Positions 1 to 56,611 of a stretch of DNA of 56,611 bases are shown here, one piece after another. The notes below the pieces were generated by a model that ran no database searches, was not told the DNA's origin, and saw only the letters and a program-made list of their open reading frames with translations. How positions within the stretch are numbered: the first letter of the stretch is position 1; the number at the start of each line of letters is the position of its first letter. This stretch comes from a virus. The position numbers and the translations under genes were made by a program. The stretch lies in the IMG/VR virus record IMGVR_UViG_3300035698_023821, positions 1 to 56,611 of that record; one strand, given 5' to 3'.

Positions 1-1628
1 AAGTAAATCATTAAGTCGTGCCATCGTAGTCGCCGCGTCTGTAGCATTGGCAACCGCTGCCCCCTGATTACTTACAACTTTAGTTCCATCCACCTGATAT
101 TCCCCCGTGCACTGAACAAGTCCGGTATTGGTAGCTCTAAATGTAACATTACCATCATTATCATAACCCCTGAATAAATCTTGCATGAAAGTATCAGCAT
201 CTAAAAGACCCTTTGATTCTATCAATCCGGCAGCAGCAATAAATGTCGCAGATTCAATTCTCATATATGTATGAGCAATAACAGCGTATTGAGTTCCATC
301 ATCATCGCCTACCCACAATCCTGCACCCGCCCCAGCAACTCCATCATCAATCGTAACCACATTATCATTGTTACTATCATAAAATCTAATCGTATTGTCA
401 GCGTGATTGATTATAACTCTTTGACCAGTACCAGAAGCTGTCTGTACTGTGCGCCCTGTTAATGTTCCTGCATCAATGTTACTGCAAGTGATAAAACCAG
501 TATCTATGTAACCCCCCACAATAAGTGTCGAGCCTTGTACCTTTGCCGTATCTGCTGCTGTATTAGCGCTTGTCTGATCAGCAAGAGCATCCGTACACTT
601 GGCTACCGTTCTCGTAACAAGAAGCTCACCAGTGGTTATCCTCGCCGCATCCATCCCGCCTGTATTAACATTCGTGGCGGATATGTTTGTAACGGAAATA
701 ATACTGCAATTAATCGTTCCTGCTGTCAGTTTCGATGCTGTTAATGTGTTGATTTTGGCGTCCGTCACAGCGAGATTGGCGATTTTAGCCTCAGTGACCG
801 CCAAACTACCTATCTTTGCCTCTGTAACGGCAAGGTTGGTGATGAATGCACTCCCGATAACCATATTCGCCGAACTGTTCCATACCATTGTGTGAGTGCC
901 GCTCGTATTGATGCGATCATGAAGCCGGTCGTGCCCAGTGCCGGGTGGGTTGCTGTGGTTGAGTAGGTCGCATCACCTACTGTCCAGTAAACGTAAGCAG
1001 CCGCCGTATTCCCTGCTGTGATAGGGTAGGAGGCACCATTGTAGATAATGCTGTGAGAATTCCACGCAACACTTCCCGCTCCCGGGCTGTTATTTGTCCA
1101 GGAATCCACAGTCAGAATAATAGTATTAGTAAACATCTTGGTTGCAGTGATGGCAAAATCATCGATGCCGGTTGCAGCAATACCGGTCGTGGTCGCACTC
1201 ACTCCGGGGGAAGTAGATAGAGGGTGCATTGTGGAGGTTTTCCCGCTACTATTAACAGCTTGTATCCAATAGTAACGAGTGAGAGAGGTTGCACCAAGCT
1301 CATCGATGTAACTGGAGCCCGATATGGAATCGAGCAGGCTGGCTTCCGCGAAGTCGAAGTTCGTACTCCGATAGATGTCCATGTGGTGAAAGTCATAATC
1401 GACTGGGTTTGTCCAGGAGAGAATTATCGACAGGAGCCCGCCCACCGCGACCAGACCGGAACCGGCGCCTGGAGCAGTAAGTTTGCCCCGGATAGTAATT
1501 ACCTGCTTCGGACTATCCTCTTCCTTCTGTATTCTCCCGGCACTATCCACTGCCGCTACCATTACATCGTAAGTGTGGCCGGGAAGGAAGTCGTGCAGTA
1601 TGGTCGCAGTTTTGGAGTTTGTTCTCAT
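1..1628 (-). CDS. Tail fibre / receptor-binding protein, frameshifted, open at the window edge
   Basis: Probable distal tail fibre. The first ~130 residues resemble a fibronectin type III domain (SWTNP near residue 70, YYWIQAV near 120). The part after the frame break carries short imperfect repeats (TEAKIGSLAV, TEAKIANLAV, TDAKINTLTA) typical of a fibre shaft. The frame set by the start ends at a stop at 810. From about 912 the -1 frame continues the protein and is open to position 1. Restoring one base there (GCATC to GCAATC) gives a continuous product of about 553 aa if the C-terminus at 56579-56611 is added. No slippery heptamer is present, so a one-base deletion or sequencing error is likelier than programmed shifting. 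Start at 1628 is chosen because it overlaps the previous stop as ATGA with GGAG 8 nt upstream. Last gene of the tail operon. Confidence 0.7.
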
Positions 1629-1942
1629 TCCCATTTCTCCTGCACCAAACGAGTCCAGTGTTGGTAAGCTGTCGTGGGAGTGTTTCCTACATTGTGATTG
1701 GTCTTGCTCACGAACGCATGGGTGAGGTCGCCATCCTGGTGGAGGATAACATCGTCCAAATCATAGTAGGTAGTAGCTGCCCAGACGCCTTTCCAGTTAA
1801 GGTAGTCCGGTATGTGCAACCACGAGGGACTCCTGCCTTTCAAGCTCCCGGCAGGCGTAATGCTCCCGTCAAGAGCTACTGTTGTGAGAGTTCCTATGTC
1901 GAAAGCGCTGCTGAATGCAAGACTGTCATACGCACCTGACAT
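1625..1942 (-). CDS. Small tail-associated protein with carbohydrate-binding-like module
   Basis: A 105 aa protein. Its C-terminal half has the spacing of a chitin/carbohydrate-binding module: WKGVWAATTYYDLDDVILH, then a VSKTNHNVGNTP turn and a final W. Such modules occur in phage fibre and baseplate proteins and bind glycans. The N-terminal 45 residues are not recognised. The stop overlaps the start of the fibre gene (ATGA), implying translational coupling. It may be an adsorption accessory protein; this role is inferred from fold and position. Confidence 0.6.
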   Translation of the reverse strand: MSGAYDSLAFSSAFDIGTLTTVALDGSITPAGSLKGRSPSWLHIPDYLNWKGVWAATTYYDLDDVILHQDGDLTHAFVSKTNHNVGNTPTTAYQHWTRLVQEKWE

Positions 1943-1945
1943 AAG

Positions 1946-2200
1946 TTAGTCCCCTAATGCTTTCATATCCGCTCTGAGTGCCTTTATTCCGTCGAGCTGT
2001 GCTTGCAAGTCCGCTTCCCGCTTTGCCAGAACCTCGTCGTCCAGCCCAACCTCATCCTCGTTGGTCAATGCCTCACCTGTATCCGGGTCATATTTCTTCG
2101 TCTGTAATGCCGGAGCACCATTCACGAGGAGCACTTTCACGTTCCTTGTTTTGTGTTTCTTATCATACGCCTTTGTTGCTGTGTAATTTGCAATATTCAT
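1946..2200 (-). CDS. Small acidic protein of the tail-fibre region
   Basis: 84 aa, not recognised. The N-terminal half is basic and beta-like (residues 1-40). The C-terminal half is a charged predicted helix (LAKREADLQAQLDGIKALRA) likely to form a coiled coil. Four bases separate it from the 105 aa gene, and a GGAGG site precedes its ATG. Position suggests a fibre assembly or linker role, but nothing in the sequence proves it. Confidence 0.6.
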   Translation of the reverse strand: MNIANYTATKAYDKKHKTRNVKVLLVNGAPALQTKKYDPDTGEALTNEDEVGLDDEVLAKREADLQAQLDGIKALRADMKALGD

Positions 2201-2209
2201 ACCTTCCTC

Positions 2210-2806
2210 CTACCAAGTTACATGCTCTGCCCTTGAGGGTGTGTTCGTTGCGAACCATATATAATGGTATGTTTTTCCTCCATCTGTCCCGATTGCCATG
2301 TCGCCAATTGTTCCGGCAGCATTATTGGCAAGAGCATCGGAAACAGTTGCGAGACGGATTCGGTTTCCGCCTACAATGAGGTCGTCATAGAATGAAGCAA
2401 CCCCGGCGGATGTGATAGTTAATCTTGTATCAACGTCCAGTCTTGGATTAACAGCTATCTTAAAAGCACCACCATCGGAATTGTCTATTCCTATTGCCCA
2501 TGTTTTAACTCCTGTCAATAGAAATCTCATGAAGGCGTCACCAGTGCTGCCTTGCTCAATAGTAAGCATATCGGTTGTGCGGGTATCACTTTCATAAATG
2601 TATAAAGGACGGGTTACGAGCTTAGCGCTAAAGTCTCCAATACCTACATCACCTGCTTGGTAATAAATATCTCCAGGACTGGTTTTATTAACCCAGTTGT
2701 AGCATGAGACGAGGAAGTCCCTATCGTCTTGCGCACCTATGAGTCCTGTGATATTATCTGCAAGAAGCAACTGCAATGCTGTCAATGTTCTTATCGTATC
2801 AGCCAT
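2210..2806 (-). CDS. Minor structural / tail fibre-like protein
   Basis: 198 aa, rich in beta-strand residues, T, D and G. It has phrases common in fibre and spike proteins: RLTITSAGVASFYDDLIVGG, and near the C-terminus GTIGDMAIGTDG followed by a WFATNTPSRAEHVTW ending. These resemble the shaft and tip of collar or fibre proteins. It starts at 2806, directly overlapping the stop of the upstream membrane gene. Likely a virion fibre or accessory spike; enzymatic motifs are absent. Confidence 0.6.
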   Translation of the reverse strand: MADTIRTLTALQLLLADNITGLIGAQDDRDFLVSCYNWVNKTSPGDIYYQAGDVGIGDFSAKLVTRPLYIYESDTRTTDMLTIEQGSTGDAFMRFLLTGVKTWAIGIDNSDGGAFKIAVNPRLDVDTRLTITSAGVASFYDDLIVGGNRIRLATVSDALANNAAGTIGDMAIGTDGGKTYHYIWFATNTPSRAEHVTW

Positions 2807-3030
2807 TATTTACCCCCATTCACTTTTGTTTCCAACTTGTCCAATCTCCTGTCTGTTTCCTTATGCTTCGGGTTGCAGGTATCGCTCCACACCATGTTAT
2901 TCTTCATATCCTTGACAGTACCCCAGAGTAGACCGATAAGGACGGACTGGGCGACATTCAGGCAAACCAGAGCGAATAGGATTGCCGGTGTTCCGTATTC
3001 GACAAACTTTCCCAGATTCATATATTCCAT
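2806..3030 (-). CDS. Small membrane protein, possible second holin
   Basis: 74 aa with one hydrophobic segment (residues ~13-36, TPAILFALVCLNVAQSVLIG) and a charged C-terminal tail containing KHKETDRRLDKLETKV. One membrane helix followed by a short coiled coil is typical of small holin-like or BhlA-type phage proteins. It sits in the tail operon, far from the endolysin/holin pair at 55.7-56.3 kb, so a lytic role is only a possibility. Confidence 0.5.
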   Translation of the reverse strand: MEYMNLGKFVEYGTPAILFALVCLNVAQSVLIGLLWGTVKDMKNNMVWSDTCNPKHKETDRRLDKLETKVNGGK

Positions 3031-3033
3031 GCT

Positions 3034-3501
3034 CTAACCTCCGGACGGTATAGTGAGTTCGTAAGTGAATTCAATCCTGTCATTTATCGTTATAGCTACA
3101 CCGGTAAAGGTGCTCCTGTCCAGCAGCTTCCCGCTCGTGCTCGCATTAAATATTCCATGCTCCGTAATGGTACAATTACCAGCATATTGATGGGTCGCTA
3201 TTGTCCGGTAGATGTTGGCGGCAGCTCCTTCCACCTGGCTCCCTGTTGTTCTCGCATCCCCGCACGGGAGTTCCAAGGCGGTATCCGTAACTGCGCTCGT
3301 TGTAGTTCCTGTACCGGAATCGTGATATTTGTAATCCGACAGGGTAGTATCCGCCGCTTGCAACACATCTACGAGATGCTGGACAAAGACATTGGTTACA
3401 TACTTGACGCACACTACTCCCCTGTCCTCGATGCTCCCGTCCGCTCTCAGGATTCGTATGGAGAGCCTGCCGCCTGGTCTTGCCTTTCCCTCAAATTTCA
3501 T
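3034..3501 (-). CDS. Tail-tip associated structural protein
   Basis: 155 aa, predicted all-beta. It begins MKFEGKARPGGRLSIRILRA and ends with FTYELTIPSGG. A conserved-looking centre includes YHDSGTGTT and CTITEHGIFN, phrases seen in small phage proteins next to the tail-tip gene. No catalytic motif. It lies three bases after the large tail-tip protein and is probably a baseplate or tip component. Confidence 0.6.
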   Translation of the reverse strand: MKFEGKARPGGRLSIRILRADGSIEDRGVVCVKYVTNVFVQHLVDVLQAADTTLSDYKYHDSGTGTTTSAVTDTALELPCGDARTTGSQVEGAAANIYRTIATHQYAGNCTITEHGIFNASTSGKLLDRSTFTGVAITINDRIEFTYELTIPSGG

Positions 3502-3504
3502 ACC

Positions 3505-6345
3505 TTATGCCTCTATGAGAATTGGTTCGTCCGTATTACTATCTTCTGTTGAGATAAATGCGTTTCCATCATGTTCTACTTTATCGTAAAGGCTATAACT
3601 ACCCGCTGCCCACTCCCCTTGCCAACCCAGATCGGTGCCATCCACATCCCGGAAGCTGACTTCCCATTCGCCCCAATTCACTCCCTCCTCTATATTCCAG
3701 CTTGCAACAATGCTGGATTCATACTCGCCGGTAGTCCTATTCCTACTGATAACCTCTACCAGTCTCAGATTGGTAGCTGTATTGAATGTCGTGAAGGGAA
3801 TGATGCCGAGATTGGGCGCTATCTTCTCCATATTATCATTGCTCAATTCAGACGCTGGGCTATAGTTGCCCGCGGCGAGTTTTGCCGCCGCCTGCACTAC
3901 TGTATCTGTCGAGTTTAAGTCAGCCTTGTAGACATTCGCATCATACTCAAGACAGATTAGGCGGCGACCGTAACTTCCGGAAAGAGTGATGTCAATTATG
4001 CGAAAGAGTTTGCTACTTGCTCCCGCGGTGCCAAATGCCCACGAATCATACTGTACGGGATTAGCCGCTCCCCATACTACTCCGGCGCCGAAATCTATTG
4101 TACTCGTGCTGCTCCCACCCGTAACTGTTTTCATTCTCAAACTGCCATCGGAGAGTTGGATGAGGAACTCGTAGGTTGTTCCCAACACAATAGTTACTTC
4201 CTTATCCAGCGTCACTATTCCGGTTGTGGAGTCATAACCGACTACCTTACCTCCCTCTCCTGTCATAGAATCATGCTGCACTCGTATCACGTCGCCTACC
4301 TGTGCCTGGAGGGATTCTATGTCGGATTCAAATACGACTACCTGGTTGAGGAGTTCATTGCAATTCAGCAGATAGACCGCTTGGGCGAATGCTTGCCGGT
4401 ACTCCGTAGTTCCCTGTAGTGTGATTTGGAGAGGATTATTTAATTCTTCGCTCGTGTCCCAATCAGAGGTTCGAACGACAAACTGTGTCCGTTCGTAGTT
4501 ATTATCCTCATCGAAGAACACTACCTCTATGGCGTTCACCTTCTTGCTCTTGTCCGCCCATTGTTGCTTGAATGATTCCAGATTGATGTTTCCCATAGAG
4601 AATAGTTGAGCCACATCCGTATCCGTAATCCCTTCTGCTACCACATCCTCTACTGCTTTATCTGCCAATGCGTAGAACTTCGCACCTATGGGGAAAATTA
4701 TTCCCCTTCCCTCCTGGCAGATTCGGAGAATGGAGTCCCAGGCGGTAGTAAAGGTATCGAACACGATATTGAGTTTGCGACCTAAACCGTAAGGAGCGCC
4801 CCAATTTGACTTGTCTAACTGTGATGGTCTACGGGAGAATTCCGCCCAGGTACGAAAGGTTTCATAGTCCAATCTGCTCTTGCTCACTCCACATCCGTAT
4901 ACTGGTTGTATGTTGGTAACAGTATTGGTAATATTAGGGTACGCCGGATGGTCAGGATGACCGTTTGCCAGCATGTCATAGATTGCCCACGCGTGAATAT
5001 TGGCATCCCCATGAGGTCTGTCAGTCGTTCCATCCGACCATTGGCTTATCCGCTCATTAAAAACAGGAACCTTTGACCGCTCGACCCCGCCAGCCACCTC
5101 TATGTCACCTGAGAGTTGACCGGAAGCGAGAATCTTCAAGCCGAGCAATGCTTCTCCAGGGTAAGTAAAACCACGCTGCTCCCCGTCCGCATCTGGTTGA
5201 GCATAGGCTACAGTAGCCACATTTACAATGCGTAATTCATCTTGTACGCGCGTATCCGTAGACGGAATGCTTCCTTGAATCCTAATCTCATATCGCTTTC
5301 CGGTAGTGAGAAGAGCTTCACCGACTTTAGCTCGATAGACACGGTAAGTGGGATTAGGTGAGCTTATTCCTACTCGGACGGCAGCACCATTAAATACAGG
5401 ACTATCCGCATCATAATGTTTCATACGATACTGGAAGTTGAGCCAGGTGTCGGTTCCAATTTCCCGATACTGAATATAGATTGTTTTATAACGCTTTTTC
5501 ACGTTTCCTTCCCCGTCGAGCCGGTAAAGACCCCCAGGGAAATAAAGAGTAACTTCAATATTTTGCGCAACTTCCGATGCCGACTGTACAGTGAACCATT
5601 CATCGGTAACTAAAGTGTCTTGTGGTAGATTAGCATAGGTATTCTCGAATCCTACTATTATAGTTTGCTCTGCCAGCCCTGGTCTCGTCTCGTATCGGAT
5701 ATCTTCACTGTTTCCTGTTATAAGGTCATCGATCGGAATACCATCGATCAGAATATCGGTAATGGCGGCGGTTCCATGCCAAACTTCCCACAGTTCTATC
5801 GATAGCCACTCCTTATCGCTAATTTTTCTACCTGCTGAGTGTCTGATTTTACAACGATATGTTTTGCCAGGTTCAAATACTGAAACGTCGTCGACTGTAG
5901 TGTCTGGGGTTGATACTACATCCCCCAATTCATACACTGAGAAGAAAGCAGACGTTGAGGGTGTCCATGCGCCACGGTAATTGTTTTCACCTATCCCAAA
6001 TTCATCAATTCTGTGTCCGGTAAATCCATATAGCGCGTTCAAATACTGCTTATTACCTTCAATGGTAATGAAACGATTCTTAATAACCGGCTTTACTCGC
6101 GCTTTGCCATACACGATGGGCATGGGAGTATCTTCATTCCCGGTTGCATTTGCAGTATGCTTCCACGAATAGGATGGGCTTGCCTTCTCCTCTTTTGGCG
6201 GTTTGTGGGGAAAGAGAGCACTTATGATATAGACACCGGCAAGGGTAGTATAGTATGCCGCTGTGACCGGCAAGAATGCGAACGCGGCTATTCCGAGCGT
6301 GGCTTGGGATGCAAATCTCCAATTTTCTCTCTGTTCTCTACCCAT
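3505..6345 (-). CDS. Tail tip / host-specificity protein (lambda J-like)
   Basis: 946 aa, one of the largest genes in the tail operon. After a short hydrophobic N-terminus (residues 15-45) comes the TipJ-family signature TPMPIVYGKARVKPVIKNR (residues ~74-92), followed by long beta-rich tail-tip domains. A candidate fibronectin-like segment lies near the C-terminus (residues ~850-940). Lambda J homologues form the trimeric central tip that contacts the host receptor. It follows L-like and M-like genes, the canonical order of a lambda-type tail tip, and its start overlaps the L-like gene by 8 nt. Confidence 0.85.
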   Translation of the reverse strand: MGREQRENWRFASQATLGIAAFAFLPVTAAYYTTLAGVYIISALFPHKPPKEEKASPSYSWKHTANATGNEDTPMPIVYGKARVKPVIKNRFITIEGNKQYLNALYGFTGHRIDEFGIGENNYRGAWTPSTSAFFSVYELGDVVSTPDTTVDDVSVFEPGKTYRCKIRHSAGRKISDKEWLSIELWEVWHGTAAITDILIDGIPIDDLITGNSEDIRYETRPGLAEQTIIVGFENTYANLPQDTLVTDEWFTVQSASEVAQNIEVTLYFPGGLYRLDGEGNVKKRYKTIYIQYREIGTDTWLNFQYRMKHYDADSPVFNGAAVRVGISSPNPTYRVYRAKVGEALLTTGKRYEIRIQGSIPSTDTRVQDELRIVNVATVAYAQPDADGEQRGFTYPGEALLGLKILASGQLSGDIEVAGGVERSKVPVFNERISQWSDGTTDRPHGDANIHAWAIYDMLANGHPDHPAYPNITNTVTNIQPVYGCGVSKSRLDYETFRTWAEFSRRPSQLDKSNWGAPYGLGRKLNIVFDTFTTAWDSILRICQEGRGIIFPIGAKFYALADKAVEDVVAEGITDTDVAQLFSMGNINLESFKQQWADKSKKVNAIEVVFFDEDNNYERTQFVVRTSDWDTSEELNNPLQITLQGTTEYRQAFAQAVYLLNCNELLNQVVVFESDIESLQAQVGDVIRVQHDSMTGEGGKVVGYDSTTGIVTLDKEVTIVLGTTYEFLIQLSDGSLRMKTVTGGSSTSTIDFGAGVVWGAANPVQYDSWAFGTAGASSKLFRIIDITLSGSYGRRLICLEYDANVYKADLNSTDTVVQAAAKLAAGNYSPASELSNDNMEKIAPNLGIIPFTTFNTATNLRLVEVISRNRTTGEYESSIVASWNIEEGVNWGEWEVSFRDVDGTDLGWQGEWAAGSYSLYDKVEHDGNAFISTEDSNTDEPILIEA

Positions 6346-7276
6346 ACATACCCTCGCTTACCCCCGGGCTGGCACCGTACTTGTGGGAGTTGTTGTTGGC
6401 GCGACACTGGGTCAGACTATGATTACAGAGTGTGGTAATGGTTAGAGTTAGGGCATGGTTGCTATTCTCACTCACGGGGTCTCCATTGTTATCCTTGAAT
6501 CTATAGTCAGTATCGAGATAGAGCCGACCATAACCGGCAACTGTTCCATCCGGGTTTTTAGCCTCTCCATATACTACATGACTTATCAAGTATTTACCGT
6601 CATTATACGCACTTCCTGATATAGTTACATACTGCCCTGCATCAAAATGCGCCCAAGCTGTGTGTGACCAGACACGAATGTAGTCATAGGCGGCTGGGGC
6701 AGAATAGAGTGCGATTTTGTTATCAACTACTAATCCGTCATAGTTGCCATAATCATCGACAAACTCTCCGTAGCGGCAGAATCCGTCACGGAACTTGTGG
6801 CGGCAAATAGTGCTCACATACCGGTCGCGGGGAAACCTCTTGCTCAGGGGAGTGCTCACTCCTATGTTGAAGTTGATAGTATTGGCAGCATCATCCCAGG
6901 TTGTGCTAAGGATGGTGAAGTACTGTAAGATATTTGTATCTGTTGCCACTCCCAATTGGGTTACATACGCTCTTCTGACAGTTATTTCTCCACCCGACCA
7001 GCCATCGTTTGCCTGAAGAGTGCTTCTCATAGTGAGATTGACATCGTATAGGGATAGGATGACGCGAGGCAGTTCACCCTTAATGCTCTCCTTCACCTGT
7101 CCGAGAGCGAAAGCCCATTTGTTATAGGTAGTTGCGCCCAGAACCACGTCCCTGGTGTTGTTTACGAAATGGAGAGTGGTTTCGCCGGAGTAAGCAATAT
7201 CGATGCAGGTTAGCCAGGAGCCGGGAGCAGCAAGTTTGTTTTTCTGAGTAATGATACCAGTAGGAAGGGTCTTCAT
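6338..7276 (-). CDS. Minor tail protein L-like, putative Fe-S tail-tip protein
   Basis: 312 aa. It carries the cysteine pattern of lambda gpL-type proteins: ICRHKFRDGFCRY at residues ~156-168 and LCNHSLTQCRANNN near residue 290. These proteins form the ring next to the central tip, and lambda gpL-type proteins bind an iron-sulphur cluster through such cysteines. Located between the M-like and J-like genes with 4-8 nt overlaps. Family assignment rests on motif and position. Confidence 0.8.
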   Translation of the reverse strand: MKTLPTGIITQKNKLAAPGSWLTCIDIAYSGETTLHFVNNTRDVVLGATTYNKWAFALGQVKESIKGELPRVILSLYDVNLTMRSTLQANDGWSGGEITVRRAYVTQLGVATDTNILQYFTILSTTWDDAANTINFNIGVSTPLSKRFPRDRYVSTICRHKFRDGFCRYGEFVDDYGNYDGLVVDNKIALYSAPAAYDYIRVWSHTAWAHFDAGQYVTISGSAYNDGKYLISHVVYGEAKNPDGTVAGYGRLYLDTDYRFKDNNGDPVSENSNHALTLTITTLCNHSLTQCRANNNSHKYGASPGVSEGMYG

Positions 7277-7698
7277 GCGTATACCCCATCCGGAAGTTCA
7301 ACGTCGAAATCCGCATCCCAGCGCGTGTAATTGGTATTCTCCCATGGCGTAAATATAACTGGAGCGGAAAATCTAACTGTAACATTGCCTCTGCCATCCG
7401 GACGGCGCCAAGTGAATAACTCTGCGCCAAAATTTACTGTATCATTCTCAAAGTCCAGAATCAGATTCTTATCATGTGTTGTTATAGCGGAGTAGTGGAC
7501 GTGATATTTGCGTGGAACACTGGTAAATCTTGCCCTTGTCTGCACATAGCCAGCATCCTTGGGTGTGCGAATCGTTGGATCGCTTGCCGCCATATCCCTG
7601 TAAGCAGTGACGATGGGATTCGGTATATTAGTACCCGCAACACCACCCGGTCTGCCTGTCATAAAGTTCTCTACTGTAGTAATATAGCTTGCTGCCAT
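7273..7698 (-). CDS. Minor tail protein M-like
   Basis: 141 aa, beta-rich, ending in WDADFDVELPDGVYA. It sits exactly where lambda-type phages carry gpM, between the tape measure gene and the L-like protein, and its stop overlaps the next ATG. A conserved tryptophan-rich centre (LFTWRRPDGRGN) fits a distal-tail ring protein. Assignment is mainly by order and size. Confidence 0.65.
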   Translation of the reverse strand: MAASYITTVENFMTGRPGGVAGTNIPNPIVTAYRDMAASDPTIRTPKDAGYVQTRARFTSVPRKYHVHYSAITTHDKNLILDFENDTVNFGAELFTWRRPDGRGNVTVRFSAPVIFTPWENTNYTRWDADFDVELPDGVYA

Positions 7699-7699
7699 C

Positions 7700-9982
7700 T
7701 TATCCCCTTATTGTATCCCGGAAAGCTTGACTTGTTTCTACTTCCTCTGTAATAGTATTAATAATAATATCTCTTCCAATATGTGAGATATCCGCAGATT
7801 TATAGGCAATGGGTGCGCCTGTATTGGTATTAAATATTGATACTTTCTGCGCTCCTGTACCTCCCTGGCCAGTTCCAGCACCAAAGTGCGTAATGCCGCC
7901 GCCAGCAGTTACTTGTACCGGGTCTTTGTATGAAACAATTCCTTCCCCAAAAAATGCTCGAAACATCTTCTGCGCGGCCATTCTGGATATCGCACTGATG
8001 AATGACTGATATACGGCGTTGAAAATATCATTCATAAGTTGCTTGAGTTTGTCACCAAAATTTCCTGTAAGTTGGAGAAATTCATTTGTTGCCGATTCCC
8101 ACCCACTGACAATATCCCCCATGCTACTCTTGACTACTTCATCCAATGTCTTGAATTCTTCTATTACTGCTTCTACCGCGAATCTCCACGTTGCGGCAAA
8201 TCCTCCACCAGCACCTTTTGCGCCCGTTGCCAGCTTACCCCCTACAGCAGATGGAACCGCCGGTAGTGTTGGTGTTATTCCCGGCCCTATGATTAATTCT
8301 TGCATTTTTGCTATGAAACGGGCGAGTTCCGGGTACACATTCATAAGTATAAGTTCAAGTTGTTTCAAGTCATCTTTTGCCAGTTTCTGCATTTCAATCC
8401 TTAGAATCTTTACTTTGTCCGCGGTTGCACCAAAATAATCTGCCACGGGCGCTTCTGCAATTGCTTTCATATTTTCCGCTGTATCTTTGGATATAAGGAG
8501 AAATTCCCGCAAGAGATAAATAATCTTCATCCAGCCATCAATGACGCGATTGAATAATCCTTCAGCCGCGTCTAACATATTGACTGTGAGTGCTTCGTCC
8601 CACATATTTGTGAAATCAGTCAACCAAGCCGCGAACTTATTGCTAAAATCGTTTACAACGTCTACCATGTTGTCCCAAGTAATACCCCAGGCTGCCCTGA
8701 GAGCATAGAAGCCGCCAACTGCAACGAGGAGTGGAATTCCAAGACCGGTAAATGCAGCTCCGAGTAGAAGTATGGATTTCACCATAGTGGGAAGCAGAAT
8801 CATCAATGGACCAACGACGAGAGCGAGACCTCCAACTACTGCTGTAGTTTTCATAATTGTCTTAACAAGTTCCTTATTAGCGTTTACCCAATCGTCGAGA
8901 GTCTTAATGAAAGCTATTGCTTCGACCGCGAATATACGAAGATTGGGAATAAGTGTTTCCCCGACGCTTCTTGCTAATCTTTGTGTCCAACGCCAGATCT
9001 GTCCGATTTGATGCAGGAAAGCTGCCATCTGTTTCCTTACAACAATATCAAGTGTTCCCCCTGCATTCTGTATTTCTTCGGCATACTTTCTAATACCTTC
9101 TGCTCCAGCTTGGAAAAGCTTAATTTGACCTGCAATGGCACGACGCCCAAAAAGAACCTCGAATATGATATTCTTATATTCGCTGGATACATATTTCATC
9201 CTGTTGGCGAGCTCTTCCATAATCTGAATGAATGGTTTCATCTCGCCTTCCGCGTCGTAGATACTGATTGTCAGGCTTCTCAGGAGTTCTCTCATCTCGC
9301 TTGTGGGGCTCATAAGGTTCGTGAAAGAACGGCGGAGAGCAACACCTGCGTAGGAGCCCTTAATACCCGCATTTGCCATTATACCAAGCATGGCCGCAAC
9401 CTCGGCAATAGTATTATTTGCGAGTTCACCCGTCGATGATATATAGGACATGGACTTATCCAAATCGGAAAATACTTGATTTGATGTGATAATAGTCTTA
9501 ACAAGCATATTGGCAACGTGCTCACTCTCTTTGAATGTAACACTAAAGCCTCGCATGATATCGACCAAACCCTCTGCCGCCATTCCAGTATCGACGGTCA
9601 TTGCTCGTGCCATCTTCACGACTGAAGCAAAAGATTGCATCTGTTCGGTTGCGGAGAGACCGGCGGAACCGAGATAGTAGAAACCTTTTGCCGTTTCCGT
9701 CGCCGCTTTATTCAAAGAGACAGACATATCCTCTGCCATCTTGCTCATCTCGGCAAATTGCTCCGTTGTCACATCGGAGACAGCGAGAGCTTCACGGATA
9801 GCTTTGTCGAAGGTGCCGAATTCGCGGACAGTTATGGCAGCAAAACCAGTAAGGGCTGCTCCGAGCGCAGTTATACTTCTGCCAAGTGCAATTATATCAG
9901 CTTTGACGAGTTTGTGGCCTTTTTTCCACCCAGTCGTATCGGCTAAGAACCTTACAACTATTGCGCCCAGATTCCACGCCAT
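7700..9982 (-). CDS. Tail tape measure protein
   Basis: 760 aa. The first ~350 residues match the TP901-type tape measure core: an N-terminal helix-rich part, GSAGLSATEQMQSFASVVKM, then LNKAATETAKGFYYLG and GELANNTIAEVAAMLG. Hydrophobic segments follow at residues ~370-435, then helical and glycine-rich parts. Tape measure proteins set tail length; at roughly 0.15 nm per residue this one predicts a tail of about 110 nm. Preceded by the frameshifted chaperone gene, as in nearly all siphoviruses. Confidence 0.93.
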   Translation of the reverse strand: MAWNLGAIVVRFLADTTGWKKGHKLVKADIIALGRSITALGAALTGFAAITVREFGTFDKAIREALAVSDVTTEQFAEMSKMAEDMSVSLNKAATETAKGFYYLGSAGLSATEQMQSFASVVKMARAMTVDTGMAAEGLVDIMRGFSVTFKESEHVANMLVKTIITSNQVFSDLDKSMSYISSTGELANNTIAEVAAMLGIMANAGIKGSYAGVALRRSFTNLMSPTSEMRELLRSLTISIYDAEGEMKPFIQIMEELANRMKYVSSEYKNIIFEVLFGRRAIAGQIKLFQAGAEGIRKYAEEIQNAGGTLDIVVRKQMAAFLHQIGQIWRWTQRLARSVGETLIPNLRIFAVEAIAFIKTLDDWVNANKELVKTIMKTTAVVGGLALVVGPLMILLPTMVKSILLLGAAFTGLGIPLLVAVGGFYALRAAWGITWDNMVDVVNDFSNKFAAWLTDFTNMWDEALTVNMLDAAEGLFNRVIDGWMKIIYLLREFLLISKDTAENMKAIAEAPVADYFGATADKVKILRIEMQKLAKDDLKQLELILMNVYPELARFIAKMQELIIGPGITPTLPAVPSAVGGKLATGAKGAGGGFAATWRFAVEAVIEEFKTLDEVVKSSMGDIVSGWESATNEFLQLTGNFGDKLKQLMNDIFNAVYQSFISAISRMAAQKMFRAFFGEGIVSYKDPVQVTAGGGITHFGAGTGQGGTGAQKVSIFNTNTGAPIAYKSADISHIGRDIIINTITEEVETSQAFRDTIRG

Positions 9983-9986
9983 AGTG

Positions 9987-10570
9987 TTATCTCCTTAATC
10001 CTCTTAGAAGGGATAATGCTTTAGCAACCAGAGTTTCATCCCCCTGTGTAGCAGCTTTACTCTCGTATAGTTCCAAACCTGCGATAAATTTGCTGAAACC
10101 GGCCTTGTCACTGAATCCAGCAGCAACAGCCTGAGCCATACGTGCCATTTGCTGACGATGAATGGCGTCTGCTTCATGGAGGAGAAATGCCTTATATCTC
10201 ATATCCATGTTTAGCAATTCATCTTGAGTAAAACGGCCTTGGAAAGTGGAACATATTATGCTTTCTGCTTCACACTTCCCTTTGGCACGTTTTTTGAGTC
10301 GAGCTCCTTAATCTGTTCTTTCGTAACCTCCGTAATATGACGCATAGCAAGTGTGAGTTTGCGGGTATCGGTGTGCTTAAAGTCGTCCTTCTTTGCGCCC
10401 ACAAGAGCAGCAAAAGCTTCCCTCATGGCGCGAGGGTTGGCTCCGCTACCGATAATGGATTCCAGAACCTCACTCTCGATTTTGCTAACGATATAATCTT
10501 TCCCGTCAATGGTGAATTCGATGGGAGTAAAGATTCTCGCTGCTTCTTCGTCAATGTTCTTTCTTGCCAT
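9987..10570 (-). CDS. Tail assembly chaperone, long form made by -1 frameshift (G-T type)
   Basis: Predicted 194 aa fusion: residues 1-94 come from the zero-frame gene at 10570, then translation slips -1 on A AAA AAC at 10295-10289 and continues for 100 codons to 9987. The downstream frame is open through the whole junction (24 codons before the TTG at 10217, where the frame could otherwise only start weakly). In lambda the equivalent gpGT recruits tape measure and tube protein during tail assembly. The gene pair lies immediately before the tape measure gene, the standard place. Confidence 0.85.
10241..10295 (-). promoter_or_regulatory. Programmed -1 frameshift signal
   Basis: The heptamer A AAA AAC occupies 10295-10289 and is exactly in phase (codons TCA AAA AAC of the short chaperone, codons 92-94). 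Both tRNAs can re-pair in the -1 frame. Ten bases downstream GGAAGTG (10279-10273) can pair with CACTTTCC (10248-10241), leaving one bulge, as a possible stimulatory stem. The stem is weak and less certain than the slip site. Confidence 0.8.
10256..10570 (-). CDS. Tail assembly chaperone, short form (G type)
   Basis: 104 aa zero-frame product. It has a beta-like N-terminus (TPIEFTIDGKDYIVSKIESE) and a helical remainder ending in KNVPKGSVKQKA. The size and order (tail tube, chaperone, tape measure) match the short tail chaperone that coats the tape measure protein before tube polymerisation. The TAA at 10258-10256 is bypassed in the fraction of ribosomes that shift. Confidence 0.8.
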   Translation of the reverse strand: MARKNIDEEAARIFTPIEFTIDGKDYIVSKIESEVLESIIGSGANPRAMREAFAALVGAKKDDFKHTDTRKLTLAMRHITEVTKEQIKELDSKNVPKGSVKQKA

Positions 10571-10584
10571 GATTCACCCCTTGT

Positions 10585-11103
10585 TTAAGTTGCCGAACGA
10601 TATACGATACCGGTAGTTGCATCCGGGAAACACTTGAATATGGTATTGAACACGCGCTGACCTTCGCCATCATATACGACTTCCATGTCCACGTTCGGGT
10701 ATGCGTGGTCTGCATACCACCAATGCCCGTTGTTTGGGTCAGGAACACCGTCGACGATTGGTTTGAGGATGAGTGTATGAGAATTGTCATACTCACTCCT
10801 GCCGACTTCTACGCTGGGAATAGCTTTAAAGCCGCTACCTGATGTGGACGCGCCCGGAATGACGATTGCAAGGTTCGCAAGTGATATTCGTGTGAAGGGC
10901 ACTATAACCTCGGTGGGTCCATATCCAGTGATGATGGTATCTACAGGTGTTGTTCCGTGACTTGATTCGCCCACGTCTGAACTCGTGGAGGATGTGCGCC
11001 ATGACACGCTTTCAAAATAGGGGCCGAGTAAAGCAGGTGTCGCTCCATACCAAACCTCGCATGGGCCCTTGTCTCTTAATGGTCCCATTACCATTGCATT
11101 CAT
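10585..11103 (-). CDS. Major tail tube protein
   Basis: 172 aa, beta-rich. It is placed directly upstream of the chaperone/tape measure genes and directly downstream of the neck genes, where siphoviruses encode the tail tube subunit. It includes WYGATPALLGPYFESVSWRT early and a W-W-Y aromatic patch near residue 128. Start at 11103 overlaps the previous stop as TAATG with GGAG 8 nt upstream. Expected to polymerise as hexameric rings. Confidence 0.75.
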   Translation of the reverse strand: MNAMVMGPLRDKGPCEVWYGATPALLGPYFESVSWRTSSTSSDVGESSHGTTPVDTIITGYGPTEVIVPFTRISLANLAIVIPGASTSGSGFKAIPSVEVGRSEYDNSHTLILKPIVDGVPDPNNGHWWYADHAYPNVDMEVVYDGEGQRVFNTIFKCFPDATTGIVYRSAT

Positions 11104-11540
11104 TAGGGTATCTCCTCTGTGTTACAGTATAAGTAAAGCACCACCTCTGGCCGGTGTTTGTCGTCCGGTCCAATGGATGCCGGTTCTGTTGCTTCGATGT
11201 TGACAAGATATTTGGTTCCACTACCTATCTGGAGCTCGATTTGGAAATCTCCATGAAGAGCAGTGTGGATTGACTCTGCTACATCCCGTGCGGAGAAGTA
11301 ATCATTGATTGCTCCCCGGCACACAATGCGAAATGTTTTCTTTACCTGTTTGCCAATAATCACGTCCGTTGAAGAGTTTCTCCCATAGACGTTCTCTGTT
11401 GGGTCAGGAATAGGCTCCTCCACGACTGTCGAAATAACAGGCAGGTCTGGACGGCGACCCATGAATAGATTCCGGCTTGTTCCCGACGTGGAGAGCGAGG
11501 CGACCTGTGCCCCGATGTATTTTGTGATTTCCTTAATCAT
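11103..11540 (-). CDS. Tail terminator / minor capsid-type neck protein
   Basis: 145 aa alpha/beta protein with the layout of tail terminator proteins: N-terminal helix (EITKYIGAQVASL), a beta strand pair (KKTFRIVCRG), a helix (ARDVAESIHTAL) and C-terminal strands ending in VVLYLYC. These form the ring that stops tube growth and docks the tail to the neck. It lies between the HK97 gp10-like and tail tube genes, the expected slot. Confidence 0.65.
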   Translation of the reverse strand: MIKEITKYIGAQVASLSTSGTSRNLFMGRRPDLPVISTVVEEPIPDPTENVYGRNSSTDVIIGKQVKKTFRIVCRGAINDYFSARDVAESIHTALHGDFQIELQIGSGTKYLVNIEATEPASIGPDDKHRPEVVLYLYCNTEEIP

Positions 11541-12037
11541 ACTCGTACCTTTTTCATTTCATCAACAACTATTTTTCCATACTTGTTTCTAAATTGGACA
11601 AGCTTCTTTAACACGTAGAACCTTCCTGCACTTGGTTCGGATTTGTTCTCAAACTTCTCGTGCTGGATAGTTGCATAGGGAGCATTCACTACCAGAAGAG
11701 CTTCCTCACCCTTTCTATATTTCGGTTCCGTATTCTTTCTCTGTTGGAAAAGTGGAATACCATACCTGGATGCTGCAACCAGAACTTTGTTCACGAATAC
11801 GGTTATGCTGCCTCGAAGGGCTGATGTGAGAATAGGCGCCGTGGGAATTTCCGACACGATGTCCTTCATAAGCTCTGTCCACGCGAGCCCAAGACCTTTT
11901 CTCAATCCGATGATTGCAGACTTTAGCATGAACTTGTCGAGTTTGGGCTCAAAGTCGCTCGTATCGAGTTCTACGGACATACCGCGGTGAAAGCCCTTCT
12001 GGTCGAAGTTTCCATAGTGGAATTTTTTAAGCAACAT
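11537..12037 (-). CDS. Neck protein, HK97 gp10-like
   Basis: About 166 aa. A basic helical N-terminus is followed by LRGSITVFVNKVLVAASRYG and NAPYATIQHEKFENKS, the pattern of HK97 gp10-type head-tail joining proteins (Y-A-x-x-x-E-x). An upstream in-frame ATG at 12106 exists, but 12037 is preferred: it has GGAGG just upstream and overlaps the preceding gene by 11 bases rather than 80. Confidence 0.65.
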   Translation of the reverse strand: MLLKKFHYGNFDQKGFHRGMSVELDTSDFEPKLDKFMLKSAIIGLRKGLGLAWTELMKDIVSEIPTAPILTSALRGSITVFVNKVLVAASRYGIPLFQQRKNTEPKYRKGEEALLVVNAPYATIQHEKFENKSEPSAGRFYVLKKLVQFRNKYGKIVVDEMKKVRV

Positions 12038-12362
12038 ACACCTCCAGGAAGCGGGTGGAGAAATCCGCCTGTTTACCAATGCTGATAATGGCGTGGTCGA
12101 TACCATCGAAGGTTACTACATCCTCGTAGGCGATGGTGTTCCGGATTCTCGTACTGAAAGCACTCCTCACTATTGTTCTCACCTGCATAGCCACTTTTGC
12201 CATACTGATAACGGTTTCTCCCGCAAGGTTAGTTACTTGCCGATTCTTGTAGTCGATTCGTGCCTTGACAGTGAGCTCCGTCCTTGTACCCGGAGTTCCG
12301 TACTCATCCTCTCCCTTATACTGTTTCAGCGTGATGCTCTCTGTAAGATATGCACCTATCAT
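12027..12362 (-). CDS. Head closure / head-tail joining protein
   Basis: About 111 aa, predicted beta-barrel. It has ESITLKQYKGEDEYGTPGTR near the N-terminus and VVTFDGIDHAIISIGKQAD near the C-terminus. Head-closure proteins of the SPP1 gp16 type are of this size and fold and sit in this order between connector and tail terminator genes. ATG 12362 is chosen over GTG 12368 because AAAGG lies 6 nt upstream. Confidence 0.6.
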   Translation of the reverse strand: MIGAYLTESITLKQYKGEDEYGTPGTRTELTVKARIDYKNRQVTNLAGETVISMAKVAMQVRTIVRSAFSTRIRNTIAYEDVVTFDGIDHAIISIGKQADFSTRFLEVYVA

Positions 12363-12364
12363 AA

Positions 12365-12529
12365 TCACCCTTTGTATCCTGCTGCATGAGCTGCTTGACC
12401 TTGTTTGCCCGCTTTCGACCTTGCTTCTCTCCTGCCTGCTATATCACCAAGAGTATAGGTGTAGCACTTTCCACTACTTCCCCACTTAAAGCCTGGCTTG
12501 CCCCCAGAACTGCAACGTATTACTGGCAT
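12365..12529 (-). CDS. Small basic structural-module protein
   Basis: 54 aa: begins MPVIRCSSGGKPGFKWG, then KCYTYTLGD and an Arg/Lys/Ala-rich tail. Glycine and basic residues dominate; two cysteines lie at positions 6 and 18. Start is set by AAGGAGAACC directly before ATG 12529. Function unknown. It ends overlapping the head-closure gene and is co-transcribed with the neck genes. Confidence 0.6.
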   Translation of the reverse strand: MPVIRCSSGGKPGFKWGSSGKCYTYTLGDIAGRREARSKAGKQGQAAHAAGYKG

Positions 12530-12537
12530 GGTTCTCC

Positions 12538-13104
12538 TTAGTCCGGTTCGTGGCAATGTGTTCGTAGATGTATTTCCAATGTTGCATTCGCCGTCTCACA
12601 CATCATACGATAATAGAGATATTCTCCTGATGGTATATGGGCTGCCCTTACAGTAGCCCTATTGGTCGCTCCTACTTTGGTGTTTCCCGCTATGAGACGC
12701 ATACGGGTAATCATGGTACGTGCATCCCCGTAGGCAAGTTCGAGATAATAAATTTTGTCCTTAATTGAGGCATCCTCCAAAACTATTGCTGAAATATGCC
12801 TGTCCCATGTGAGATGCCCTGTAAAAATCTCGCTAAAATGTACCCCATTATTATCTTCTACTCTCGACCACAAGCCGAATGTGTTGGCAACTTCACCGGC
12901 TGCCAGAGTCAAGGGTACACCGGAATTGGTAGGAAATATCCTTGTATTGTGGTGGAACTCCCGTTCAATTTCCTTGTCTACATCGCTGATACTTGTTTCA
13001 CTGTTATCAACAGCGGTAGCGGTATTTGTGACGGTACTATAGGTATTGTCGATATTAGTAACAGTATCCTGTGTCAGAACCACGCTTGCACCTAAATCTA
13101 TCAT
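12538..13104 (-). CDS. Structural protein of the neck region
   Basis: 188 aa, beta-rich, not recognised as a named family. The N-terminus is Thr/Asn/Asp-rich (residues 10-45). The centre has FGLWSRVEDNNGVHFSEIF and AIVLEDASIKDKIYYLELAY, and cysteines lie near the end. ATG 13104 follows a GGGGAAC site. Located between a 135 aa beta protein and the small basic gene. Likely a virion protein by position and composition. Confidence 0.55.
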   Translation of the reverse strand: MIDLGASVVLTQDTVTNIDNTYSTVTNTATAVDNSETSISDVDKEIEREFHHNTRIFPTNSGVPLTLAAGEVANTFGLWSRVEDNNGVHFSEIFTGHLTWDRHISAIVLEDASIKDKIYYLELAYGDARTMITRMRLIAGNTKVGATNRATVRAAHIPSGEYLYYRMMCETANATLEIHLRTHCHEPD

Positions 13105-13114
13105 AACGTTCCCC

Positions 13115-13522
13115 TTATGACGCCACTGCAAAAAACGCTTGTATTGACGCTACCGCTACCGCAGAGCCGGATATGAGAGTTGCATCCACGAATATCCGAA
13201 CGTAGCCGGGACACGCACCCGGAAATCTGATTAGTGTTGTCCTGTTCGTAATAATGGTAGTAATTACATTGGTTGCACTGAGGTTATCATAACCGGTATC
13301 GTCCAGACTACCCTCCACTGTTACTGCTATTGAATCCCCCTCCAATAGACCAGTAGTATCTACCTGCAACCACATATCTCTACAGAAAGCGGTGAACATT
13401 ACCTCCGTATACCCTGTTGCGAGCAGAGGCACTGTGATGGGCTTGACACCTGTTCCATCTTCCGTACCTATTGGCATTTCCTGGTACTGCCTGCCACCAT
13501 ATACCTGACCTACATTAATCAT
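13115..13522 (-). CDS. Structural protein, possible decoration or neck component
   Basis: 135 aa, mostly beta-strands with alternating Val/Thr (TEVMFTAFCRDMWLQVDTTG, SIAVTVEGSLDDTGY). It resembles single-domain jelly-roll or Ig-like virion proteins, without a diagnostic motif. It lies between the adaptor gene and the 188 aa gene, all with GGAGG-type sites. Role inferred from neighbourhood only. Confidence 0.55.
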   Translation of the reverse strand: MINVGQVYGGRQYQEMPIGTEDGTGVKPITVPLLATGYTEVMFTAFCRDMWLQVDTTGLLEGDSIAVTVEGSLDDTGYDNLSATNVITTIITNRTTLIRFPGACPGYVRIFVDATLISGSAVAVASIQAFFAVAS

Positions 13523-13534
13523 TTTGCTTCCTCC

Positions 13535-13996
13535 TTAGTCGTCTCTGTCTAAGTTAGTTACCGCATCATGGCTCGTGAGTTGCTCCTCATCCCGCTCTAT
13601 GTCGAAAATGCGAATGGGTTTCTGGTCGAGGTATGCATCTGCCATGTCTGCTACCACTGGCGGGATAGGGATACCAGCGACTGATAGATACTTTTCCTTA
13701 ACTATGCCCGCTTCACTCACTCCCTGGGCTTGGATTCCCATGCGCAAATCAATATCCGGCTGGTGCTGGAGAAGGAAGAGCGCCATCTCGCATTGCAAGT
13801 CTTTCATTCCCTGCACTATAGTAGTTGGGAAGGAAAACTTTGGAGTGCCCTTCAACCACTTGTACGCAGTTATGAGAGAGGGAACATTATCATCCCCGCC
13901 ATCAGTCCAGTAGCTTCTCGCTCCTACCCGTTCGGACATATAGGCATCTGCTTCCGCCTCGGTAACCCAACTGTTAGTGCCTACTGTAATTGCCAT
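13535..13996 (-). CDS. Head-tail adaptor (DnaT-like fold family)
   Basis: 153 aa. It opens with MAITVGTNSWVTEAEADAYM, the hallmark start of a phage connector/adaptor family annotated as DnaT-like or head-tail connector. A helix bundle follows (ITAYKWLKG, CEMALFLLQ). Adaptors form the dodecameric ring under the portal. It sits at the start of the neck block. Good family match by N-terminal motif. Confidence 0.7.
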   Translation of the reverse strand: MAITVGTNSWVTEAEADAYMSERVGARSYWTDGGDDNVPSLITAYKWLKGTPKFSFPTTIVQGMKDLQCEMALFLLQHQPDIDLRMGIQAQGVSEAGIVKEKYLSVAGIPIPPVVADMADAYLDQKPIRIFDIERDEEQLTSHDAVTNLDRDD

Positions 13997-14005
13997 CCCT
14001 GCCTC

Positions 14006-14353
14006 CTACCTGTTATATGCGCGAATGCGGTTAAAATCGAATTCGAGAATTGCTCCCGTACTCAGTGTTGCGAGTATTCTCAGGTGGTACTTTCCCACGC
14101 CGCTCGTTGCCGGATACTTTAGATTTACGGTAGCAACATTGGCGCTAACGCTCGAACTCGCTACTATTTCGCTCGTTACTACTGCGCCTGCTTGAGTATG
14201 TGCAGTTACCACAATGGAGGAAACAGTGGCTCCATACGGTATTGCCCCATCGTTAGCTGTAGCTGACGTACAGGGAGTGAGGGCAAACGCGTATGGGACA
14301 GTTGCATCACCCGGTTGGAGAATAATGTTTTCCGTACCTTTAAAGTCTGGCAT
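14006..14353 (-). CDS. Ig-like structural protein
   Basis: 115 aa, predicted all-beta. It shows paired strands VSSIVVTAHTQAGAVVT and VATVNLKYPATSG, ending ILEFDFNRIRAYN. Immunoglobulin-like single-domain proteins of this kind decorate capsids or neck parts. A second, similar-sized beta protein follows. Assignment by composition and position. Confidence 0.5.
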   Translation of the reverse strand: MPDFKGTENIILQPGDATVPYAFALTPCTSATANDGAIPYGATVSSIVVTAHTQAGAVVTSEIVASSSVSANVATVNLKYPATSGVGKYHLRILATLSTGAILEFDFNRIRAYNR

Positions 14354-14361
14354 ATTACCCC

Positions 14362-14784
14362 CTACTCAGGAATATCGAAGTTCAATGTTGTCGGCTCGAA
14401 CGTAACAGTGTTGCCATTGGCTACTGTATTTACGCCGAAATTCTCAGCGCAGTAGAGCTTAGTACTGACTGCGCCCCTGATGCCCCAACCGTAAATAGTA
14501 AGCGCCCCTGTTATTGTCCAAACTATCCCCGTACCGGAGTTATAAATACTTGCGACTGGATCAGCGGCTGTAGCTGCCGTCCATGTAGCTTTGGTCAGAG
14601 TAACCTTTTCTCCACCGTTGGTCGTGATTGCTGTCAAATCGGCATTGACAGAAGCATCCGTGACTGTAGCATCGTTTGAGAAAAGGAATATTTCCTTATC
14701 CTCTGGGGTAGCATTGTCTAACAGAAGCGCATCCGCAGCTTCCTGCAACCCCTCTATACACCATTGTGGTCCGCTAATGGCCAT
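14362..14784 (-). CDS. Structural protein of the head/neck region
   Basis: 140 aa. A short helix (EAADALLLDNATPEDK) is followed by beta-rich sequence with IVWTITGALTIYGWGIRG in the centre. The pattern resembles small phage proteins annotated as minor capsid or head-fibre components. No motif identifies a function. It is separated by 2 bases from the repeat protein gene. Confidence 0.5.
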   Translation of the reverse strand: MAISGPQWCIEGLQEAADALLLDNATPEDKEIFLFSNDATVTDASVNADLTAITTNGGEKVTLTKATWTAATAADPVASIYNSGTGIVWTITGALTIYGWGIRGAVSTKLYCAENFGVNTVANGNTVTFEPTTLNFDIPE

Positions 14785-14786
14785 GA

Positions 14787-15449
14787 TTAGTCTCCTCGAT
14801 TGTAGGTTATTCTGAAGTTTTTGTTTCTCCCAATATGCCTATATTCTTTGTTCTCAGAAGTAAGATAAAATAATCTGTCTTTCGCATTATAGGTCAGTAC
14901 AGGGCTATCCAATCCTGTGATTGCCATGACTACTTCCGCGTTCATGTTCAGGATTGCAGAAAGCGGGAAGGTTAAGCCCTTGCCTATGCTGGATTCCATC
15001 TCCAGAGTTACACTAACTGATTTCTTTAGTCCTAATTGGGACAGAGTTATTGCGGTTTCAACCTCTACCAATGCTGAGAGAGGAAAGGTCAGTTTTCTTA
15101 TTGTGCTTGTTTCCATCTCCAAAACTGCGGATAATGGCATCTTATGTCCCCTGCCTATGACCGATTCAAACTCAATAGTGGTGGCTAAAGGCAATTTCAG
15201 ATGCCTTGTCAGGGCAATTTCCATCTCTAACGTGGCGGATAATGGGAGTTTTAACTTCCGTGTCATACTTGCTTCCATTTCCAGAGTTGAAGACATGGGA
15301 TATTTTGTCTTTCTTGTCAAGGTAGCTTCCACTTCCAGTGTTACGGCTAAAGTTTTGGAAACATTAGGAAACCCGGATGCTCTCTGGATAGCACCAATAT
15401 CCCTGCCGCCGCGTTGCTCTGCCCCAATATCTCTGTTTGTAGTTGCCAT
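14787..15449 (-). CDS. Protein with eight ~18-residue tandem repeats
   Basis: 220 aa. After an N-terminus containing two copies of RDIGA (residues ~6-20) come about eight units of 18 residues on the plan LKLPLSATLEMEIALTRH, for example TKYPMSSTLEMEASMTRK and HKMPLSAVLEMETSTIRK. Hydrophobic and acidic residues alternate, which suggests stacked beta-hairpins. A unique C-terminal ~45 residues follows (LTYNAKDRLFYLTSENKEY). It sits with virion genes and next to a beta-helix protein; likely a fibrous virion component. Not a recognised family to me. Confidence 0.65.
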   Translation of the reverse strand: MATTNRDIGAEQRGGRDIGAIQRASGFPNVSKTLAVTLEVEATLTRKTKYPMSSTLEMEASMTRKLKLPLSATLEMEIALTRHLKLPLATTIEFESVIGRGHKMPLSAVLEMETSTIRKLTFPLSALVEVETAITLSQLGLKKSVSVTLEMESSIGKGLTFPLSAILNMNAEVVMAITGLDSPVLTYNAKDRLFYLTSENKEYRHIGRNKNFRITYNRGD

Positions 15450-16484
15450 TTACCAAATCCCCGCATCAATACCGGCGACAAGACAGGGTGAAGTAGCCTG
15501 TAACCCAAAGTCTTCACTACCATCAACTTCACTCACAAATTCCGGGTCAGCCAATACATGCCCTGTTCCCGGAGATGTGCCGCCATTTATGTCGATTACT
15601 CCACCCGTGTTATTGTGATAGCAATTATTCTTTATGTTGTAAAAAGCATTTATGGAACCGGTATTGGTATTAATTGCAAATCCGCCATTCGAGCGAAAGA
15701 TACTATTATCTATTTCTATTGCGCCTCTACTCGCATGGAAAGCTAATCCATCTCCTGTATTACCGAAAAACACACTTCCTCTGACGATTGGTCCAATATA
15801 CCCGGCACCCCCAAGCTCATAATTTGCTCCATCACCACCATTATCATAGATAAGCGTATCAATTAATTCAGGTCTGGCGTGATAAGTGCCTACGGAAGCA
15901 CCGTCGTGTATTCCATGCGAACTATTATCATGTACACTGCATCGAATTAACTTAAACCTGCCTCTCGCAGCAGAATTGACAGCTAAACCACAACCACCAG
16001 TGCTTCCATTTATTTCACATTTAACAAATATAATCCTGCCTGCCGTACTGGTCATATAAAAGCCATGGGATGTAGAAGAATCAATTTGACAGTTTTCCAG
16101 TTTGAGAAGAGCAGCTTGGTCACAGAAAATGTTGTATTGAGTTGCCGCAGTAATTCTTAAATTCTCTAACCACGTATACATGACAATACCAATGTCGAGC
16201 AGATCATCACCACCACCAAGACCGGAGCCGGAAATAGTGGCAACCGTTCCATCATCTGAGCCGTCTGCATTTGCTCCTCTGATTATATTCGGTGTAAGCA
16301 ATGCGCTGGCGTTTACATCAAAGTCAATGGTAGCTGCCGGAGTATATACACCGGTATTCATTACAAGCCCTAAATCGGGAGCCGTTCCATCCACGGCGTC
16401 TGCCAACTCTTGGAGTGTGAATGGGTCTACAATGCTTCCTACTCCACCACCACCAGCATTGTGAGATGAATAATAAGTTGCCAC
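15450..16484 (-). CDS. Right-handed beta-helix protein (tailspike or head-fibre like)
   Basis: 344 aa with the rung pattern of parallel beta-helix/pectate-lyase-like proteins: repeated NCQIDSSTSHGFYM, KCEINGSTGGCGLAV, RCSVHDNSSHGIHDG, NSIFRSNGGFAIN. The N-terminus has a glycine run then FTLQELADAVDG, common in bacterial and phage beta-helix modules. Such proteins bind or cleave polysaccharide, or decorate the head. Its place beside the sugar cassette is notable. The stop directly precedes the repeat gene start. Confidence 0.75.
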   Translation of the reverse strand: MATYYSSHNAGGGGVGSIVDPFTLQELADAVDGTAPDLGLVMNTGVYTPAATIDFDVNASALLTPNIIRGANADGSDDGTVATISGSGLGGGDDLLDIGIVMYTWLENLRITAATQYNIFCDQAALLKLENCQIDSSTSHGFYMTSTAGRIIFVKCEINGSTGGCGLAVNSAARGRFKLIRCSVHDNSSHGIHDGASVGTYHARPELIDTLIYDNGGDGANYELGGAGYIGPIVRGSVFFGNTGDGLAFHASRGAIEIDNSIFRSNGGFAINTNTGSINAFYNIKNNCYHNNTGGVIDINGGTSPGTGHVLADPEFVSEVDGSEDFGLQATSPCLVAGIDAGIW

Positions 16485-16487
16485 TTC

Positions 16488-16805
16488 TTACCTCATTGGA
16501 TTAACAGCAGGTTTGAGAGCGGTATTGAGTTTTGCGTTTCCGCCCGCTTCGTAATCGGTAACAAACTCCTGTAACCGTGTAATTACATTGACTGCATCTG
16601 CCCCTGTAATGACTGTCCGACCATCTTTATCACTATTATCGGCAATCGTACCTATCGTATTCGGAATGAGCTTCACGCCCCCGATAGCGTGCCATTCAGC
16701 AACAACCATCACTGCCAGATTATAGAGCTGTGCCAGTGCATCCGCCGCCGGACGGATTTTCTCATTACTAAACTTTACTGCCTGTGGTGTTTCAATAGCT
16801 GCCAT
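16488..16805 (-). CDS. Small helical structural-module protein
   Basis: 105 aa: helices IRPAADALAQLYNLAVMVVAE, then a loop with DKDGRTVITGADAVNVITRL and a C-terminal tail. It is the first gene of the tail-side block after the sugar cassette, with GGAGAACACC before ATG 16805. Related small proteins are common near capsid genes, but the function is not known to me. Confidence 0.55.
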   Translation of the reverse strand: MAAIETPQAVKFSNEKIRPAADALAQLYNLAVMVVAEWHAIGGVKLIPNTIGTIADNSDKDGRTVITGADAVNVITRLQEFVTDYEAGGNAKLNTALKPAVNPMR

Positions 16806-16815
16806 GGTGTTCTCC

Positions 16816-17538
16816 TTATGTATAGTTATGCAGTTCTTCGTATCTGATTTTCTTTATATTTTCCAAATAACTATTTGGCGAACAATTCAATAGCCTGGTG
16901 CCGGAGCCGTTCATTTTTTTCAATACCGCGGGGAAGTGCGCATTGAACCTTATTGTATCCCTTACTATTCCCACACCTCTGCCATCATTATACTTTTCAG
17001 GATTGTAGTAGGATTCTACTATGGCATCCCTATTGCCTTGCACACAACCGTCTGCGCCGAAAAGTATTATTGTTTTCGCTCCTTCTTCTGCCAGTATGGG
17101 AAGGAGGAACAAAACGGAGTTCAGATTACGCGGCGGAGTTATATCCAGCCAAATCTTCTCTCTGAAACGTTCAAGAAAACGTACTCCCCGCTGCTCGTTG
17201 TAGAGTCGCAACGCCGGTGGGTGTGTGAGTAGCATGTTTCTTTCTTTTCTCATAAGGAACTCATTAACTGCCGGCATTCTCTCCTGGATGTTTTGTGGAG
17301 ATGACGCCCAAAGTAGTGAGATTCTCTCACCTATTTTTGACAAGATACGCTCTTCCATTATAGTAAAGTAGTTCACGCTCGCGTAACATATTCGCTTTCC
17401 CTTAAACTGTAATATATACTGCTCCAATTGCTTGATTGATTTCCCGTGAAGGAGAACAAATACCGGACGGTTATCAATAATGTCAGTTACCCTGCCCATA
17501 GGTTTTACCAATTCTGTTACATTATCTTTCTCATACAT
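16816..17538 (-). CDS. Maf/GT42-like glycosyltransferase-type protein
   Basis: 240 aa Rossmann-like protein. It starts with VFVLLHGKSIKQLEQYI, in the place of the G-x-G-P-S-L loop of Maf/MptE-like (DUF115) and CstI/II-like (GT42) proteins, and has ILFGADGC near residue 170 and NAHFPAVLKK near 205. A similar domain is fused in the gene at 25329. Given neuA and neuB in the same operon, transfer of a CMP-activated nonulosonic acid is a reasonable but unproven role. ATG 17538 overlaps the previous stop (ATGA). Last gene of the cassette. Confidence 0.5.
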   Translation of the reverse strand: MYEKDNVTELVKPMGRVTDIIDNRPVFVLLHGKSIKQLEQYILQFKGKRICYASVNYFTIMEERILSKIGERISLLWASSPQNIQERMPAVNEFLMRKERNMLLTHPPALRLYNEQRGVRFLERFREKIWLDITPPRNLNSVLFLLPILAEEGAKTIILFGADGCVQGNRDAIVESYYNPEKYNDGRGVGIVRDTIRFNAHFPAVLKKMNGSGTRLLNCSPNSYLENIKKIRYEELHNYT

Positions 17539-18781
17539 TGTCTGCATCTGAGAATAATTTACGTTTAAGTGTTATTTTTGTCATGTTCTCTATCTCTGTT
17601 CTGGTACTTTCCCCAAACTTTCTCTCTATCATGGATAAGTAATCCGGGTTTGTGTGATATTCCTGCCATGACTTGTCCCGGAAAGCGAGTACTTGTGCTG
17701 CTGTCAGATTATGAGTTGGCAATGGTTGAAAATCATAAGCGTATTGAGAGTAGGCGGAATAGGAGGAAGGGAGTTCCCATCCTTGTTCCTTAGCATAGAC
17801 CTCCATACCTGTACTTGGATAGCCCACCATGCAATAGAAGTTGGAATATTCACAATTGAGTTCGACCGCCAAGTCCATAGTTTGCTTCATAGTATCCATA
17901 TCGTCTGCAGGAAAACCAAACATGAAGTTGCCAAGGACAGCAATTCCATTGTCCTTAAATGCTTTGACGATACTTTTGATATAGCCATTGTCCAGATTAC
18001 CCTTTCCCGTTTTCTGCCGAATTCCAGCGTTGCCGGATTCAATGCCCAAACATATCCAATTAATTCCTGCTTCCTTTAGCCTTCTCATAATTCCAATGTT
18101 GACTGAATCCAGTCGACTATAGCCCCAAATATTGAGGTCGGAGTACTCTCTTGCAATGGAGAGGAATTCAAGAGTGTTCCTTATGTTGAGCAGGAATATC
18201 TCATCCATCATCTTGATGTTTCTTACGCCCCTCATGTAGAGTGTATCCAATTCGGACTGAATGAGCTCCTTGCTCCGGCGCTCATACTTGCAGCTATAAT
18301 ATTCCCTTATGTTGCAAAAGGAGCAATTGTAGGGGCAGGAGACGGATGTTGCCAGAGTACCATAAGGATTCCTGCTTTCCCTTCCCCAACCATGCCAGTT
18401 ATGGCAATAGTAATCATCGAGGTTGAAGTAGTCCCATGCAGGGGAGTAAGGAGATGGATTAAAGTCAAGCTTCATTACTACCTCGATAGGAATCTCCAGA
18501 GGCGAGAGTAACTCCGTGGCTGATTCCACACCTGCCTGCTCATGGATGAACGCGTGAGGGTGGACACCGGACGGCATTATCTCTATCCTGTCACGGGTAG
18601 CGAACCGCTCAGGTTTTAGCTCACTGATAGCACAATCGTGAACTATAACAGTATCTCCCTGGGAGCGGAGATAGGACGCTCGAACAGCCAACCAGTGAGG
18701 AGGCATGACAGCAGACAAAGGCGCGAGACCCTGGTAGTTTTTCCGCTTACTGCTGGGATTTACAAGACCGATTTTAGCCAC
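17531..18781 (-). CDS. Radical SAM enzyme with B12-binding-like N-terminus
   Basis: 416 aa. The N-terminal ~70 residues follow the plan of cobalamin-type radical SAM proteins (IGLVNPSSKRKNYQG, ASYLRSQGDTVIVHDCAI). The radical SAM cluster motif CPYNCSFC (C-x3-C-x2-C) lies near residue 148. It is followed by GVRNIKMMDEIFLLN, WICLGIESGN and the GNFMFGFP strand. It presumably binds a 4Fe-4S cluster and SAM and may methylate or rearrange an unactivated carbon of a sugar or peptide. GTG start at 18781, overlapping the transketolase gene by 22 nt. Confidence 0.8.
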   Translation of the reverse strand: MAKIGLVNPSSKRKNYQGLAPLSAVMPPHWLAVRASYLRSQGDTVIVHDCAISELKPERFATRDRIEIMPSGVHPHAFIHEQAGVESATELLSPLEIPIEVVMKLDFNPSPYSPAWDYFNLDDYYCHNWHGWGRESRNPYGTLATSVSCPYNCSFCNIREYYSCKYERRSKELIQSELDTLYMRGVRNIKMMDEIFLLNIRNTLEFLSIAREYSDLNIWGYSRLDSVNIGIMRRLKEAGINWICLGIESGNAGIRQKTGKGNLDNGYIKSIVKAFKDNGIAVLGNFMFGFPADDMDTMKQTMDLAVELNCEYSNFYCMVGYPSTGMEVYAKEQGWELPSSYSAYSQYAYDFQPLPTHNLTAAQVLAFRDKSWQEYHTNPDYLSMIERKFGESTRTEIENMTKITLKRKLFSDADNV

Positions 18782-19677
18782 TTGACGAGCCTTTCCTTAT
18801 CGAGACCATAATGTTTTTGGATGTTTTCTCGACCACCATAGACGTATTCATAGCCGTTTTCCATTTCAAGCCCCGCAGAGACAACGCCCATATCTGTGGA
18901 AAGCAATTCTGTTATCTCACCAAATAACGCGCCTTTTACATTGTTTTCCTCCAAGATAAGGAACTCTGCATCTCTATGAGGGGCAATTGCCGACATTGGT
19001 ATAGGGAATCTGAATATCTCTATAACCCCAATATCAACTTCTTCCGCGACCCCGAGAGCGCGATGTATCATGTTTCCAGTTGCAATTATATACTTCTTAT
19101 TGTGCTCCCTATGTACAAGATACCCGTCACTAAATACCTCATCCATATTGGGAGCGTTACCAATAATGGGCAGGGGATTATAATGGATTTCTGGTAGCTC
19201 TTCCCTGTCGAGCCGCACATAGTTCAATCCCTTCCCTACTTGACGGGCACAGTATGCTGCCATGGAATCGGAAGAGGGATTCCAGACAGTTACGTGAGGG
19301 AGAATGCGCATGATTGCCAAATCCTCAAGAGCATGATGAGTGGGACCGGAATCACTATAGCCGAATCCGGCGCCGACTCCGGCGATTGTGATAGGTATGT
19401 TCATAAGAGATGCCAGTACCTTGATTTGCTCGTAGCAGCGAAGGGAGGTAAAAGGTTGGATTGCGTAGAAGATGGGTTTCATTCCCTCCAGGGCAAGACC
19501 GCAGGAGACTTGGATACCTGCTTGCTCGGCGATGCCGACGTTGAGGTAGCGATGCGGCCATTGGCGACGGAAATAATCGAGACCAGGCGCACTCATATCC
19601 GCAGTGATTATCATTATACTACTATCTTGTTTTGCCATTTCCGTAACTTGCTTGAAGAAGGCATCTCTCATACTCAT
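18760..19677 (-). CDS. Transketolase-like C-terminal subunit
   Basis: 305 aa. It matches the pyrimidine-binding plus C-terminal domains of transketolase/DXP synthase: RYLNVGIAEQAGIQVSCGLA (with the catalytic Glu), then YSDSGPTHHALEDLAIMR with the conserved histidines, and a C-terminal domain near residues 190-300. It pairs with the N-terminal subunit encoded just upstream. The pair should transfer a two-carbon ketol unit using thiamine diphosphate. ATG 19677 overlaps the partner's stop; GGAGG lies 9 nt upstream. Confidence 0.85.
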   Translation of the reverse strand: MSMRDAFFKQVTEMAKQDSSIMIITADMSAPGLDYFRRQWPHRYLNVGIAEQAGIQVSCGLALEGMKPIFYAIQPFTSLRCYEQIKVLASLMNIPITIAGVGAGFGYSDSGPTHHALEDLAIMRILPHVTVWNPSSDSMAAYCARQVGKGLNYVRLDREELPEIHYNPLPIIGNAPNMDEVFSDGYLVHREHNKKYIIATGNMIHRALGVAEEVDIGVIEIFRFPIPMSAIAPHRDAEFLILEENNVKGALFGEITELLSTDMGVVSAGLEMENGYEYVYGGRENIQKHYGLDKERLVKWLKSVL

Positions 19678-20513
19678 TTTACCCATCCTCCTAATTCCTT
19701 CATGGCTTTATCAAACTGCTCTCCTGATGGTGTTCTCGCGTGCCAGAGAGGAGCATTTTCCATAAACTCGATTCCATTACCCTTTACCGTATCGCAGATA
19801 AACATTGTTGGTTGTCTATTCATTCTCCGTCTCATATTGCCAAAGTTGAGTAATAATTCCCCAATATTGTGACCATTCATCCGAACAACATTCCAGCCAA
19901 ATGCTTCCCACTTCTTGCTCAACGGTTCCAGAGAACACATATCCTCGGTGAAATCCGTTGCACCAAGGGAATTCCTGTCAATAATGGCAACCAAGTTATT
20001 GAGATAATTGTGCGATGCAACTGTTGCCGCTTCCCATACACTGCCTTCATAGCATTCAGCATCACCCATCAGGCACCACACGAGGGGGAGTTCTCTCTTT
20101 AATTTGAGCCCAAGAGCAATACCTGATGCCACGCCAAGCCCGTGTCCAAGACTACCTGTTGAGAGTTCGACTCCGGGAACGGTATTTTGCAAATGCACGG
20201 CAAAGTGAGCATCAGGAGCGTTAAACTCTCCACACCAGCTTTCCGGGAAGAATCCAAGGTCGGCGAGGAGGCAATATAGGATTGGACTTGCTTGCCCTTT
20301 GCTGAGGATGAACCTGTCCCTCTTTCTCCACTCTGGCTCTTTTGGTCTAACATTTAATATGCCTCCGTAATATAATGTTACCAGTATTTCCGCGATTGAG
20401 AAGGAACTATTTATGTGACCAGTACCTGCTTTGCTACACATGGCGAGAGTGGCGCGCTTCAACTTCAATACAATTTCCTGGATTTTATTCACTGAGGTGG
20501 TATTTCTTGACAT
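19674..20513 (-). CDS. Transketolase-like N-terminal (TPP-binding) subunit
   Basis: 279 aa. Thiamine diphosphate-binding domain: SKAGTGHINSSFSIAEIL near residue 30, STGSLGHGLGVASGIALGLK near 120, then the GDAECYEGSVWEAA motif and NLVAIIDRNSLG that bind Mg and TPP. Together with the next gene it forms a full-length split transketolase. Such split enzymes occur in secondary-sugar pathways; in a phage they are unusual. ATG 20513 (GGAG 6 nt upstream) is preferred over an upstream in-frame TTG at 20531. Confidence 0.87.
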   Translation of the reverse strand: MSRNTTSVNKIQEIVLKLKRATLAMCSKAGTGHINSSFSIAEILVTLYYGGILNVRPKEPEWRKRDRFILSKGQASPILYCLLADLGFFPESWCGEFNAPDAHFAVHLQNTVPGVELSTGSLGHGLGVASGIALGLKLKRELPLVWCLMGDAECYEGSVWEAATVASHNYLNNLVAIIDRNSLGATDFTEDMCSLEPLSKKWEAFGWNVVRMNGHNIGELLLNFGNMRRRMNRQPTMFICDTVKGNGIEFMENAPLWHARTPSGEQFDKAMKELGGWVK

Positions 20514-20859
20514 TCTCCACTCCTTCTCCAAAATGCCTGTTCACTTCATTGCACAACACTATCCTGCGCGTATTGATTTTCCTTATCTCGATTGCTCTCC
20601 TTCCAACCTCCATTACGTCACCATCCAAATGCCTTTGTCTGATTGCGCTTTCCAAATCCCAAATCTGAGAGTTCACGTTTAACAATCTTTTGAAAGTATT
20701 CTCAATATAGGCATCCTCATCCTTATACTTATTGAGCAGCTCCAGATAGCCCTCTTTGAACAATTCAAACTCTTTGTGTGCGCCTGGAGAACTAATCCTT
20801 TCCATTTTCAGAGTCGCTATGGAAAACCTGTCGAGTATGTCTCCAGCGTCACGAATCAT
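20485..20859 (-). CDS. Helical protein, DUF6165-like
   Basis: 124 aa, nearly all helix: AGDILDRFSIATLKMERISS at the N-terminus, NVNSQIWDLESAIRQRHLDG in the middle and a basic helix with RRAIEIRKINTRRI. This is the layout of small proteins found next to glycosyltransferases and sugar-nucleotide genes (DUF6165-like). No catalytic motif; perhaps a partner of a transferase in this cassette. Confidence 0.55.
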   Translation of the reverse strand: MIRDAGDILDRFSIATLKMERISSPGAHKEFELFKEGYLELLNKYKDEDAYIENTFKRLLNVNSQIWDLESAIRQRHLDGDVMEVGRRAIEIRKINTRRIVLCNEVNRHFGEGVENVKKYHLSE

Positions 20860-21070
20860 CCTCTGTCTCCATATCGATTACAAATTCCTTGTCAGGTTTC
20901 AATGGTTCCCTTTCTCCGAGATTGTGGTAGATTTTGGCATTTACATCCTCTGTGAATGTCATCTCTGTAGTTGTAGGTGGATTAAGATGTCCTTCCCCAG
21001 AGTGAATATATTTAGTATCATGTAGTATCATACAGTGCTTGTGGTTCTTTATTATCAACCTTATAACCAT
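20849..21070 (-). CDS. Small acidic cassette protein
   Basis: 73 aa. It begins MVIRLIIKNHKHCMILHDTK and ends acidic (ETEDDS), with a proline/threonine-rich middle. Not recognised. The start at 21070 is coupled to the stop of the radical SAM gene (TAATG), and its own stop overlaps the next start, so it is translated with the cassette. Confidence 0.5.
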   Translation of the reverse strand: MVIRLIIKNHKHCMILHDTKYIHSGEGHLNPPTTTEMTFTEDVNAKIYHNLGEREPLKPDKEFVIDMETEDDS

Positions 21071-22167
21071 TATGCAAACCCCCAACACATAGGGTCATCC
21101 TTATTGATAAATAGTCGCTCACATTGTTCACAATAGGGTCCGAGAGTACAGCGAGTTTTACATTTACTACTTGTATCGCCCTGAATCAGATTCAGATGGC
21201 GCGCTTTTCCCCAAAATCTGAGAATGTTGATCGGTTCCGGATAATGAGTTCCCAGCACCAGGTCTTCATTATGCCTCTGGTCGATGCAATAGTAGACATT
21301 GCCGTCTGCGCAAAGCTGAATAATGAGACCGGAAGCGTAACAGTGGGAGAAACGCTTACTTGTGCCATGGAAGTCCTCATCGAACTTGTGCACGGGAGTA
21401 TAGACGTGGAAGTCGGAATTGGAAAAGCTATGACACGCCTCCAACTGGGTACGGATAGAGGTCATGTCGAATTCGCCAAATACTCCCCGGAGCTCTCCCA
21501 TACCCTGATGGTTATAATCCATGGGACGTGCTTGGAAATCCCTCACGCCTAAATCCCTCGCTATCGAGCAAGCCTCGTATATTTCGTGCTGATTAATGGG
21601 CGAGATAAGGAACTTGTAATTAATATCACAAGATTTATCCTTCTCATTCAGCTTAACCAGTTTCTTAATGTTATCCAGCACCTTGCCGAATAGGTTGGTT
21701 CCCTTCAATTCCTCGTATGTGCCGCCGGAAGCTGCATCCACGCTGATTCCAATCCAGCGACAAGTCTCTATTATTGCATCAGCAAGTTTGTCAGACATAA
21801 TGGTACCGTTTGTAGAGAGAGAACTCTCCATTCCTTTTGCTTTGGAATAGAGGAGTGCGGATGATAGTCCTGGGTGCATTGTGGGTTCGCCGCCGCCGCC
21901 AAAACAGTTAGCTTTTACTCCCCACTCAGAGAGGAAATCTATCAGGTTGAAGAGATGCTCATCCGTCATCTTTTGTGGATTCTCCCGCCTATACCGGACT
22001 GCATTACAATGCTTGCAATCAAGATTACAGGCATGGATCGGATCAATGGACGCCTCTATGGGGGGAAAAATTTTCCCCTCTGCTATCCCTTTGTACCAAT
22101 CTGCATAGAGAAGACCTTTCCAACTATTGAAACTATTAAACTTATCCCATTCTGCCCATTCTATCAT
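21070..22167 (-). CDS. Radical SAM/SPASM-type enzyme
   Basis: 365 aa. The radical SAM motif CNLDCKHC lies at residues ~48-55. It is followed by ANCFGGGGEPTMHPGLSSA, the conserved SAM-binding GGEP, and SLSTNGT. The C-terminal part has extra cysteines suited to auxiliary clusters (CADGNVYYCIDQ; CKTRCTLGPYCEQC), as in SPASM or twitch proteins that modify peptides or sugars. It overlaps its neighbours by 1-4 bases. Substrate unknown; the surrounding sugar genes suggest glycan chemistry. Confidence 0.85.
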   Translation of the reverse strand: MIEWAEWDKFNSFNSWKGLLYADWYKGIAEGKIFPPIEASIDPIHACNLDCKHCNAVRYRRENPQKMTDEHLFNLIDFLSEWGVKANCFGGGGEPTMHPGLSSALLYSKAKGMESSLSTNGTIMSDKLADAIIETCRWIGISVDAASGGTYEELKGTNLFGKVLDNIKKLVKLNEKDKSCDINYKFLISPINQHEIYEACSIARDLGVRDFQARPMDYNHQGMGELRGVFGEFDMTSIRTQLEACHSFSNSDFHVYTPVHKFDEDFHGTSKRFSHCYASGLIIQLCADGNVYYCIDQRHNEDLVLGTHYPEPINILRFWGKARHLNLIQGDTSSKCKTRCTLGPYCEQCERLFINKDDPMCWGFA

Positions 22168-22349
22168 GCTTTTTTCTCCTTTATTCTCTTTCCCGTCACA
22201 TCAAGTGGAATGTTAGTCCAGTTTTCAGTTTTCATCCCCTTCAGTATTAAATCTATAATAGCAAACCCTTCATCACTTACTTCACATGACACTCCACAGC
22301 GTTTACTTTCCAAATCTACAAGAGCTGTAATAATTACTTGCTTTGTCAT
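22164..22349 (-). CDS. Small conserved-type phage protein
   Basis: 61 aa: VIITALVDLESKRCGVSCEV followed by a hydrophobic helix and a Lys-rich end. Its plan (beta strand, V-D-hydrophobic-E, C-G-x-x-C) resembles the 56-residue module fused to the C-terminal polymerase half at 38.8 kb. Function unknown. ATG 22349 follows an AAAGGG site; upstream in-frame codons would overlap the 44 aa gene. Confidence 0.5.
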   Translation of the reverse strand: MTKQVIITALVDLESKRCGVSCEVSDEGFAIIDLILKGMKTENWTNIPLDVTGKRIKEKKA

Positions 22350-22365
22350 TATTTGACCCTTTCTG

Positions 22366-22500
22366 CTATCCAGTAAAGTTAATGAACTTAGTGAACTGTT
22401 TCCACTTGAGGTCACCATGAATCAGTATATCGAAGTCTCTTGGGTGGAACTTACCCAGTCTCTCCATTTCCCTATGGAATGCTCTTACAGATAGATTCAT
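22366..22500 (-). CDS. 44 aa cassette microprotein
   Basis: 44 aa: NLSVRAFHREMERLGKFHPR then DFDILIHGDLKWKQF. Its start overlaps the neuB-like stop (ATGA), and the stop is followed after 16 bases by the next start. Charged and helical, with no membrane segment. Supported by coupling and by its fit in an otherwise gap-free operon. Function unknown. Confidence 0.5.
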   Translation of the reverse strand: MNLSVRAFHREMERLGKFHPRDFDILIHGDLKWKQFTKFINFTG

Positions 22501-23378
22501 TCTACTACCTTCCTGAGTTTTTTCATTATTGGTATCTCGCTCTCATATACTTTCTTGACCCCATCTCCCATGGCGGATTCTACTATGCGAATATCACGCA
22601 CAAGCCGGCGCAAACCTTCCGGTTCGAGGGAAGCGGCTTGGTCACTACCCCACATAGATCGGTCGAGTGTTATGTGACGCTCGACAAAGGCTGCACCCAG
22701 AGCAACTGCTGCAAGAGTAGTCTGGAGTCCCCGCTCGTGACCGGAATAACCGATTGGACATTCAAAATGACCATGTAACATCTGTATCATGCGAAGATTT
22801 AATTCCTCATTTCTTGCCGGATATGTACTTGTACAATGGGCAACAAGAAGACGCTCATTATTATAACTGCTCTCCAATGGGGTATATGCTGCATGACCTA
22901 TTTCATCCCATGTTGACATTCCAGTGGAGAGAATTACTGGTTTGTTCTTAGAACTCACATACTTCAACAGCTTGTCATTAGTCAAACACGCTGACGGAAT
23001 CTTGTAACAGGGAGCATTAAATGCTTGCATGAAATCCACTGCTTGCTCGTCCCAGCAGGAGGCGAACCAGGTAATGTGATTGCTTGCACAGTAATCGCCA
23101 ATCTCTTCATAATCATCTGTATCGAACTCGACCTGGTTTCGATAATCCATGTAGGATATGCGACCCCAGGGAGTGTCCCGCATCACATCCCTTTGCTCGG
23201 CAGGAACACAGAGTTCAGGAGTACGCTTTTGGAACTTGACAGCATTGCAGCCAGCAGAGACAGCTACGTCTATGAGCTGTTTGGCAATCTCAAGGTTACC
23301 ATTATGATTAATACCAATTTCAGCTATGATATACGTCGGGTATCCGTTCCCGACCGCTGTGTTCCCGATTTTTACCAT
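22497..23378 (-). CDS. neuB: N-acetylneuraminate (nonulosonate) synthase-like protein without SAF domain
   Basis: 293 aa TIM-barrel synthase: YIIAEIGINHNGNLEIAK, NAVKFQKR, FASCWDEQAVDF, YKIPSACLTND, ILSTGMSTWDEI, YSGHERGL and VERHITLDRSMWGSDQAAS. These are the substrate- and metal-binding blocks of NeuB, which condenses phosphoenolpyruvate with a six-carbon amino sugar. Typical NeuB proteins are ~340-350 aa with a C-terminal SAF (antifreeze-like) domain; this one stops near residue 293, where SAF would begin. Start ATG 23378 lies inside neuA (59 nt overlap). Confidence 0.88.
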   Translation of the reverse strand: MVKIGNTAVGNGYPTYIIAEIGINHNGNLEIAKQLIDVAVSAGCNAVKFQKRTPELCVPAEQRDVMRDTPWGRISYMDYRNQVEFDTDDYEEIGDYCASNHITWFASCWDEQAVDFMQAFNAPCYKIPSACLTNDKLLKYVSSKNKPVILSTGMSTWDEIGHAAYTPLESSYNNERLLVAHCTSTYPARNEELNLRMIQMLHGHFECPIGYSGHERGLQTTLAAVALGAAFVERHITLDRSMWGSDQAASLEPEGLRRLVRDIRIVESAMGDGVKKVYESEIPIMKKLRKVVE

Positions 23379-24045
23379 TTTCTCTTTCCTTGAGCAACGC
23401 TTCTGCAATAACAAGGTCATCTGCTTCATCTATCTCTATGTGTGGATGGTTTCCACAATTATAAACTGCTACCTTACCGAAGAAGCGGTGTTGGGATTTC
23501 AAAAACCCTTCCCTTCGCATAACATAGACTCCGCCTGTTTCCACAAATTGTGTGCTTCTTTCCTGTCGCCGGAACCGTACTCTTTTGTCGTGATTAAGAC
23601 CATTACCATGATTATCCCAGAGAAAGTAGTGGAAGGGGACAACGGACAGGGCGGAATCAGCATCCTCCTCAACAAGAGTTTGTATTGTCCTATCAATGTC
23701 GTCACTAACAGTTAAGGGAGACGTGCACTGCAAGAACACAATCAAATCCGGTTCATAATCCTCCACGCTCTTCAGATGAGCGAGAACATGAAGGAGAACG
23801 GATTCAGCCGATGCCAGGTCGCCACTAAGCTCATCCGGACGTACTACCACTTCAGCCCCATATTGGATTGAGTGCCATTCAATTTCGCTATCATCTGTTG
23901 ATACTATTACTCTATCTACCAAACCGGAATCGAGAGCCGCTTCAATCATCCATGCGACAAGGGGCTTACCGCATAACATGCGAATATTCTTGCGCGGGAT
24001 ACCTTTGCTTCCACCACGAGCTGGTATTATTGCGATTATTTTCAT
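23320..24045 (-). CDS. neuA: CMP-nonulosonate synthetase (acylneuraminate cytidylyltransferase-like)
   Basis: 241 aa. The nucleotide-binding signature IIPARGGSKGIPRKNIRML at the N-terminus, GKPLVAWMIEAAL, VIVSTDDSEI, LQCTSPL and a C-terminal HPHIEIDEADDL are all NeuA/PseF-type motifs. The enzyme activates a nonulosonic acid with CTP. It is paired with neuB immediately downstream. ATG 24045 overlaps the methyltransferase stop (ATGA) with GGTGGG upstream. Confidence 0.9.
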   Translation of the reverse strand: MKIIAIIPARGGSKGIPRKNIRMLCGKPLVAWMIEAALDSGLVDRVIVSTDDSEIEWHSIQYGAEVVVRPDELSGDLASAESVLLHVLAHLKSVEDYEPDLIVFLQCTSPLTVSDDIDRTIQTLVEEDADSALSVVPFHYFLWDNHGNGLNHDKRVRFRRQERSTQFVETGGVYVMRREGFLKSQHRFFGKVAVYNCGNHPHIEIDEADDLVIAEALLKERENGKNREHSGRERIPDVYHS

Positions 24046-24653
24046 ACTTTTACCCACCAAATGTTAGCTTTTGTGTAAGTCTTCTCCTTACCCTCGAATG
24101 CTTCACCGACCGCTTTTATGACACCCGGATGAGATTTGTTATAATCATGCCCGCACAGTACTCCACCTTTTTTCACTTTTTGCAACCACAATTTAATATC
24201 CTGCCCTACAAACTCGTATTCGTGATCCCCGTCAATAAAGAATACATCAAAGGTTCTATTTCCTACTATCTTCGAGGCAGTTTCTGAATCCATTCGTAGA
24301 ATGCTGACATTTTTAATCCCAGCCCACTTAATGTTTTCCATAAAGGTGTTGAAAATATCATTCTTGCCCGCTAATTCCGCTAAGTGCTTATTAACACCGG
24401 TCGACCCCTTGAACCAATCAATAGCGATGAGGGAACCGCCATATTTCGTTATCTCTCTCGCAGTAGCGATTGTTGAACTCCCTATCCAACAGCCCAACTC
24501 ACCTACAAGCGGATTCTTAATACCGGTAAGGATATCCCTATAGATAGTTGCCAAAGCTCTACTATCGTGTGGCGAGAACTGACCACAATCGTTCGGTATA
24601 GTAATATGCACGTCCGGGCGGATTATCGCCCCTGATTCACTTCCCGGTAACAA
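24042..24653 (-). CDS. Class I SAM-dependent methyltransferase
   Basis: About 203 aa. Motif I reads LVGELGCWIGSSTIATA, then SLIAIDWFKG (acidic strand 2 end), FDVFFIDGDHEYEFV and KKGGVLCGHDYNKSHPGV, the pattern of Methyltransf_24-type small O-methyltransferases. Likely methylates a sugar or glycan of the cassette. The frame is open upstream to an ATG at 24764, but that would overlap the glycosyltransferase by 128 nt. TTG 24653, with GGGGAGGG 9 nt before it, is preferred. Confidence 0.75.
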   Translation of the reverse strand: MLPGSESGAIIRPDVHITIPNDCGQFSPHDSRALATIYRDILTGIKNPLVGELGCWIGSSTIATAREITKYGGSLIAIDWFKGSTGVNKHLAELAGKNDIFNTFMENIKWAGIKNVSILRMDSETASKIVGNRTFDVFFIDGDHEYEFVGQDIKLWLQKVKKGGVLCGHDYNKSHPGVIKAVGEAFEGKEKTYTKANIWWVKV

Positions 24654-25332
24654 GATTAAAATCCCTCCCCCAGAGTAATTTCCGGCGTCTGCGTTCTGCA
24701 TTGAGCTCAACATCATGTTGTTTATTCCGCCTAATCCAGCGATTAGTCCCGTCTGTTTCCGCACCGGAACCGGGTGTATGATGCAAGAGAAAAGCGGATT
24801 CGCAGAAGTGGAATTTGCCTATGCCGTCTGCAAATTTTCCAAGTTCATAATCTATGTAAAATACAAGGTATTCCGGGCAGAATACGTTGCGAAATGCAAA
24901 TCTGTCAGCAAACTTCATACCAATTGCGCCAAAAGCTGCCGGGACTGTGACAAGGGCTGGAAGATTGGCTTGGCGAATACCAACAACGCCGTCAAAGTCA
25001 GGGAATTTGGCTCTGAATGCTCCTTTCACTTGTCTAATACACTCTACATCCACTTCTGTATCGTCACAGAGGTACATAAACACATCGGCTTTGGTTTCTT
25101 GGAGTCGCGCATTCCAGAATAGAGGTGGAATGAACTCCACAGTGAGGATTCTGAAATGCAACCAGTAATAATCAATCCAGTTGTATTTTATTCTAAACTC
25201 TTCCAATTCCTTGCCTGAATCAAACCATACATAGACATGCACGCCCTCTTCCATGGCACGCTGTATAGAATTAAGACAATCATTGAGCACTTTGGGTCGT
25301 TGTCGCGTTGGAATGTGAATATCAATTTTCAT
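24637..25332 (-). CDS. Glycosyltransferase, GT2-like
   Basis: 231 aa. It begins MKIDIHIPTRQRPKVLNDCL, a GT-A family start, with VFMYLCDDTEVDVECIRQ around residue 90 supplying the D-D-x metal-binding motif and a C-terminal helix-rich part. Probably uses a nucleotide sugar to modify a glycan. Overlaps the bifunctional gene upstream by 4 nt. Short compared with full GT2 enzymes (~300 aa), so the acceptor domain is minimal. Confidence 0.7.
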   Translation of the reverse strand: MKIDIHIPTRQRPKVLNDCLNSIQRAMEEGVHVYVWFDSGKELEEFRIKYNWIDYYWLHFRILTVEFIPPLFWNARLQETKADVFMYLCDDTEVDVECIRQVKGAFRAKFPDFDGVVGIRQANLPALVTVPAAFGAIGMKFADRFAFRNVFCPEYLVFYIDYELGKFADGIGKFHFCESAFLLHHTPGSGAETDGTNRWIRRNKQHDVELNAERRRRKLLWGRDFNLVTGK

Positions 25333-26885
25333 CGCCCAACTTCTCCTTTCAACCTTCTTGCTGCCTGGTGATGCTCAATAACCGGGTCTCCCAAGTATGC
25401 CATTGTATCCCAAATCTGGCAATAGGCGGGAGGAAGTTCCAGTATCGAGAGCAATCCAGTCCATTTTTGTAGCCTCTGTACCTCGTTCTTGCCATAGCCG
25501 AGAAGATTTTGTAGATTTGTTTGTTCCATAGGATGAGTGTTATAATTTTTCTTATTCAATTCAATCCAGGCGTCTATGAAGGCCTTACTTCTGGCATTGT
25601 TTGCAATATACAAAGTTCCACTAAGAACCTCTGTCCCTTTAACATAATGTTCATGTTCAAGCCTATACTTGTAATGTTTTATGTTCTCGGAAAAATTAGC
25701 AATGAATACGCCAAAATCCTCTTTCACATTATCGAATAGTTCAGGATACTGCATCATTACGGCATCGGCGTCCACCCAGAGCAGGTTTCTACCAGGATGC
25801 TTATCCAGCATTTCCCGGATAAAAGTTGCCTTATAGTAGGTATTCGCCTTCCAACCGCCCATATTGGGTTTGGGAACTATATCATAATCGAAACCGAACT
25901 TGATTACAGATTCTCTTAGCCTTTTTGCTTCCTTCTCATAAGTAGTATTCTCTGTATAGTATGATATTACAAGAGGACGGTTCGGCTTAGGCTCTTGCTC
26001 CAACACCTTACTAATAGTGCTGGTTGGGAAACATTTGAGAGCGGAGTTCTGAGTGAGGTTGATGACACTCGTACCAGTTCCCTTTATTCTTGCCAAATCC
26101 TTATTAAGCTCCTCTACGAAACCGGGATATACTGCCTCTGATTGGAGTTCGGGATAACCGTTATGGAACCACTTTTGCCTACCCTTACCGTCACCCTTCA
26201 TATCGAATCCGAGAAGGTAGATAGGGTTTGCTCCGAGCAGGATGGCGAGATTGATTGCCGCATGGCCGGAATTGGAACCACAGGGTTGAAGGTCGTCCAA
26301 AGCTACGACGCGTATATCATCGGGGAAGACAAAATTCGTATAGTTTATCCAAACCTTCATACCTTTGAATTCCTCATACTTTCTTACTGCTTCCTCGCCA
26401 AAATCCCCGCGAACTATCCAGCCCCAGACGCGGGGGTCCATGCAGAACATGACACTCGGGTTATATTTCTCGAATGCTCGGTTGATTCCGATAGAAAGCT
26501 CTCCGTCCAGCAAGCTCCAGTCGAATTTCTTGAGTGATGGGCCGCCCCCGACTATGAAGCAGCGTTTTCCTTTCCACAAGCTGTGGGGCCATGTTCGCCA
26601 CAACTCCTCACCTTTGAGAGTTCCCATGTAATCCGTGGGAGTTGCTCTCCAAATGTCTGATTTTGGCGCTGGTCTCCCGCGACCGGCTGCTCTGGTTGGT
26701 GCTATGCTCCTTCTATGTTTGCCTAAATCACTGAGGGTCAGGATAGGGACAACTCTCCTCTTTTCTTCCGGCACTGGTTTTCTTCTCCCCATATTGCCCA
26801 TTGTGAGCGGTTGCTGGACACGAATAGGTTCAATATTGATAATAGCCTGTTTTGTAATATTACTTAACGTAACCGGTTTCTGCAT
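25329..26885 (-). CDS. Fusion of Maf/GT42-like domain and a second glycosyltransferase
   Basis: 518 aa. After a basic ~95-residue leader comes a domain with CFIVGGGPSLKKFDWSLL and SIGINRAFEKYNP, SGHAAINLAILLGANPIYLLG: the G-G-G-P-S-L loop and layout of Maf/MptE or GT42 proteins (residues ~105-295). A GT-A domain follows (residues ~315-500) with LLWVDADAVMMQYPELF, a D-x-D metal site. A two-step transferase for the cassette product is plausible. Which nucleotide sugar each half uses is unknown. Confidence 0.7.
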   Translation of the reverse strand: MQKPVTLSNITKQAIINIEPIRVQQPLTMGNMGRRKPVPEEKRRVVPILTLSDLGKHRRSIAPTRAAGRGRPAPKSDIWRATPTDYMGTLKGEELWRTWPHSLWKGKRCFIVGGGPSLKKFDWSLLDGELSIGINRAFEKYNPSVMFCMDPRVWGWIVRGDFGEEAVRKYEEFKGMKVWINYTNFVFPDDIRVVALDDLQPCGSNSGHAAINLAILLGANPIYLLGFDMKGDGKGRQKWFHNGYPELQSEAVYPGFVEELNKDLARIKGTGTSVINLTQNSALKCFPTSTISKVLEQEPKPNRPLVISYYTENTTYEKEAKRLRESVIKFGFDYDIVPKPNMGGWKANTYYKATFIREMLDKHPGRNLLWVDADAVMMQYPELFDNVKEDFGVFIANFSENIKHYKYRLEHEHYVKGTEVLSGTLYIANNARSKAFIDAWIELNKKNYNTHPMEQTNLQNLLGYGKNEVQRLQKWTGLLSILELPPAYCQIWDTMAYLGDPVIEHHQAARRLKGEVGR

Positions 26886-26894
26886 TCTATTTTC

Positions 26895-28286
26895 CTATGA
26901 TTGGCGATAACCGCGAAAGCTGGCATCCCTGTTCCCATAAAGGTTCCTTGTAATACTCTCTGCTCTGTTGAACTTCTTTCCATAGTAGTTCTTGAGTAGT
27001 GTCAAATTAGCCTTCTCCAAAACTGCATAGAATTCCTTATCACTTAGGTTTGTAAAGTTCACTGTTAGCAAGTCGGAGTTCACATGCTTGTTTTCATAGA
27101 AATCCTCGACACCCTTAAGCAATCCTTGTTCAATAGCATGATAGTAGAGAGGAGAGCCCGGATATGGCGTCACCGGTCGAATCGTGCGTAATTGAGCACC
27201 ATCGTCATATTTGAGAAGGAATTCCACGCCCTTCTGAAGAGTTTCCGCATTGTCACCAATGTTGCCAAATATTATATTGAAGCCTGGGCTGACACCTGCC
27301 TTTAGTGTTGCCTCAATACCGGATACTATTTGCTCCGTTATCAAATGCTTGTCCATGTTCTCTAATACAGCATTATCGAATGCTTCGATGCCATAATTGA
27401 TAAATACGCAACCAACCCTTTTCATAAGAGCTACAATTTCCTTGGTTGCATAGTTCAATCTCCCGTTGCAAAACCACTTAAATTTTAATCCGGATTTCAG
27501 AATTGCTTCACATAATTCCACCACTCGCCCTTTGCTCGACATGAGCAACTCGTCTGCGAAATCAATATAAGTAATACCATAATCCTTTTGTAAAAACTCA
27601 ACCTCGTCGAGTATCCCCTCTACCGAACGCATCCTATACCCTTTGTCCATACGGTAACAGAAGTTGCATTGGAAAGTACAACCGCGAGCGGAAAGGACTG
27701 GCATGAGGAAGTCGGTAGGGGTACAATGCGGCAATCTCATCAACCTGTAATACTCAATAGGAAACAGATCGTATGCTGGGAAGGGAATGCTATCAATATC
27801 TTTGATGGGCGGTCGTCTTGGATTGGTGAATATATCTTTACCGCTCTTGTATGCTATTCCTTTCACGTTGGACAATAACCCATAAAGGGAAAGCTGTTCC
27901 ATCACTTCGAGAACCGTTTCTTCCCCCTCACCCATGACGACAATATCCGCCTTGGTTTTTTCCAAGAAGTATTCAGGCTCCGGTGTTGGGCCATGTCCTG
28001 CGAGTACATAGTAATCCGGTCGATTATCCGATGCTGCTATTGCTCTGGAAATACTCAATACTTTCCTGTATTGCCAATACCCTGCAATGAATCCCAAACC
28101 CACAACGTCGAAGTTATTATTATCCAGATACTTTGTCAAATGCTCTTCGGAAGAGTGATACACGTCCTGATTATACACTACTACCTCGTGTCCACGCTCC
28201 CTCAATACGGATGCAATATGGCCAGTACCGATAGGAAACAGGTGGATGTGGGACTCATTATCATAAACTATTAATAGAATCTTCAT
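26895..28286 (-). CDS. B12-binding radical SAM enzyme
   Basis: 463 aa. N-terminal cobalamin-binding-like domain (residues 1-150: GHIASVLRERGHEVVVYNQD, DVVGLGFIAG, VVMGEGEETV). The radical SAM core has SARGCTFQCNFCYR (C-x3-C-x2-C) near residue 203, then YIDFADELLMSS and FNIIFGNIGDNAETL. Family members methylate or cyclise unactivated carbons. First gene of the cassette, 58 bases after the capsid gene stop, with a hairpin in between. Confidence 0.85.
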   Translation of the reverse strand: MKILLIVYDNESHIHLFPIGTGHIASVLRERGHEVVVYNQDVYHSSEEHLTKYLDNNNFDVVGLGFIAGYWQYRKVLSISRAIAASDNRPDYYVLAGHGPTPEPEYFLEKTKADIVVMGEGEETVLEVMEQLSLYGLLSNVKGIAYKSGKDIFTNPRRPPIKDIDSIPFPAYDLFPIEYYRLMRLPHCTPTDFLMPVLSARGCTFQCNFCYRMDKGYRMRSVEGILDEVEFLQKDYGITYIDFADELLMSSKGRVVELCEAILKSGLKFKWFCNGRLNYATKEIVALMKRVGCVFINYGIEAFDNAVLENMDKHLITEQIVSGIEATLKAGVSPGFNIIFGNIGDNAETLQKGVEFLLKYDDGAQLRTIRPVTPYPGSPLYYHAIEQGLLKGVEDFYENKHVNSDLLTVNFTNLSDKEFYAVLEKANLTLLKNYYGKKFNRAESITRNLYGNRDASFRGYRQS

Positions 28287-28295
28287 ACCAATACC

Positions 28296-28335
28296 TTAAA
28301 GGGGAGGGACTGACCCGGCGATAGCCAGTCCCCCT
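28296..28335 (-). terminator. Hairpin between capsid gene and sugar cassette
   Basis: GGGACTG (28332-28326 on the minus strand) pairs perfectly with CAGTCCC (28312-28306) around a 13-base loop that holds a smaller GGC/GCC pairing. Only a short CCTTTAAGG follows, so it is a weak terminator or transcript-end-protecting hairpin. It would let capsid mRNA outnumber cassette mRNA. Confidence 0.5.
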
Positions 28336-28343
28336 GGCGGGCA

Positions 28344-29402
28344 TCATGCACTGGTGGAGCATCTCTGTATTTGTTCACTGTCACCGATTGCTCCGGCATA
28401 CCTACCCCAACCGACGGCGTGGTCGGAATAGGACATTTCGTCGAATTTCGTAAAAATAGTCAGATTCATACGATTAGCTCCGACGAGCTTTATTTTGGGC
28501 AGGATGACATAATATACATCAGACGCTGCGAGCATGAGCGAGTAATATACTGTTATAGGATACTCCTGGCGCGGCGTACTTCCTGCGAACGGTTGCTGTA
28601 CTATCCCGAGTGCGCGGGTAAGACGATTCCTTAACTGTATGGGAGCAAGGATTGTGAACGGTGTTGCTGGCGATACGCCATATCCCTTGTTCCGCACAGC
28701 CAGTAGAATAGTCTGACAGGCAAGGTTAATCGTATTGATGTCGCGAATACAATTATAATCCTTATCCGTATTAGTCACTCCGGCAGGAGTTACAGCTGAC
28801 CATGGAAGATTCTGAGCAGCACCGACGGCATCTATAAGCGCATAGAAATTAGTCGCTTTGGACGAATACCATTTGTTACGGAAACTGATGGCATTGTTTT
28901 CCAAAGTCCAGTATTCTCTATCATCGAAGAGAATTCTTGCCCAGGAAAGACCTCCGGAATATGCGTTGAAGCTAATACTAACCTTCTCACCAGACATTGT
29001 ATACAGTCTTGCTTTTTCACCAATCTCGGTAAGACTGAACGCCATGGTGTCCTGCACATCCTGAATGTCGAATCCGTTGCGATTGCTGCCGGTATAATCT
29101 CTTATGTCGAATACATTCTCGTAAGCTGTATCGAAATAAGTCGTGAGTTGAAACTTCTTCAACACTTCCAGAACAGAAGTTGGGAAATTAGCGGGAGTTG
29201 CGTAGTTCGCCTGCATAATTGCCTCATTGAGGTCTCCTGTACGCGCAAACGCCTGAGCGACAGCACGGAACGGAGGTGACTCCGGTTGTGCCATAAAGTT
29301 TCGGACTGAGCCGGTGAGCATTTGCTGCGCTTTCGGGCTATTTATTCCGCCCTCTTTCTCAAACCTTCCCCAATCGGGGACGATAGTTCCTTTGTAACCC
29401 AT
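28344..29402 (-). CDS. Major capsid protein
   Basis: 352 aa, HK97-fold type by plan. A helical N-terminal arm (residues 1-60) is followed by NVFDIRDYTGSNRNGFDIQD (N-arm/E-loop region), a spine helix with INTINLACQTILLAV near 225-240 and an A-domain ending SDVYYVILPKIKLVGAN and KFDEMSYSDHAVGWGRYAG. It follows portal, protease/scaffold and a DUF2190-like gene. The size is typical for a ~57 kb phage. No long cleavable N-terminal domain is visible, consistent with a separate scaffold. Confidence 0.85.
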   Translation of the reverse strand: MGYKGTIVPDWGRFEKEGGINSPKAQQMLTGSVRNFMAQPESPPFRAVAQAFARTGDLNEAIMQANYATPANFPTSVLEVLKKFQLTTYFDTAYENVFDIRDYTGSNRNGFDIQDVQDTMAFSLTEIGEKARLYTMSGEKVSISFNAYSGGLSWARILFDDREYWTLENNAISFRNKWYSSKATNFYALIDAVGAAQNLPWSAVTPAGVTNTDKDYNCIRDINTINLACQTILLAVRNKGYGVSPATPFTILAPIQLRNRLTRALGIVQQPFAGSTPRQEYPITVYYSLMLAASDVYYVILPKIKLVGANRMNLTIFTKFDEMSYSDHAVGWGRYAGAIGDSEQIQRCSTSA

Positions 29403-29420
29403 TTTACTTCCCCCTTTGGG

Positions 29421-29798
29421 TTAGGTGACGATGCCGAGTGCGCCCATGAGATGAATCTCGCATAGGATGGCACCAACAGCGGGTTGAAGTGTGACAATAC
29501 CACACAGAGTAGTAGTGCCGGAGCTCGTATGAGTTATTGCATTAGTAAGAGAATCATAATACACCTTGCATCCCTCATCATAGCTCGCTTGATTACCGCT
29601 GGTGATAGTAAGGCAGTCGACGAGGACTTTCGGGCACCAGTAATAGCATACTGCCTCGTTGCCCACAGTCGTTGTCGCTCCTACAATCACGACGGTATCG
29701 TTAATAATATACATTGTCCATGCCGTGTAGCCCCCGCTTGGAGCAGTGTGCTTGAAGTTCTTACTCTCACACGGCTGGTTTCTTATTGAACAGGCCAC
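29421..29798 (-). CDS. Capsid decoration protein, DUF2190-like
   Basis: 125 aa. It has the single-domain beta fold plan of DUF2190 proteins: an opening KNFKHTAPSGGYTA, VVIVGATTTVG, then a central strand pair and a final VGAILCEIHLMG. Such proteins bind between capsomers and stabilise the head. It lies immediately upstream of the capsid gene, the usual place. Seven cysteines are unusual for the family. Confidence 0.7.
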   Translation of the reverse strand: MACSIRNQPCESKNFKHTAPSGGYTAWTMYIINDTVVIVGATTTVGNEAVCYYWCPKVLVDCLTITSGNQASYDEGCKVYYDSLTNAITHTSSGTTTLCGIVTLQPAVGAILCEIHLMGALGIVT

Positions 29799-29809
29799 TT
29801 ATGACCTCC

Positions 29810-30979
29810 TTATGTTGGTTGTTTATCGTATTCCAAATCAGCTTTTCCACCACCTATGAGCGGATTCTTATCGGGATCGAGCATCTCATCTGGTGGAGGG
29901 TTATCGAAATCCTGAGCAGGATTGTTACCACCCTCATTACTGGTAGTCTCCTCTCCTCCCCCTTCCTCCTTGATGCCGAGAGCTGGCTTGAGTTCCCCAA
30001 AATCTACCAGAGTCTCGTCCACGAATTTGTTCAAGTCGTCCTTGAACTTTTCAGACTCCGTTGATTTAGAGCTAAACCTTTTGATTTGCTTACCCACATA
30101 CTGTTTCTCCATATCTTCTAACTTTCTCTCTTCCGAGATAGAGCCAAAGATTATGGAAGCATTGGAGGCCAGGTTTTCCGCTTTCAGGTGGGAAATTTTT
30201 TCCTCATAGTCCTCTGTCAGCTTATCTACCTTTCCCTGCAAATCATCCCTCTCGGTCGTGACACGCTTTGAGTATCCTCTCACATCATTCTTTTCTTTTA
30301 CTATAAAATCCCTGACCATTTTTGAGTTGGTCAAGTCATCTTGAGAGAATACGTCTTCCGGTTTGAGTTTCAGACTCCCTATTGCCGATTTGACGTCTTC
30401 AGTGTTCATGCTTCCTTCTCCTTTTGCGAAAGCTGCTATGCTTCCGATTAGTGTTGCTTCTGGAAAGCCCGGCGTGGAATGTTCCCCATCCGCCAGAGCT
30501 ACTCCGGTGATTTTCTCAATTCCTGTAGGCCAGGCGATGTTGCCATCTCTCGCATACGTAATGTTCGCTTCTATACTTGCCACATCGAGTTTAAGGTTAC
30601 GGTATCGAGGCAGGATATACATGGCGGCAATAGTCGCTACCTTATCTCCCGTCTCTGTCAGTTTACTACCTACTATTTCTCCAATTGCTATCCTGCCAAC
30701 ATGAGAGTTATCCCCCGGCATTCCATGATTGTTAAACACGGGAGTATGCAACTCCAACTTCTCCTTTATCCAGCCGATTGCGCTCTTCATCCAACGTACG
30801 GGCGTGAGAATGCCATTGAAACGAATGTCTGAATCACCCTCGTGAGCGATTGTAAAAGCCTTAATAAGAGGGCGCTCATCACCCCCGGCTTTAATCCTTG
30901 CCAGCCACTCTTTGTCCACCAGATTGGCTATTTCCGACTCCGCCATCGCTTGCAGACTGCCGCTCAGGTAATAAACCAT
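29810..30979 (-). CDS. Prohead protease-scaffold fusion
   Basis: 389 aa. Residues ~40-190 look like a prohead protease/serine peptidase domain (GILTPVRWMKSAIGW, TPVFNNHGMPGDNSHVGRI with a candidate catalytic His, ALADGEHSTPGFPEATLIG). Residues ~225-330 are a charged coiled coil (TERDDLQGKVDKLTEDYEEK) typical of scaffolds, followed by an acidic, Gly/Pro-rich tail. ATG 30979 has AGGAG 10 nt upstream, overlapping the portal gene by 89 nt. No separate scaffold gene is present. Confidence 0.7.
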   Translation of the reverse strand: MVYYLSGSLQAMAESEIANLVDKEWLARIKAGGDERPLIKAFTIAHEGDSDIRFNGILTPVRWMKSAIGWIKEKLELHTPVFNNHGMPGDNSHVGRIAIGEIVGSKLTETGDKVATIAAMYILPRYRNLKLDVASIEANITYARDGNIAWPTGIEKITGVALADGEHSTPGFPEATLIGSIAAFAKGEGSMNTEDVKSAIGSLKLKPEDVFSQDDLTNSKMVRDFIVKEKNDVRGYSKRVTTERDDLQGKVDKLTEDYEEKISHLKAENLASNASIIFGSISEERKLEDMEKQYVGKQIKRFSSKSTESEKFKDDLNKFVDETLVDFGELKPALGIKEEGGGEETTSNEGGNNPAQDFDNPPPDEMLDPDKNPLIGGGKADLEYDKQPT

Positions 30980-32375
30980 CCTTTTTATTCTCCTTTATAC
31001 GTTCTATTTCCTGCTCCACATCCACCTCTGACAAGTAGCTCAGGAGATGCTCCAAGGACATCGCACCGCTGGTGTACATGGGGAGATAGACTTTCTCAAT
31101 AACGGAAAGGCTTTGGCTTGAAGTGAATGGAATCTCCGCATCGATAGCTTGGGGATTGAGATTGGAGCGAAACTTCTCATTATACATAAGGATTGCTTTC
31201 TGGAACAACTCCTCATACGTGCCTATCCAGACTTTTCTTTCCTTACCAGTACTGAGCTCGATGAGTTCGAGCAAGTTCTCGGCAGTGGCTCGATTCGATA
31301 ACAGTTCGGGATGGCCGAGAAAGTGAACGGGGACACCAGTTGCGCCGGAGATTGCCTGCACGTCGGACTCTACTGCTTTCTGAATAGTAGAATAGCCCTC
31401 TCCTTTGTATGCAACGAGCTCGAATTTACCATTCACAAGCACTAATGCTTTACCGATTCTCCAATTCTTCAACTTCATCTCTGCGGCAACCCTATCCACT
31501 TCCGATACACTTTCTACGGTTATTACCGGTGTGGGCGCGGCAAACAAACTATTTATCTTGCGCCAGTCCCAGAGTTCCTTATCCAAATCCTCTATGTGGC
31601 GAAGGACAAAGGCGGATTTTGGCGCAGTCTCGTTGTAAGTCGCCGCACTGCCGCCAAATCGCTTGTAAATGAATTGGCTTTCCTTCAGGTTAAAACTCGT
31701 ATCAATCGGCTTATGGTCTGGTCTGGTAGTATTACCTTTATATGTCGCACTCAGATAGCGATAGTAATTAGGCTCATCCGCAGTGATGGTATATTGATGT
31801 GTATGCCACGGCACGTAGACCGCCCGAATCATACCGCGCTGGTCTCCGGAATAGTTACCCTTCTTTACCGACTCGAGCCGAATCAGAACCTTGCCTTCAA
31901 GCTCCGTGCCGACTGCCCAATCCTGCGGTGCTTCCTCATCGATGTTGTTAAAGTTTATAAACTGTCTAATGAATTCAAGCTCCCTATCCGCATCACCCTT
32001 AAACCCGTCCCTTTTCACAACCTGGACGCCGCGACCTATCATAAACGCCGCTCTCACGTCAACAATATTCTTCAACGTCATACAGCCCCAATCGTCCGCG
32101 AGGTCGTATTTACTGTGAAGAACTTTAACCTGGGTGGAATATTCTTTGTAGGGATTACCAACATAGTGTTGGTTGTCGGTAGAGCTATCTGTATTAGTGA
32201 GGGAATCTATCGCTGCCTGTACTGTTGTGTTCAGGAATTCAATCTTATCATTCAGGACTCCTATTGTCCCATCTGCTTCCCGAACAGATGCTTTCTTCTC
32301 TGCTTCGAGGATACGATTATTTCTTTCCAACGCCTGTATCTGGACTGAGTAACCGTGGGAGGTAGGCATGAGCAT
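30891..32375 (-). CDS. Portal protein
   Basis: 494 aa. It matches portal organisation: a helical N-terminus, NIVDVRAAFMIGRGVQVVKR, EFIRQFINFNN, an ISGATGVPVHFLGHPELLSN clip/stem segment near residue 345 and a long C-terminal helix (YLPMYTSGAMSLEHLLSYL). The portal forms the dodecameric DNA channel. First gene after promoter P1; the start has AAGGAAATTTCCAC upstream. Confidence 0.85.
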   Translation of the reverse strand: MLMPTSHGYSVQIQALERNNRILEAEKKASVREADGTIGVLNDKIEFLNTTVQAAIDSLTNTDSSTDNQHYVGNPYKEYSTQVKVLHSKYDLADDWGCMTLKNIVDVRAAFMIGRGVQVVKRDGFKGDADRELEFIRQFINFNNIDEEAPQDWAVGTELEGKVLIRLESVKKGNYSGDQRGMIRAVYVPWHTHQYTITADEPNYYRYLSATYKGNTTRPDHKPIDTSFNLKESQFIYKRFGGSAATYNETAPKSAFVLRHIEDLDKELWDWRKINSLFAAPTPVITVESVSEVDRVAAEMKLKNWRIGKALVLVNGKFELVAYKGEGYSTIQKAVESDVQAISGATGVPVHFLGHPELLSNRATAENLLELIELSTGKERKVWIGTYEELFQKAILMYNEKFRSNLNPQAIDAEIPFTSSQSLSVIEKVYLPMYTSGAMSLEHLLSYLSEVDVEQEIERIKENKKDGLLPERQSASDGGVGNSQSGGQRVAGKD

Positions 32376-32427
32376 GTGGAAATTTCCTTCTGGAAACCGG
32401 AAACTAAATCAGTTTATAGTTTCCATT

Positions 32428-32472
32428 AAGGTATGGCAATGCACTGCTTTTGTCAAGAGGAAAATTTTTCCC
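32428..32472 (-). promoter_or_regulatory. Promoter P1 for the structural operon, with palindromic box
   Basis: On the minus strand: -35 TTGACA (32456-32451), 17 bp spacer, -10 TACCTT (32433-32428). The palindrome GGGAAAAATTTTCC (32472-32459) ends 2 bases upstream of the -35. Transcription would start near 32420 and reach the portal ATG at 32375. The same box is found at three other promoters in this window. Confidence 0.8.
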
Positions 32473-32499
32473 ACTACTCACCCACTGCACATGCGGGTA

Positions 32500-32543
32500 G
32501 GAAAAACAAAAGAGGGAGAGCACTCATCCGAACTCTCCCTCTT
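32500..32543 (-). terminator. Rho-independent terminator after the terminase/methylase genes
   Basis: Perfect 11 bp stem AAGAGGGAGAG (32543-32533) with CTCTCCCTCTT (32520-32510), 12-base loop, followed on the minus strand by TTGTTTTTCC. It stops the terL/dam transcript just before promoter P1. Confidence 0.9.
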
Positions 32544-32612
32544 CCATATATGTCTGTATGTAGGTTCTATTTCTTCATACACTATCCTCCTTCCATTCCT
32601 CTAAGCGCTCAT

Positions 32613-33023
32613 TTATTTCTTTATTCCATTAAGAATAAGTAACACACATGGTTGACGACTTGATGGAGGAGTAGGATTCTGCGAACCATCCTCAATAGCA
32701 AGCCATATTGGGATTCCAGCATATCGTATTTCTGCCCCACGTACAGCCAAGGTAGAAATTGCCCGCACCTGATACATTGGTAAAATAAGAACCGATGTTT
32801 TTTCTTGCTCCTGTTCCTGTATTGCTTTTTTACACCACGCCATCACGCCCCCGGTAAACGGAGGATTAACCCAGTTGCAAAAACCCCAAGGTATTAAAAG
32901 CCCGTCGAATCCATTTGGTCGTGGATGAGGGCATGGGTCAAAATCAAAGTTAAATTCTTTCTGTAGCACAGTCATTAATTCAGGTGGTGTTAACCAATAA
33001 TGTTTCTTATTATCCTCTTTCAT
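32613..33023 (-). CDS. Phage DNA N-6-adenine methyltransferase (Dam-like)
   Basis: 136 aa. The conserved block [33 protein letters not shown] and [19 protein letters not shown] contains the catalytic NPPF motif of phage Dam-type (PF05869-like) methyltransferases. Short relative to some homologues (~170 aa), but the SAM and catalytic motifs are present. Adenine methylation would protect phage DNA from restriction. Transcribed with the terminases; followed by a strong terminator. Confidence 0.88.
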
Positions 33024-33031
33024 TTCCCTTC

Positions 33032-34609
33032 CTACCTCCTTGGCATCACATCCCTATCCAACACCTCGAAGTGGGACGTTTCTACCCGTTTCACTTTTGC
33101 CATGACAAAATACCCGGTCTCGTCAAGAGTATGATTATCTCTATCCACCAGCTTGTCATTCTTCACCTTGTACATTAGCATTTCCCGTCGAATATGCACA
33201 CAGATGCGATTAACAAGAATCTTCGGAGCACCCAGAACCGGCTTGAGTGCATCCTTCACCGCCTCTATCATCTGATCAATATCCTTCTCCACATTAATAA
33301 ATTTTGCATGGGGGAGCGCCTGTCTCCACTCTTCAATAGAGTCCGGGCGAGAATTATCCGGCACAACTTCCTTTACCAACCTCCACCATGGTCTCGTTTT
33401 CGCTATTGCAATCAGGTTACTATTAGTTTTTATACCTCGATTCTCCTTCTTGCTTTTCCTATCTCTCTTCTTCCTATCAATATCGCTTTCGTAATCAGCG
33501 CCGGACGTAAGATATAGTTCCGTGACCCGAATCCAGGTATCCAACCCCCACCTCTCATTATCCGACTGCTGCCATACACCGATGGAGAAAGGAGCTACCC
33601 CTCCCCAGTCGATACTGAGTACGACCGGAGCTTCCCTTAGATTAACCGATACGATATGCACCGCCTCGTCCCATTCCTGGTCATAAACAGTATCTCCCAT
33701 ACCAACCTTGATGCACAACCAATCGCGGGAAAGAGTACTCATCGAGAGAGAATTCAGTTTTTCAATAAAATCCTCAACCTTATAATACCCATCTGCCTCT
33801 TTCATCTTGCCGCCCGGACAGATACCAGTGAGGGGGCAGGTGGAGCAAGTATAATCCCGGCAGGATTCCAGTGTCTCCCACACACAGAACCGGTAGACTG
33901 CATGACCTTTTTCACTCGCTCTTGCAATCGCCCTGTCCATTTGCCCATTAATGTTGTGATTCGTACTGAACATGCCGAGGGAGGCAGGATGACCGTAAAG
34001 GGATTGTGGTTGAGATAGTGCCGACTCAAACACCTCTTCGTCAATCTCATCCACTTCGTCCAGAAGAAGGCATTGTTGATGAGCGCCCCGGACGGACTTG
34101 CTGGATGCGGAAAGGATACTCACCATACTTTTGTTGGCAAATTCCGCTTTCTGCTTCATAAGCTTGTGACAAATAATACCATCCGGGTCCATAAGGTCAC
34201 GGAACTCAGACATCGCCTCATAGGTCTTTTCCGATTGTTCCTTGCTCCCGCCCAATATTTTCGTGCTGTATTTTGCTTTCTGACAACTCTTAATCCAGGT
34301 TACAAGACCTCCGAAGAGGTAGGTTTTGCTACCGGAACGTGATGCCCAAATCACGTAGTAACGCACTGCTTCAGAGACAACATCGAACAGGACATCGAAG
34401 GGTGCAACATGATTTGGATTGTTGCAAATTACCTTGGTTCCGACCTTGGGATGATTGAGCGCGGCGAGGAAAAACTCCAGGTCAATCTTTTTCCGAATCG
34501 GCTCCGTCAGATACTTCTGTAAAATCTGCGTCCGATATAGTTCCCGTATCTCCTCCAGCTCTTCCCTTTTCACCTTGGCCTGGCTTGAGGAGGCTAAGTT
34601 TTTGCTCAT
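33032..34609 (-). CDS. terL: Terminase large subunit
   Basis: About 525 aa. Residues ~95-260: ATPase with [18 protein letters not shown] (Walker A-like) and [16 protein letters not shown] (Walker B plus catalytic Glu). The nuclease half starts near [18 protein letters not shown] with a catalytic Asp; other acidic residues lie later. An inserted cysteine cluster ([18 protein letters not shown]) may bind zinc. Start at ATG 34609 overlaps terS by 128 nt, which is long. Packages DNA into the prohead through the portal. Confidence 0.9.
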
Positions 34610-35093
34610 CTGTGGCATTCCCCATAAATACATTTAAAGTTTCCGCGAGCTTATCCATAGTAACCTTCTTCCCGCCTCTTCCCGGCAGGGGCAGCTCAGT
34701 GAGTTCCTTATGAAGCAGAATCAAATCCTTCTGCACTTCCACTACGCGGGTGAAATCCAATACTGTCTCGATCTGGAAAGTAGGCTGTAGCTTTTCTTCC
34801 GCATCAAACTTGAAACAGCTTTCTATTACGGAGCTCACCCTTCCTATAAGAGTCTCCACTTCCTTTACAGCATCATTATCTTTAGCTATTGTAAGCGATC
34901 TTGATACCCTATCCTTATCCGCCTCCTCCCGCTTCTTTAGTCGTTCTTCCCAACCGAAAGTAGTAGCCCAGCGGGCAAGAGTCGGCTTAGACCCACCAGT
35001 TGCCTTTGCCAGTTTCGCAAAACTCCTGCCTTCGCCCAATGCTACCCAAGCCTCATACGCCTGCCTATGATGGAGTTGCTCCTTACCCTTCAT
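34482..35093 (-). CDS. terS: Terminase small subunit
   Basis: 203 aa. The N-terminal HTH (YEAWVALGEGRSFAKLAKAT, KPTLARWATTFGWEER) binds packaging-initiation DNA. A central helical oligomerisation part spans residues ~65-155, and an acidic C-terminus overlaps the terL start. Order before terL and HTH composition make this a secure call. Confidence 0.82.
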   Translation of the reverse strand: MKGKEQLHHRQAYEAWVALGEGRSFAKLAKATGGSKPTLARWATTFGWEERLKKREEADKDRVSRSLTIAKDNDAVKEVETLIGRVSSVIESCFKFDAEEKLQPTFQIETVLDFTRVVEVQKDLILLHKELTELPLPGRGGKKVTMDKLAETLNVFMGNATDEQKLSLLKPGQGEKGRAGGDTGTISDADFTEVSDGADSEKD

Positions 35094-35103
35094 TCTTTCC
35101 CCT

Positions 35104-35646
35104 TCATTGATTAGCCTCGAAAAATGCTTTTGCGAATCCTGGTGGAGTGATACTTCTTAGCTTGCCTCTTTCCGGTGAAGGTCGCATATAATGTATTCTA
35201 CTGTTTTTCTCAGGCTTGACCGGAATTTTCCCTGGTATATTGAATTTTCCCCATAAACAGGTTTTTTTGGTGTAGGGGTCACCATAATCGCACGGATTGA
35301 AGTATATTCGAGGTTTTCCATAATAATTAACAAGTCTGCCAACTGGATTTTCAAGACTCCAAAATACAGGATTGCTGAGAAGTATTATTCTCATACAGGC
35401 ATCACATATTGACAGGGCTTCATCAAGCGCCTTCAATCCCTTGCTCACCCACCATCGTGCGCCACTGCTTGATAGATGAGTACAGGGCGGCGCAGCAAGT
35501 ACTCCATAAACATCATCTGGCGGTTTGTATGTCCTTACATCATTGTCTGGATGCGTTATCAGCCTTACATCATATCCGGCATCTTTGTAAGGTTCTGACC
35601 ATGCGCCCGTACCGCCACAGAGGTCAAGAATTATTCGCCCCTTCAT
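35104..35646 (-). CDS. Cytosine-methylase-like protein
   Basis: 180 aa. SAM-binding motif I IILDLCGGTGAWSEPYKDAG, then VLAAPPCTHLSSSGARWW (the P-P-C catalytic loop of C5-cytosine methylases), FWSLENPVGRL (the E-N motif) and a final SITPPGFAKAFFEA. It is shorter than complete C5 methylases (~300 aa), and no target-recognition region is obvious. It may recognise DNA through a partner or modify a different base. ATG 35646 overlaps the previous stop. Together with the adenine methylase it would alter phage DNA. Confidence 0.7.
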   Translation of the reverse strand: MKGRIILDLCGGTGAWSEPYKDAGYDVRLITHPDNDVRTYKPPDDVYGVLAAPPCTHLSSSGARWWVSKGLKALDEALSICDACMRIILLSNPVFWSLENPVGRLVNYYGKPRIYFNPCDYGDPYTKKTCLWGKFNIPGKIPVKPEKNSRIHYMRPSPERGKLRSITPPGFAKAFFEANQ

Positions 35647-35990
35647 TCCTTCTCCCCCTGACTTGCAAGCCATGCAAGATGAAGATATTCATTTTTTAGC
35701 GGAATAGGAAACTCTTTATGAGGACAAACCCGGTAGTAAGTCTTTGGTGTTATGTCGAATAAATCACCTAACCAATCCTTGAATCTGTGAAACCGGCCTT
35801 TTTTCTCCTTTCTCGCAAGAAAGTGTGTACTGACTTTATATACTATTCCATCAACAAACTGTTCAATATAGGCTTCAATTAACATGCTTTCTATTACGTA
35901 GCGTGGAATAACCCCTGTTAGTCCTATTTTTACTCTTTCGAGCAATAATTGTTCTACTACTGGGGTTATTGGTTTCAAATCCCTGTTCAT
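35643..35990 (-). CDS. Uncharacterised helical protein
   Basis: 115 aa. It has PVVEQLLLERVKIGLTGVIP, then a basic centre (HFLARKEKKGRFHRFKDWLG) and a C-terminus ending LAWLASQGEKE. Possible nucleic-acid binding from the basic residues. Coupled to both neighbours by ATGA overlaps. Unknown function. Confidence 0.55.
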   Translation of the reverse strand: MNRDLKPITPVVEQLLLERVKIGLTGVIPRYVIESMLIEAYIEQFVDGIVYKVSTHFLARKEKKGRFHRFKDWLGDLFDITPKTYYRVCPHKEFPIPLKNEYLHLAWLASQGEKE

Positions 35991-36343
35991 TTAGCTTCCT
36001 CCTTCCACAGAGAGAATCTCACACTTTGCGATTCAGAAGAGGAGGTTGCTTTCTTCTCTGCTTCCTCCAGGAGGACTGCGCTCACACCCTTGTGCAGGAG
36101 ATGGAGCTTGAATATTGCCGTGTCAAAGGTTGTGCGCTTGGTAGCAACAAGGGCAGCAGAACCAGTAAGAGGTAACTCTACTTTAAAACCCTCTACTTGT
36201 CTAAGAGCGCCCAATAGCAACCTGTTTCCCTTTTCCTTAAAAGCTTCGGATTTATCTTCCAATATACGTGCCTCACTCCGAAATATAAGACCCGTTTCAA
36301 TCTCGCTTCTCACATCACTATTTTCAATCAGTTCCAGTTTCAT
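35987..36343 (-). CDS. Uncharacterised protein
   Basis: 118 aa, alpha/beta, charged: LELIENSDVRSEIETGLIFR, LLLGALRQVEGFKVELPLTG, ending SVRFSLWKEEAK. Not recognised. Stop overlaps the next start; its own start overlaps the upstream gene. Part of a block of small genes between the polymerase and the terminases. Confidence 0.55.
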   Translation of the reverse strand: MKLELIENSDVRSEIETGLIFRSEARILEDKSEAFKEKGNRLLLGALRQVEGFKVELPLTGSAALVATKRTTFDTAIFKLHLLHKGVSAVLLEEAEKKATSSSESQSVRFSLWKEEAK

Positions 36344-36543
36344 ACTCCTACCTCCTCTGATTTAGTTTCGATTCGCCTTACTCCTCTCGTATTCAACTTC
36401 TTCATCTCTACCGGCGAAAGGTACAGGTCGCCAGACCAGCGACCGTCTTTATCTGCCAAATCCAGTATCGCACTACCATTCGTATGATGCTTTACCTTGC
36501 CGGTAGCAAGACTCAATCGCACCGGCCCGCATTCAATCCTCAT
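36340..36543 (-). CDS. Small beta-rich protein
   Basis: 67 aa: IECGPVRLSLATGKVKHHTN, then GRWSGDLYLSPVEMKKLNTR and RIETKSEEVGV. Compact beta-type sequence with a single cysteine. Unknown function. ATG 36543 overlaps the stop of the membrane microprotein (ATGA). Confidence 0.5.
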   Translation of the reverse strand: MRIECGPVRLSLATGKVKHHTNGSAILDLADKDGRWSGDLYLSPVEMKKLNTRGVRRIETKSEEVGV

Positions 36544-36689
36544 TCAGCTTCTCCTTTCCTATTCATCACTTTTTGCTGCCTCTTCATTCTTTCTACAAAT
36601 GCTTGATTGTCTGAAATGCCGAGACAGACCCAGAGTACTATCACACTTCCAAAGAATATTAAAGCGACAATGTAAAATATTGGATTCAT
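36540..36689 (-). CDS. Single-span membrane microprotein
   Basis: 49 aa. One transmembrane helix near the N-terminus (FYIVALIFFGSVIVLWVCLG) and a basic cytoplasmic tail (ERMKRQQKVMNRKGEAE). Start ATG 36689 has GGAGAAGG upstream. One of several similar tiny membrane proteins in this genome; a role in membrane remodelling or superinfection control is only a guess. Confidence 0.55.
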   Translation of the reverse strand: MNPIFYIVALIFFGSVIVLWVCLGISDNQAFVERMKRQQKVMNRKGEAE

Positions 36690-36706
36690 ATTCCTTCTCC
36701 TTTCCA

Positions 36707-37111
36707 TTAAGTTATCCTTATTTCAATCTTTGTAAATCTATCAGGCATACAGTACAAATGTAATTCCACTCCAGAATCCGTAACAACTACCTCCTCTTCA
36801 GGAGCAAAAGTACAATTGTCTACAACGTCATGCAAAAGTTCCCTTATTTTCTGCCTTTCAATTTTACTTATCATTGCTTGCTCCTTTCTCTCTGCCTCTC
36901 TCATATTATCCTCATTCACCAAATAACCATCTCTTGTCCAGACATGACCATTAGCTTCTGGGTGAAACTTTCTATATTCATCGATTTCTGTCATTAATTT
37001 GAAGGGAATATGACCATGCACTACCTCTAAATAGAAACCGTCATTAGCGAGACGCCCATTCAAAAATCTGTATATTAGCTTGGACATTATTGTATCATGC
37101 TTATAAGCCAT
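36707..37111 (-). CDS. Uncharacterised protein
   Basis: 134 aa: MAYKHDTIMSKLIYRFLNGR, later FHPEANGHVWTRDGYLVNED and a C-terminal beta part with VVVTDSGVELHLYCMP. Shares the start MAY and its leader DNA with the gene at 37524. No named family. Confidence 0.55.
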   Translation of the reverse strand: MAYKHDTIMSKLIYRFLNGRLANDGFYLEVVHGHIPFKLMTEIDEYRKFHPEANGHVWTRDGYLVNEDNMREAERKEQAMISKIERQKIRELLHDVVDNCTFAPEEEVVVTDSGVELHLYCMPDRFTKIEIRIT

Positions 37112-37150
37112 TACTTCCTCCTTCCGGGTAATAATGACAATCCTTTTATC
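37104..37150 (-). repeat. Direct repeat copy B (KGLSLLPGRRK end plus start leader)
   Basis: About 47 bp that match 37517-37562 at ~90% with one indel. It encodes the last residues of the 66 aa protein and the Shine-Dalgarno and start of the next gene. The pair lies ~410 bp apart and brackets the zinc-ribbon gene and the 66 aa gene. Confidence 0.7.
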
Positions 37151-37311
37151 AATTCCTTGGTTGTAACACCTATCGAAGCCAAGGCTTTACATGCAATAAT
37201 CATATCCTCGCAGGAGATTTTCTCCTCTTCTTTGATTTCACAGGATGATATTTCTTCGTCTGTACCAGTTAGTAATAAACCAAAAAATTCCTTTAATCCT
37301 ACCTCCATCAT
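37111..37311 (-). CDS. Small uncharacterised protein with duplicated C-terminal end
   Basis: 66 aa: VGLKEFFGLLLTGTDEEISS, an acidic centre and the tail KGLSLLPGRRK. The same tail, with a stop and the following start leader, is present again at 37562-37517 as a gene remnant. Unknown function. Confidence 0.5.
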   Translation of the reverse strand: MMEVGLKEFFGLLLTGTDEEISSCEIKEEEKISCEDMIIACKALASIGVTTKELIKGLSLLPGRRK

Positions 37312-37338
37312 TCAGCTCCTCCTTTCCATTCTTTTATT

Positions 37339-37524
37339 TCAAACGCAAAAACGGGACAATTTGTTCTCTTTTGGTAAAAATATGTAGTTAGCAAAACACG
37401 CAGGACACGCCCAAATAATTTTTTCATGGGTTTCCCCCGTCAGCTTGTCTGTGAGAACCAGGCAAGTTCCGCATGACTCACATTCAAATATCTCTTCGTA
37501 ATCAGCCTCTGTGTAGTAAGCCAT
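37339..37524 (-). CDS. Zinc-ribbon protein
   Basis: 61 aa with FECESCGTCLVL and IIWACPACFANYIFLP, two C-x2-C pairs of a zinc ribbon. The N-terminus MAYYTEADYEEI is acidic. Start has GGAAGGAGGAAATA upstream. Probably binds zinc and nucleic acid; partner unknown. Confidence 0.6.
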   Translation of the reverse strand: MAYYTEADYEEIFECESCGTCLVLTDKLTGETHEKIIWACPACFANYIFLPKENKLSRFCV

Positions 37525-37562
37525 TATTTCCTCCTTCCAGGCAATAATGATAATCCTTTATC
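37517..37562 (-). repeat. Direct repeat copy A / remnant of a duplicated gene end
   Basis: On the minus strand this reads as codons for DKGLSLLPGRRK and a stop, without the rest of the gene, then GGAAGGAGGAAATA and ATGGCTTAC. Best read as the scar of a duplication or recombination between leaders. Confidence 0.65.
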
Positions 37563-37944
37563 TACAATTAAAGTAAACAGGCTCATCCCCGTCACAAATT
37601 ATTGTTATGCCATCTGCCAGTGGGCAATTCACTATTATCGCTACCATCCATGACGCCCAGAGAATATAACCTATCCCCCAACACACAAACCATACTATAG
37701 GATTAGCCCCATCGTAATCAAAAGCCGTAATTAATCTAATATCTATGAATAAGCAGATACCATAATATAGAATAGTAAACAAGCATGAATAGACTATTAC
37801 CTTGATTGCTGTAGTATGCGAGCAATCCCACAATGATTTCTCTTCCATGTTATCTGATATGCGCCCATACAAGAAATCATGTAGCAAAACTACAAACAAT
37901 ATTATTACTCCTAAGAATATGAAGAATCCTCCAGCTACTACCAT
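37558..37944 (-). CDS. Membrane protein with about three spans
   Basis: About 128 aa. Hydrophobic segments at residues ~2-22 (VVAGGFFIFLGVIILFVVLL), ~50-70 (IVYSCLFTILYYGICLFI) and ~80-105 (IVWFVCWGIGYILWASWMVA). Its start overlaps the polymerase stop (ATGGTAG), so it is coupled to the C-terminal polymerase half. Unknown function; possibly a replication membrane anchor or superinfection factor. Confidence 0.6.
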   Translation of the reverse strand: MVVAGGFFIFLGVIILFVVLLHDFLYGRISDNMEEKSLWDCSHTTAIKVIVYSCLFTILYYGICLFIDIRLITAFDYDGANPIVWFVCWGIGYILWASWMVAIIVNCPLADGITIICDGDEPVYFNCR

Positions 37945-38873
37945 TTCCATTCCTCCATACTGTTCCAATTCAACCCTACCTTAACATCGACCGGGGTAGG
38001 GATAGTTAGCTCGATTACCTCTTCCATAATCCGTGCCAGCATAGGGACGGCCGCATCCAGTATGCAATCCTCTATCTCCCACAATATCTCATCATGCACC
38101 TGCAATAGAGGACGCACTACATAGCCAAGAGCATCCCAGGCACGATATACTGGTACTAATTGCTTCATCGCCTCCTTGATAATACCCTGAGCACCCGATT
38201 GGATAGGCGCGTTCACCGCCTCTCGCAAACCTCCTTCCTGAATCCATTTGTGTGATGAGAACACTTCCGGCACATAGCGGCGCCGACCAAACATATCCAG
38301 CACAAAACCATTTCTCCTTGCAAATGCCCGAATCTCATCCGCCCACTCGAAGTAGCCGGCATACTTCCTTTCCCAATTCTGGATAAACTTTCTGCAATCA
38401 GCCTCAGTGAAGGCTACAATATTTTCGTGCTGGAATCTAATAAGCAACCCTCTGGCTGTTATTCCATAGATGACGCCGAAATTGGTAGTCTTTGCCGGAC
38501 GCCGATGTTTGCTCGAATCAATATCTTCCGGCGGTAACCCGAACATTGCACAAGCCGTCTCCAGATGTATATCCCCGCCCTTGCGATATACCTCCAGCAT
38601 TGCCTCATCCTGACTCAGATGCGCCGCCATCCGAAGTTCTATTTGACTATAATCCATTTGCGACCAAGTGACAATCAACCACTTGTCTCCCCCAAAACAT
38701 TCGGAACATCTTGTATAGCGGCTCCACCGGGCAACCTTATCCCATCCCTTATCTACTATCTGTGCATGAAATAAATTGCAATAAGCATACTCCTGATTAA
38801 TGAATTTACAATCGCATCCACAAAGTTGCCCGTCTATATCTACGATGACTTCTATTGTTAATCTCTCCTGCAT
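37938..38873 (-). CDS. Family A DNA polymerase, C-terminal half (palm and fingers), with added Cys module
   Basis: About 311 aa. The first ~60 residues are a separate module (LTIEVIVDIDGQLCGCDCKF, YAYCNLF, RYTRCSEC) like small free-standing phage proteins. The polymerase part then begins at WLIVTWSQ and holds motif A (DYSQIELRMAAH), the O-helix motif B (RRPAKTTNFGVIYG) and motif C (VHDEILWEIE). The catalytic aspartates and the lysine and aromatic residues of motif B are intact. It must combine with the N-terminal half at 39414-40619. ATG 38873 or 38876. Confidence 0.88.
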   Translation of the reverse strand: MQERLTIEVIVDIDGQLCGCDCKFINQEYAYCNLFHAQIVDKGWDKVARWSRYTRCSECFGGDKWLIVTWSQMDYSQIELRMAAHLSQDEAMLEVYRKGGDIHLETACAMFGLPPEDIDSSKHRRPAKTTNFGVIYGITARGLLIRFQHENIVAFTEADCRKFIQNWERKYAGYFEWADEIRAFARRNGFVLDMFGRRRYVPEVFSSHKWIQEGGLREAVNAPIQSGAQGIIKEAMKQLVPVYRAWDALGYVVRPLLQVHDEILWEIEDCILDAAVPMLARIMEEVIELTIPTPVDVKVGLNWNSMEEWKW

Positions 38874-38889
38874 CATTCTCTTCTTTCTG

Positions 38890-39231
38890 CTATGAACCAT
38901 TCTCTTCCTCGAACCATTCTTGTGTTGCTGATACCCATGATTGTTCACAACCTGGACACAGTAGAAGTGTAATATTAAATAATACACCCTCACCTATAAC
39001 AGGAAATCCACCTGTCAGGCCGTAATTAGTTTCATCCAAATCATTCGCTAATACTACTTTGGATAAATTGGATACGATTTCGAGGTTTCCGCAACGGTCA
39101 CATACACCCCAATCATCCCCTAATAACGCTCTAACATCTTCCCACAATACCCAAGCACCTCCGCGTGACTCCTTCATTTCTATTTCTTGCTTGCCCATAT
39201 CGCCAACTAATGATTTTAAATACCGTTTCAT
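38890..39231 (-). CDS. Zinc-ribbon protein inside the split polymerase locus
   Basis: About 113 aa: KRYLKSLVGDMGKQEIEMKE, then CDRCGNLEIV and LLLCPGCEQSW forming two C-x2-C knuckles, and an acidic end. ATG 39231 (GGAG 9 nt upstream) is preferred to 39261. Not a homing endonuclease by motif. It lies in the 732 bp segment that separates the two polymerase halves. Confidence 0.55.
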   Translation of the reverse strand: MKRYLKSLVGDMGKQEIEMKESRGGAWVLWEDVRALLGDDWGVCDRCGNLEIVSNLSKVVLANDLDETNYGLTGGFPVIGEGVLFNITLLLCPGCEQSWVSATQEWFEEENGS

Positions 39232-39264
39232 TATCATTCTCTCCTTTCTATTACGAGACATGAT

Positions 39265-39414
39265 TTAAAACTGTTGTGTATTGCTTTTGCCGTGAACAAA
39301 CACGTTATAAAATGTATCATCCTCATCTCTGCCTGGACAGATTTCTGTTACAATACCCGCAAAATTTATTTCAACCAAATCACCCTCTTTAAATCTCGGT
39401 TTAAAATCAGCCAT
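39265..39414 (-). CDS. 49 aa protein inside the split polymerase locus
   Basis: 49 aa: MADFKPRFKEGDLVEINFAG, then IVTEICPGRDEDDTFYN and a short end. It looks like a small beta-barrel (SH3-like) with a K/E-x-G-D-L-V-E start. The start is coupled to the stop of the polymerase N-half (ATGATG, with GGAG in the last polymerase codons). Unknown function. Confidence 0.6.
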   Translation of the reverse strand: MADFKPRFKEGDLVEINFAGIVTEICPGRDEDDTFYNVFVHGKSNTQQF

Positions 39415-40619
39415 CATTCACTCCTTTCTGCTACAAACCCTTCTCTTATTCGCCTTCCGTCTTCGCTCCTGACCGGTTGGTTTTGCAGGTTCGGATTGCT
39501 GCTTGCAAGTCGCCCAGTTGCTGTTCGTGTAACACTAAGGCTTGTATGCACACGTCCATTACCGTCTGTGAGACTCGGCAACACGCTGATATATGTCGAA
39601 TTGAGCTTTTTATATCCCCGATAGTCCTGCACAAGTCGGACAAGCTCATCTCCTCTATGGGCATCGAGTTCTTTTGCATCTGTACTCCTGATACTAAGCC
39701 CTCTTCCTCTAAGAGCTTTAAGAACTCGGGGCGAGCTTCCGGGGTTAAGATAACCCGTGTTAATTTCTTCAATTCGTTCAAGAATTCCTTCTGCGTTTTC
39801 ATCAAACTCCTCCTCCAGTTTGTAAAAGTGTTCCTTATTAATACCAATACCCTCTTGCATCATATCAATCACCATTGGAATCATGCCCATATCGCGCCAG
39901 AATACGCCCTCCTGTCCACTTTCTACTATCATAGACCAAAGTATCGGATAGAGGCGCAGGGTTGCATCGGGGTCCATGCAAGCATAGTGGACAGCATCGG
40001 AAAGCGGTATTTCAGAAAGATAACCCGGCTCCATCTTACCGAGAACAGGTTCAATTATATCCCTGTCTTGAGTTCTGTCTTTGTGATTCCAATACTTTAT
40101 GAGGGATTGGGCTGCTGTGCCTGCTTCGTGTTTTTTCAAATATGAAGAGAGTCGTGTCCTAATGTTTTGAGGGAATTTCACATGCTCATCCCCATTAGGG
40201 CGGATTACCAAAACCGGGTTCGGGTCAGGCCAATCCATACTAATTACTTTGTTAAGATATTCTTTTGCTTTTCTGTCCGCGGGTTCTTTTACCACCTCCT
40301 TGTACGACTTGAGGTTCATATTACAATGACGATAGGAAAGTGTTTTCAGACCGATACTGTTTTCACCCAATAGATATGCCATCACCATCGTATCGGCAAA
40401 ACGGTAAGGGATGATGCCAATCGAATTCAGAACCGGCAGGTCGAAGAGGGCATTATGGAGAATAGTCAGGGTTGAGGATGACTCCAGCAGAGTCCGCAGC
40501 GGCTTTAACACTCCCAAGTGACTGACAAGAGCCATCCTCGCAACTCCCGGCTCCTTACACCATTGGACTGACCAGGGGGGATCCCGTACTGTTTCCGTAT
40601 CAATTGCTATTATAGACAT
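39414..40619 (-). CDS. Family A DNA polymerase, N-terminal half (exonuclease and thumb)
   Basis: 401 aa. The 3'-5' exonuclease motifs are present: SIIAIDTETV (Exo I), ILHNALFDLPVLNS (Exo II) and HYACMDPDATLRL (Exo III). The thumb and the start of the palm follow, ending TGRLASSNPNLQNQPVRSED and IREGFVAERSE then TGA. The ORF stops just before motif A, which is on the next gene. ATG 40619 overlaps a membrane microprotein. Together the two genes make a complete ~700 aa polymerase. Confidence 0.9.
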   Translation of the reverse strand: MSIIAIDTETVRDPPWSVQWCKEPGVARMALVSHLGVLKPLRTLLESSSTLTILHNALFDLPVLNSIGIIPYRFADTMVMAYLLGENSIGLKTLSYRHCNMNLKSYKEVVKEPADRKAKEYLNKVISMDWPDPNPVLVIRPNGDEHVKFPQNIRTRLSSYLKKHEAGTAAQSLIKYWNHKDRTQDRDIIEPVLGKMEPGYLSEIPLSDAVHYACMDPDATLRLYPILWSMIVESGQEGVFWRDMGMIPMVIDMMQEGIGINKEHFYKLEEEFDENAEGILERIEEINTGYLNPGSSPRVLKALRGRGLSIRSTDAKELDAHRGDELVRLVQDYRGYKKLNSTYISVLPSLTDGNGRVHTSLSVTRTATGRLASSNPNLQNQPVRSEDGRRIREGFVAERSE

Positions 40620-40750
40620 AGAAGCTCTGGATTTGAGATTATAAAGACGATAAGTAGTATTGCTATCACAAGTACAAACGTACCAAGTGCAATAACCGGA
40701 ATAAAGCGCATCCAATATGTTTTATCCGAATATCCCCAAGGCTCATTCAT
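40610..40750 (-). CDS. Single-span membrane microprotein
   Basis: 46 aa. A polar N-terminus (MNEPWGYSDKTYWMR) precedes one strong transmembrane helix (ALGTFVLVIAILLIVFII). Start ATG 40750 has AAAGGGAAAC upstream. Overlaps the polymerase start by 10 nt. Unknown function. Confidence 0.55.
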   Translation of the reverse strand: MNEPWGYSDKTYWMRFIPVIALGTFVLVIAILLIVFIISNPELLCL

Positions 40751-40763
40751 TTTAGTTTCCCTT

Positions 40764-40949
40764 TCAACCATTACCAGATTCAAATCCCACTCCCGCTACG
40801 AGAAGTTCTGCCCATGAACAATCATCGTCGAAATCCGAACGAGCAATGAAGGCGGGTTCCGGGTCGGTAATCAACGAGCTTGCTTCCATTCTTGGCTTAT
40901 TATACCACGGATGCTTCGTGCTATGACGACGTTCTGTATTCTTATCCAC
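40764..40949 (-). CDS. Small acidic protein
   Basis: 61 aa from GTG 40949 (AAAGGAAAGAATT before it): KNTERRHSTKHPWYNKPRME, then PEPAFIARSDFDDDCSWAEL. No family recognised. Preceded by a possibly structured RNA leader at 40969-41071. Confidence 0.5.
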   Translation of the reverse strand: MDKNTERRHSTKHPWYNKPRMEASSLITDPEPAFIARSDFDDDCSWAELLVAGVGFESGNG

Positions 40950-40968
40950 AATTCTTTCCTTTCTTTAG

Positions 40969-41071
40969 TGGGCTGGCGTCCACCTACAACCACCATTAGC
41001 GGACTGTGATATTGGCTTACGAGAAACGTGTCTTCCCCGGATGGTTTCACAGCTTTTCAGCCTCCAGCCCC
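40969..41071 (-). ncRNA. Candidate structured leader RNA
   Basis: On the minus strand GGGCTGG (41070-41064) pairs with CCAGCCC (40976-40970), enclosing CTGTGA/TCACAG (41052-41047 with 41009-41004) and GTCCGC/GGTGGAC near the 3' side. This would be a closed stem with two inner arms. It lies in a gap between genes and upstream of the 61 aa gene. Not a tRNA (no T-loop) and not a riboswitch class I recognise. Pairing only; no covariation available. Confidence 0.4.
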
Positions 41072-41074
41072 TTT

Positions 41075-41164
41075 TTATTTCTTTTCGATAAATGAGAGTA
41101 TGTACAATATTATAATTGCAATAGATTGTAGGACATCAATCATTATTTGTTCCATTAGAGTCAT
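41075..41164 (-). CDS. Single-span membrane microprotein
   Basis: 29 aa: TLMEQIMIDVLQSIAIIILY then a short basic end. Almost entirely one transmembrane helix. GGGAG lies 8 nt before ATG 41164. Very short, so support is modest: coding fit, site and position. Confidence 0.4.
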   Translation of the reverse strand: MTLMEQIMIDVLQSIAIIILYILSFIEKK

Positions 41165-41182
41165 CGCCACTGCTCCCATTAT

Positions 41183-41290
41183 TTATTTCATTTTTACAAG
41201 TATTCCTACGAGCAATCCAACAATAATCGGGCAACAAATAATTAGCACAACCCAAATATCTTTCAATGTTTCAAGAATTTTAGCTTCCAC
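41183..41290 (-). CDS. Single-span membrane microprotein
   Basis: 35 aa from GTG 41290, just after the stop of the ASCH-like gene: EAKILETLKDIW then a transmembrane helix VVLIICCPIIVGLLVGILV. The GGAG of the preceding gene's last codons serves it. One of a set of tiny membrane proteins in this genome. Confidence 0.45.
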   Translation of the reverse strand: MEAKILETLKDIWVVLIICCPIIVGLLVGILVKMK

Positions 41291-41291
41291 G

Positions 41292-41819
41292 TCATTCTCC
41301 TTTCTCAATGTACCATCCCCAACGAATAAGGTGTTTGTCGGGAATACATACTTCATCAATGCCTAACTTCACTATTTTATCCAAAGTAAAAAGGTCTTTA
41401 AACTGCACCGCCTCGACCTTACCGATTTTCCAGACATGCCGGCAGGGTGTATCATTTGGGTCTTTCGTTGACATGGTTGCTGGGGAGTGCCATTTGTCAT
41501 CAAGAACATAAACCTCCTCGAAAGACTTATCACTCATTAACCTTATATGCTCTTTAAAATCAGCAATACTTTCAAAGCCGTCTGCTTTATAAGCATATAG
41601 TCCATCAGAGATTTCGCTAAATGCTCTCCCGTCCGGACGGCGTACATAATTGCGTGTTTGGTATATAGTCCACGCCTCGCAGATGAACAGCTTATCGCCT
41701 TCCTTGCAGAGTTTGTTTTCATCTCTGTAATTTATCACTCTTGGCACAAACATCGCCGTTGCGCCTTCGTTGAGTCTCTTTGCTGTCGCTTCGTTGGCAC
41801 AGATACGTTTGTTAGACAT
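41292..41819 (-). CDS. ASCH/PUA-like domain protein
   Basis: 175 aa. The centre KEGDKLFICEAWTIYQTRNY and VYVLDDKWHSPATM followed by a beta-rich end matches the plan of ASCH/PUA-like phage proteins, which bind RNA or modified bases. The N-terminus has basic and acidic helix-forming residues. Overlaps the small gene upstream by 8 nt. Family level only. Confidence 0.5.
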   Translation of the reverse strand: MSNKRICANEATAKRLNEGATAMFVPRVINYRDENKLCKEGDKLFICEAWTIYQTRNYVRRPDGRAFSEISDGLYAYKADGFESIADFKEHIRLMSDKSFEEVYVLDDKWHSPATMSTKDPNDTPCRHVWKIGKVEAVQFKDLFTLDKIVKLGIDEVCIPDKHLIRWGWYIEKGE

Positions 41820-42012
41820 ATTTCCCCCAAGTTTGATAATCCGCTTCGCTCATCTCATCGTCATCATCGTAAGCAAGCAATCTATCTTTATGTTTCTCAC
41901 ATGCAAATATTAATCTACCGTCTGTTCGATATATAGCATTAACTCGTGTAGGTTTGCAGAAAGTACAATATTTCATTCCATTTTGTCTTTCTTTTTCTCT
42001 TATCCTTCTCAC
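41812..42012 (-). CDS. Zinc-finger-type small protein
   Basis: 66 aa from GTG 42012 (AGGAGAGTAAAG upstream). It holds MKYCTFCKPTRVNAIYRTDG and LIFACEKHKDRLLAY, giving C-x2-C and C-x2-H like pairs, then an acidic end (DDDDEMSEADYQ). Possibly zinc binding. Unknown function. Confidence 0.55.
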   Translation of the reverse strand: MRRIREKERQNGMKYCTFCKPTRVNAIYRTDGRLIFACEKHKDRLLAYDDDDEMSEADYQTWGKYV

Positions 42013-42039
42013 CTTTACTCTCCTTCCAGCATTCGGATT

Positions 42040-42219
42040 TTAGACATGGTTATTTCTCCCATCATATTCTGAGTGCAGTACAATTTCACCACTTACAAAA
42101 TGGCTGTATTTCTTTGCGTGTTTGGCAGCAAGAGCTTGAGCATTTTTATAATTATCAAATGCTTTATCGCAATCCCTACATTCAAATATAGCAGATGTTA
42201 GCCATGTAGCTTTTTTCAC
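42040..42219 (-). CDS. Small zinc-finger-like protein
   Basis: 59 aa from GTG 42219 with AAGGAGAGTAAA before it: IFECRDCDKAFDNYKNAQAL then AAKHAKKYSHFVSGE, a C-x2-C...H...H arrangement. Fits the gap between the adjacent genes. Unknown function. Confidence 0.45.
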   Translation of the reverse strand: MKKATWLTSAIFECRDCDKAFDNYKNAQALAAKHAKKYSHFVSGEIVLHSEYDGRNNHV

Positions 42220-42242
42220 TTTACTCTCCTTCCATGATTGTC

Positions 42243-42524
42243 TTATTCCTTCTCGTTTAGCTTTGCGAGTATGGATTGTATTCTGTGTTGCACTATATAT
42301 ATCAAACCGCTTGATAATATTTCGTCAATACCTTTCAACGCCTCAATCATCTCATCGACAACTGCTTCTTTATCGGTGTCTTTAATAATTACATCACATA
42401 ATTGCCACGGGGTTTTAATTTCTTCTCCGTTTGGTTTTAATATGTGGACAGTACCGCAAAGGAAATCAATTTTGCTCACATTGGCTATTTTATTTAATAT
42501 TTTATGTTTGGCTATTAGTCTCAT
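42243..42524 (-). CDS. Uncharacterised helical protein
   Basis: 93 aa: RLIAKHKILNKIANVSKID, a beta part (CGTVHILKPNGEEIKTPWQ), then two helices with EAVVDEMIEALKGIDEI. Start has GGAGAAGG upstream. Not recognised. Confidence 0.5.
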   Translation of the reverse strand: MRLIAKHKILNKIANVSKIDFLCGTVHILKPNGEEIKTPWQLCDVIIKDTDKEAVVDEMIEALKGIDEILSSGLIYIVQHRIQSILAKLNEKE

Positions 42525-42712
42525 TGTCTTATTCCTTCTCCTTTTGCAAAACTGTACAACTCATCCTTTCCTTGCTCATACCAGTACGTGCTACTACAAC
42601 CCAGACAGACGTGGATATTCTTCTTGCCTTTGCTTGCTCTGAATTTCGTCAGTATTACACGGTGACCGCAAGAGGGGCAGGAAGGCAGTTCAATTTCTGT
42701 TTTTGGTCTCAT
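42521..42712 (-). CDS. Zinc-ribbon protein
   Basis: 63 aa: ELPSCPSCGHRVILTKFRAS and IHVCLGCSSTYWYEQG supply two C-x2-C pairs. Typical small zinc ribbon found in phage early operons. Overlaps neighbours by 1-4 bases. Partner unknown. Confidence 0.6.
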   Translation of the reverse strand: MRPKTEIELPSCPSCGHRVILTKFRASKGKKNIHVCLGCSSTYWYEQGKDELYSFAKGEGIRQ

Positions 42713-43314
42713 TATCCTTGCTCCAATCTATAATCAAGTTTGAGCGCATTATCCGAACGGGGTTTCAATTGACCGCGGATTACGCGACCAAGGGCGGTGA
42801 AATCCTCAATCACATCCTTCATCTGGCGCGGAGAGTGCAATCCGTATGCGGGATGGTAGAGAGGAACAACTATAGATTCCATAAGCAGACCCTCCCAGTG
42901 GAAAGGAATACCGTGCACTTTCTCCATTGTTGTTTTGCCAAGAAACCATTGGGTAGACACTCTGCCTACTACGCCTATTATGGCGGAATCGGTATCAATC
43001 AGTTCCGGTTTAAGATAATTCTCCACACAATATTCAATCTCCTTAGCATACGGGTCTCTGTTTTTAGGCGGTTGACACTTTACCAGATTCGTTATGTAGA
43101 AGTGTTCTCTAATCACTCTGGTAAATTGCTTGAGATACATTGTGAGCTCCTGGCCGGACCTGCCTACAAAAGGGGCGCCGTATGCTTCCTCATCCCCTCC
43201 CGGTGCTTCTCCAATCAACGTACAGATAGAAGAAGAGGAACCAGTACCCCAAACTGGCTTGCTACCCTGCAGGGGGCAAGAAATTACATCACAGGTTCGA
43301 GGTTTCATAGTCAT
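42712..43314 (-). CDS. Uracil-DNA glycosylase (family 4-type)
   Basis: 200 aa. Motif 1 LIGEAPGGDEEAYGAPFVGR (uracil-binding, G-E-A-P-G-x-D-E-x-x-G), YITNLVKCQPPKNRDP and the later VVPLYHPAYGLHSPR are the family hallmarks. It excises uracil from DNA. A 4Fe-4S cluster would need additional cysteines; only some are seen (C8, C13), so cluster binding is unclear. Sits beside recombination genes. Confidence 0.85.
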   Translation of the reverse strand: MTMKPRTCDVISCPLQGSKPVWGTGSSSSICTLIGEAPGGDEEAYGAPFVGRSGQELTMYLKQFTRVIREHFYITNLVKCQPPKNRDPYAKEIEYCVENYLKPELIDTDSAIIGVVGRVSTQWFLGKTTMEKVHGIPFHWEGLLMESIVVPLYHPAYGLHSPRQMKDVIEDFTALGRVIRGQLKPRSDNALKLDYRLEQG

Positions 43315-43637
43315 TCTATCTCTCTAAGAGCAGAGTCCAGCTTCTCTGCAGTATTAATTAATGCCAATGCTTGTTTTACGATTGTTGCTATTCTTTCCGG
43401 ATAACATGCTTCTACCGACGATACATGAGTAGCTAACCATGCCGCTGCCCTGGCATGACACAGTGCTTTATTAACTACTCTGTCCGCTTGCGATTTATAA
43501 GTAGTATCGTGCTGTGCAACATCTACATGATTAGCAGCAATAGTATTAAAATACTCAGCTATGGATATTGCTCCCTTTGCCATTTCTAACGTAATGGTTT
43601 TCATTTCAGTTTCCCCATCATAGGTACAAGTATTCAT
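43311..43637 (-). CDS. Helical protein, unknown function
   Basis: 108 aa: ITLEMAKGAISIAEYFNTIA, SQADRVVNKALCHARAAAWL, then EACYPERIATIVKQALALIN. Predicted helical bundle. ATG 43637 overlaps the previous stop (ATGA). Not recognised. Confidence 0.55.
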   Translation of the reverse strand: MNTCTYDGETEMKTITLEMAKGAISIAEYFNTIAANHVDVAQHDTTYKSQADRVVNKALCHARAAAWLATHVSSVEACYPERIATIVKQALALINTAEKLDSALREIE

Positions 43638-43819
43638 ATTGCATCCCTTACAATATCCGCTTCTGATGGTGTGAGTTCTATGCAACCTACCCGGTTTGCA
43701 TCAGAGCTGAGTTTGTTCTCGCGACGTAACTTCATTGTAAAGCAATGAGTTTGGATATCGTACTCAGCGCTGATGATTTCTGCATCGATGCTCCTTGAAG
43801 TTTCCAATTTCAAATACAT
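43634..43819 (-). CDS. Small beta-type protein
   Basis: 61 aa: MYLKLETSRSIDAEIISAEY, then CFTMKLRRENKLSSDANR and SEADIVRDAI. Compact, mixed strand and helix. Unknown function. Stop overlaps the next start. Confidence 0.5.
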   Translation of the reverse strand: MYLKLETSRSIDAEIISAEYDIQTHCFTMKLRRENKLSSDANRVGCIELTPSEADIVRDAI

Positions 43820-43830
43820 TATAACCCTCC

Positions 43831-44064
43831 TTATTTCAGTTTTCCTAACTGCTTGTGGTAGAGTTTATGACAAGCACCACACAGGGTAACAATATCCGAT
43901 AACCGTTCCATATAGGGACAGCGCTCATAGGTTCTGTGATGAACCTGCAATGGATACTCCGAGCTGCAGATGGCGCAGGAATCACCGTCGAATTCACGCC
44001 GGAGACGGGAGATAGTGCGCCAGTGTTCGGTTTGCAAATACTGTTTGTACTCTGTTCTATCCAT
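43831..44064 (-). CDS. HNH-type endonuclease
   Basis: 77 aa: residues ~30-70 carry SCAICSSEYPLQVHHRTYER and VTLCGACHKLYHKQL, the C-x2-C / H-H / C-x2-C...H zinc-coordinated HNH core. Short free-standing HNH proteins nick or cut DNA. Next to ERCC4 and Sak4 genes; could assist recombination or be a mobile endonuclease. Confidence 0.78.
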   Translation of the reverse strand: MDRTEYKQYLQTEHWRTISRLRREFDGDSCAICSSEYPLQVHHRTYERCPYMERLSDIVTLCGACHKLYHKQLGKLK

Positions 44065-44066
44065 AC

Positions 44067-44795
44067 CTACTCACTCTCTCCTTTCAACTCTGCCATTATG
44101 GATTGTGAGAGTTTCTTCCCAATACCCTCTATGGATTGCCAATCAGATTCAGTCGCATGAACCATTTCCTCTATGGAATCAAATGCAGACTCGATTGCCC
44201 TGCTTCTTTTTTCCCATCCAATGCCGGAAAGTTGACTTGCGACTCTTCGCACGAGAGAGAAGTTGCCGAGGCTTGCGACCTGACCGGTATTCGGTTGCAG
44301 ATGGGAACGATGCCCCTCATACTCCTTGAACGTCCACCAACGGTAAAGAGTAGAGACAAAGGATGCTGTCTCTCTTGGGTTTGCTGTTTTATTCCAGTGA
44401 ATACCCGCTCCTATCGCTTCAGTATTCAACCAGAGCCAGATGTCCCGCATCATATAGCAGTTGGGGCCAAGACCGAGAGAGCGCCACTCCCCCGCTTCGT
44501 AGGTTACGAGAACTCCCTGGCTGTCTCCCTTGAAGAAACCTTCCACGATGAGATAGACCTCGTTGAAACCATTAAGGAGCCCGCGTAATTGATGACCGGA
44601 GAAGCGACCGGATTGGATACAGGCAAGGAGGTCGCGGATAGTTTTGCGCTCGATGCCGATTCTCCAGGCTACCCCTTCCGGTCCCTTACCCTCGAAAGCA
44701 AAATCCGCATACTCCAGTTTGCCAAGGGTAGCTGTGCCGGGAGGGAAGTAGGGAAGTAGTTCCTTGCTACCTGTTCGATTATCTATTACTATCAT
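44067..44795 (-). CDS. ERCC4-type structure-specific nuclease
   Basis: 242 aa. MIVIDNRTGSKELLPYFPPG opens the ERCC4 (XPF/Mus81) nuclease domain, with IGIERKTIRDLLACIQSGRF supplying the E-R-K-x catalytic motif near residue 50. The C-terminal ~60 residues have helix-hairpin-helix features (ASQLSGIGWEKRSRAI, SIEGIGKKLSQSIM). Expected to cut branched DNA in recombination. ATG overlaps the Sak4 stop (ATGA). Confidence 0.82.
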   Translation of the reverse strand: MIVIDNRTGSKELLPYFPPGTATLGKLEYADFAFEGKGPEGVAWRIGIERKTIRDLLACIQSGRFSGHQLRGLLNGFNEVYLIVEGFFKGDSQGVLVTYEAGEWRSLGLGPNCYMMRDIWLWLNTEAIGAGIHWNKTANPRETASFVSTLYRWWTFKEYEGHRSHLQPNTGQVASLGNFSLVRRVASQLSGIGWEKRSRAIESAFDSIEEMVHATESDWQSIEGIGKKLSQSIMAELKGESE

Positions 44796-45583
44796 TCTCC
44801 CTCCTCCCCTAACTTCGCCACAAATTCATCATAACCCCAATAGTTCGGGTCAGTATCAGGGAATACATCTACTGCGAGGCATGGGAAGTTGCAGAATGCG
44901 CCTTCATACTCGCGATTAACAAGAAAGGGGTTGAGACCACAATTTATTACCCGGGTTCTGAATGTTTTTTGAACCTTATCAAACTCTATCTCAAGGTTTG
45001 TCTGTACTTTGAAGCCTGTTCCCGACCAACCACCCATTTCATAAGTACCGTCCCATTCACCCATGTCCCTCTTCGCGCCTGTTTTTGTAGTGACAACCTT
45101 TTTCATATACTTTTTCTTTTTCTCAGTAATTACAACGAGATTCTTATCAGCGGACAAAAGTGCTTCATGCAGGTTGCGGAAATCCTTATTGAGTGCGCCA
45201 TACTGATCAGGTACGGAGGATTCACGACCCCACTGAGCAAGACGCCGCACTTCCCACAAGTCATTATCAGTATCTATTACCAAACTGCGGATTTTCTTGG
45301 AGGATACTGCTTCTGCAAAATCTTTCTGAAACTTATCCCAAATACCCTGCCACTCCTTCTGATTGCGAGCAAGGAGCTTATTGTACTTATAGTGATAGAT
45401 GCCGCGACCAACGAAACGATTGAGAACATGCTCGGCTCTGTTATTCAGGTCGAAGTATGCAATGTCCGGTGGTGCAGTCAGCGCCCAAGTGGATTTGCCC
45501 TCCTTCTCAAGGGCGCCAATACGAACAGTTAGTCGCCGTAATGTATTCTCTTTTATTAATTCAGCACCTTTTAATTCTGCCAT
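44792..45583 (-). CDS. Sak4-like ATPase
   Basis: 263 aa. Walker A IGALEKEGKSTWALTAP, Walker B IRSLVIDTDNDLWEV, and a RecA-like core with LVVITEKKKKYMKKV. It fits the Sak4 group of phage recombinases that assist annealing. ATG 45583 (RBS AAAGGATGG upstream) is chosen; the upstream frame would overlap the exonuclease neighbourhood. Flanked by exonuclease and ERCC4 genes. Confidence 0.78.
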   Translation of the reverse strand: MAELKGAELIKENTLRRLTVRIGALEKEGKSTWALTAPPDIAYFDLNNRAEHVLNRFVGRGIYHYKYNKLLARNQKEWQGIWDKFQKDFAEAVSSKKIRSLVIDTDNDLWEVRRLAQWGRESSVPDQYGALNKDFRNLHEALLSADKNLVVITEKKKKYMKKVVTTKTGAKRDMGEWDGTYEMGGWSGTGFKVQTNLEIEFDKVQKTFRTRVINCGLNPFLVNREYEGAFCNFPCLAVDVFPDTDPNYWGYDEFVAKLGEEGE

Positions 45584-45584
45584 A

Positions 45585-45677
45585 TTATAACCATCCTTTC
45601 CGTTTTGCAATCCACAATCCACATAGAATAGAAAGCAAATAAACCACAATCCAAACTCCTATCTGAACTATAATCAT
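45585..45677 (-). CDS. Single-span membrane microprotein
   Basis: 30 aa from ATG 45677, coupled to the exonuclease stop (TAATG): IIVQIGVWIVVYLLSILCGL then AKRKGWL. One transmembrane helix and a basic tail. Very short; supported by coupling and a tight fit before the Sak4 gene. Confidence 0.4.
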   Translation of the reverse strand: MIIVQIGVWIVVYLLSILCGLWIAKRKGWL

Positions 45678-46222
45678 TACGATAACCATCCCCTCATTTT
45701 AGCGTGATTTACAATAGCGAACCAATTCTCATCGATTTCGGTTTGAGAAAACTCCAACTTCCAGGGAGCATAGCAACCGGACGGATTCCACATGATTTCG
45801 GTATGATGAAAGATGCGGAAAATGCAGGAGGTAGCACCTGTCACTTTGCAGTATCCCTTTCCTTGCATCATCCAGGCAATATTCTCGTCAGGGGAACGCT
45901 TGGATGACGTCGCCGTACACTTGTTTTCCTCAACAACAACACTACCCTTATCATCCCAGGATATACCGTCCGGTGTGCAGAGTATACCATCGAGCTCTAT
46001 CTCGCCAATCTGATGAGCAACCTTCTCTGCGAAGGCACGGGAGAGGACAACCTCCCAGAGGTAGCCCTTCTCGTATTGCAGACGGGGGTCAGAATTACTA
46101 TCATACTCCTTGGCAAGGTTCAGAGTCAGCAGTATGTCCGAGATAATATCCGTGAGGTGCACTCCGGAGGTACGGGGAACAACCGTCCATGGAAACTCCT
46201 CATCCAGCTTGGTTATCTGCAT
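45677..46222 (-). CDS. PD-(D/E)XK exonuclease
   Basis: 181 aa. LQYEKGYLWEVVLSRAFAEK, then IGEIELDGILCTPDG and VVVEENKCTATSSKRS supply the D...E-x-K active site of RecB/YqaJ-type nucleases. Y-C-K-V and WFAIVNHAK follow. Probably resects DNA ends to make single strands for the Sak4-like protein. Part of the recombination operon. Confidence 0.75.
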   Translation of the reverse strand: MQITKLDEEFPWTVVPRTSGVHLTDIISDILLTLNLAKEYDSNSDPRLQYEKGYLWEVVLSRAFAEKVAHQIGEIELDGILCTPDGISWDDKGSVVVEENKCTATSSKRSPDENIAWMMQGKGYCKVTGATSCIFRIFHHTEIMWNPSGCYAPWKLEFSQTEIDENWFAIVNHAKMRGWLS

Positions 46223-46237
46223 TCTACTACCCTTCCC

Positions 46238-46480
46238 CTACTTTATCTTTTTTCTTTGCAGGTTGACCCAGGAGGTAAAGAGCTCCATTAGCTTCTCCCT
46301 ACCCTTCTCGCGAGTATGGAAGTATGCGTTGATGAATGCTCTTTTGACCTGAGCACTTACCTTTTTCTTGTCCATTTGCACTATTATTTCATCAAATATT
46401 AACTCGACGTCCGACTCCACTTCCTCGGACATTATCACACGCACGTAGTTTAGACGTGGCTCCTGCTTTCCTTCCGACAT
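46238..46480 (-). CDS. Small helical protein
   Basis: 80 aa: EPRLNYVRVIMSEEVESDVE, then FDEIIVQMDKKKVSAQVKRA and a Lys-rich end. ATG 46480 has GGGAGAGAGCA before it; the upstream in-frame codons are not needed. Unknown function. Confidence 0.5.
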   Translation of the reverse strand: MSEGKQEPRLNYVRVIMSEEVESDVELIFDEIIVQMDKKKVSAQVKRAFINAYFHTREKGREKLMELFTSWVNLQRKKIK

Positions 46481-46549
46481 TGCTCTCTCCCTGTGGTTTG
46501 AGTAGGGGGCAGGCAAAACCCAGTGAGCAGAACCCACCCCCCAAACTTA

Positions 46550-47290
46550 CTACTCGGACGTTATTGACAAGACGTTCGCCTCGAACACCCAGCCGTTTTG
46601 TGTTTTGAGAAAACCATCATCGGTTTCCTTCAGCCGATTGATGACCTTTGTTTTCTGCGCCTGCTCAAGAGCGAGGAGGGAATCGTTGACGATGACCTTG
46701 CCCATGAGGGATTTCCGCGGCAGCTCTTTACCGGCTGTTTTCAGAACGGATAGCAATACGGCAGTTGCAATTTCGTCGATTTCCGAATCCGCTTCCTGCT
46801 TCTTACCACCTGCTCCCTTTCCCTTACCTGGCAGGGTTGTAACTTTGTCAAAGACAAGAGCTGTTACGTCCTTGCTGATGTTGCCGCCCGCTTTGAGGAG
46901 AATGGTTGTTGATAGGTGACCGGCAACTCCGACGAGGCAGCCGTAATCTTCCGGATCGAGCGACTTCTTCGGAAAGCCTGCTTTGAGGAGTGAATCCAGG
47001 AAGGCACCAATCTTGGTTTTGATGTGGAATTTCTCTTTGCTGCCAGCGAGGAGGAAACACTTGCCGTCCTCTGAGGGAACAAAATCGTCCATTGAGCCCG
47101 CTGTGAGATACTCCTCACTCTCATCGCCTTCCGCCGTTTGAATTGTCAGATGCAGTGCGGGAACTTCCGGTTCGCCTGGACGATAGCCGTTGTAATCCCA
47201 GCTAAGGCATTCCGCGCCGGTGATGACAGCCTCACCTTCCGAAAATACCGTTCCTGTACCAAATTCTGTCATACTTGGGTGTTTTGGCAT
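46550..47290 (-). CDS. Possible ssDNA-binding / recombination accessory protein
   Basis: 246 aa. The N-terminal ~150 residues look like a beta-rich OB-type fold (LSWDYNGYRPGEPEVPALHL, TKIGAFLDSLLKAGFP). A linker rich in Gly/Lys (GKGKGAGGKK) follows, then a winged-helix-like C-terminus (AVLLSVLKTAGKELPRKSL, GFLKTQNGWVFE). Position before the exonuclease and Sak4 genes fits an SSB-type partner. No definitive motif. Confidence 0.5.
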   Translation of the reverse strand: MPKHPSMTEFGTGTVFSEGEAVITGAECLSWDYNGYRPGEPEVPALHLTIQTAEGDESEEYLTAGSMDDFVPSEDGKCFLLAGSKEKFHIKTKIGAFLDSLLKAGFPKKSLDPEDYGCLVGVAGHLSTTILLKAGGNISKDVTALVFDKVTTLPGKGKGAGGKKQEADSEIDEIATAVLLSVLKTAGKELPRKSLMGKVIVNDSLLALEQAQKTKVINRLKETDDGFLKTQNGWVFEANVLSITSE

Positions 47291-47326
47291 TTCTGCCTCC
47301 TTCTTGTTGTGGGGAGTATTCCCCGG

Positions 47327-47746
47327 TTATTGTAACTTGCGAGTAGCTTCGAGAATTGGTAAATTTGCCTCTGTTGGAATATATATGGTTTCAGAGTTGC
47401 CATCGTGAAGTCCCTGAATCCAAAGATACCGCAAATAGCTTTCATTACTTTTTAAACTTTCGCCAATAATGACATTAGCCTTTGCTACGCCTTTTGCCCG
47501 CTCAACTTCAGCCATAGCAAGATTTTTTGCAGATTCAAACTTGGCTTTTGATTCTTCAACAGCTATTTGTCTATTCCATTCAGCTTCACGAAGTTGCGCT
47601 TTGCCTGCAAGTTCTTTCTGCCAGACGTTGTATTGAGGACAACCCCACATACCAACAGCAAGCAGAATAAATAGCAATAACAGAACTACCGCTGAAATAA
47701 TAACCCCTAATCTGCGCTCAGCTACCCCACGTTCTTCATAATCCAT
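47327..47746 (-). CDS. Membrane-anchored coiled-coil (prohibitin/SPFH-like stub)
   Basis: 139 aa. Transmembrane helix at residues ~14-35 (VIISAVVLLLLFILLAVGMW), then a long charged helix (KAQLREAEWNRQIAVEESKA; KAKFESAKNLAMAEVERAKG) and a C-terminal YLRYLWIQGL, IYIPTEANLPIL. It resembles the coiled-coil end of SPFH/HflK-like proteins but lacks the SPFH core. May act at the membrane; function uncertain. Confidence 0.6.
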   Translation of the reverse strand: MDYEERGVAERRLGVIISAVVLLLLFILLAVGMWGCPQYNVWQKELAGKAQLREAEWNRQIAVEESKAKFESAKNLAMAEVERAKGVAKANVIIGESLKSNESYLRYLWIQGLHDGNSETIYIPTEANLPILEATRKLQ

Positions 47747-48118
47747 AATATTACCTCCTTCTTGTTGTGGAATCTGGATTGATTCCGGTTAGTGTTTTCT
47801 ACTACTTCTTGTCAAAAACTACCCCCATACACTGACTCTCTGACTCTTAGGGGTTAAATGCCCTATTCATGGGGATCAAAGAGTAAGGTGAAGAGTAAGG
47901 TATAAACGCCATACTGACTCTTGTCCATAGAGTAAGGGTAATAGTAAGAGTAAGAGAGTAAGCTAAAGAGTAAGGTAAGAGTAAGGAGTTAATGTATTGT
48001 ATTATATAGTATATAAGTATTAGAGTAAGAGAGTCACTGTGGTGTGAGTGAATGCTGTTAGCTAAAAAGTGGGCTAAGTCAACATACCTCCCCCTACTTA
48101 GGTTAGTTTTTTCATTAA
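47747..48118. other. Non-coding gap with GAGTAAG repeats, candidate origin region
   Basis: 372 bases without a convincing gene. It holds at least eight GAGTAAG/AGTAAG copies on the plus strand between 47881 and 48033, plus AT-rich stretches (48000-48020). A minus-strand frame of 91 codons exists, but it is low-complexity (repeated TLTL) and has no good ribosome site. It lies between the replication genes and the recombination block. Confidence 0.6.
47881..48033 (+). repeat. Iteron-like cluster (GAGTAAG)
   Basis: Copies start near 47881, 47893, 47930, 47943 (AGTAAG only), 47948, 47956, 47968, 47979 and 48022. Spacing is irregular, between 5 and 43 bases. Repeats of one 7-mer in a short AT-rich gap beside a RepA-like ATPase gene are characteristic of origins, but no in-window binding protein is proved. 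Confidence 0.55.
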
Positions 48119-48871
48119 TCAATTAAGTACCACCCTTCTGCCAAGAGCTACGCCACTCGGTTTCCGCCTATCGGATTTGCGATTGTCAGCTTTACGCCTA
48201 TCACTTCTACCTCGCCTACCATAACTTCCACTTTCTCGCCTTTCAGGTGGTTTGTAATCAGCTGGAGCTGGCGAGAGAGCTGGTGAGTTTGCATAGGTAA
48301 CACAAATACCGGTTCGGGGATGGGATAGTCTCCAGTCATAGGCACCGGCGATTTTAAGCCTCACAATCCCATTATCTGATTTGTCAAGCCGTTCTGAGTA
48401 ATCATGCCCAAAACCATCTGTCCCATCCCACTTCGCATAGTCGCCATCGTGCCAGACGTGTGGTTGGGTTGTCTTCTCAATATCGCGTACAATGTCCCCA
48501 AATTTTCTGAGGGCGCACTTTGCTCTCCAATCGGAATAACCAAGACCTCGAACTTCCCGGAGTCTTCCGACAAGCCGGACATAGGCGTTTTGGAAGTCGG
48601 GGAAGTTGCCTGCCATCATCGCCTTATTCCCATCCCGCCATTCAGGGCAACAGGAACAGGAACGTTCCCCCTCACATGGTTCATGGATAGGGCAATAATC
48701 CTTCAGGTCGTTCCCTCCCCCTCTAAACAATCGACACAAGGCACAGGCATCATCCATATTCGTGAACCCCTGATACGTTTCCTTTGTCCTATACCTGCCA
48801 TCCATGCAGTGAGCAATAGACTTATCCACTGCCTCGTTCCACTGCTCTTCGGTAATCTCTGTCCATTCCAT
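48119..48871 (-). CDS. Cysteine-rich protein with basic tail
   Basis: 250 aa. A cysteine cluster at residues ~43-75 (ACALCRLF, CPIHEPCEGERSCSCCPEW) suggests zinc or Fe-S binding. A central helical region includes YVRLVGRLREVRGLG and WRAKCALRKFGDIVRDIE. The C-terminal ~40 residues are very basic (RRGRSDRRKADNRKSDRRKP) and likely bind nucleic acid. It lies directly beside the iteron-like gap, so it is a candidate origin-associated protein. Shares its Cys layout with the next gene. Confidence 0.55.
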   Translation of the reverse strand: MEWTEITEEQWNEAVDKSIAHCMDGRYRTKETYQGFTNMDDACALCRLFRGGGNDLKDYCPIHEPCEGERSCSCCPEWRDGNKAMMAGNFPDFQNAYVRLVGRLREVRGLGYSDWRAKCALRKFGDIVRDIEKTTQPHVWHDGDYAKWDGTDGFGHDYSERLDKSDNGIVRLKIAGAYDWRLSHPRTGICVTYANSPALSPAPADYKPPERRESGSYGRRGRSDRRKADNRKSDRRKPSGVALGRRVVLN

Positions 48872-48872
48872 T

Positions 48873-49169
48873 TCAAGCTCCCTCCGCTATTTTCTTTAAC
48901 TGCTTGACAAGTGCGAGGGCTGCTTCGTGGGCTCTGGGGAAATCATTATCACACTTTGCGCCGGACCATGCCACAAATTCCTTACAACAATTTGTACCCT
49001 CGTCATATAATACACAACTATTACAACCATTATCATTAAACTCACATAATGCACACTCTGTAATATCGTAGATTGTTCTCATTCTACTTATAGACTTTGC
49101 CCTACTAATCGGCAGCCATCGCTTATCGAGAGATGCCTGAGCCGCTTCTTGGAAGTTTCGTGGTCTCAC
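48873..49169 (-). CDS. Cysteine-rich small protein, likely paralogue of the 250 aa protein
   Basis: 98 aa from GTG 49169 (GGAGCTTGAATT before it): DITECALCEFNDNGCNSCVL then GTNCCKEFVAWSG and DFPRAHEAALALVKQL. The order C-x2-C, C-x2-C, C-C-x-E-F, D-F-P, A-x-x-L-V follows that of residues 43-105 of the next gene. Probably metal binding. Function unknown. Confidence 0.55.
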   Translation of the reverse strand: MRPRNFQEAAQASLDKRWLPISRAKSISRMRTIYDITECALCEFNDNGCNSCVLYDEGTNCCKEFVAWSGAKCDNDFPRAHEAALALVKQLKKIAEGA

Positions 49170-49235
49170 AATTCAAGCTCCTTCCGTTTCATCATTGTAT
49201 GTATCACCACTCTGTATAACATCCTGACCCTTACT

Positions 49236-50213
49236 TCATTCCCTAATCCTCTTCGTATAATGCCCGTAGCTCTCTTTCAATATCATACCCTTGTCCAGAA
49301 GGTTAGCAAGGAGCATTTTCACAGAGCCGGAAGACTTGCCCAATCTGCTTGCGATTTGAGAAGGGGTCATAGTGCCCTCACAGGAGTTAATAAGATTCAA
49401 TACCCTTTGTTGCTCCCGCGTTTCCGCACTCATAAGGTCACCCACACTACCCAGCATCTCCCATCTACTGGTTCCTACGTCGAATCCGAGACGATAGGAG
49501 TCCTCCTCCACGTCCCTCCCGGTAACATGCAGGGTAGTTCCTGTCTCTCCCTTATTCCTACACAGGTAGAGGAGAGTATCCACTGAACCGGATATGCCGT
49601 GAGAGCCGGATACCATATCTACCCAGTCGTTTGATTGAGCCTTACGAGTATGATGTATGAGAATGATGCTTGTTTGAAACTGAGAGCAGATTTTGGAAAA
49701 CTTATCCATTTCCTGCCCATCTATGGAGTAGGAGTGTGCGTTTGAAATATTCCGCTCACTCTGTACCTTGCGCATAATATCTACTATTATCAGATCGAAG
49801 TGCTCGAGCGTGAGGCGATGTCTGAGTTGGCCGAGGCCGCCTGATCCGAAACGAGGCCAGGAGGTAGCAATAGTGAGATCAGCAGGAAAGGGGCTATCCT
49901 CGCCCAGTATCTTAATTGAACGCTCCTTGATACGCCTCTTGCTGCTTTCCAGGTCGAGATAGAGAACTTTTAGCGGGAGTTTGGGAGAAGGATAGAATTC
50001 AAGAACTGTTTCGGATTGCAGACAGGAAAGTACTATGTTGAGAACAAATAGAGACTTGCCAGCCTTCGGACTGCCAATAATCATAGTTACTCCCTCGAGG
50101 GGGATAATGCCGGGAACCAGCCATTTGAGCTTGCCGTAGTCCTCGCTGCAAATTTCCCTCAGTGAGAGAGCACCATCATTCTCAAACTCACTAACCTTCG
50201 CCGTTTGCTTCAT
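49236..50213 (-). CDS. RepA-like/AAA_25 replicative ATPase with winged helix
   Basis: 325 aa. RecA-fold ATPase: VTMIIGSPKAGKSLFVLNIV (Walker A), HFDLIIVDIMRKV (Walker B), TSIILIHHTRKAQSNDW (H-motif as in RepA-type hexameric helicases). The C-terminal ~70 residues form a winged helix (TMTPSQIASRLGKSSGSVKM). Likely loads or acts as replication helicase. Its stop leads to the Cys-rich genes and the iteron-like gap. Confidence 0.78.
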   Translation of the reverse strand: MKQTAKVSEFENDGALSLREICSEDYGKLKWLVPGIIPLEGVTMIIGSPKAGKSLFVLNIVLSCLQSETVLEFYPSPKLPLKVLYLDLESSKRRIKERSIKILGEDSPFPADLTIATSWPRFGSGGLGQLRHRLTLEHFDLIIVDIMRKVQSERNISNAHSYSIDGQEMDKFSKICSQFQTSIILIHHTRKAQSNDWVDMVSGSHGISGSVDTLLYLCRNKGETGTTLHVTGRDVEEDSYRLGFDVGTSRWEMLGSVGDLMSAETREQQRVLNLINSCEGTMTPSQIASRLGKSSGSVKMLLANLLDKGMILKESYGHYTKRIRE

Positions 50214-50409
50214 CCTCTTTTTTCCCTGCTGGTTTGATTATTGGTTGTGAAACCGGGTCCAAGTCCAAATCCACCAGGTTGCCGTCCTTATCTCTGAAAG
50301 TGATATGAAGCTGACCGATTGCGTTGAGGTGCAACTCCTTCATCATAAGACTACCTTGGCTCTTTTGAATATTCTTCCTGCTGATGTCGCTCATTTGAAT
50401 TACGTCCAT
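50191..50409 (-). CDS. Small uncharacterised early protein
   Basis: 72 aa: MDVIQMSDISRKNIQKSQGS, then LNAIGQLHITFRDKDGN and a Lys/Glu-rich end. ATG 50409 with AGGAAGAG upstream is chosen over 50424. Overlaps the ATPase start by 23 nt. Unknown. Confidence 0.5.
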   Translation of the reverse strand: MDVIQMSDISRKNIQKSQGSLMMKELHLNAIGQLHITFRDKDGNLVDLDLDPVSQPIIKPAGKKEDEANGEG

Positions 50410-50554
50410 AACTCTTCCTTTCATCTATTATACGTTTAGCTTCCTCATCTGAAATGCCTACAAACTGCTTTGATATGAAGAGAAGGCACATTATAAGGGC
50501 GCCGAATAGAGCACCGATTGAAAAACAGAGGGTCGTTATGAAAGCAGATTCCAT
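50351..50554 (-). CDS. Single-span membrane protein
   Basis: 67 aa. N-terminal transmembrane helix (ITTLCFSIGALFGALIMCLL), then a charged cytoplasmic part (GISDEEAKRIIDERKS). Coupled to the HTH gene stop (TAATG). Similar tiny membrane proteins recur in the genome. Confidence 0.6.
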   Translation of the reverse strand: MESAFITTLCFSIGALFGALIMCLLFISKQFVGISDEEAKRIIDERKSYGRNSNERHQQEEYSKEPR

Positions 50555-50775
50555 TAGATTCTCTCCTTGACAAGGTAGGATTGAATCCTGCTTTCATTGG
50601 CCGGAGTGCAGCCGGAACGGTTTGATAATACGTTATACAGGATGTGTTTTGAAATTCCAATGCGGGATGCGAGAACAGGTATGCTTAAGGAGTTATCCTT
50701 CATGCGTTGCTTTAGCATTTGCTTCAGGGTTGGGGAAAGGTGCGGTGTTTTACGACCCGGTTTGATATTGAGCAA
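50554..50775 (-). CDS. HTH transcriptional regulator (Cro/CI-like)
   Basis: 73 aa from TTG 50775, with GGAG 6 nt upstream. Helix-turn-helix LSIPVLASRIGISKHILYNV near residues 30-50, with basic flanks. First gene after promoter P2 and therefore a candidate for the regulator acting at the shared box near these promoters. Confidence 0.7.
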   Translation of the reverse strand: MLNIKPGRKTPHLSPTLKQMLKQRMKDNSLSIPVLASRIGISKHILYNVLSNRSGCTPANESRIQSYLVKERI

Positions 50776-50958
50776 AATGTTCTCCTATTTGAAGGGAGCA
50801 GTCAGGATTAAATTCGCACAGTGGATGATAACGATATTCAACTTTCGGCATGAGTATAATCAACTGAAATTCTCCAGTTAATAGCCTCGCAGGTAAGCTA
50901 GTCCACTTTACCTTTATTAGCGCATCTATTCTGCCCCTGCTCCCTTGTTCGATGATAC

Positions 50959-51002
50959 AATATATATACGATGCAGAAACCTGTCAAGAGAAAATATTTC
51001 CC
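50959..51002 (-). promoter_or_regulatory. Promoter P2 with palindromic box
   Basis: Minus strand: -35 TTGACA (50987-50982), 17 bp spacer, -10 TATATT (50964-50959). The box GGGAAATATTTTCTC lies directly upstream of the -35 (51002-50988). Expected start near 50951, upstream of the HTH gene. Just downstream of the terminator of the CopG-like gene. Confidence 0.85.
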
Positions 51003-51037
51003 ATAAGAAAGCCCCCGATGGACTGAGGGCGCTCTTG
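51003..51037 (-). terminator. Rho-independent terminator after the CopG-like gene
   Basis: GCCCTC pairs with GGGGGC (one G-U pair) around the 8-base loop AGTCCATC, followed on the minus strand by TTTCTTATGG. Ends the early transcript from P3 before P2 begins. Confidence 0.75.
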
Positions 51038-51053
51038 TTTGAATCCTGTGTAC

Positions 51054-51233
51054 CTACCTGGATAGCAACCTTGCCTTCTCCATGTATTCGTCGCAAGCAA
51101 GTTCTATGCCCCTGCTGACGAGCTTGCTCCTGGAGGGGGCAATGCCGACTCTTTTGCAAATGTCGATAGTATTTTCAAGTCTGGCGGCTGTGCTCTTGGG
51201 AATGCTGAATGTTTTGTTAATTGTTTTCTTCAT
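51054..51233 (-). CDS. Ribbon-helix-helix (CopG/Arc-like) protein
   Basis: 59 aa: KKTINKTFSIPKSTAARLEN begins the ribbon strand, and GIAPSRSKLVSRGIELACDE the helix-helix part. The plan fits DNA-binding ribbon-helix-helix repressors. ATG 51233 with AAAGGAGAAAGAAAC upstream. Another candidate regulator of the box-bearing promoters. Confidence 0.65.
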   Translation of the reverse strand: MKKTINKTFSIPKSTAARLENTIDICKRVGIAPSRSKLVSRGIELACDEYMEKARLLSR

Positions 51234-51246
51234 GTTTCTTTCTCCT

Positions 51247-51411
51247 TTATATTTGTTTGAGTTTATCATACATTTGTTTGTAGCCGCGAAATGAGCTTCC
51301 CCTTATCCGGTACTCAACGTGCTTTTCCAATGCGTATGCGGCAATGGCATCTATGACCAGATGGATTCCATGTTTCTTAATCAGTGCTTTGATTGTCTTA
51401 TTCAGTTCCAT
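51247..51411 (-). CDS. Small helical early protein
   Basis: 54 aa: MELNKTIKALIKKHGIHLVI then DAIAAYALEKHVEYRIRGSS. Start leader reads GAAAGCGAGGAATAATC, the shared cassette also found at other early genes. Unknown function. Confidence 0.5.
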   Translation of the reverse strand: MELNKTIKALIKKHGIHLVIDAIAAYALEKHVEYRIRGSSFRGYKQMYDKLKQI

Positions 51412-51413
51412 GA

Positions 51414-51575
51414 TTATTCCTCGCTTTCAATTGAATCAAGTAATTCATTAGTTGTGTTTGAAGCAATGATATGGTCCTCCCTATTCCATACATTACGACC
51501 TTGCTTTTTCATGTTGGCATCACCAGCGTCTTGACCGATTGCCATGCAAAGGTCATAGTCAAGTGTTATTGGCAT
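51414..51575 (-). CDS. Small early protein
   Basis: 53 aa: MPITLDYDLCMAIGQDAGDA, then KKQGRNVWNREDHII and an acidic end SIESEE. The end codons themselves form the next gene's ribosome site. ATG 51575 has AAAGGAG upstream. Unknown. Confidence 0.5.
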   Translation of the reverse strand: MPITLDYDLCMAIGQDAGDANMKKQGRNVWNREDHIIASNTTNELLDSIESEE

Positions 51576-51587
51576 AATTTACTCCTT

Positions 51588-51881
51588 TTAATCCTCACAA
51601 TAAGTTAGACAAATTTCTTCCCCGGAATTGAACGCTTCGTGTATGAACCGCATTTGATACAGCTCATCATGTAAGCAGAAACGCCATTTCCTGTCCCGGA
51701 TGTAGTAAGGCGCACTTGTGAGATGACCGTCCTTCTCCGGGCATTTCTTAATCACATCAAATCCAGCGTCCAGTAATATTTGCTTTATCCGATACCAAAG
51801 AAGCGATTCAGAATATATTTTCGGTTCGCCTGGTCCCCGTTTGAACCAGTTCCGTTTTAAATCCATTACATCATACAACAT
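51588..51881 (-). CDS. Uncharacterised early protein
   Basis: 97 aa: DLKRNWFKRGPGEPKIYSES, then LLDAGFDVIKKCPEKDGHLT and RDRKWRFCLHDELYQMRFI. Mixed alpha/beta with several aromatics. Good GGAGGAATAACC site before ATG 51881. Not recognised. Confidence 0.55.
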   Translation of the reverse strand: MLYDVMDLKRNWFKRGPGEPKIYSESLLWYRIKQILLDAGFDVIKKCPEKDGHLTSAPYYIRDRKWRFCLHDELYQMRFIHEAFNSGEEICLTYCED

Positions 51882-51883
51882 GG

Positions 51884-52171
51884 TTATTCCTCCAGTTTTT
51901 CGAGCATGGATTCAATGTTTCTAATATTGAGCTTATCGTATAACTGATGTGTACCATGATGCGTTATAACCTGTTTCAATACTTCTATCATCGCCTCGTG
52001 GTTATTCCAGCATTTGACAAAACGGCGGGCATTTGCTTCTTGTTCTTCGATGTTATTTGTTTTTGTTGGACGGTTGCGAACAGTGGCAATAAATCCGTGC
52101 CCGTCTGGCGGTATTATTTGATAGCCCCTCCGTGTCCATTTGAGTTTCAATTCACCCTGTGTGTGTTTCAT
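51884..52171 (-). CDS. Uncharacterised early protein
   Basis: About 95 aa: MKHTQGELKLKWTRRGYQII, then ATVRNRPTKTNNIEEQEANA and FVKCWNNHEAMIEVLKQV. The motif E-Q-E-A-N-A-R followed by F-V-x-C-x-N resembles small phage proteins of unknown function. The leader GAAAGCGAGGCAGGCA is one of the shared cassettes. Confidence 0.6.
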   Translation of the reverse strand: MKHTQGELKLKWTRRGYQIIPPDGHGFIATVRNRPTKTNNIEEQEANARRFVKCWNNHEAMIEVLKQVITHHGTHQLYDKLNIRNIESMLEKLEE

Positions 52172-52185
52172 TGCCTGCCTCGCTT

Positions 52186-52341
52186 TCATTTAAGATACAT
52201 TTCAACTTTGACTACTTTGATATTGCTATTAAAACTAAACGCTTCATCGCAAAGTCTTTCAAAATCCTTAACGGCTTCCTCAACTGTATCGTGTGAAGAT
52301 ATACAACCGCCGTCATCGATTAATTCAATGTTATTTTCCAT
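52186..52341 (-). CDS. Small early protein
   Basis: 51 aa: IELIDDGGCISSHDTVEEAV, then DFERLCDEAFSFNSNIKVVK. Acidic, mixed fold. Leader GAAAGCGAGGCACGAC is identical to that of the gene at 52551. Unknown. Confidence 0.5.
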   Translation of the reverse strand: MENNIELIDDGGCISSHDTVEEAVKDFERLCDEAFSFNSNIKVVKVEMYLK

Positions 52342-52359
52342 GTCGTGCCTCGCTTTCTT

Positions 52360-52551
52360 TTAAATTAAAAAATCAAGCGGATATTCTGTTCCACATTGTT
52401 CGCAAACGTGAGCTGATTTGCCGGTGAAGTCTTTATAATTAGGCTCCCCTTGCGCGCAATGACATTCAATACAGTATTCAGGTATCCACGAATATTCGCT
52501 GTTCTCATTTACTGTGAGTGTATTGCCATTGGTATCATATAAATCGGTCAT
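52360..52551 (-). CDS. Small zinc-ribbon-type early protein
   Basis: 63 aa: SEYSWIPEYCIECHCAQG and HVCEQCGTEYPLDFLI give two C-x2-C pairs. Start leader GAAAGCGAGGCACGAC. Possibly zinc binding; unknown partner. Confidence 0.55.
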   Translation of the reverse strand: MTDLYDTNGNTLTVNENSEYSWIPEYCIECHCAQGEPNYKDFTGKSAHVCEQCGTEYPLDFLI

Positions 52552-52593
52552 GTCGTGCCTCGCTTTCCGTGATAGGTCCAATGTTAATCCTTT

Positions 52594-52785
52594 TTAAAAT
52601 CCCGGTATTACTTCCCAGCCAAGATAGTTAGCATGAAAGCCGTCCCGGTCATACTTCCAATAGTATCCCGTTATGGTAGAAGTTAGATGCGGTATAGATT
52701 TAACTTTATTATACGCAGCTTGAATTGTAGATGCTTTCACGTCAAATCGACAACCGTCTTTTGTTTCAAGCGCATAGGTATTCAT
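52594..52785 (-). CDS. Small early protein
   Basis: 63 aa: MNTYALETKDGCRFDVKAST, then PHLTSTITGYYWKYDRDGFH. The start lies 8 codons inside a longer open frame; GGAGGGGATT immediately precedes ATG 52785. Unknown function. Confidence 0.5.
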   Translation of the reverse strand: MNTYALETKDGCRFDVKASTIQAAYNKVKSIPHLTSTITGYYWKYDRDGFHANYLGWEVIPGF

Positions 52786-52801
52786 AATCCCCTCCGGTAG
52801 T

Positions 52802-52960
52802 TTAACCATTTACCCAGCCATAAGTATTTAACAGAATAGTATTTTTGCTTACATCTATTAAATACGTTAATTGTTTATCCTTTATTTTTTCATAATACCT
52901 TTTAGCACAAGTAATACAGACGAAGTTTTTAGCGAAAAGATGTGTTCCAACTCTATACAT
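52802..52960 (-). CDS. Small early protein with C-x2-C
   Basis: 52 aa: MYRVGTHLFAKNFVCITCAK, then YYEKIKDKQLTYLIDVSKNT. One C-x2-C pair. GGAGGGGATT precedes ATG 52960. Unknown function. Confidence 0.5.
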   Translation of the reverse strand: MYRVGTHLFAKNFVCITCAKRYYEKIKDKQLTYLIDVSKNTILLNTYGWVNG

Positions 52961-52982
52961 AATCCCCTCCAGGTAGTTAGTG

Positions 52983-53423
52983 TTATTCAAGTTCGCTGTA
53001 GGATATTTCGTATTGCATGATTAATGAATTAATTGTATCAATAGCCGATTTGCGTTCAATATTTGAAAAATGAGTTGAAATTTCAGCCCCGTATTGCTCT
53101 GACAAATCCGCAAGCCCTCGTTTAATATCTGCAATACTCTTGTTATAAGCTTTTCCATACCAGACTTGAAAGTCAGAATCTGTTTCATCACGATTTGCAT
53201 CAATTCTTAAATGAGCAGGATTCAAGTCTTGAATTAGCGTTCGCAAATCCCGATAATAAGATTTGAAACCTTCAAGATCGTAGTGAGCTATGAAACCGTC
53301 GATGTTCATAATGAATTTATAAGCCGGATTATTAAGCTTACTGCTGTCCCGTGATTTGAACACGAGTTCAATGTTGTTGAGTATTGCTTTTACATTATGC
53401 GGTTTCCAATTTCCTGTTTCCAT
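52983..53423 (-). CDS. Uncharacterised early protein
   Basis: 146 aa: METGNWKPHNVKAILNNIEL, FIMNIDGFIAHYDLEGFKSY, then a long helix region (AYNKSIADIKRGLADLSEQY). Larger than its neighbours. GGAGGGGATT precedes ATG 53423. No family recognised. Confidence 0.55.
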   Translation of the reverse strand: METGNWKPHNVKAILNNIELVFKSRDSSKLNNPAYKFIMNIDGFIAHYDLEGFKSYYRDLRTLIQDLNPAHLRIDANRDETDSDFQVWYGKAYNKSIADIKRGLADLSEQYGAEISTHFSNIERKSAIDTINSLIMQYEISYSELE

Positions 53424-53473
53424 AATCCCCTCCGGGCAGTTTATCGACTTTGCCCAGGTCATTTGAAGGTTAA

Positions 53474-53695
53474 TTATAATATTCTTTCAATTAAACCCAC
53501 AGCATCGGCGCCGTATCTTTCCCGGACCGCCTGGCTACATGAAACACCATCAGGCGGATTAATCCACTTATCAAACTTAATTATGTCAATACCGGCCTGC
53601 TCAAATGGTATAACTGCACTCAACAAGCCTTTAAACTGCTCAATAGGTATACCAAAAATAGCTTCAAACTGTAGTTTGTCCTGTCCTGTAATCAT
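53474..53695 (-). CDS. Uncharacterised early protein
   Basis: 73 aa: MITGQDKLQFEAIFGIPIEQ, then PFEQAGIDIIKFDKWINPPD and a helix at the end. ATG 53695 has AAGGTGGTTGAC upstream and the leader CATCAAACAAGG shared with the gene at 53967. Unknown. Confidence 0.5.
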   Translation of the reverse strand: MITGQDKLQFEAIFGIPIEQFKGLLSAVIPFEQAGIDIIKFDKWINPPDGVSCSQAVRERYGADAVGLIERIL

Positions 53696-53718
53696 GTCAA
53701 CCACCTTGTTTGATGTGA

Positions 53719-53967
53719 TTATTCAATAACGATGTGAGTAAAGCTGGTATTGTTTACCTGATTAACTTGTGCAAGTATTTTAAGTTTATTCTTGTTCAAT
53801 TCTTGTTTTGTTGTTATCCGTTCTCCTATGTATTTCCATAGAGTACAGGACAGATTATCAATACAGCGCCTTGCTTGTATTACAAGAGTGGTTTCCCTGT
53901 GTCCGTTATAGTGCAGTGGATAACAATTACCTGAACCTTTAATGAAACCAATGTGATAAGCTTTCAT
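53719..53967 (-). CDS. Uncharacterised early protein
   Basis: 82 aa: MKAYHIGFIKGSGNCYPLHY, then TTLVIQARRCIDNLSCTLWK and a beta/helix end. Leader CATCAAACAAGGAGG. Upstream lie three TTTGAAACC repeats. Unknown function. Confidence 0.5.
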   Translation of the reverse strand: MKAYHIGFIKGSGNCYPLHYNGHRETTLVIQARRCIDNLSCTLWKYIGERITTKQELNKNKLKILAQVNQVNNTSFTHIVIE

Positions 53968-53990
53968 GACTACCTCCTTGTTTGATGTGA

Positions 53991-54025
53991 TTTGAAACCT
54001 TATTTGAAACCCGTTGTTTGAAACC
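53991..54025 (+). repeat. Three TTTGAAACC direct repeats
   Basis: Identical 9-mers at 53991-53999, 54003-54011 and 54017-54025, spaced 12 and 14 bases. They lie just before the gene at 53967 (minus). Could be a binding site for a regulator or an accessory origin element. Confidence 0.5.
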
Positions 54026-54149
54026 TATATACTTATTATTTATTGCTTGCTCTGCACTCTTGTCTGTTGCCGATTCCCGCCGCCCTATTGTCAATATTGG
54101 TATATCGGCATATAGGTATGTATGTATCCGTATTGCAATATAGTGATAT

Positions 54150-54329
54150 TTACCGATAATTAACAAGTTTATGCTCACAGTATACACTACCGTAGTGATT
54201 TACTAATGCTTTCGCCCTATTCCTTGTTTCACAATTATAGGCCGCTGTTGTATCCAAGGTTGTAAATATAGTAATAACCCTACAACGCTTATCATATATT
54301 GCTAATCTTTCCGGTTTTTGGTAGCTCAT
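54150..54329 (-). CDS. Small early protein
   Basis: 59 aa: MSYQKPERLAIYDKRCRVIT, then TTLDTTAAYNCETRNRAKAL. ATG 54329 has AGGGAGTTGAC upstream. Ends in an AT-rich non-coding stretch. Unknown. Confidence 0.5.
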   Translation of the reverse strand: MSYQKPERLAIYDKRCRVITIFTTLDTTAAYNCETRNRAKALVNHYGSVYCEHKLVNYR

Positions 54330-54341
54330 GTCAACTCCCTG

Positions 54342-54497
54342 TTAGTGTGATTTGTTCAGCGCTTCAATACTAATCCATTCTTTTATTGTTCTTATCGGGA
54401 CAGATAGCGCGGTGCTTATCTCCGCATAAGTCATACTACAGTTATTCCATAATGACATACATTTTACTTGCTTTGCCTGGATTTGTTCGTGTGTCAT
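54342..54497 (-). CDS. Small HTH-like early protein
   Basis: 51 aa: EQIQAKQVKCMSLWNNCSMT followed by YAEISTALSVPIRTIKEWI, which has a helix-turn-helix like plan. May be a DNA-binding regulator. AAGGGGTATGCA precedes ATG 54497. Not certain. Confidence 0.5.
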   Translation of the reverse strand: MTHEQIQAKQVKCMSLWNNCSMTYAEISTALSVPIRTIKEWISIEALNKSH

Positions 54498-54556
54498 TGC
54501 ATACCCCTTGTTAGTTGTTATTTGTCAATAGCCAATACAGTATTACTATACTGTGA

Positions 54557-54691
54557 TTAGTGGGTTGTGATACCAAAGTAATTGTAGTAATAAATCATAT
54601 ACTTGTTTAGGTCGCCGTGAGAAATAAAACCTAAACTGTAAAGCCTTTTCATTCTTTTCTTTTCTGTTTCCTTGAATGTGTGTACCTTCAT
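54557..54691 (-). CDS. Small early protein, first gene after promoter P3
   Basis: 44 aa: MKVHTFKETEKKRMKRLYSL, then GFISHGDLNKYMIYYYNYFG. Basic and aromatic. ATG 54691 has AGGGGGCATGTA upstream. Directly downstream of P3, so likely expressed immediately. Unknown function. Confidence 0.5.
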   Translation of the reverse strand: MKVHTFKETEKKRMKRLYSLGFISHGDLNKYMIYYYNYFGITTH

Positions 54692-54728
54692 TACATGCCC
54701 CCTGTTAGTTGTTAGTATTCTTACATAC

Positions 54729-54774
54729 AATATAATACTGATACATACTCTTGTCAAGGGAAAAGATTTCCCCC
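54729..54774 (-). promoter_or_regulatory. Promoter P3 for the early operon, with palindromic box
   Basis: Minus strand: -35 TTGACA (54757-54752), 17 bp spacer, -10 TATATT (54734-54729). The box GGGAAATCTTTTCCC directly abuts the -35. The same -10 as P2. Drives the small early genes. Confidence 0.88.
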
Positions 54775-55190
54775 TTACAAGATAGTTTGCGGAATCGGAT
54801 AATATAAGGGTGATTATAAGAGTATAGTATAGTGGAGGATATTTCAAGATAGTGAAGACATGCTTGAACAGAGAAAGTAGTGTATCAAATTACACTGTAG
54901 CAAAATCATACACTATTGGAAAGTAATAAATGCAATGTAGTAATAGCGTGATGTGTTTTGAGTAGGGAAGGGGAAGAATGCAAGAACATGATACTCTAAT
55001 GTAGCTATCATACTATTGCGCATAATAACCATTATGTAACCTACGAGGATTATGATTAACTAATAAACAAGGCAGCAGTAAGCAATGCCCTCCCCCATCA
55101 TTATTACTATCTTTCCATATTGAGTTTTTTCAAAGAAGTCCAATGGTGGTCATCTAACCCCGTCGTCTCATCTTCAACTCGCCGTTTCTG
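54775..55190. other. Intergenic region without a supported gene
   Basis: About 415 bases upstream of P3 and downstream of the 54 aa gene. AT-rich, with no open frame that has a convincing site, no strong hairpin and no tRNA that I can see. It may hold a replication or packaging element, but nothing identifies one. Confidence 0.6.
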
Positions 55191-55355
55191 CTATTGCTCT
55201 CCCTTGCCGTTTTTAAAAAATACGCCAGTCTCATTTTTGAGAATCCCCAGTCTCAATTTTGAGACCAATCCCTCATCCCTTTCCCTGTCCTTTTCCAGCC
55301 TCGCCTTCCTCAAATGCCGGTACTTTCCCCTGTCTTTTTTCTTCCGCCTACTCAC
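55191..55355 (-). CDS. Basic 54 aa protein
   Basis: 54 aa from GTG 55355, overlapping the stop of the 100 aa gene: SRRKKKDRGKYRHLRKARL then EKDRERDEGLVSKLRLGI. Very basic N-terminus. The DNA carries inverted repeats GTCTCATTTTTGAGA (55228-55242) and GTCTCAATTTTGAGAC (55250-55265), so it could also be a regulatory segment. Low certainty. Confidence 0.4.
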   Translation of the reverse strand: MSRRKKKDRGKYRHLRKARLEKDRERDEGLVSKLRLGILKNETGVFFKNGKGEQ

Positions 55356-55650
55356 GTTTTGTCGGATCGAGAATGTGCCAAACCCGTCCCGCTACCAGTG
55401 GTTTGTACATCTTTCCCACCAAGCCCATCAGTTCACTACTCTCGTCAACGCTAAACTCTATCGCATCCTCGTTCATAATTCTCAGCGCGAGATTGAGCTT
55501 TTTCACGCTCCTTGCCCCGTCCGGTTTTTCCCCGTCCGGCAAATCAGACAACGCCCCGGTCAGCACTATCCTCAATGTCAGGTTCTCTTCGCCTACCTTT
55601 ATCGGCTCCCCCGTCAAATCCAATATCTCTGTTCCCATATTAATCTTCAT
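55348..55650 (-). CDS. Uncharacterised small protein, possible structural
   Basis: 100 aa: MKINMGTEILDLTGEPIKVG, ENLTLRIVLTGALSD, EDAIEFSVDESSELMGLVGK, ending AGRVWHILDPTKRE. Plan of a phage protein with an N-terminal strand pair followed by a helix. AGGAGGAAGACT precedes ATG 55650. Longer plus-strand frames over this region are antisense shadows. Confidence 0.6.
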   Translation of the reverse strand: MKINMGTEILDLTGEPIKVGEENLTLRIVLTGALSDLPDGEKPDGARSVKKLNLALRIMNEDAIEFSVDESSELMGLVGKMYKPLVAGRVWHILDPTKRE

Positions 55651-55662
55651 AGTCTTCCTCCT

Positions 55663-55692
55663 AAAAGAAAGGGGAGAGCGCTAACCCTCCCC
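55663..55692 (-). terminator. Rho-independent terminator after the holin gene
   Basis: GGGGAG (55692-55687) pairs with CTCCCC (55676-55671) around a 10-base loop, followed on the minus strand by TTTCTTTT. Ends the lysis transcript. Confidence 0.8.
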
Positions 55693-55700
55693 AATTACTG

Positions 55701-55901
55701 TTAGTCTTCCTCGTTCGTTTTCCCCGCCCTGTCGGCAATACTGTATACTCCAAACGCTCCGGCAAGCACGTTTACGACAGTCACGACAGGCAGGCCGATA
55801 AACGGAACTATTGTGGCAACTGGGATGAGGTTATTGATAATGGTTACAAGTATTGCCCAGTTGGTCTTCTTCATCCACCAACTTCTCTTTTTTCGCACCA
55901 T
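55701..55901 (-). CDS. Holin-like membrane protein
   Basis: 66 aa. A short basic N-terminus (RKKRSWWMKKTNW) precedes hydrophobic segments AILVTIINNLIPVATIVPFI and LPVVTVVNVLAGAFGVYSIA, then a charged end. It lies immediately after the endolysin, the common lysis pair. Expected to permeabilise the inner membrane for endolysin release. AGGAGGAAACAAG precedes ATG 55901. Confidence 0.7.
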   Translation of the reverse strand: MVRKKRSWWMKKTNWAILVTIINNLIPVATIVPFIGLPVVTVVNVLAGAFGVYSIADRAGKTNEED

Positions 55902-55915
55902 CTTGTTTCCTCCTT

Positions 55916-56266
55916 TTAGTAAAGGTAAATAACCGGACTCGGCTTTCTCCCGTCCGCGTCCGCATGAATGAATCTCTTTCCTATGCCTATTCTGGCAAAT
56001 CCTGCCAAGAGTAGCCCGGTAACAATACGGAACCTTGCCCTACTGTCGGTAGCCTTTATATCCACCGCGAGCCCGCTCAGGTGTGAGGAATTCTTCCTTC
56101 CCCCCACTCTTGCATTATGCTTCTTGCACCGGCATCCGGAGGTGATAATGTACGGTATTCCGGATTCTTCCCTTGCCTCGTCCAGCATCAGGAGCAGTCC
56201 CTCGTCAATATTCCTCTTCCCACATCCGCACTTGCATTCAAACTCACTCATCTCGAAGTAGTTCAT
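55916..56266 (-). CDS. Endolysin, M15-type peptidase
   Basis: 116 aa. Zinc peptidase motifs of the M15/VanY-like group: ECKCGCGKRNIDEGLLLML near residue 10, GRKNSSHLSGLAVDIKATD (H-x6-D site) near 56-74, and FARIGIGKRFIHADADG (second His) near 90-106. Cleaves peptidoglycan cross-bridges. First gene of the lysis pair. Its promoter is not visible. Confidence 0.88.
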   Translation of the reverse strand: MNYFEMSEFECKCGCGKRNIDEGLLLMLDEAREESGIPYIITSGCRCKKHNARVGGRKNSSHLSGLAVDIKATDSRARFRIVTGLLLAGFARIGIGKRFIHADADGRKPSPVIYLY

Positions 56267-56278
56267 ACTATCCCCTGT

Positions 56279-56322
56279 GGGAAAAATTTTCCCTTGACAC
56301 CATAACTACTATATACTACCTT
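56279..56322 (+). promoter_or_regulatory. Promoter P4, rightward, with palindromic box
   Basis: Plus strand: box GGGAAAAATTTTCCC (56279-56293) abuts -35 TTGACA (56294-56299), 17 bp spacer, -10 TACCTT (56317-56322). It is the only box-bearing promoter on the plus strand and shares the -10 of P1. Drives the exported microprotein gene. Confidence 0.82.
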
Positions 56323-56334
56323 AATTCTCACCAT

Positions 56335-56426
56335 CTCCTTTCAAGATTTGGTGCTCCCGTCGTCAGTAGGATGTGCGCAATTATAGGGCGCATTTTCCGA
56401 ACACGGCGGGTTTTTTATCAAGGAGG
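56335..56426 (+). promoter_or_regulatory. Structured leader / attenuator of the rightward gene
   Basis: CCCGTCG (56356-56362) pairs with CGGCGGG (56404-56410), followed by TTTTTT (56411-56416), with TGCGC/GCGCA (56374-56378, 56388-56392) inside: a terminator-like hairpin before the gene. CTCCTT (56335-56340) is complementary to the Shine-Dalgarno AAGGAG (56420-56425). Both features could regulate expression. No known riboswitch is recognised. Confidence 0.55.
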
Positions 56427-56431
56427 ATAAC

Positions 56432-56566
56432 ATGTTGAAATGTTTACTTTTTATTATCACTATCTCTTATCTTCAATGCTCTGGCTGGGAATACGATGGT
56501 AGCGACCCCCGTGTAGACGCAGGGTACATTTGGTATGACGGAGCCGAATGGACTGATTGGGATTAG
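56432..56566 (+). CDS. Small exported / lipoprotein-like protein
   Basis: 44 aa from ATG 56432, with AAGGAGG upstream: signal-like MLKCLLFIITISYLQCSGWE, then YDGSDPRVDAGYIWYDGAEW. Hydrophobic start with a cysteine at residue 16, near a possible lipobox (YLQC, not canonical). The mature part is short, acidic and aromatic. It is the only rightward gene and converges on the tail fibre end. May act at the envelope, for example in superinfection exclusion; unproven. Confidence 0.6.
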   Translation: MLKCLLFIITISYLQCSGWEYDGSDPRVDAGYIWYDGAEWTDWD

Positions 56567-56578
56567 ATAACATTACCT

Positions 56579-56611
56579 TTACGATGCTACTGTAACCAAA
56601 CCATCCACCAC
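56579..56611 (-). CDS. Possible C-terminus of the tail fibre gene (if the genome is circular)
   Basis: If position 1 joins 56611, the fibre frame continues here as VVDGLVTVAS then TAA (56581-56579). It is open and in phase for all ten codons, and its stop lies 12 bases after the end of the rightward gene, as expected for convergent genes. Depends on circularity. Confidence 0.5.
   Translation of the reverse strand: MVDGLVTVAS

Follow-up and report, generated by a model that had tools for sequence, protein, structure and literature searches.

Several phages are known in which the polymerase or another essential enzyme is encoded in two pieces. In the OM43 phages MEP401 and MEP402 (OP830906), the polymerase was reported as two ORFs with a small ORF of unknown function between them, which was tentatively explained by an intron (PMC10580990). 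Gene 43 of phages 25 and 44RR, nrdA of Aeh1 and the T4 topoisomerase genes 39/60 are likewise essential enzymes that exist as two proteins, and the split gp43 parts of Aeromonas phage 25 co-purify with activity (PMC2988022). In the LUZ24-like phages (UFV-P2), polA is given as part I and part II with many small ORFs between them, and its authors link this split to introns and HNH (PMC3890496). Besides, group I introns of the SPO1 type interrupt phage polA shortly before motif A.

The window analysed here, a whole IMG/VR virus record of 56,611 bases, contains a phage family A polymerase which, with a probability of about 0.75, is truly divided into two genes, with the cut at the beta-turn that leads into the motif A strand and with the break as a landing site for small accessory genes. 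It shares with MEP401 and MEP402 the cut in the same turn and the unknown small ORF inside it, so a split of this kind is already known; these phages have a single insert gene, and no duplicated polymerase ends are described for them. In phages 25 and 44RR, Aeh1 and T4, the split enzyme is a family B polymerase or another enzyme, and between the parts lies an untranslated spacer or a homing endonuclease in place of changing cargo. The LUZ24-like cut separates the exonuclease domain from the polymerase domain (part I has 171 aa), as it does in two relatives of the window (L027 and L048), whereas the cut of the window is inside the polymerase domain. The SPO1-type introns differ by a ribozyme and an HNH enzyme at TGRLSSNP and are spliced. 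A coupled SD, copied polymerase ends and traded cargo find no mention in the available portions of the published accounts of these systems.

Two complementary halves of one polymerase

The N-half (39414-40619, minus strand) encodes 401 aa with the 3'-5' exonuclease and the first portion of the polymerase domain, and ends in GFVAERSE-stop. The first-pass annotation had described this half in the same way, and both the translation and profile searches agree: it matches PF01612 (3'-5' exonuclease domain) and positions 3-149 of PF00476, and the exonuclease motifs DTE, HNALFD and YACMD can be read in it. The C-half (37938-38682, minus strand; GTG 38682 being its start by homology and 37938-38993 the open frame as such) matches PF00476 at positions 154-380 (E 1e-60), and motif A (DYSQIE), motif B (RRPAKTTNFGVIYG) and motif C (QVHDE) are read in its translation. 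PF00476 thus spans the N-half and the C-half of one polymerase, and the profile over both halves, the motifs A, B and C, and PF01612 with three exonuclease motifs identify a family A DNA polymerase. The gap between the halves measures 732 bp, a multiple of three, as had been noted, but it holds three small genes (g1, g2 and g3) instead of the two first counted.

About 150 relatives were obtained from scans of viral contigs. A comparison with intact homologues had been proposed by the first-pass annotation, and it turned out that intact polymerases are found in L003, L004, L005, L008 and many others. In most relatives, one gene of about 840-960 aa encodes uracil-DNA glycosylase (UDG) together with exonuclease and polymerase. 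The nearest intact relative is L005 (66% identity in the N-half and 64% in the C-half), in which UDG is separate, the Exo-Pol is intact with 663 aa, and the junction is GFIAPPGCHLVAIDYSQ, the reading over the position of the window's cut being GFIAPPGCHLVAIDYSQIEL. Since intact relatives exist and the halves are complementary parts of one polymerase, a split made by insertion into polA is supported; this much of the earlier proposal stands, while the target-site duplication offered as its mechanism does not. In the AF2 model of the intact L005 Exo-Pol (pLDDT 91.7; TM 0.78/0.84 against Klenow, 1kfs), the cut position falls in the turn 398-401; a short strand precedes this turn, and the motif A strand 402-409, with Asp408, follows it. 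The UDG of the window is a gene of its own (42712-43314, minus strand) lying 2.1 kb upstream, while most relatives fuse it to the polymerase N-terminus; it is also separate in L005, L014, L007, L097 and L136. With UDG 2.1 kb off the exonuclease and a cut within the polymerase domain, the polymerase of the window is broken twice relative to the family. Inteins at motif A, as judged from in-frame insertions, are found in L098, L117, L118 and L120, and L007 has an intein in UDG.

Five IMG/VR genomes (the window, L006, L007, L097 and L136) are cut at the identical codon position. All five N-halves end in FV[AS]ER[SG]E-stop, plus an extra G in L097, and the C-halves start with MV[DE]C or MIEC, then [SH][LF][LV]A, then motif A, a reading which the window gives in the GTG 38682 frame. 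The degenerate DNA pattern of this C-half start matched only L006, L007, L097 and L136 among 2.9 M viral contigs. Another contig, L090, ends at the junction. For cellular genomes, the first scan was empty and an alignment scan returned nothing beyond relatives of 33-41% identity, most of them bacterial contigs.

Translated from GTG 38682, the window gives MVDCHLVA, and MDYSQ (ATG 38657) is shifted from this frame by one base; compared with all relatives, the native-start frame and the motif A frame part by one base at an AAA run (38657-38659, minus strand). As assembled, the homologous start codon of the C-half is without a perfect open frame, and the offset may be a real change or an assembly error. 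The relatives start with MVDCSLLALDYSQ or read GCHLVAIDYSQ. The polymerase part had initially been taken to begin at WLIVTWSQ; the motifs A, B and C assigned to this half are confirmed, but WLIVTWSQ is ruled out as conserved polymerase sequence, for the relatives differ there and the VDCHLVA of the window lies in another frame. Upstream, the motif A frame reads ...GGDKWLIVTWSQ and runs on into g3, and g3 and the C-half make one open frame of 312 aa in the assembled sequence. An alternative start in this frame is TTG 38678, with the SD GGGGGAG 8 nt upstream. Given the one-base offset adjoining motif A, the C-half of the window would be produced either as a fusion with g3, the last insert gene, or from TTG 38678. 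In the AF2 model of the window's C-half, the protein is well modelled and VTWSQMD forms the motif A strand, while g3 has a pLDDT below 50.

The one-base offset could also be taken as a further lesion in a decaying polymerase pseudogene. We consider this improbable, because the catalytic motifs are all kept, the split frames are perfect in the four relatives, and translation from the TTG with its SD would again give an open C-half of similar length, in whose model VTWSQMD makes up the motif A strand. Moreover, purifying selection acts on both halves across the split members: divergence is rich in synonymous and third-position changes, with pN/pS of about 0.15-0.35 (among split members, and for the window against L005), which indicates that both halves are maintained.

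Contents and edges of the gap

All three insert genes lie on the minus strand. The first, g1 (39265-39417), encodes 49-50 aa without a family, and its ATG overlaps the N-half stop (ATGATGG). The second, g2 (38890-39237), encodes about 115 aa with two CxxC pairs, and the third, g3 (38682-38876, start at 38873 or 38876), is a cysteine-rich product of about 65 aa that is in frame with the C-half as assembled. Neither g2 nor g3 has a homologue among 50,697 phage records. For g2, no homologue was found in the viral_contigs set, and among the related records only L007 has a distant one, elsewhere in its genome (8022-8354, E 5e-6); g1 shows no similarity to the insert gene of L007. The other genomes cut at this site contain different genes, namely one gene of 96 aa in L007, one gene of 77 aa in L097, a helix-turn-helix gene and a 121-aa cysteine gene in L006, and in L136 a 60-aa gene followed by a helix-turn-helix gene related to that of L006 (E 2e-6).

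At the edges of the gap, the 9-mers TGGCTGATT (39413-39405) and TGGTTGATT (38681-38673) match at 8 of 9 bases, as described by the first-pass annotation, to which they looked like a target-site repeat left by an insertion. Apart from this agreement, the evidence points the other way, and we find a transposon-like insertion with a 9-bp target duplication hardly credible. Both 9-mers are start-codon contexts (ATGGCTGAT and GTGGTTGAT), no transposase or terminal inverted element was recognised, and the inserts differ completely between relatives. The first-pass annotation itself had held that homologues with the same gap and no flanking repeat would weaken its idea, and the four relatives cut at the same site are such homologues: the corresponding bases give 3-5 matches of 9 in three of them (counted by eye), and L097 is likewise without a match. 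Since these relatives have the split without the repeat, the duplication mechanism is unsupported.

The insert length of 732 bp, a multiple of three, would fit a self-splicing intron (group I or II) with small ORFs inside it, in which case RNA splicing would yield a whole polymerase; such introns are common in phage polA (SPO1), and the authors of PMC10580990 suggested one for MEP401. The covariance search for group I introns that had been recommended gave no match: no Rfam group I or II model matched the insert at E<=10, or the four same-site relatives at E<=0.1. The same search detected the SPO1 polA intron at E 4e-4 but missed Goe26, presumed to have an SPO1-type intron, at E<=0.1, so with this limited sensitivity the result is moderate evidence. 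The interruptions of SPO1, Goe26 and the HNH-bearing L051 lie at TGR[LF]..(N)P, well upstream of this turn. The insert has no non-coding core and consists of SD-preceded genes only, with SDs inside the terminal codons of the polymerase. Furthermore, the N-half adds ERSE-stop and the C-half adds MVD, MVE or MIE, so that joining the conserved residues would remove exactly the translation signals. An intron is very unlikely, as nothing in Rfam matched while the SPO1 intron was found, and as the insert is full of SD-preceded genes.

Joining of the halves in trans by a split intein is known from phage polymerases (MIJ3, PMC6892783), and relatives have cis inteins at motif A. Here a stop follows ERSE directly with no intein sequence behind the N-half, and g3, with 65 aa, has no intein family match and no HN at its end, and we regard this explanation as highly improbable.

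It is possible, though we hold it doubtful, that the split was begun by insertion of a homing endonuclease, as in gene 43 of phage 25 or nrdA of Aeh1, and that the endonuclease was later replaced. The same conserved and functionally critical position is hit in independent genomes; the inteins at motif A and in the UDG of L007, and the HNH genes in another break (L048), point in this direction, as do the T4-type precedents (PMC2988022). A helix-turn-helix gene, of a domain type known from homing enzymes, also lies at the site in L006 and L136. Against this, profile searches found no match to nuclease families among the insert genes of any of the five split genomes, and HNH, HNH_3 and GIY-YIG genes are absent from the inserts of all split members. 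The window has a single HNH gene (43831-44064), and the intact L005 contains a homologue of it at the equivalent place.

Copies of the polymerase ends before the insert genes

The N-half end (GGGTTTGTAGCAGAAAGGAGTGAATGATGG, 39411-39440, minus strand) codes for G-F-V-A-E-R-S-E-stop and doubles as the SD and start of g1; the last N-half codons (GAR AGG AGT GAR TGA) form the ribosome-binding site AGGAGTGA right before the ATG of the first insert gene. At the other side, the C-half start ATG-GTT-GA (ATGGTTGA) contains GGT-TGA, with which, by reading, the last insert gene closes in L006, L007 and L136. With an SD inside the N-half end and a C-half start overlapping the stop of the last insert gene, the whole set is arranged as one tightly coupled operon.

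Degraded copies of the N-half end precede the other two insert genes. We compared the 30-mer of the N-half end with the whole 56.6 kb, and the second and third best places were the starts of g3 (24/30; 38870-38899, minus strand) and g2 (21/30; 39231-39260, minus strand), followed by a next score of 20; for comparison, 312 SD-preceded starts have a mean of 12.6 (s.d. 2.6). In the polymerase frame, these copies read F-I-A-E-R-R-E-stop before g3 and L-V-I-E-R-R-E-stop before g2 against FVAERSE-stop, and the changes are mostly conservative. A better repeat than the 9-mers is the 22-bp element TAGCAGAAAGRAGWGAATGATG from the last codons of the N-half: the 56.6 kb contain it in three places, each of them an insert-gene start (none in shuffled sequence, 0 expected), and its 17-bp core gives the identical three places.

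The relatives follow the same rule. L006 and L136 have one extra N-end copy each (15/17) before the second insert gene, and L007 and L097, with one insert gene each, are without an extra copy; in each of the five genomes there are as many polymerase-end copies as insert genes. In L006, a duplicate of the C-half start (MINCSLLALDYSQIE, 34/45 nt, against 26 for the next best place) adjoins the extra N-end copy, giving the order N-end, gene, C-start, N-end, gene, C-start. Judged from sequence, unequal recombination between two alleles that were both split would be expected to produce this arrangement, and the degraded end copies together with the C-start duplicate of L006 may be the signature of such recombination.

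A likely course of events is that insertion of a gene cassette at the turn opened the polymerase on one or a few occasions, and that later genes were gained by unequal recombination between split alleles with different cassettes. Recombination would join the C-start region of one allele to the N-end of another, leaving a degraded N-end copy before each added gene. The C-half start usually overlaps the stop of the last insert gene. Each half would be a protein of its own, produced by coupled translation of one operon, and the two may associate non-covalently into a working polymerase by analogy with gp43A/43B of Aeromonas phage 25. The repeats are short, degraded and SD-containing, and selection for good ribosome-binding sites could partly mimic this pattern.

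History of the split and the same turn in another lineage

In the N-half tree, the window groups with the intact L005 (100/99) and the other split members stand together. A single split clade is rejected in the N-half tree (p-AU 5e-9), but not in the C-half tree (p 0.18). Given the position of L005 beside the window, the split has moved, recurred or been reversed, and this may have been by repeated splitting, transfer of the split or re-fusion in L005. The region of the C-half start is as close in identity to L006 and L007 as to L005, and the junction sites lean to L006 and L007. For a horizontally transferred tract beside the junction, the permutation p of 0.07-0.09 does not reach significance, and a transfer with a flanking tract is not claimed.

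Outside this family, we found the cut of MEP401 and MEP402 in the same turn, between FLSRYGE-stop and MILNADAKALE, with the SD GGAGAA in the last codons of the N-half. Their polymerase belongs to another subfamily: the C-half is 25% identical to that of the window, motif A is DAKALEW and there is no UDG. The window also has intact sisters, and the two splits are not of the same descent; with only 25% identity between the C-halves, the same site has been used in another lineage.

It seems to us evenly balanced whether phage family A polymerases have a "safe harbour" in the turn that precedes motif A. On this proposal, the enzyme would be of two subunits and the gap a site where cargo is swapped through the polymerase's own gene ends, with the N-end as a portable SD and the C-start as a coupled start, in at least two unrelated lineages. 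If it is true, a replicative polymerase tolerates a cut inside the palm, beside the strand of the catalytic aspartate, repeatedly and without splicing, and the break is a gene-exchange site. It would be a concrete system for the origin of split essential genes, for re-fusion (the intact L005 against the split window) and for the spread of non-nuclease cargo, and would supply natural two-piece Klenow-like polymerases for testing.

The GenBank relatives of MEP401 share its cut with variable contents: in QDWS535 the halves abut without an insert, in ctOsX528 one gene of 68 aa lies between them, and in ct2os315 the insert is 3.6 kb long and contains a cytosine methyltransferase and a stomatin-like gene.

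Inteins and in-frame insertions

Four related viral contigs carry an in-frame insertion of about 280 aa in the polymerase, located at or just before motif A (L098, 5359-8757; L117, 4212-7604; L118, 5323-8814; L120, 5983-8775), and these insertions are probably inteins. The split site lies only a few residues from them. In two of the contigs split at the same site as the window, probable inteins were found in other genes, namely the uracil-DNA glycosylase (UDG) gene of L007 (2266-3876) and the large terminase of L006 (4716-7262).

Other breaks of the polymerase

The same polymerase is also broken elsewhere, at the exonuclease/thumb boundary, in L027, L048, L145, L137, L138 and L141. In L027 (5224-6729) a helix-turn-helix stretch is fused to the front of the C-part, while the gap of L048 (1789-6744) contains HNH-like genes.

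Among the GenBank relatives of OM43 phages MEP401/MEP402, the polymerase halves of ct2os315 (L248, MW202796) are separated by a 3.6 kb insert (1635-5232), whose genes include one for a cytosine methyltransferase and one that is stomatin-like. The C-half of ctOsX528 (L246, MW202697), like that of the window, has a one-base offset at motif A, which falls in an A-run (GACGCAAAAAGC) at about 2505-2530 and may reflect chance, an assembly error or a programmed shift.

Gene neighborhood in the window

UDG and the exonuclease-polymerase form a single gene in most relatives, unlike in the window, where small genes spanning 2.1 kb (40620-42711) separate UDG from the polymerase N-half. An HNH gene of 77 aa (43831-44064) is located upstream of UDG, two genes away, and in the nearest relative, L005, UDG is directly downstream of its homologue (3532-3813). 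This HNH gene is a candidate for driving mobility in trans.

Besides, the window contains a gene block (17531-28286) resembling, as judged by eye only, transketolase halves, radical SAM, NeuB-like and sugar/nucleotidyl functions, which is unusual cargo given the size of the phage.
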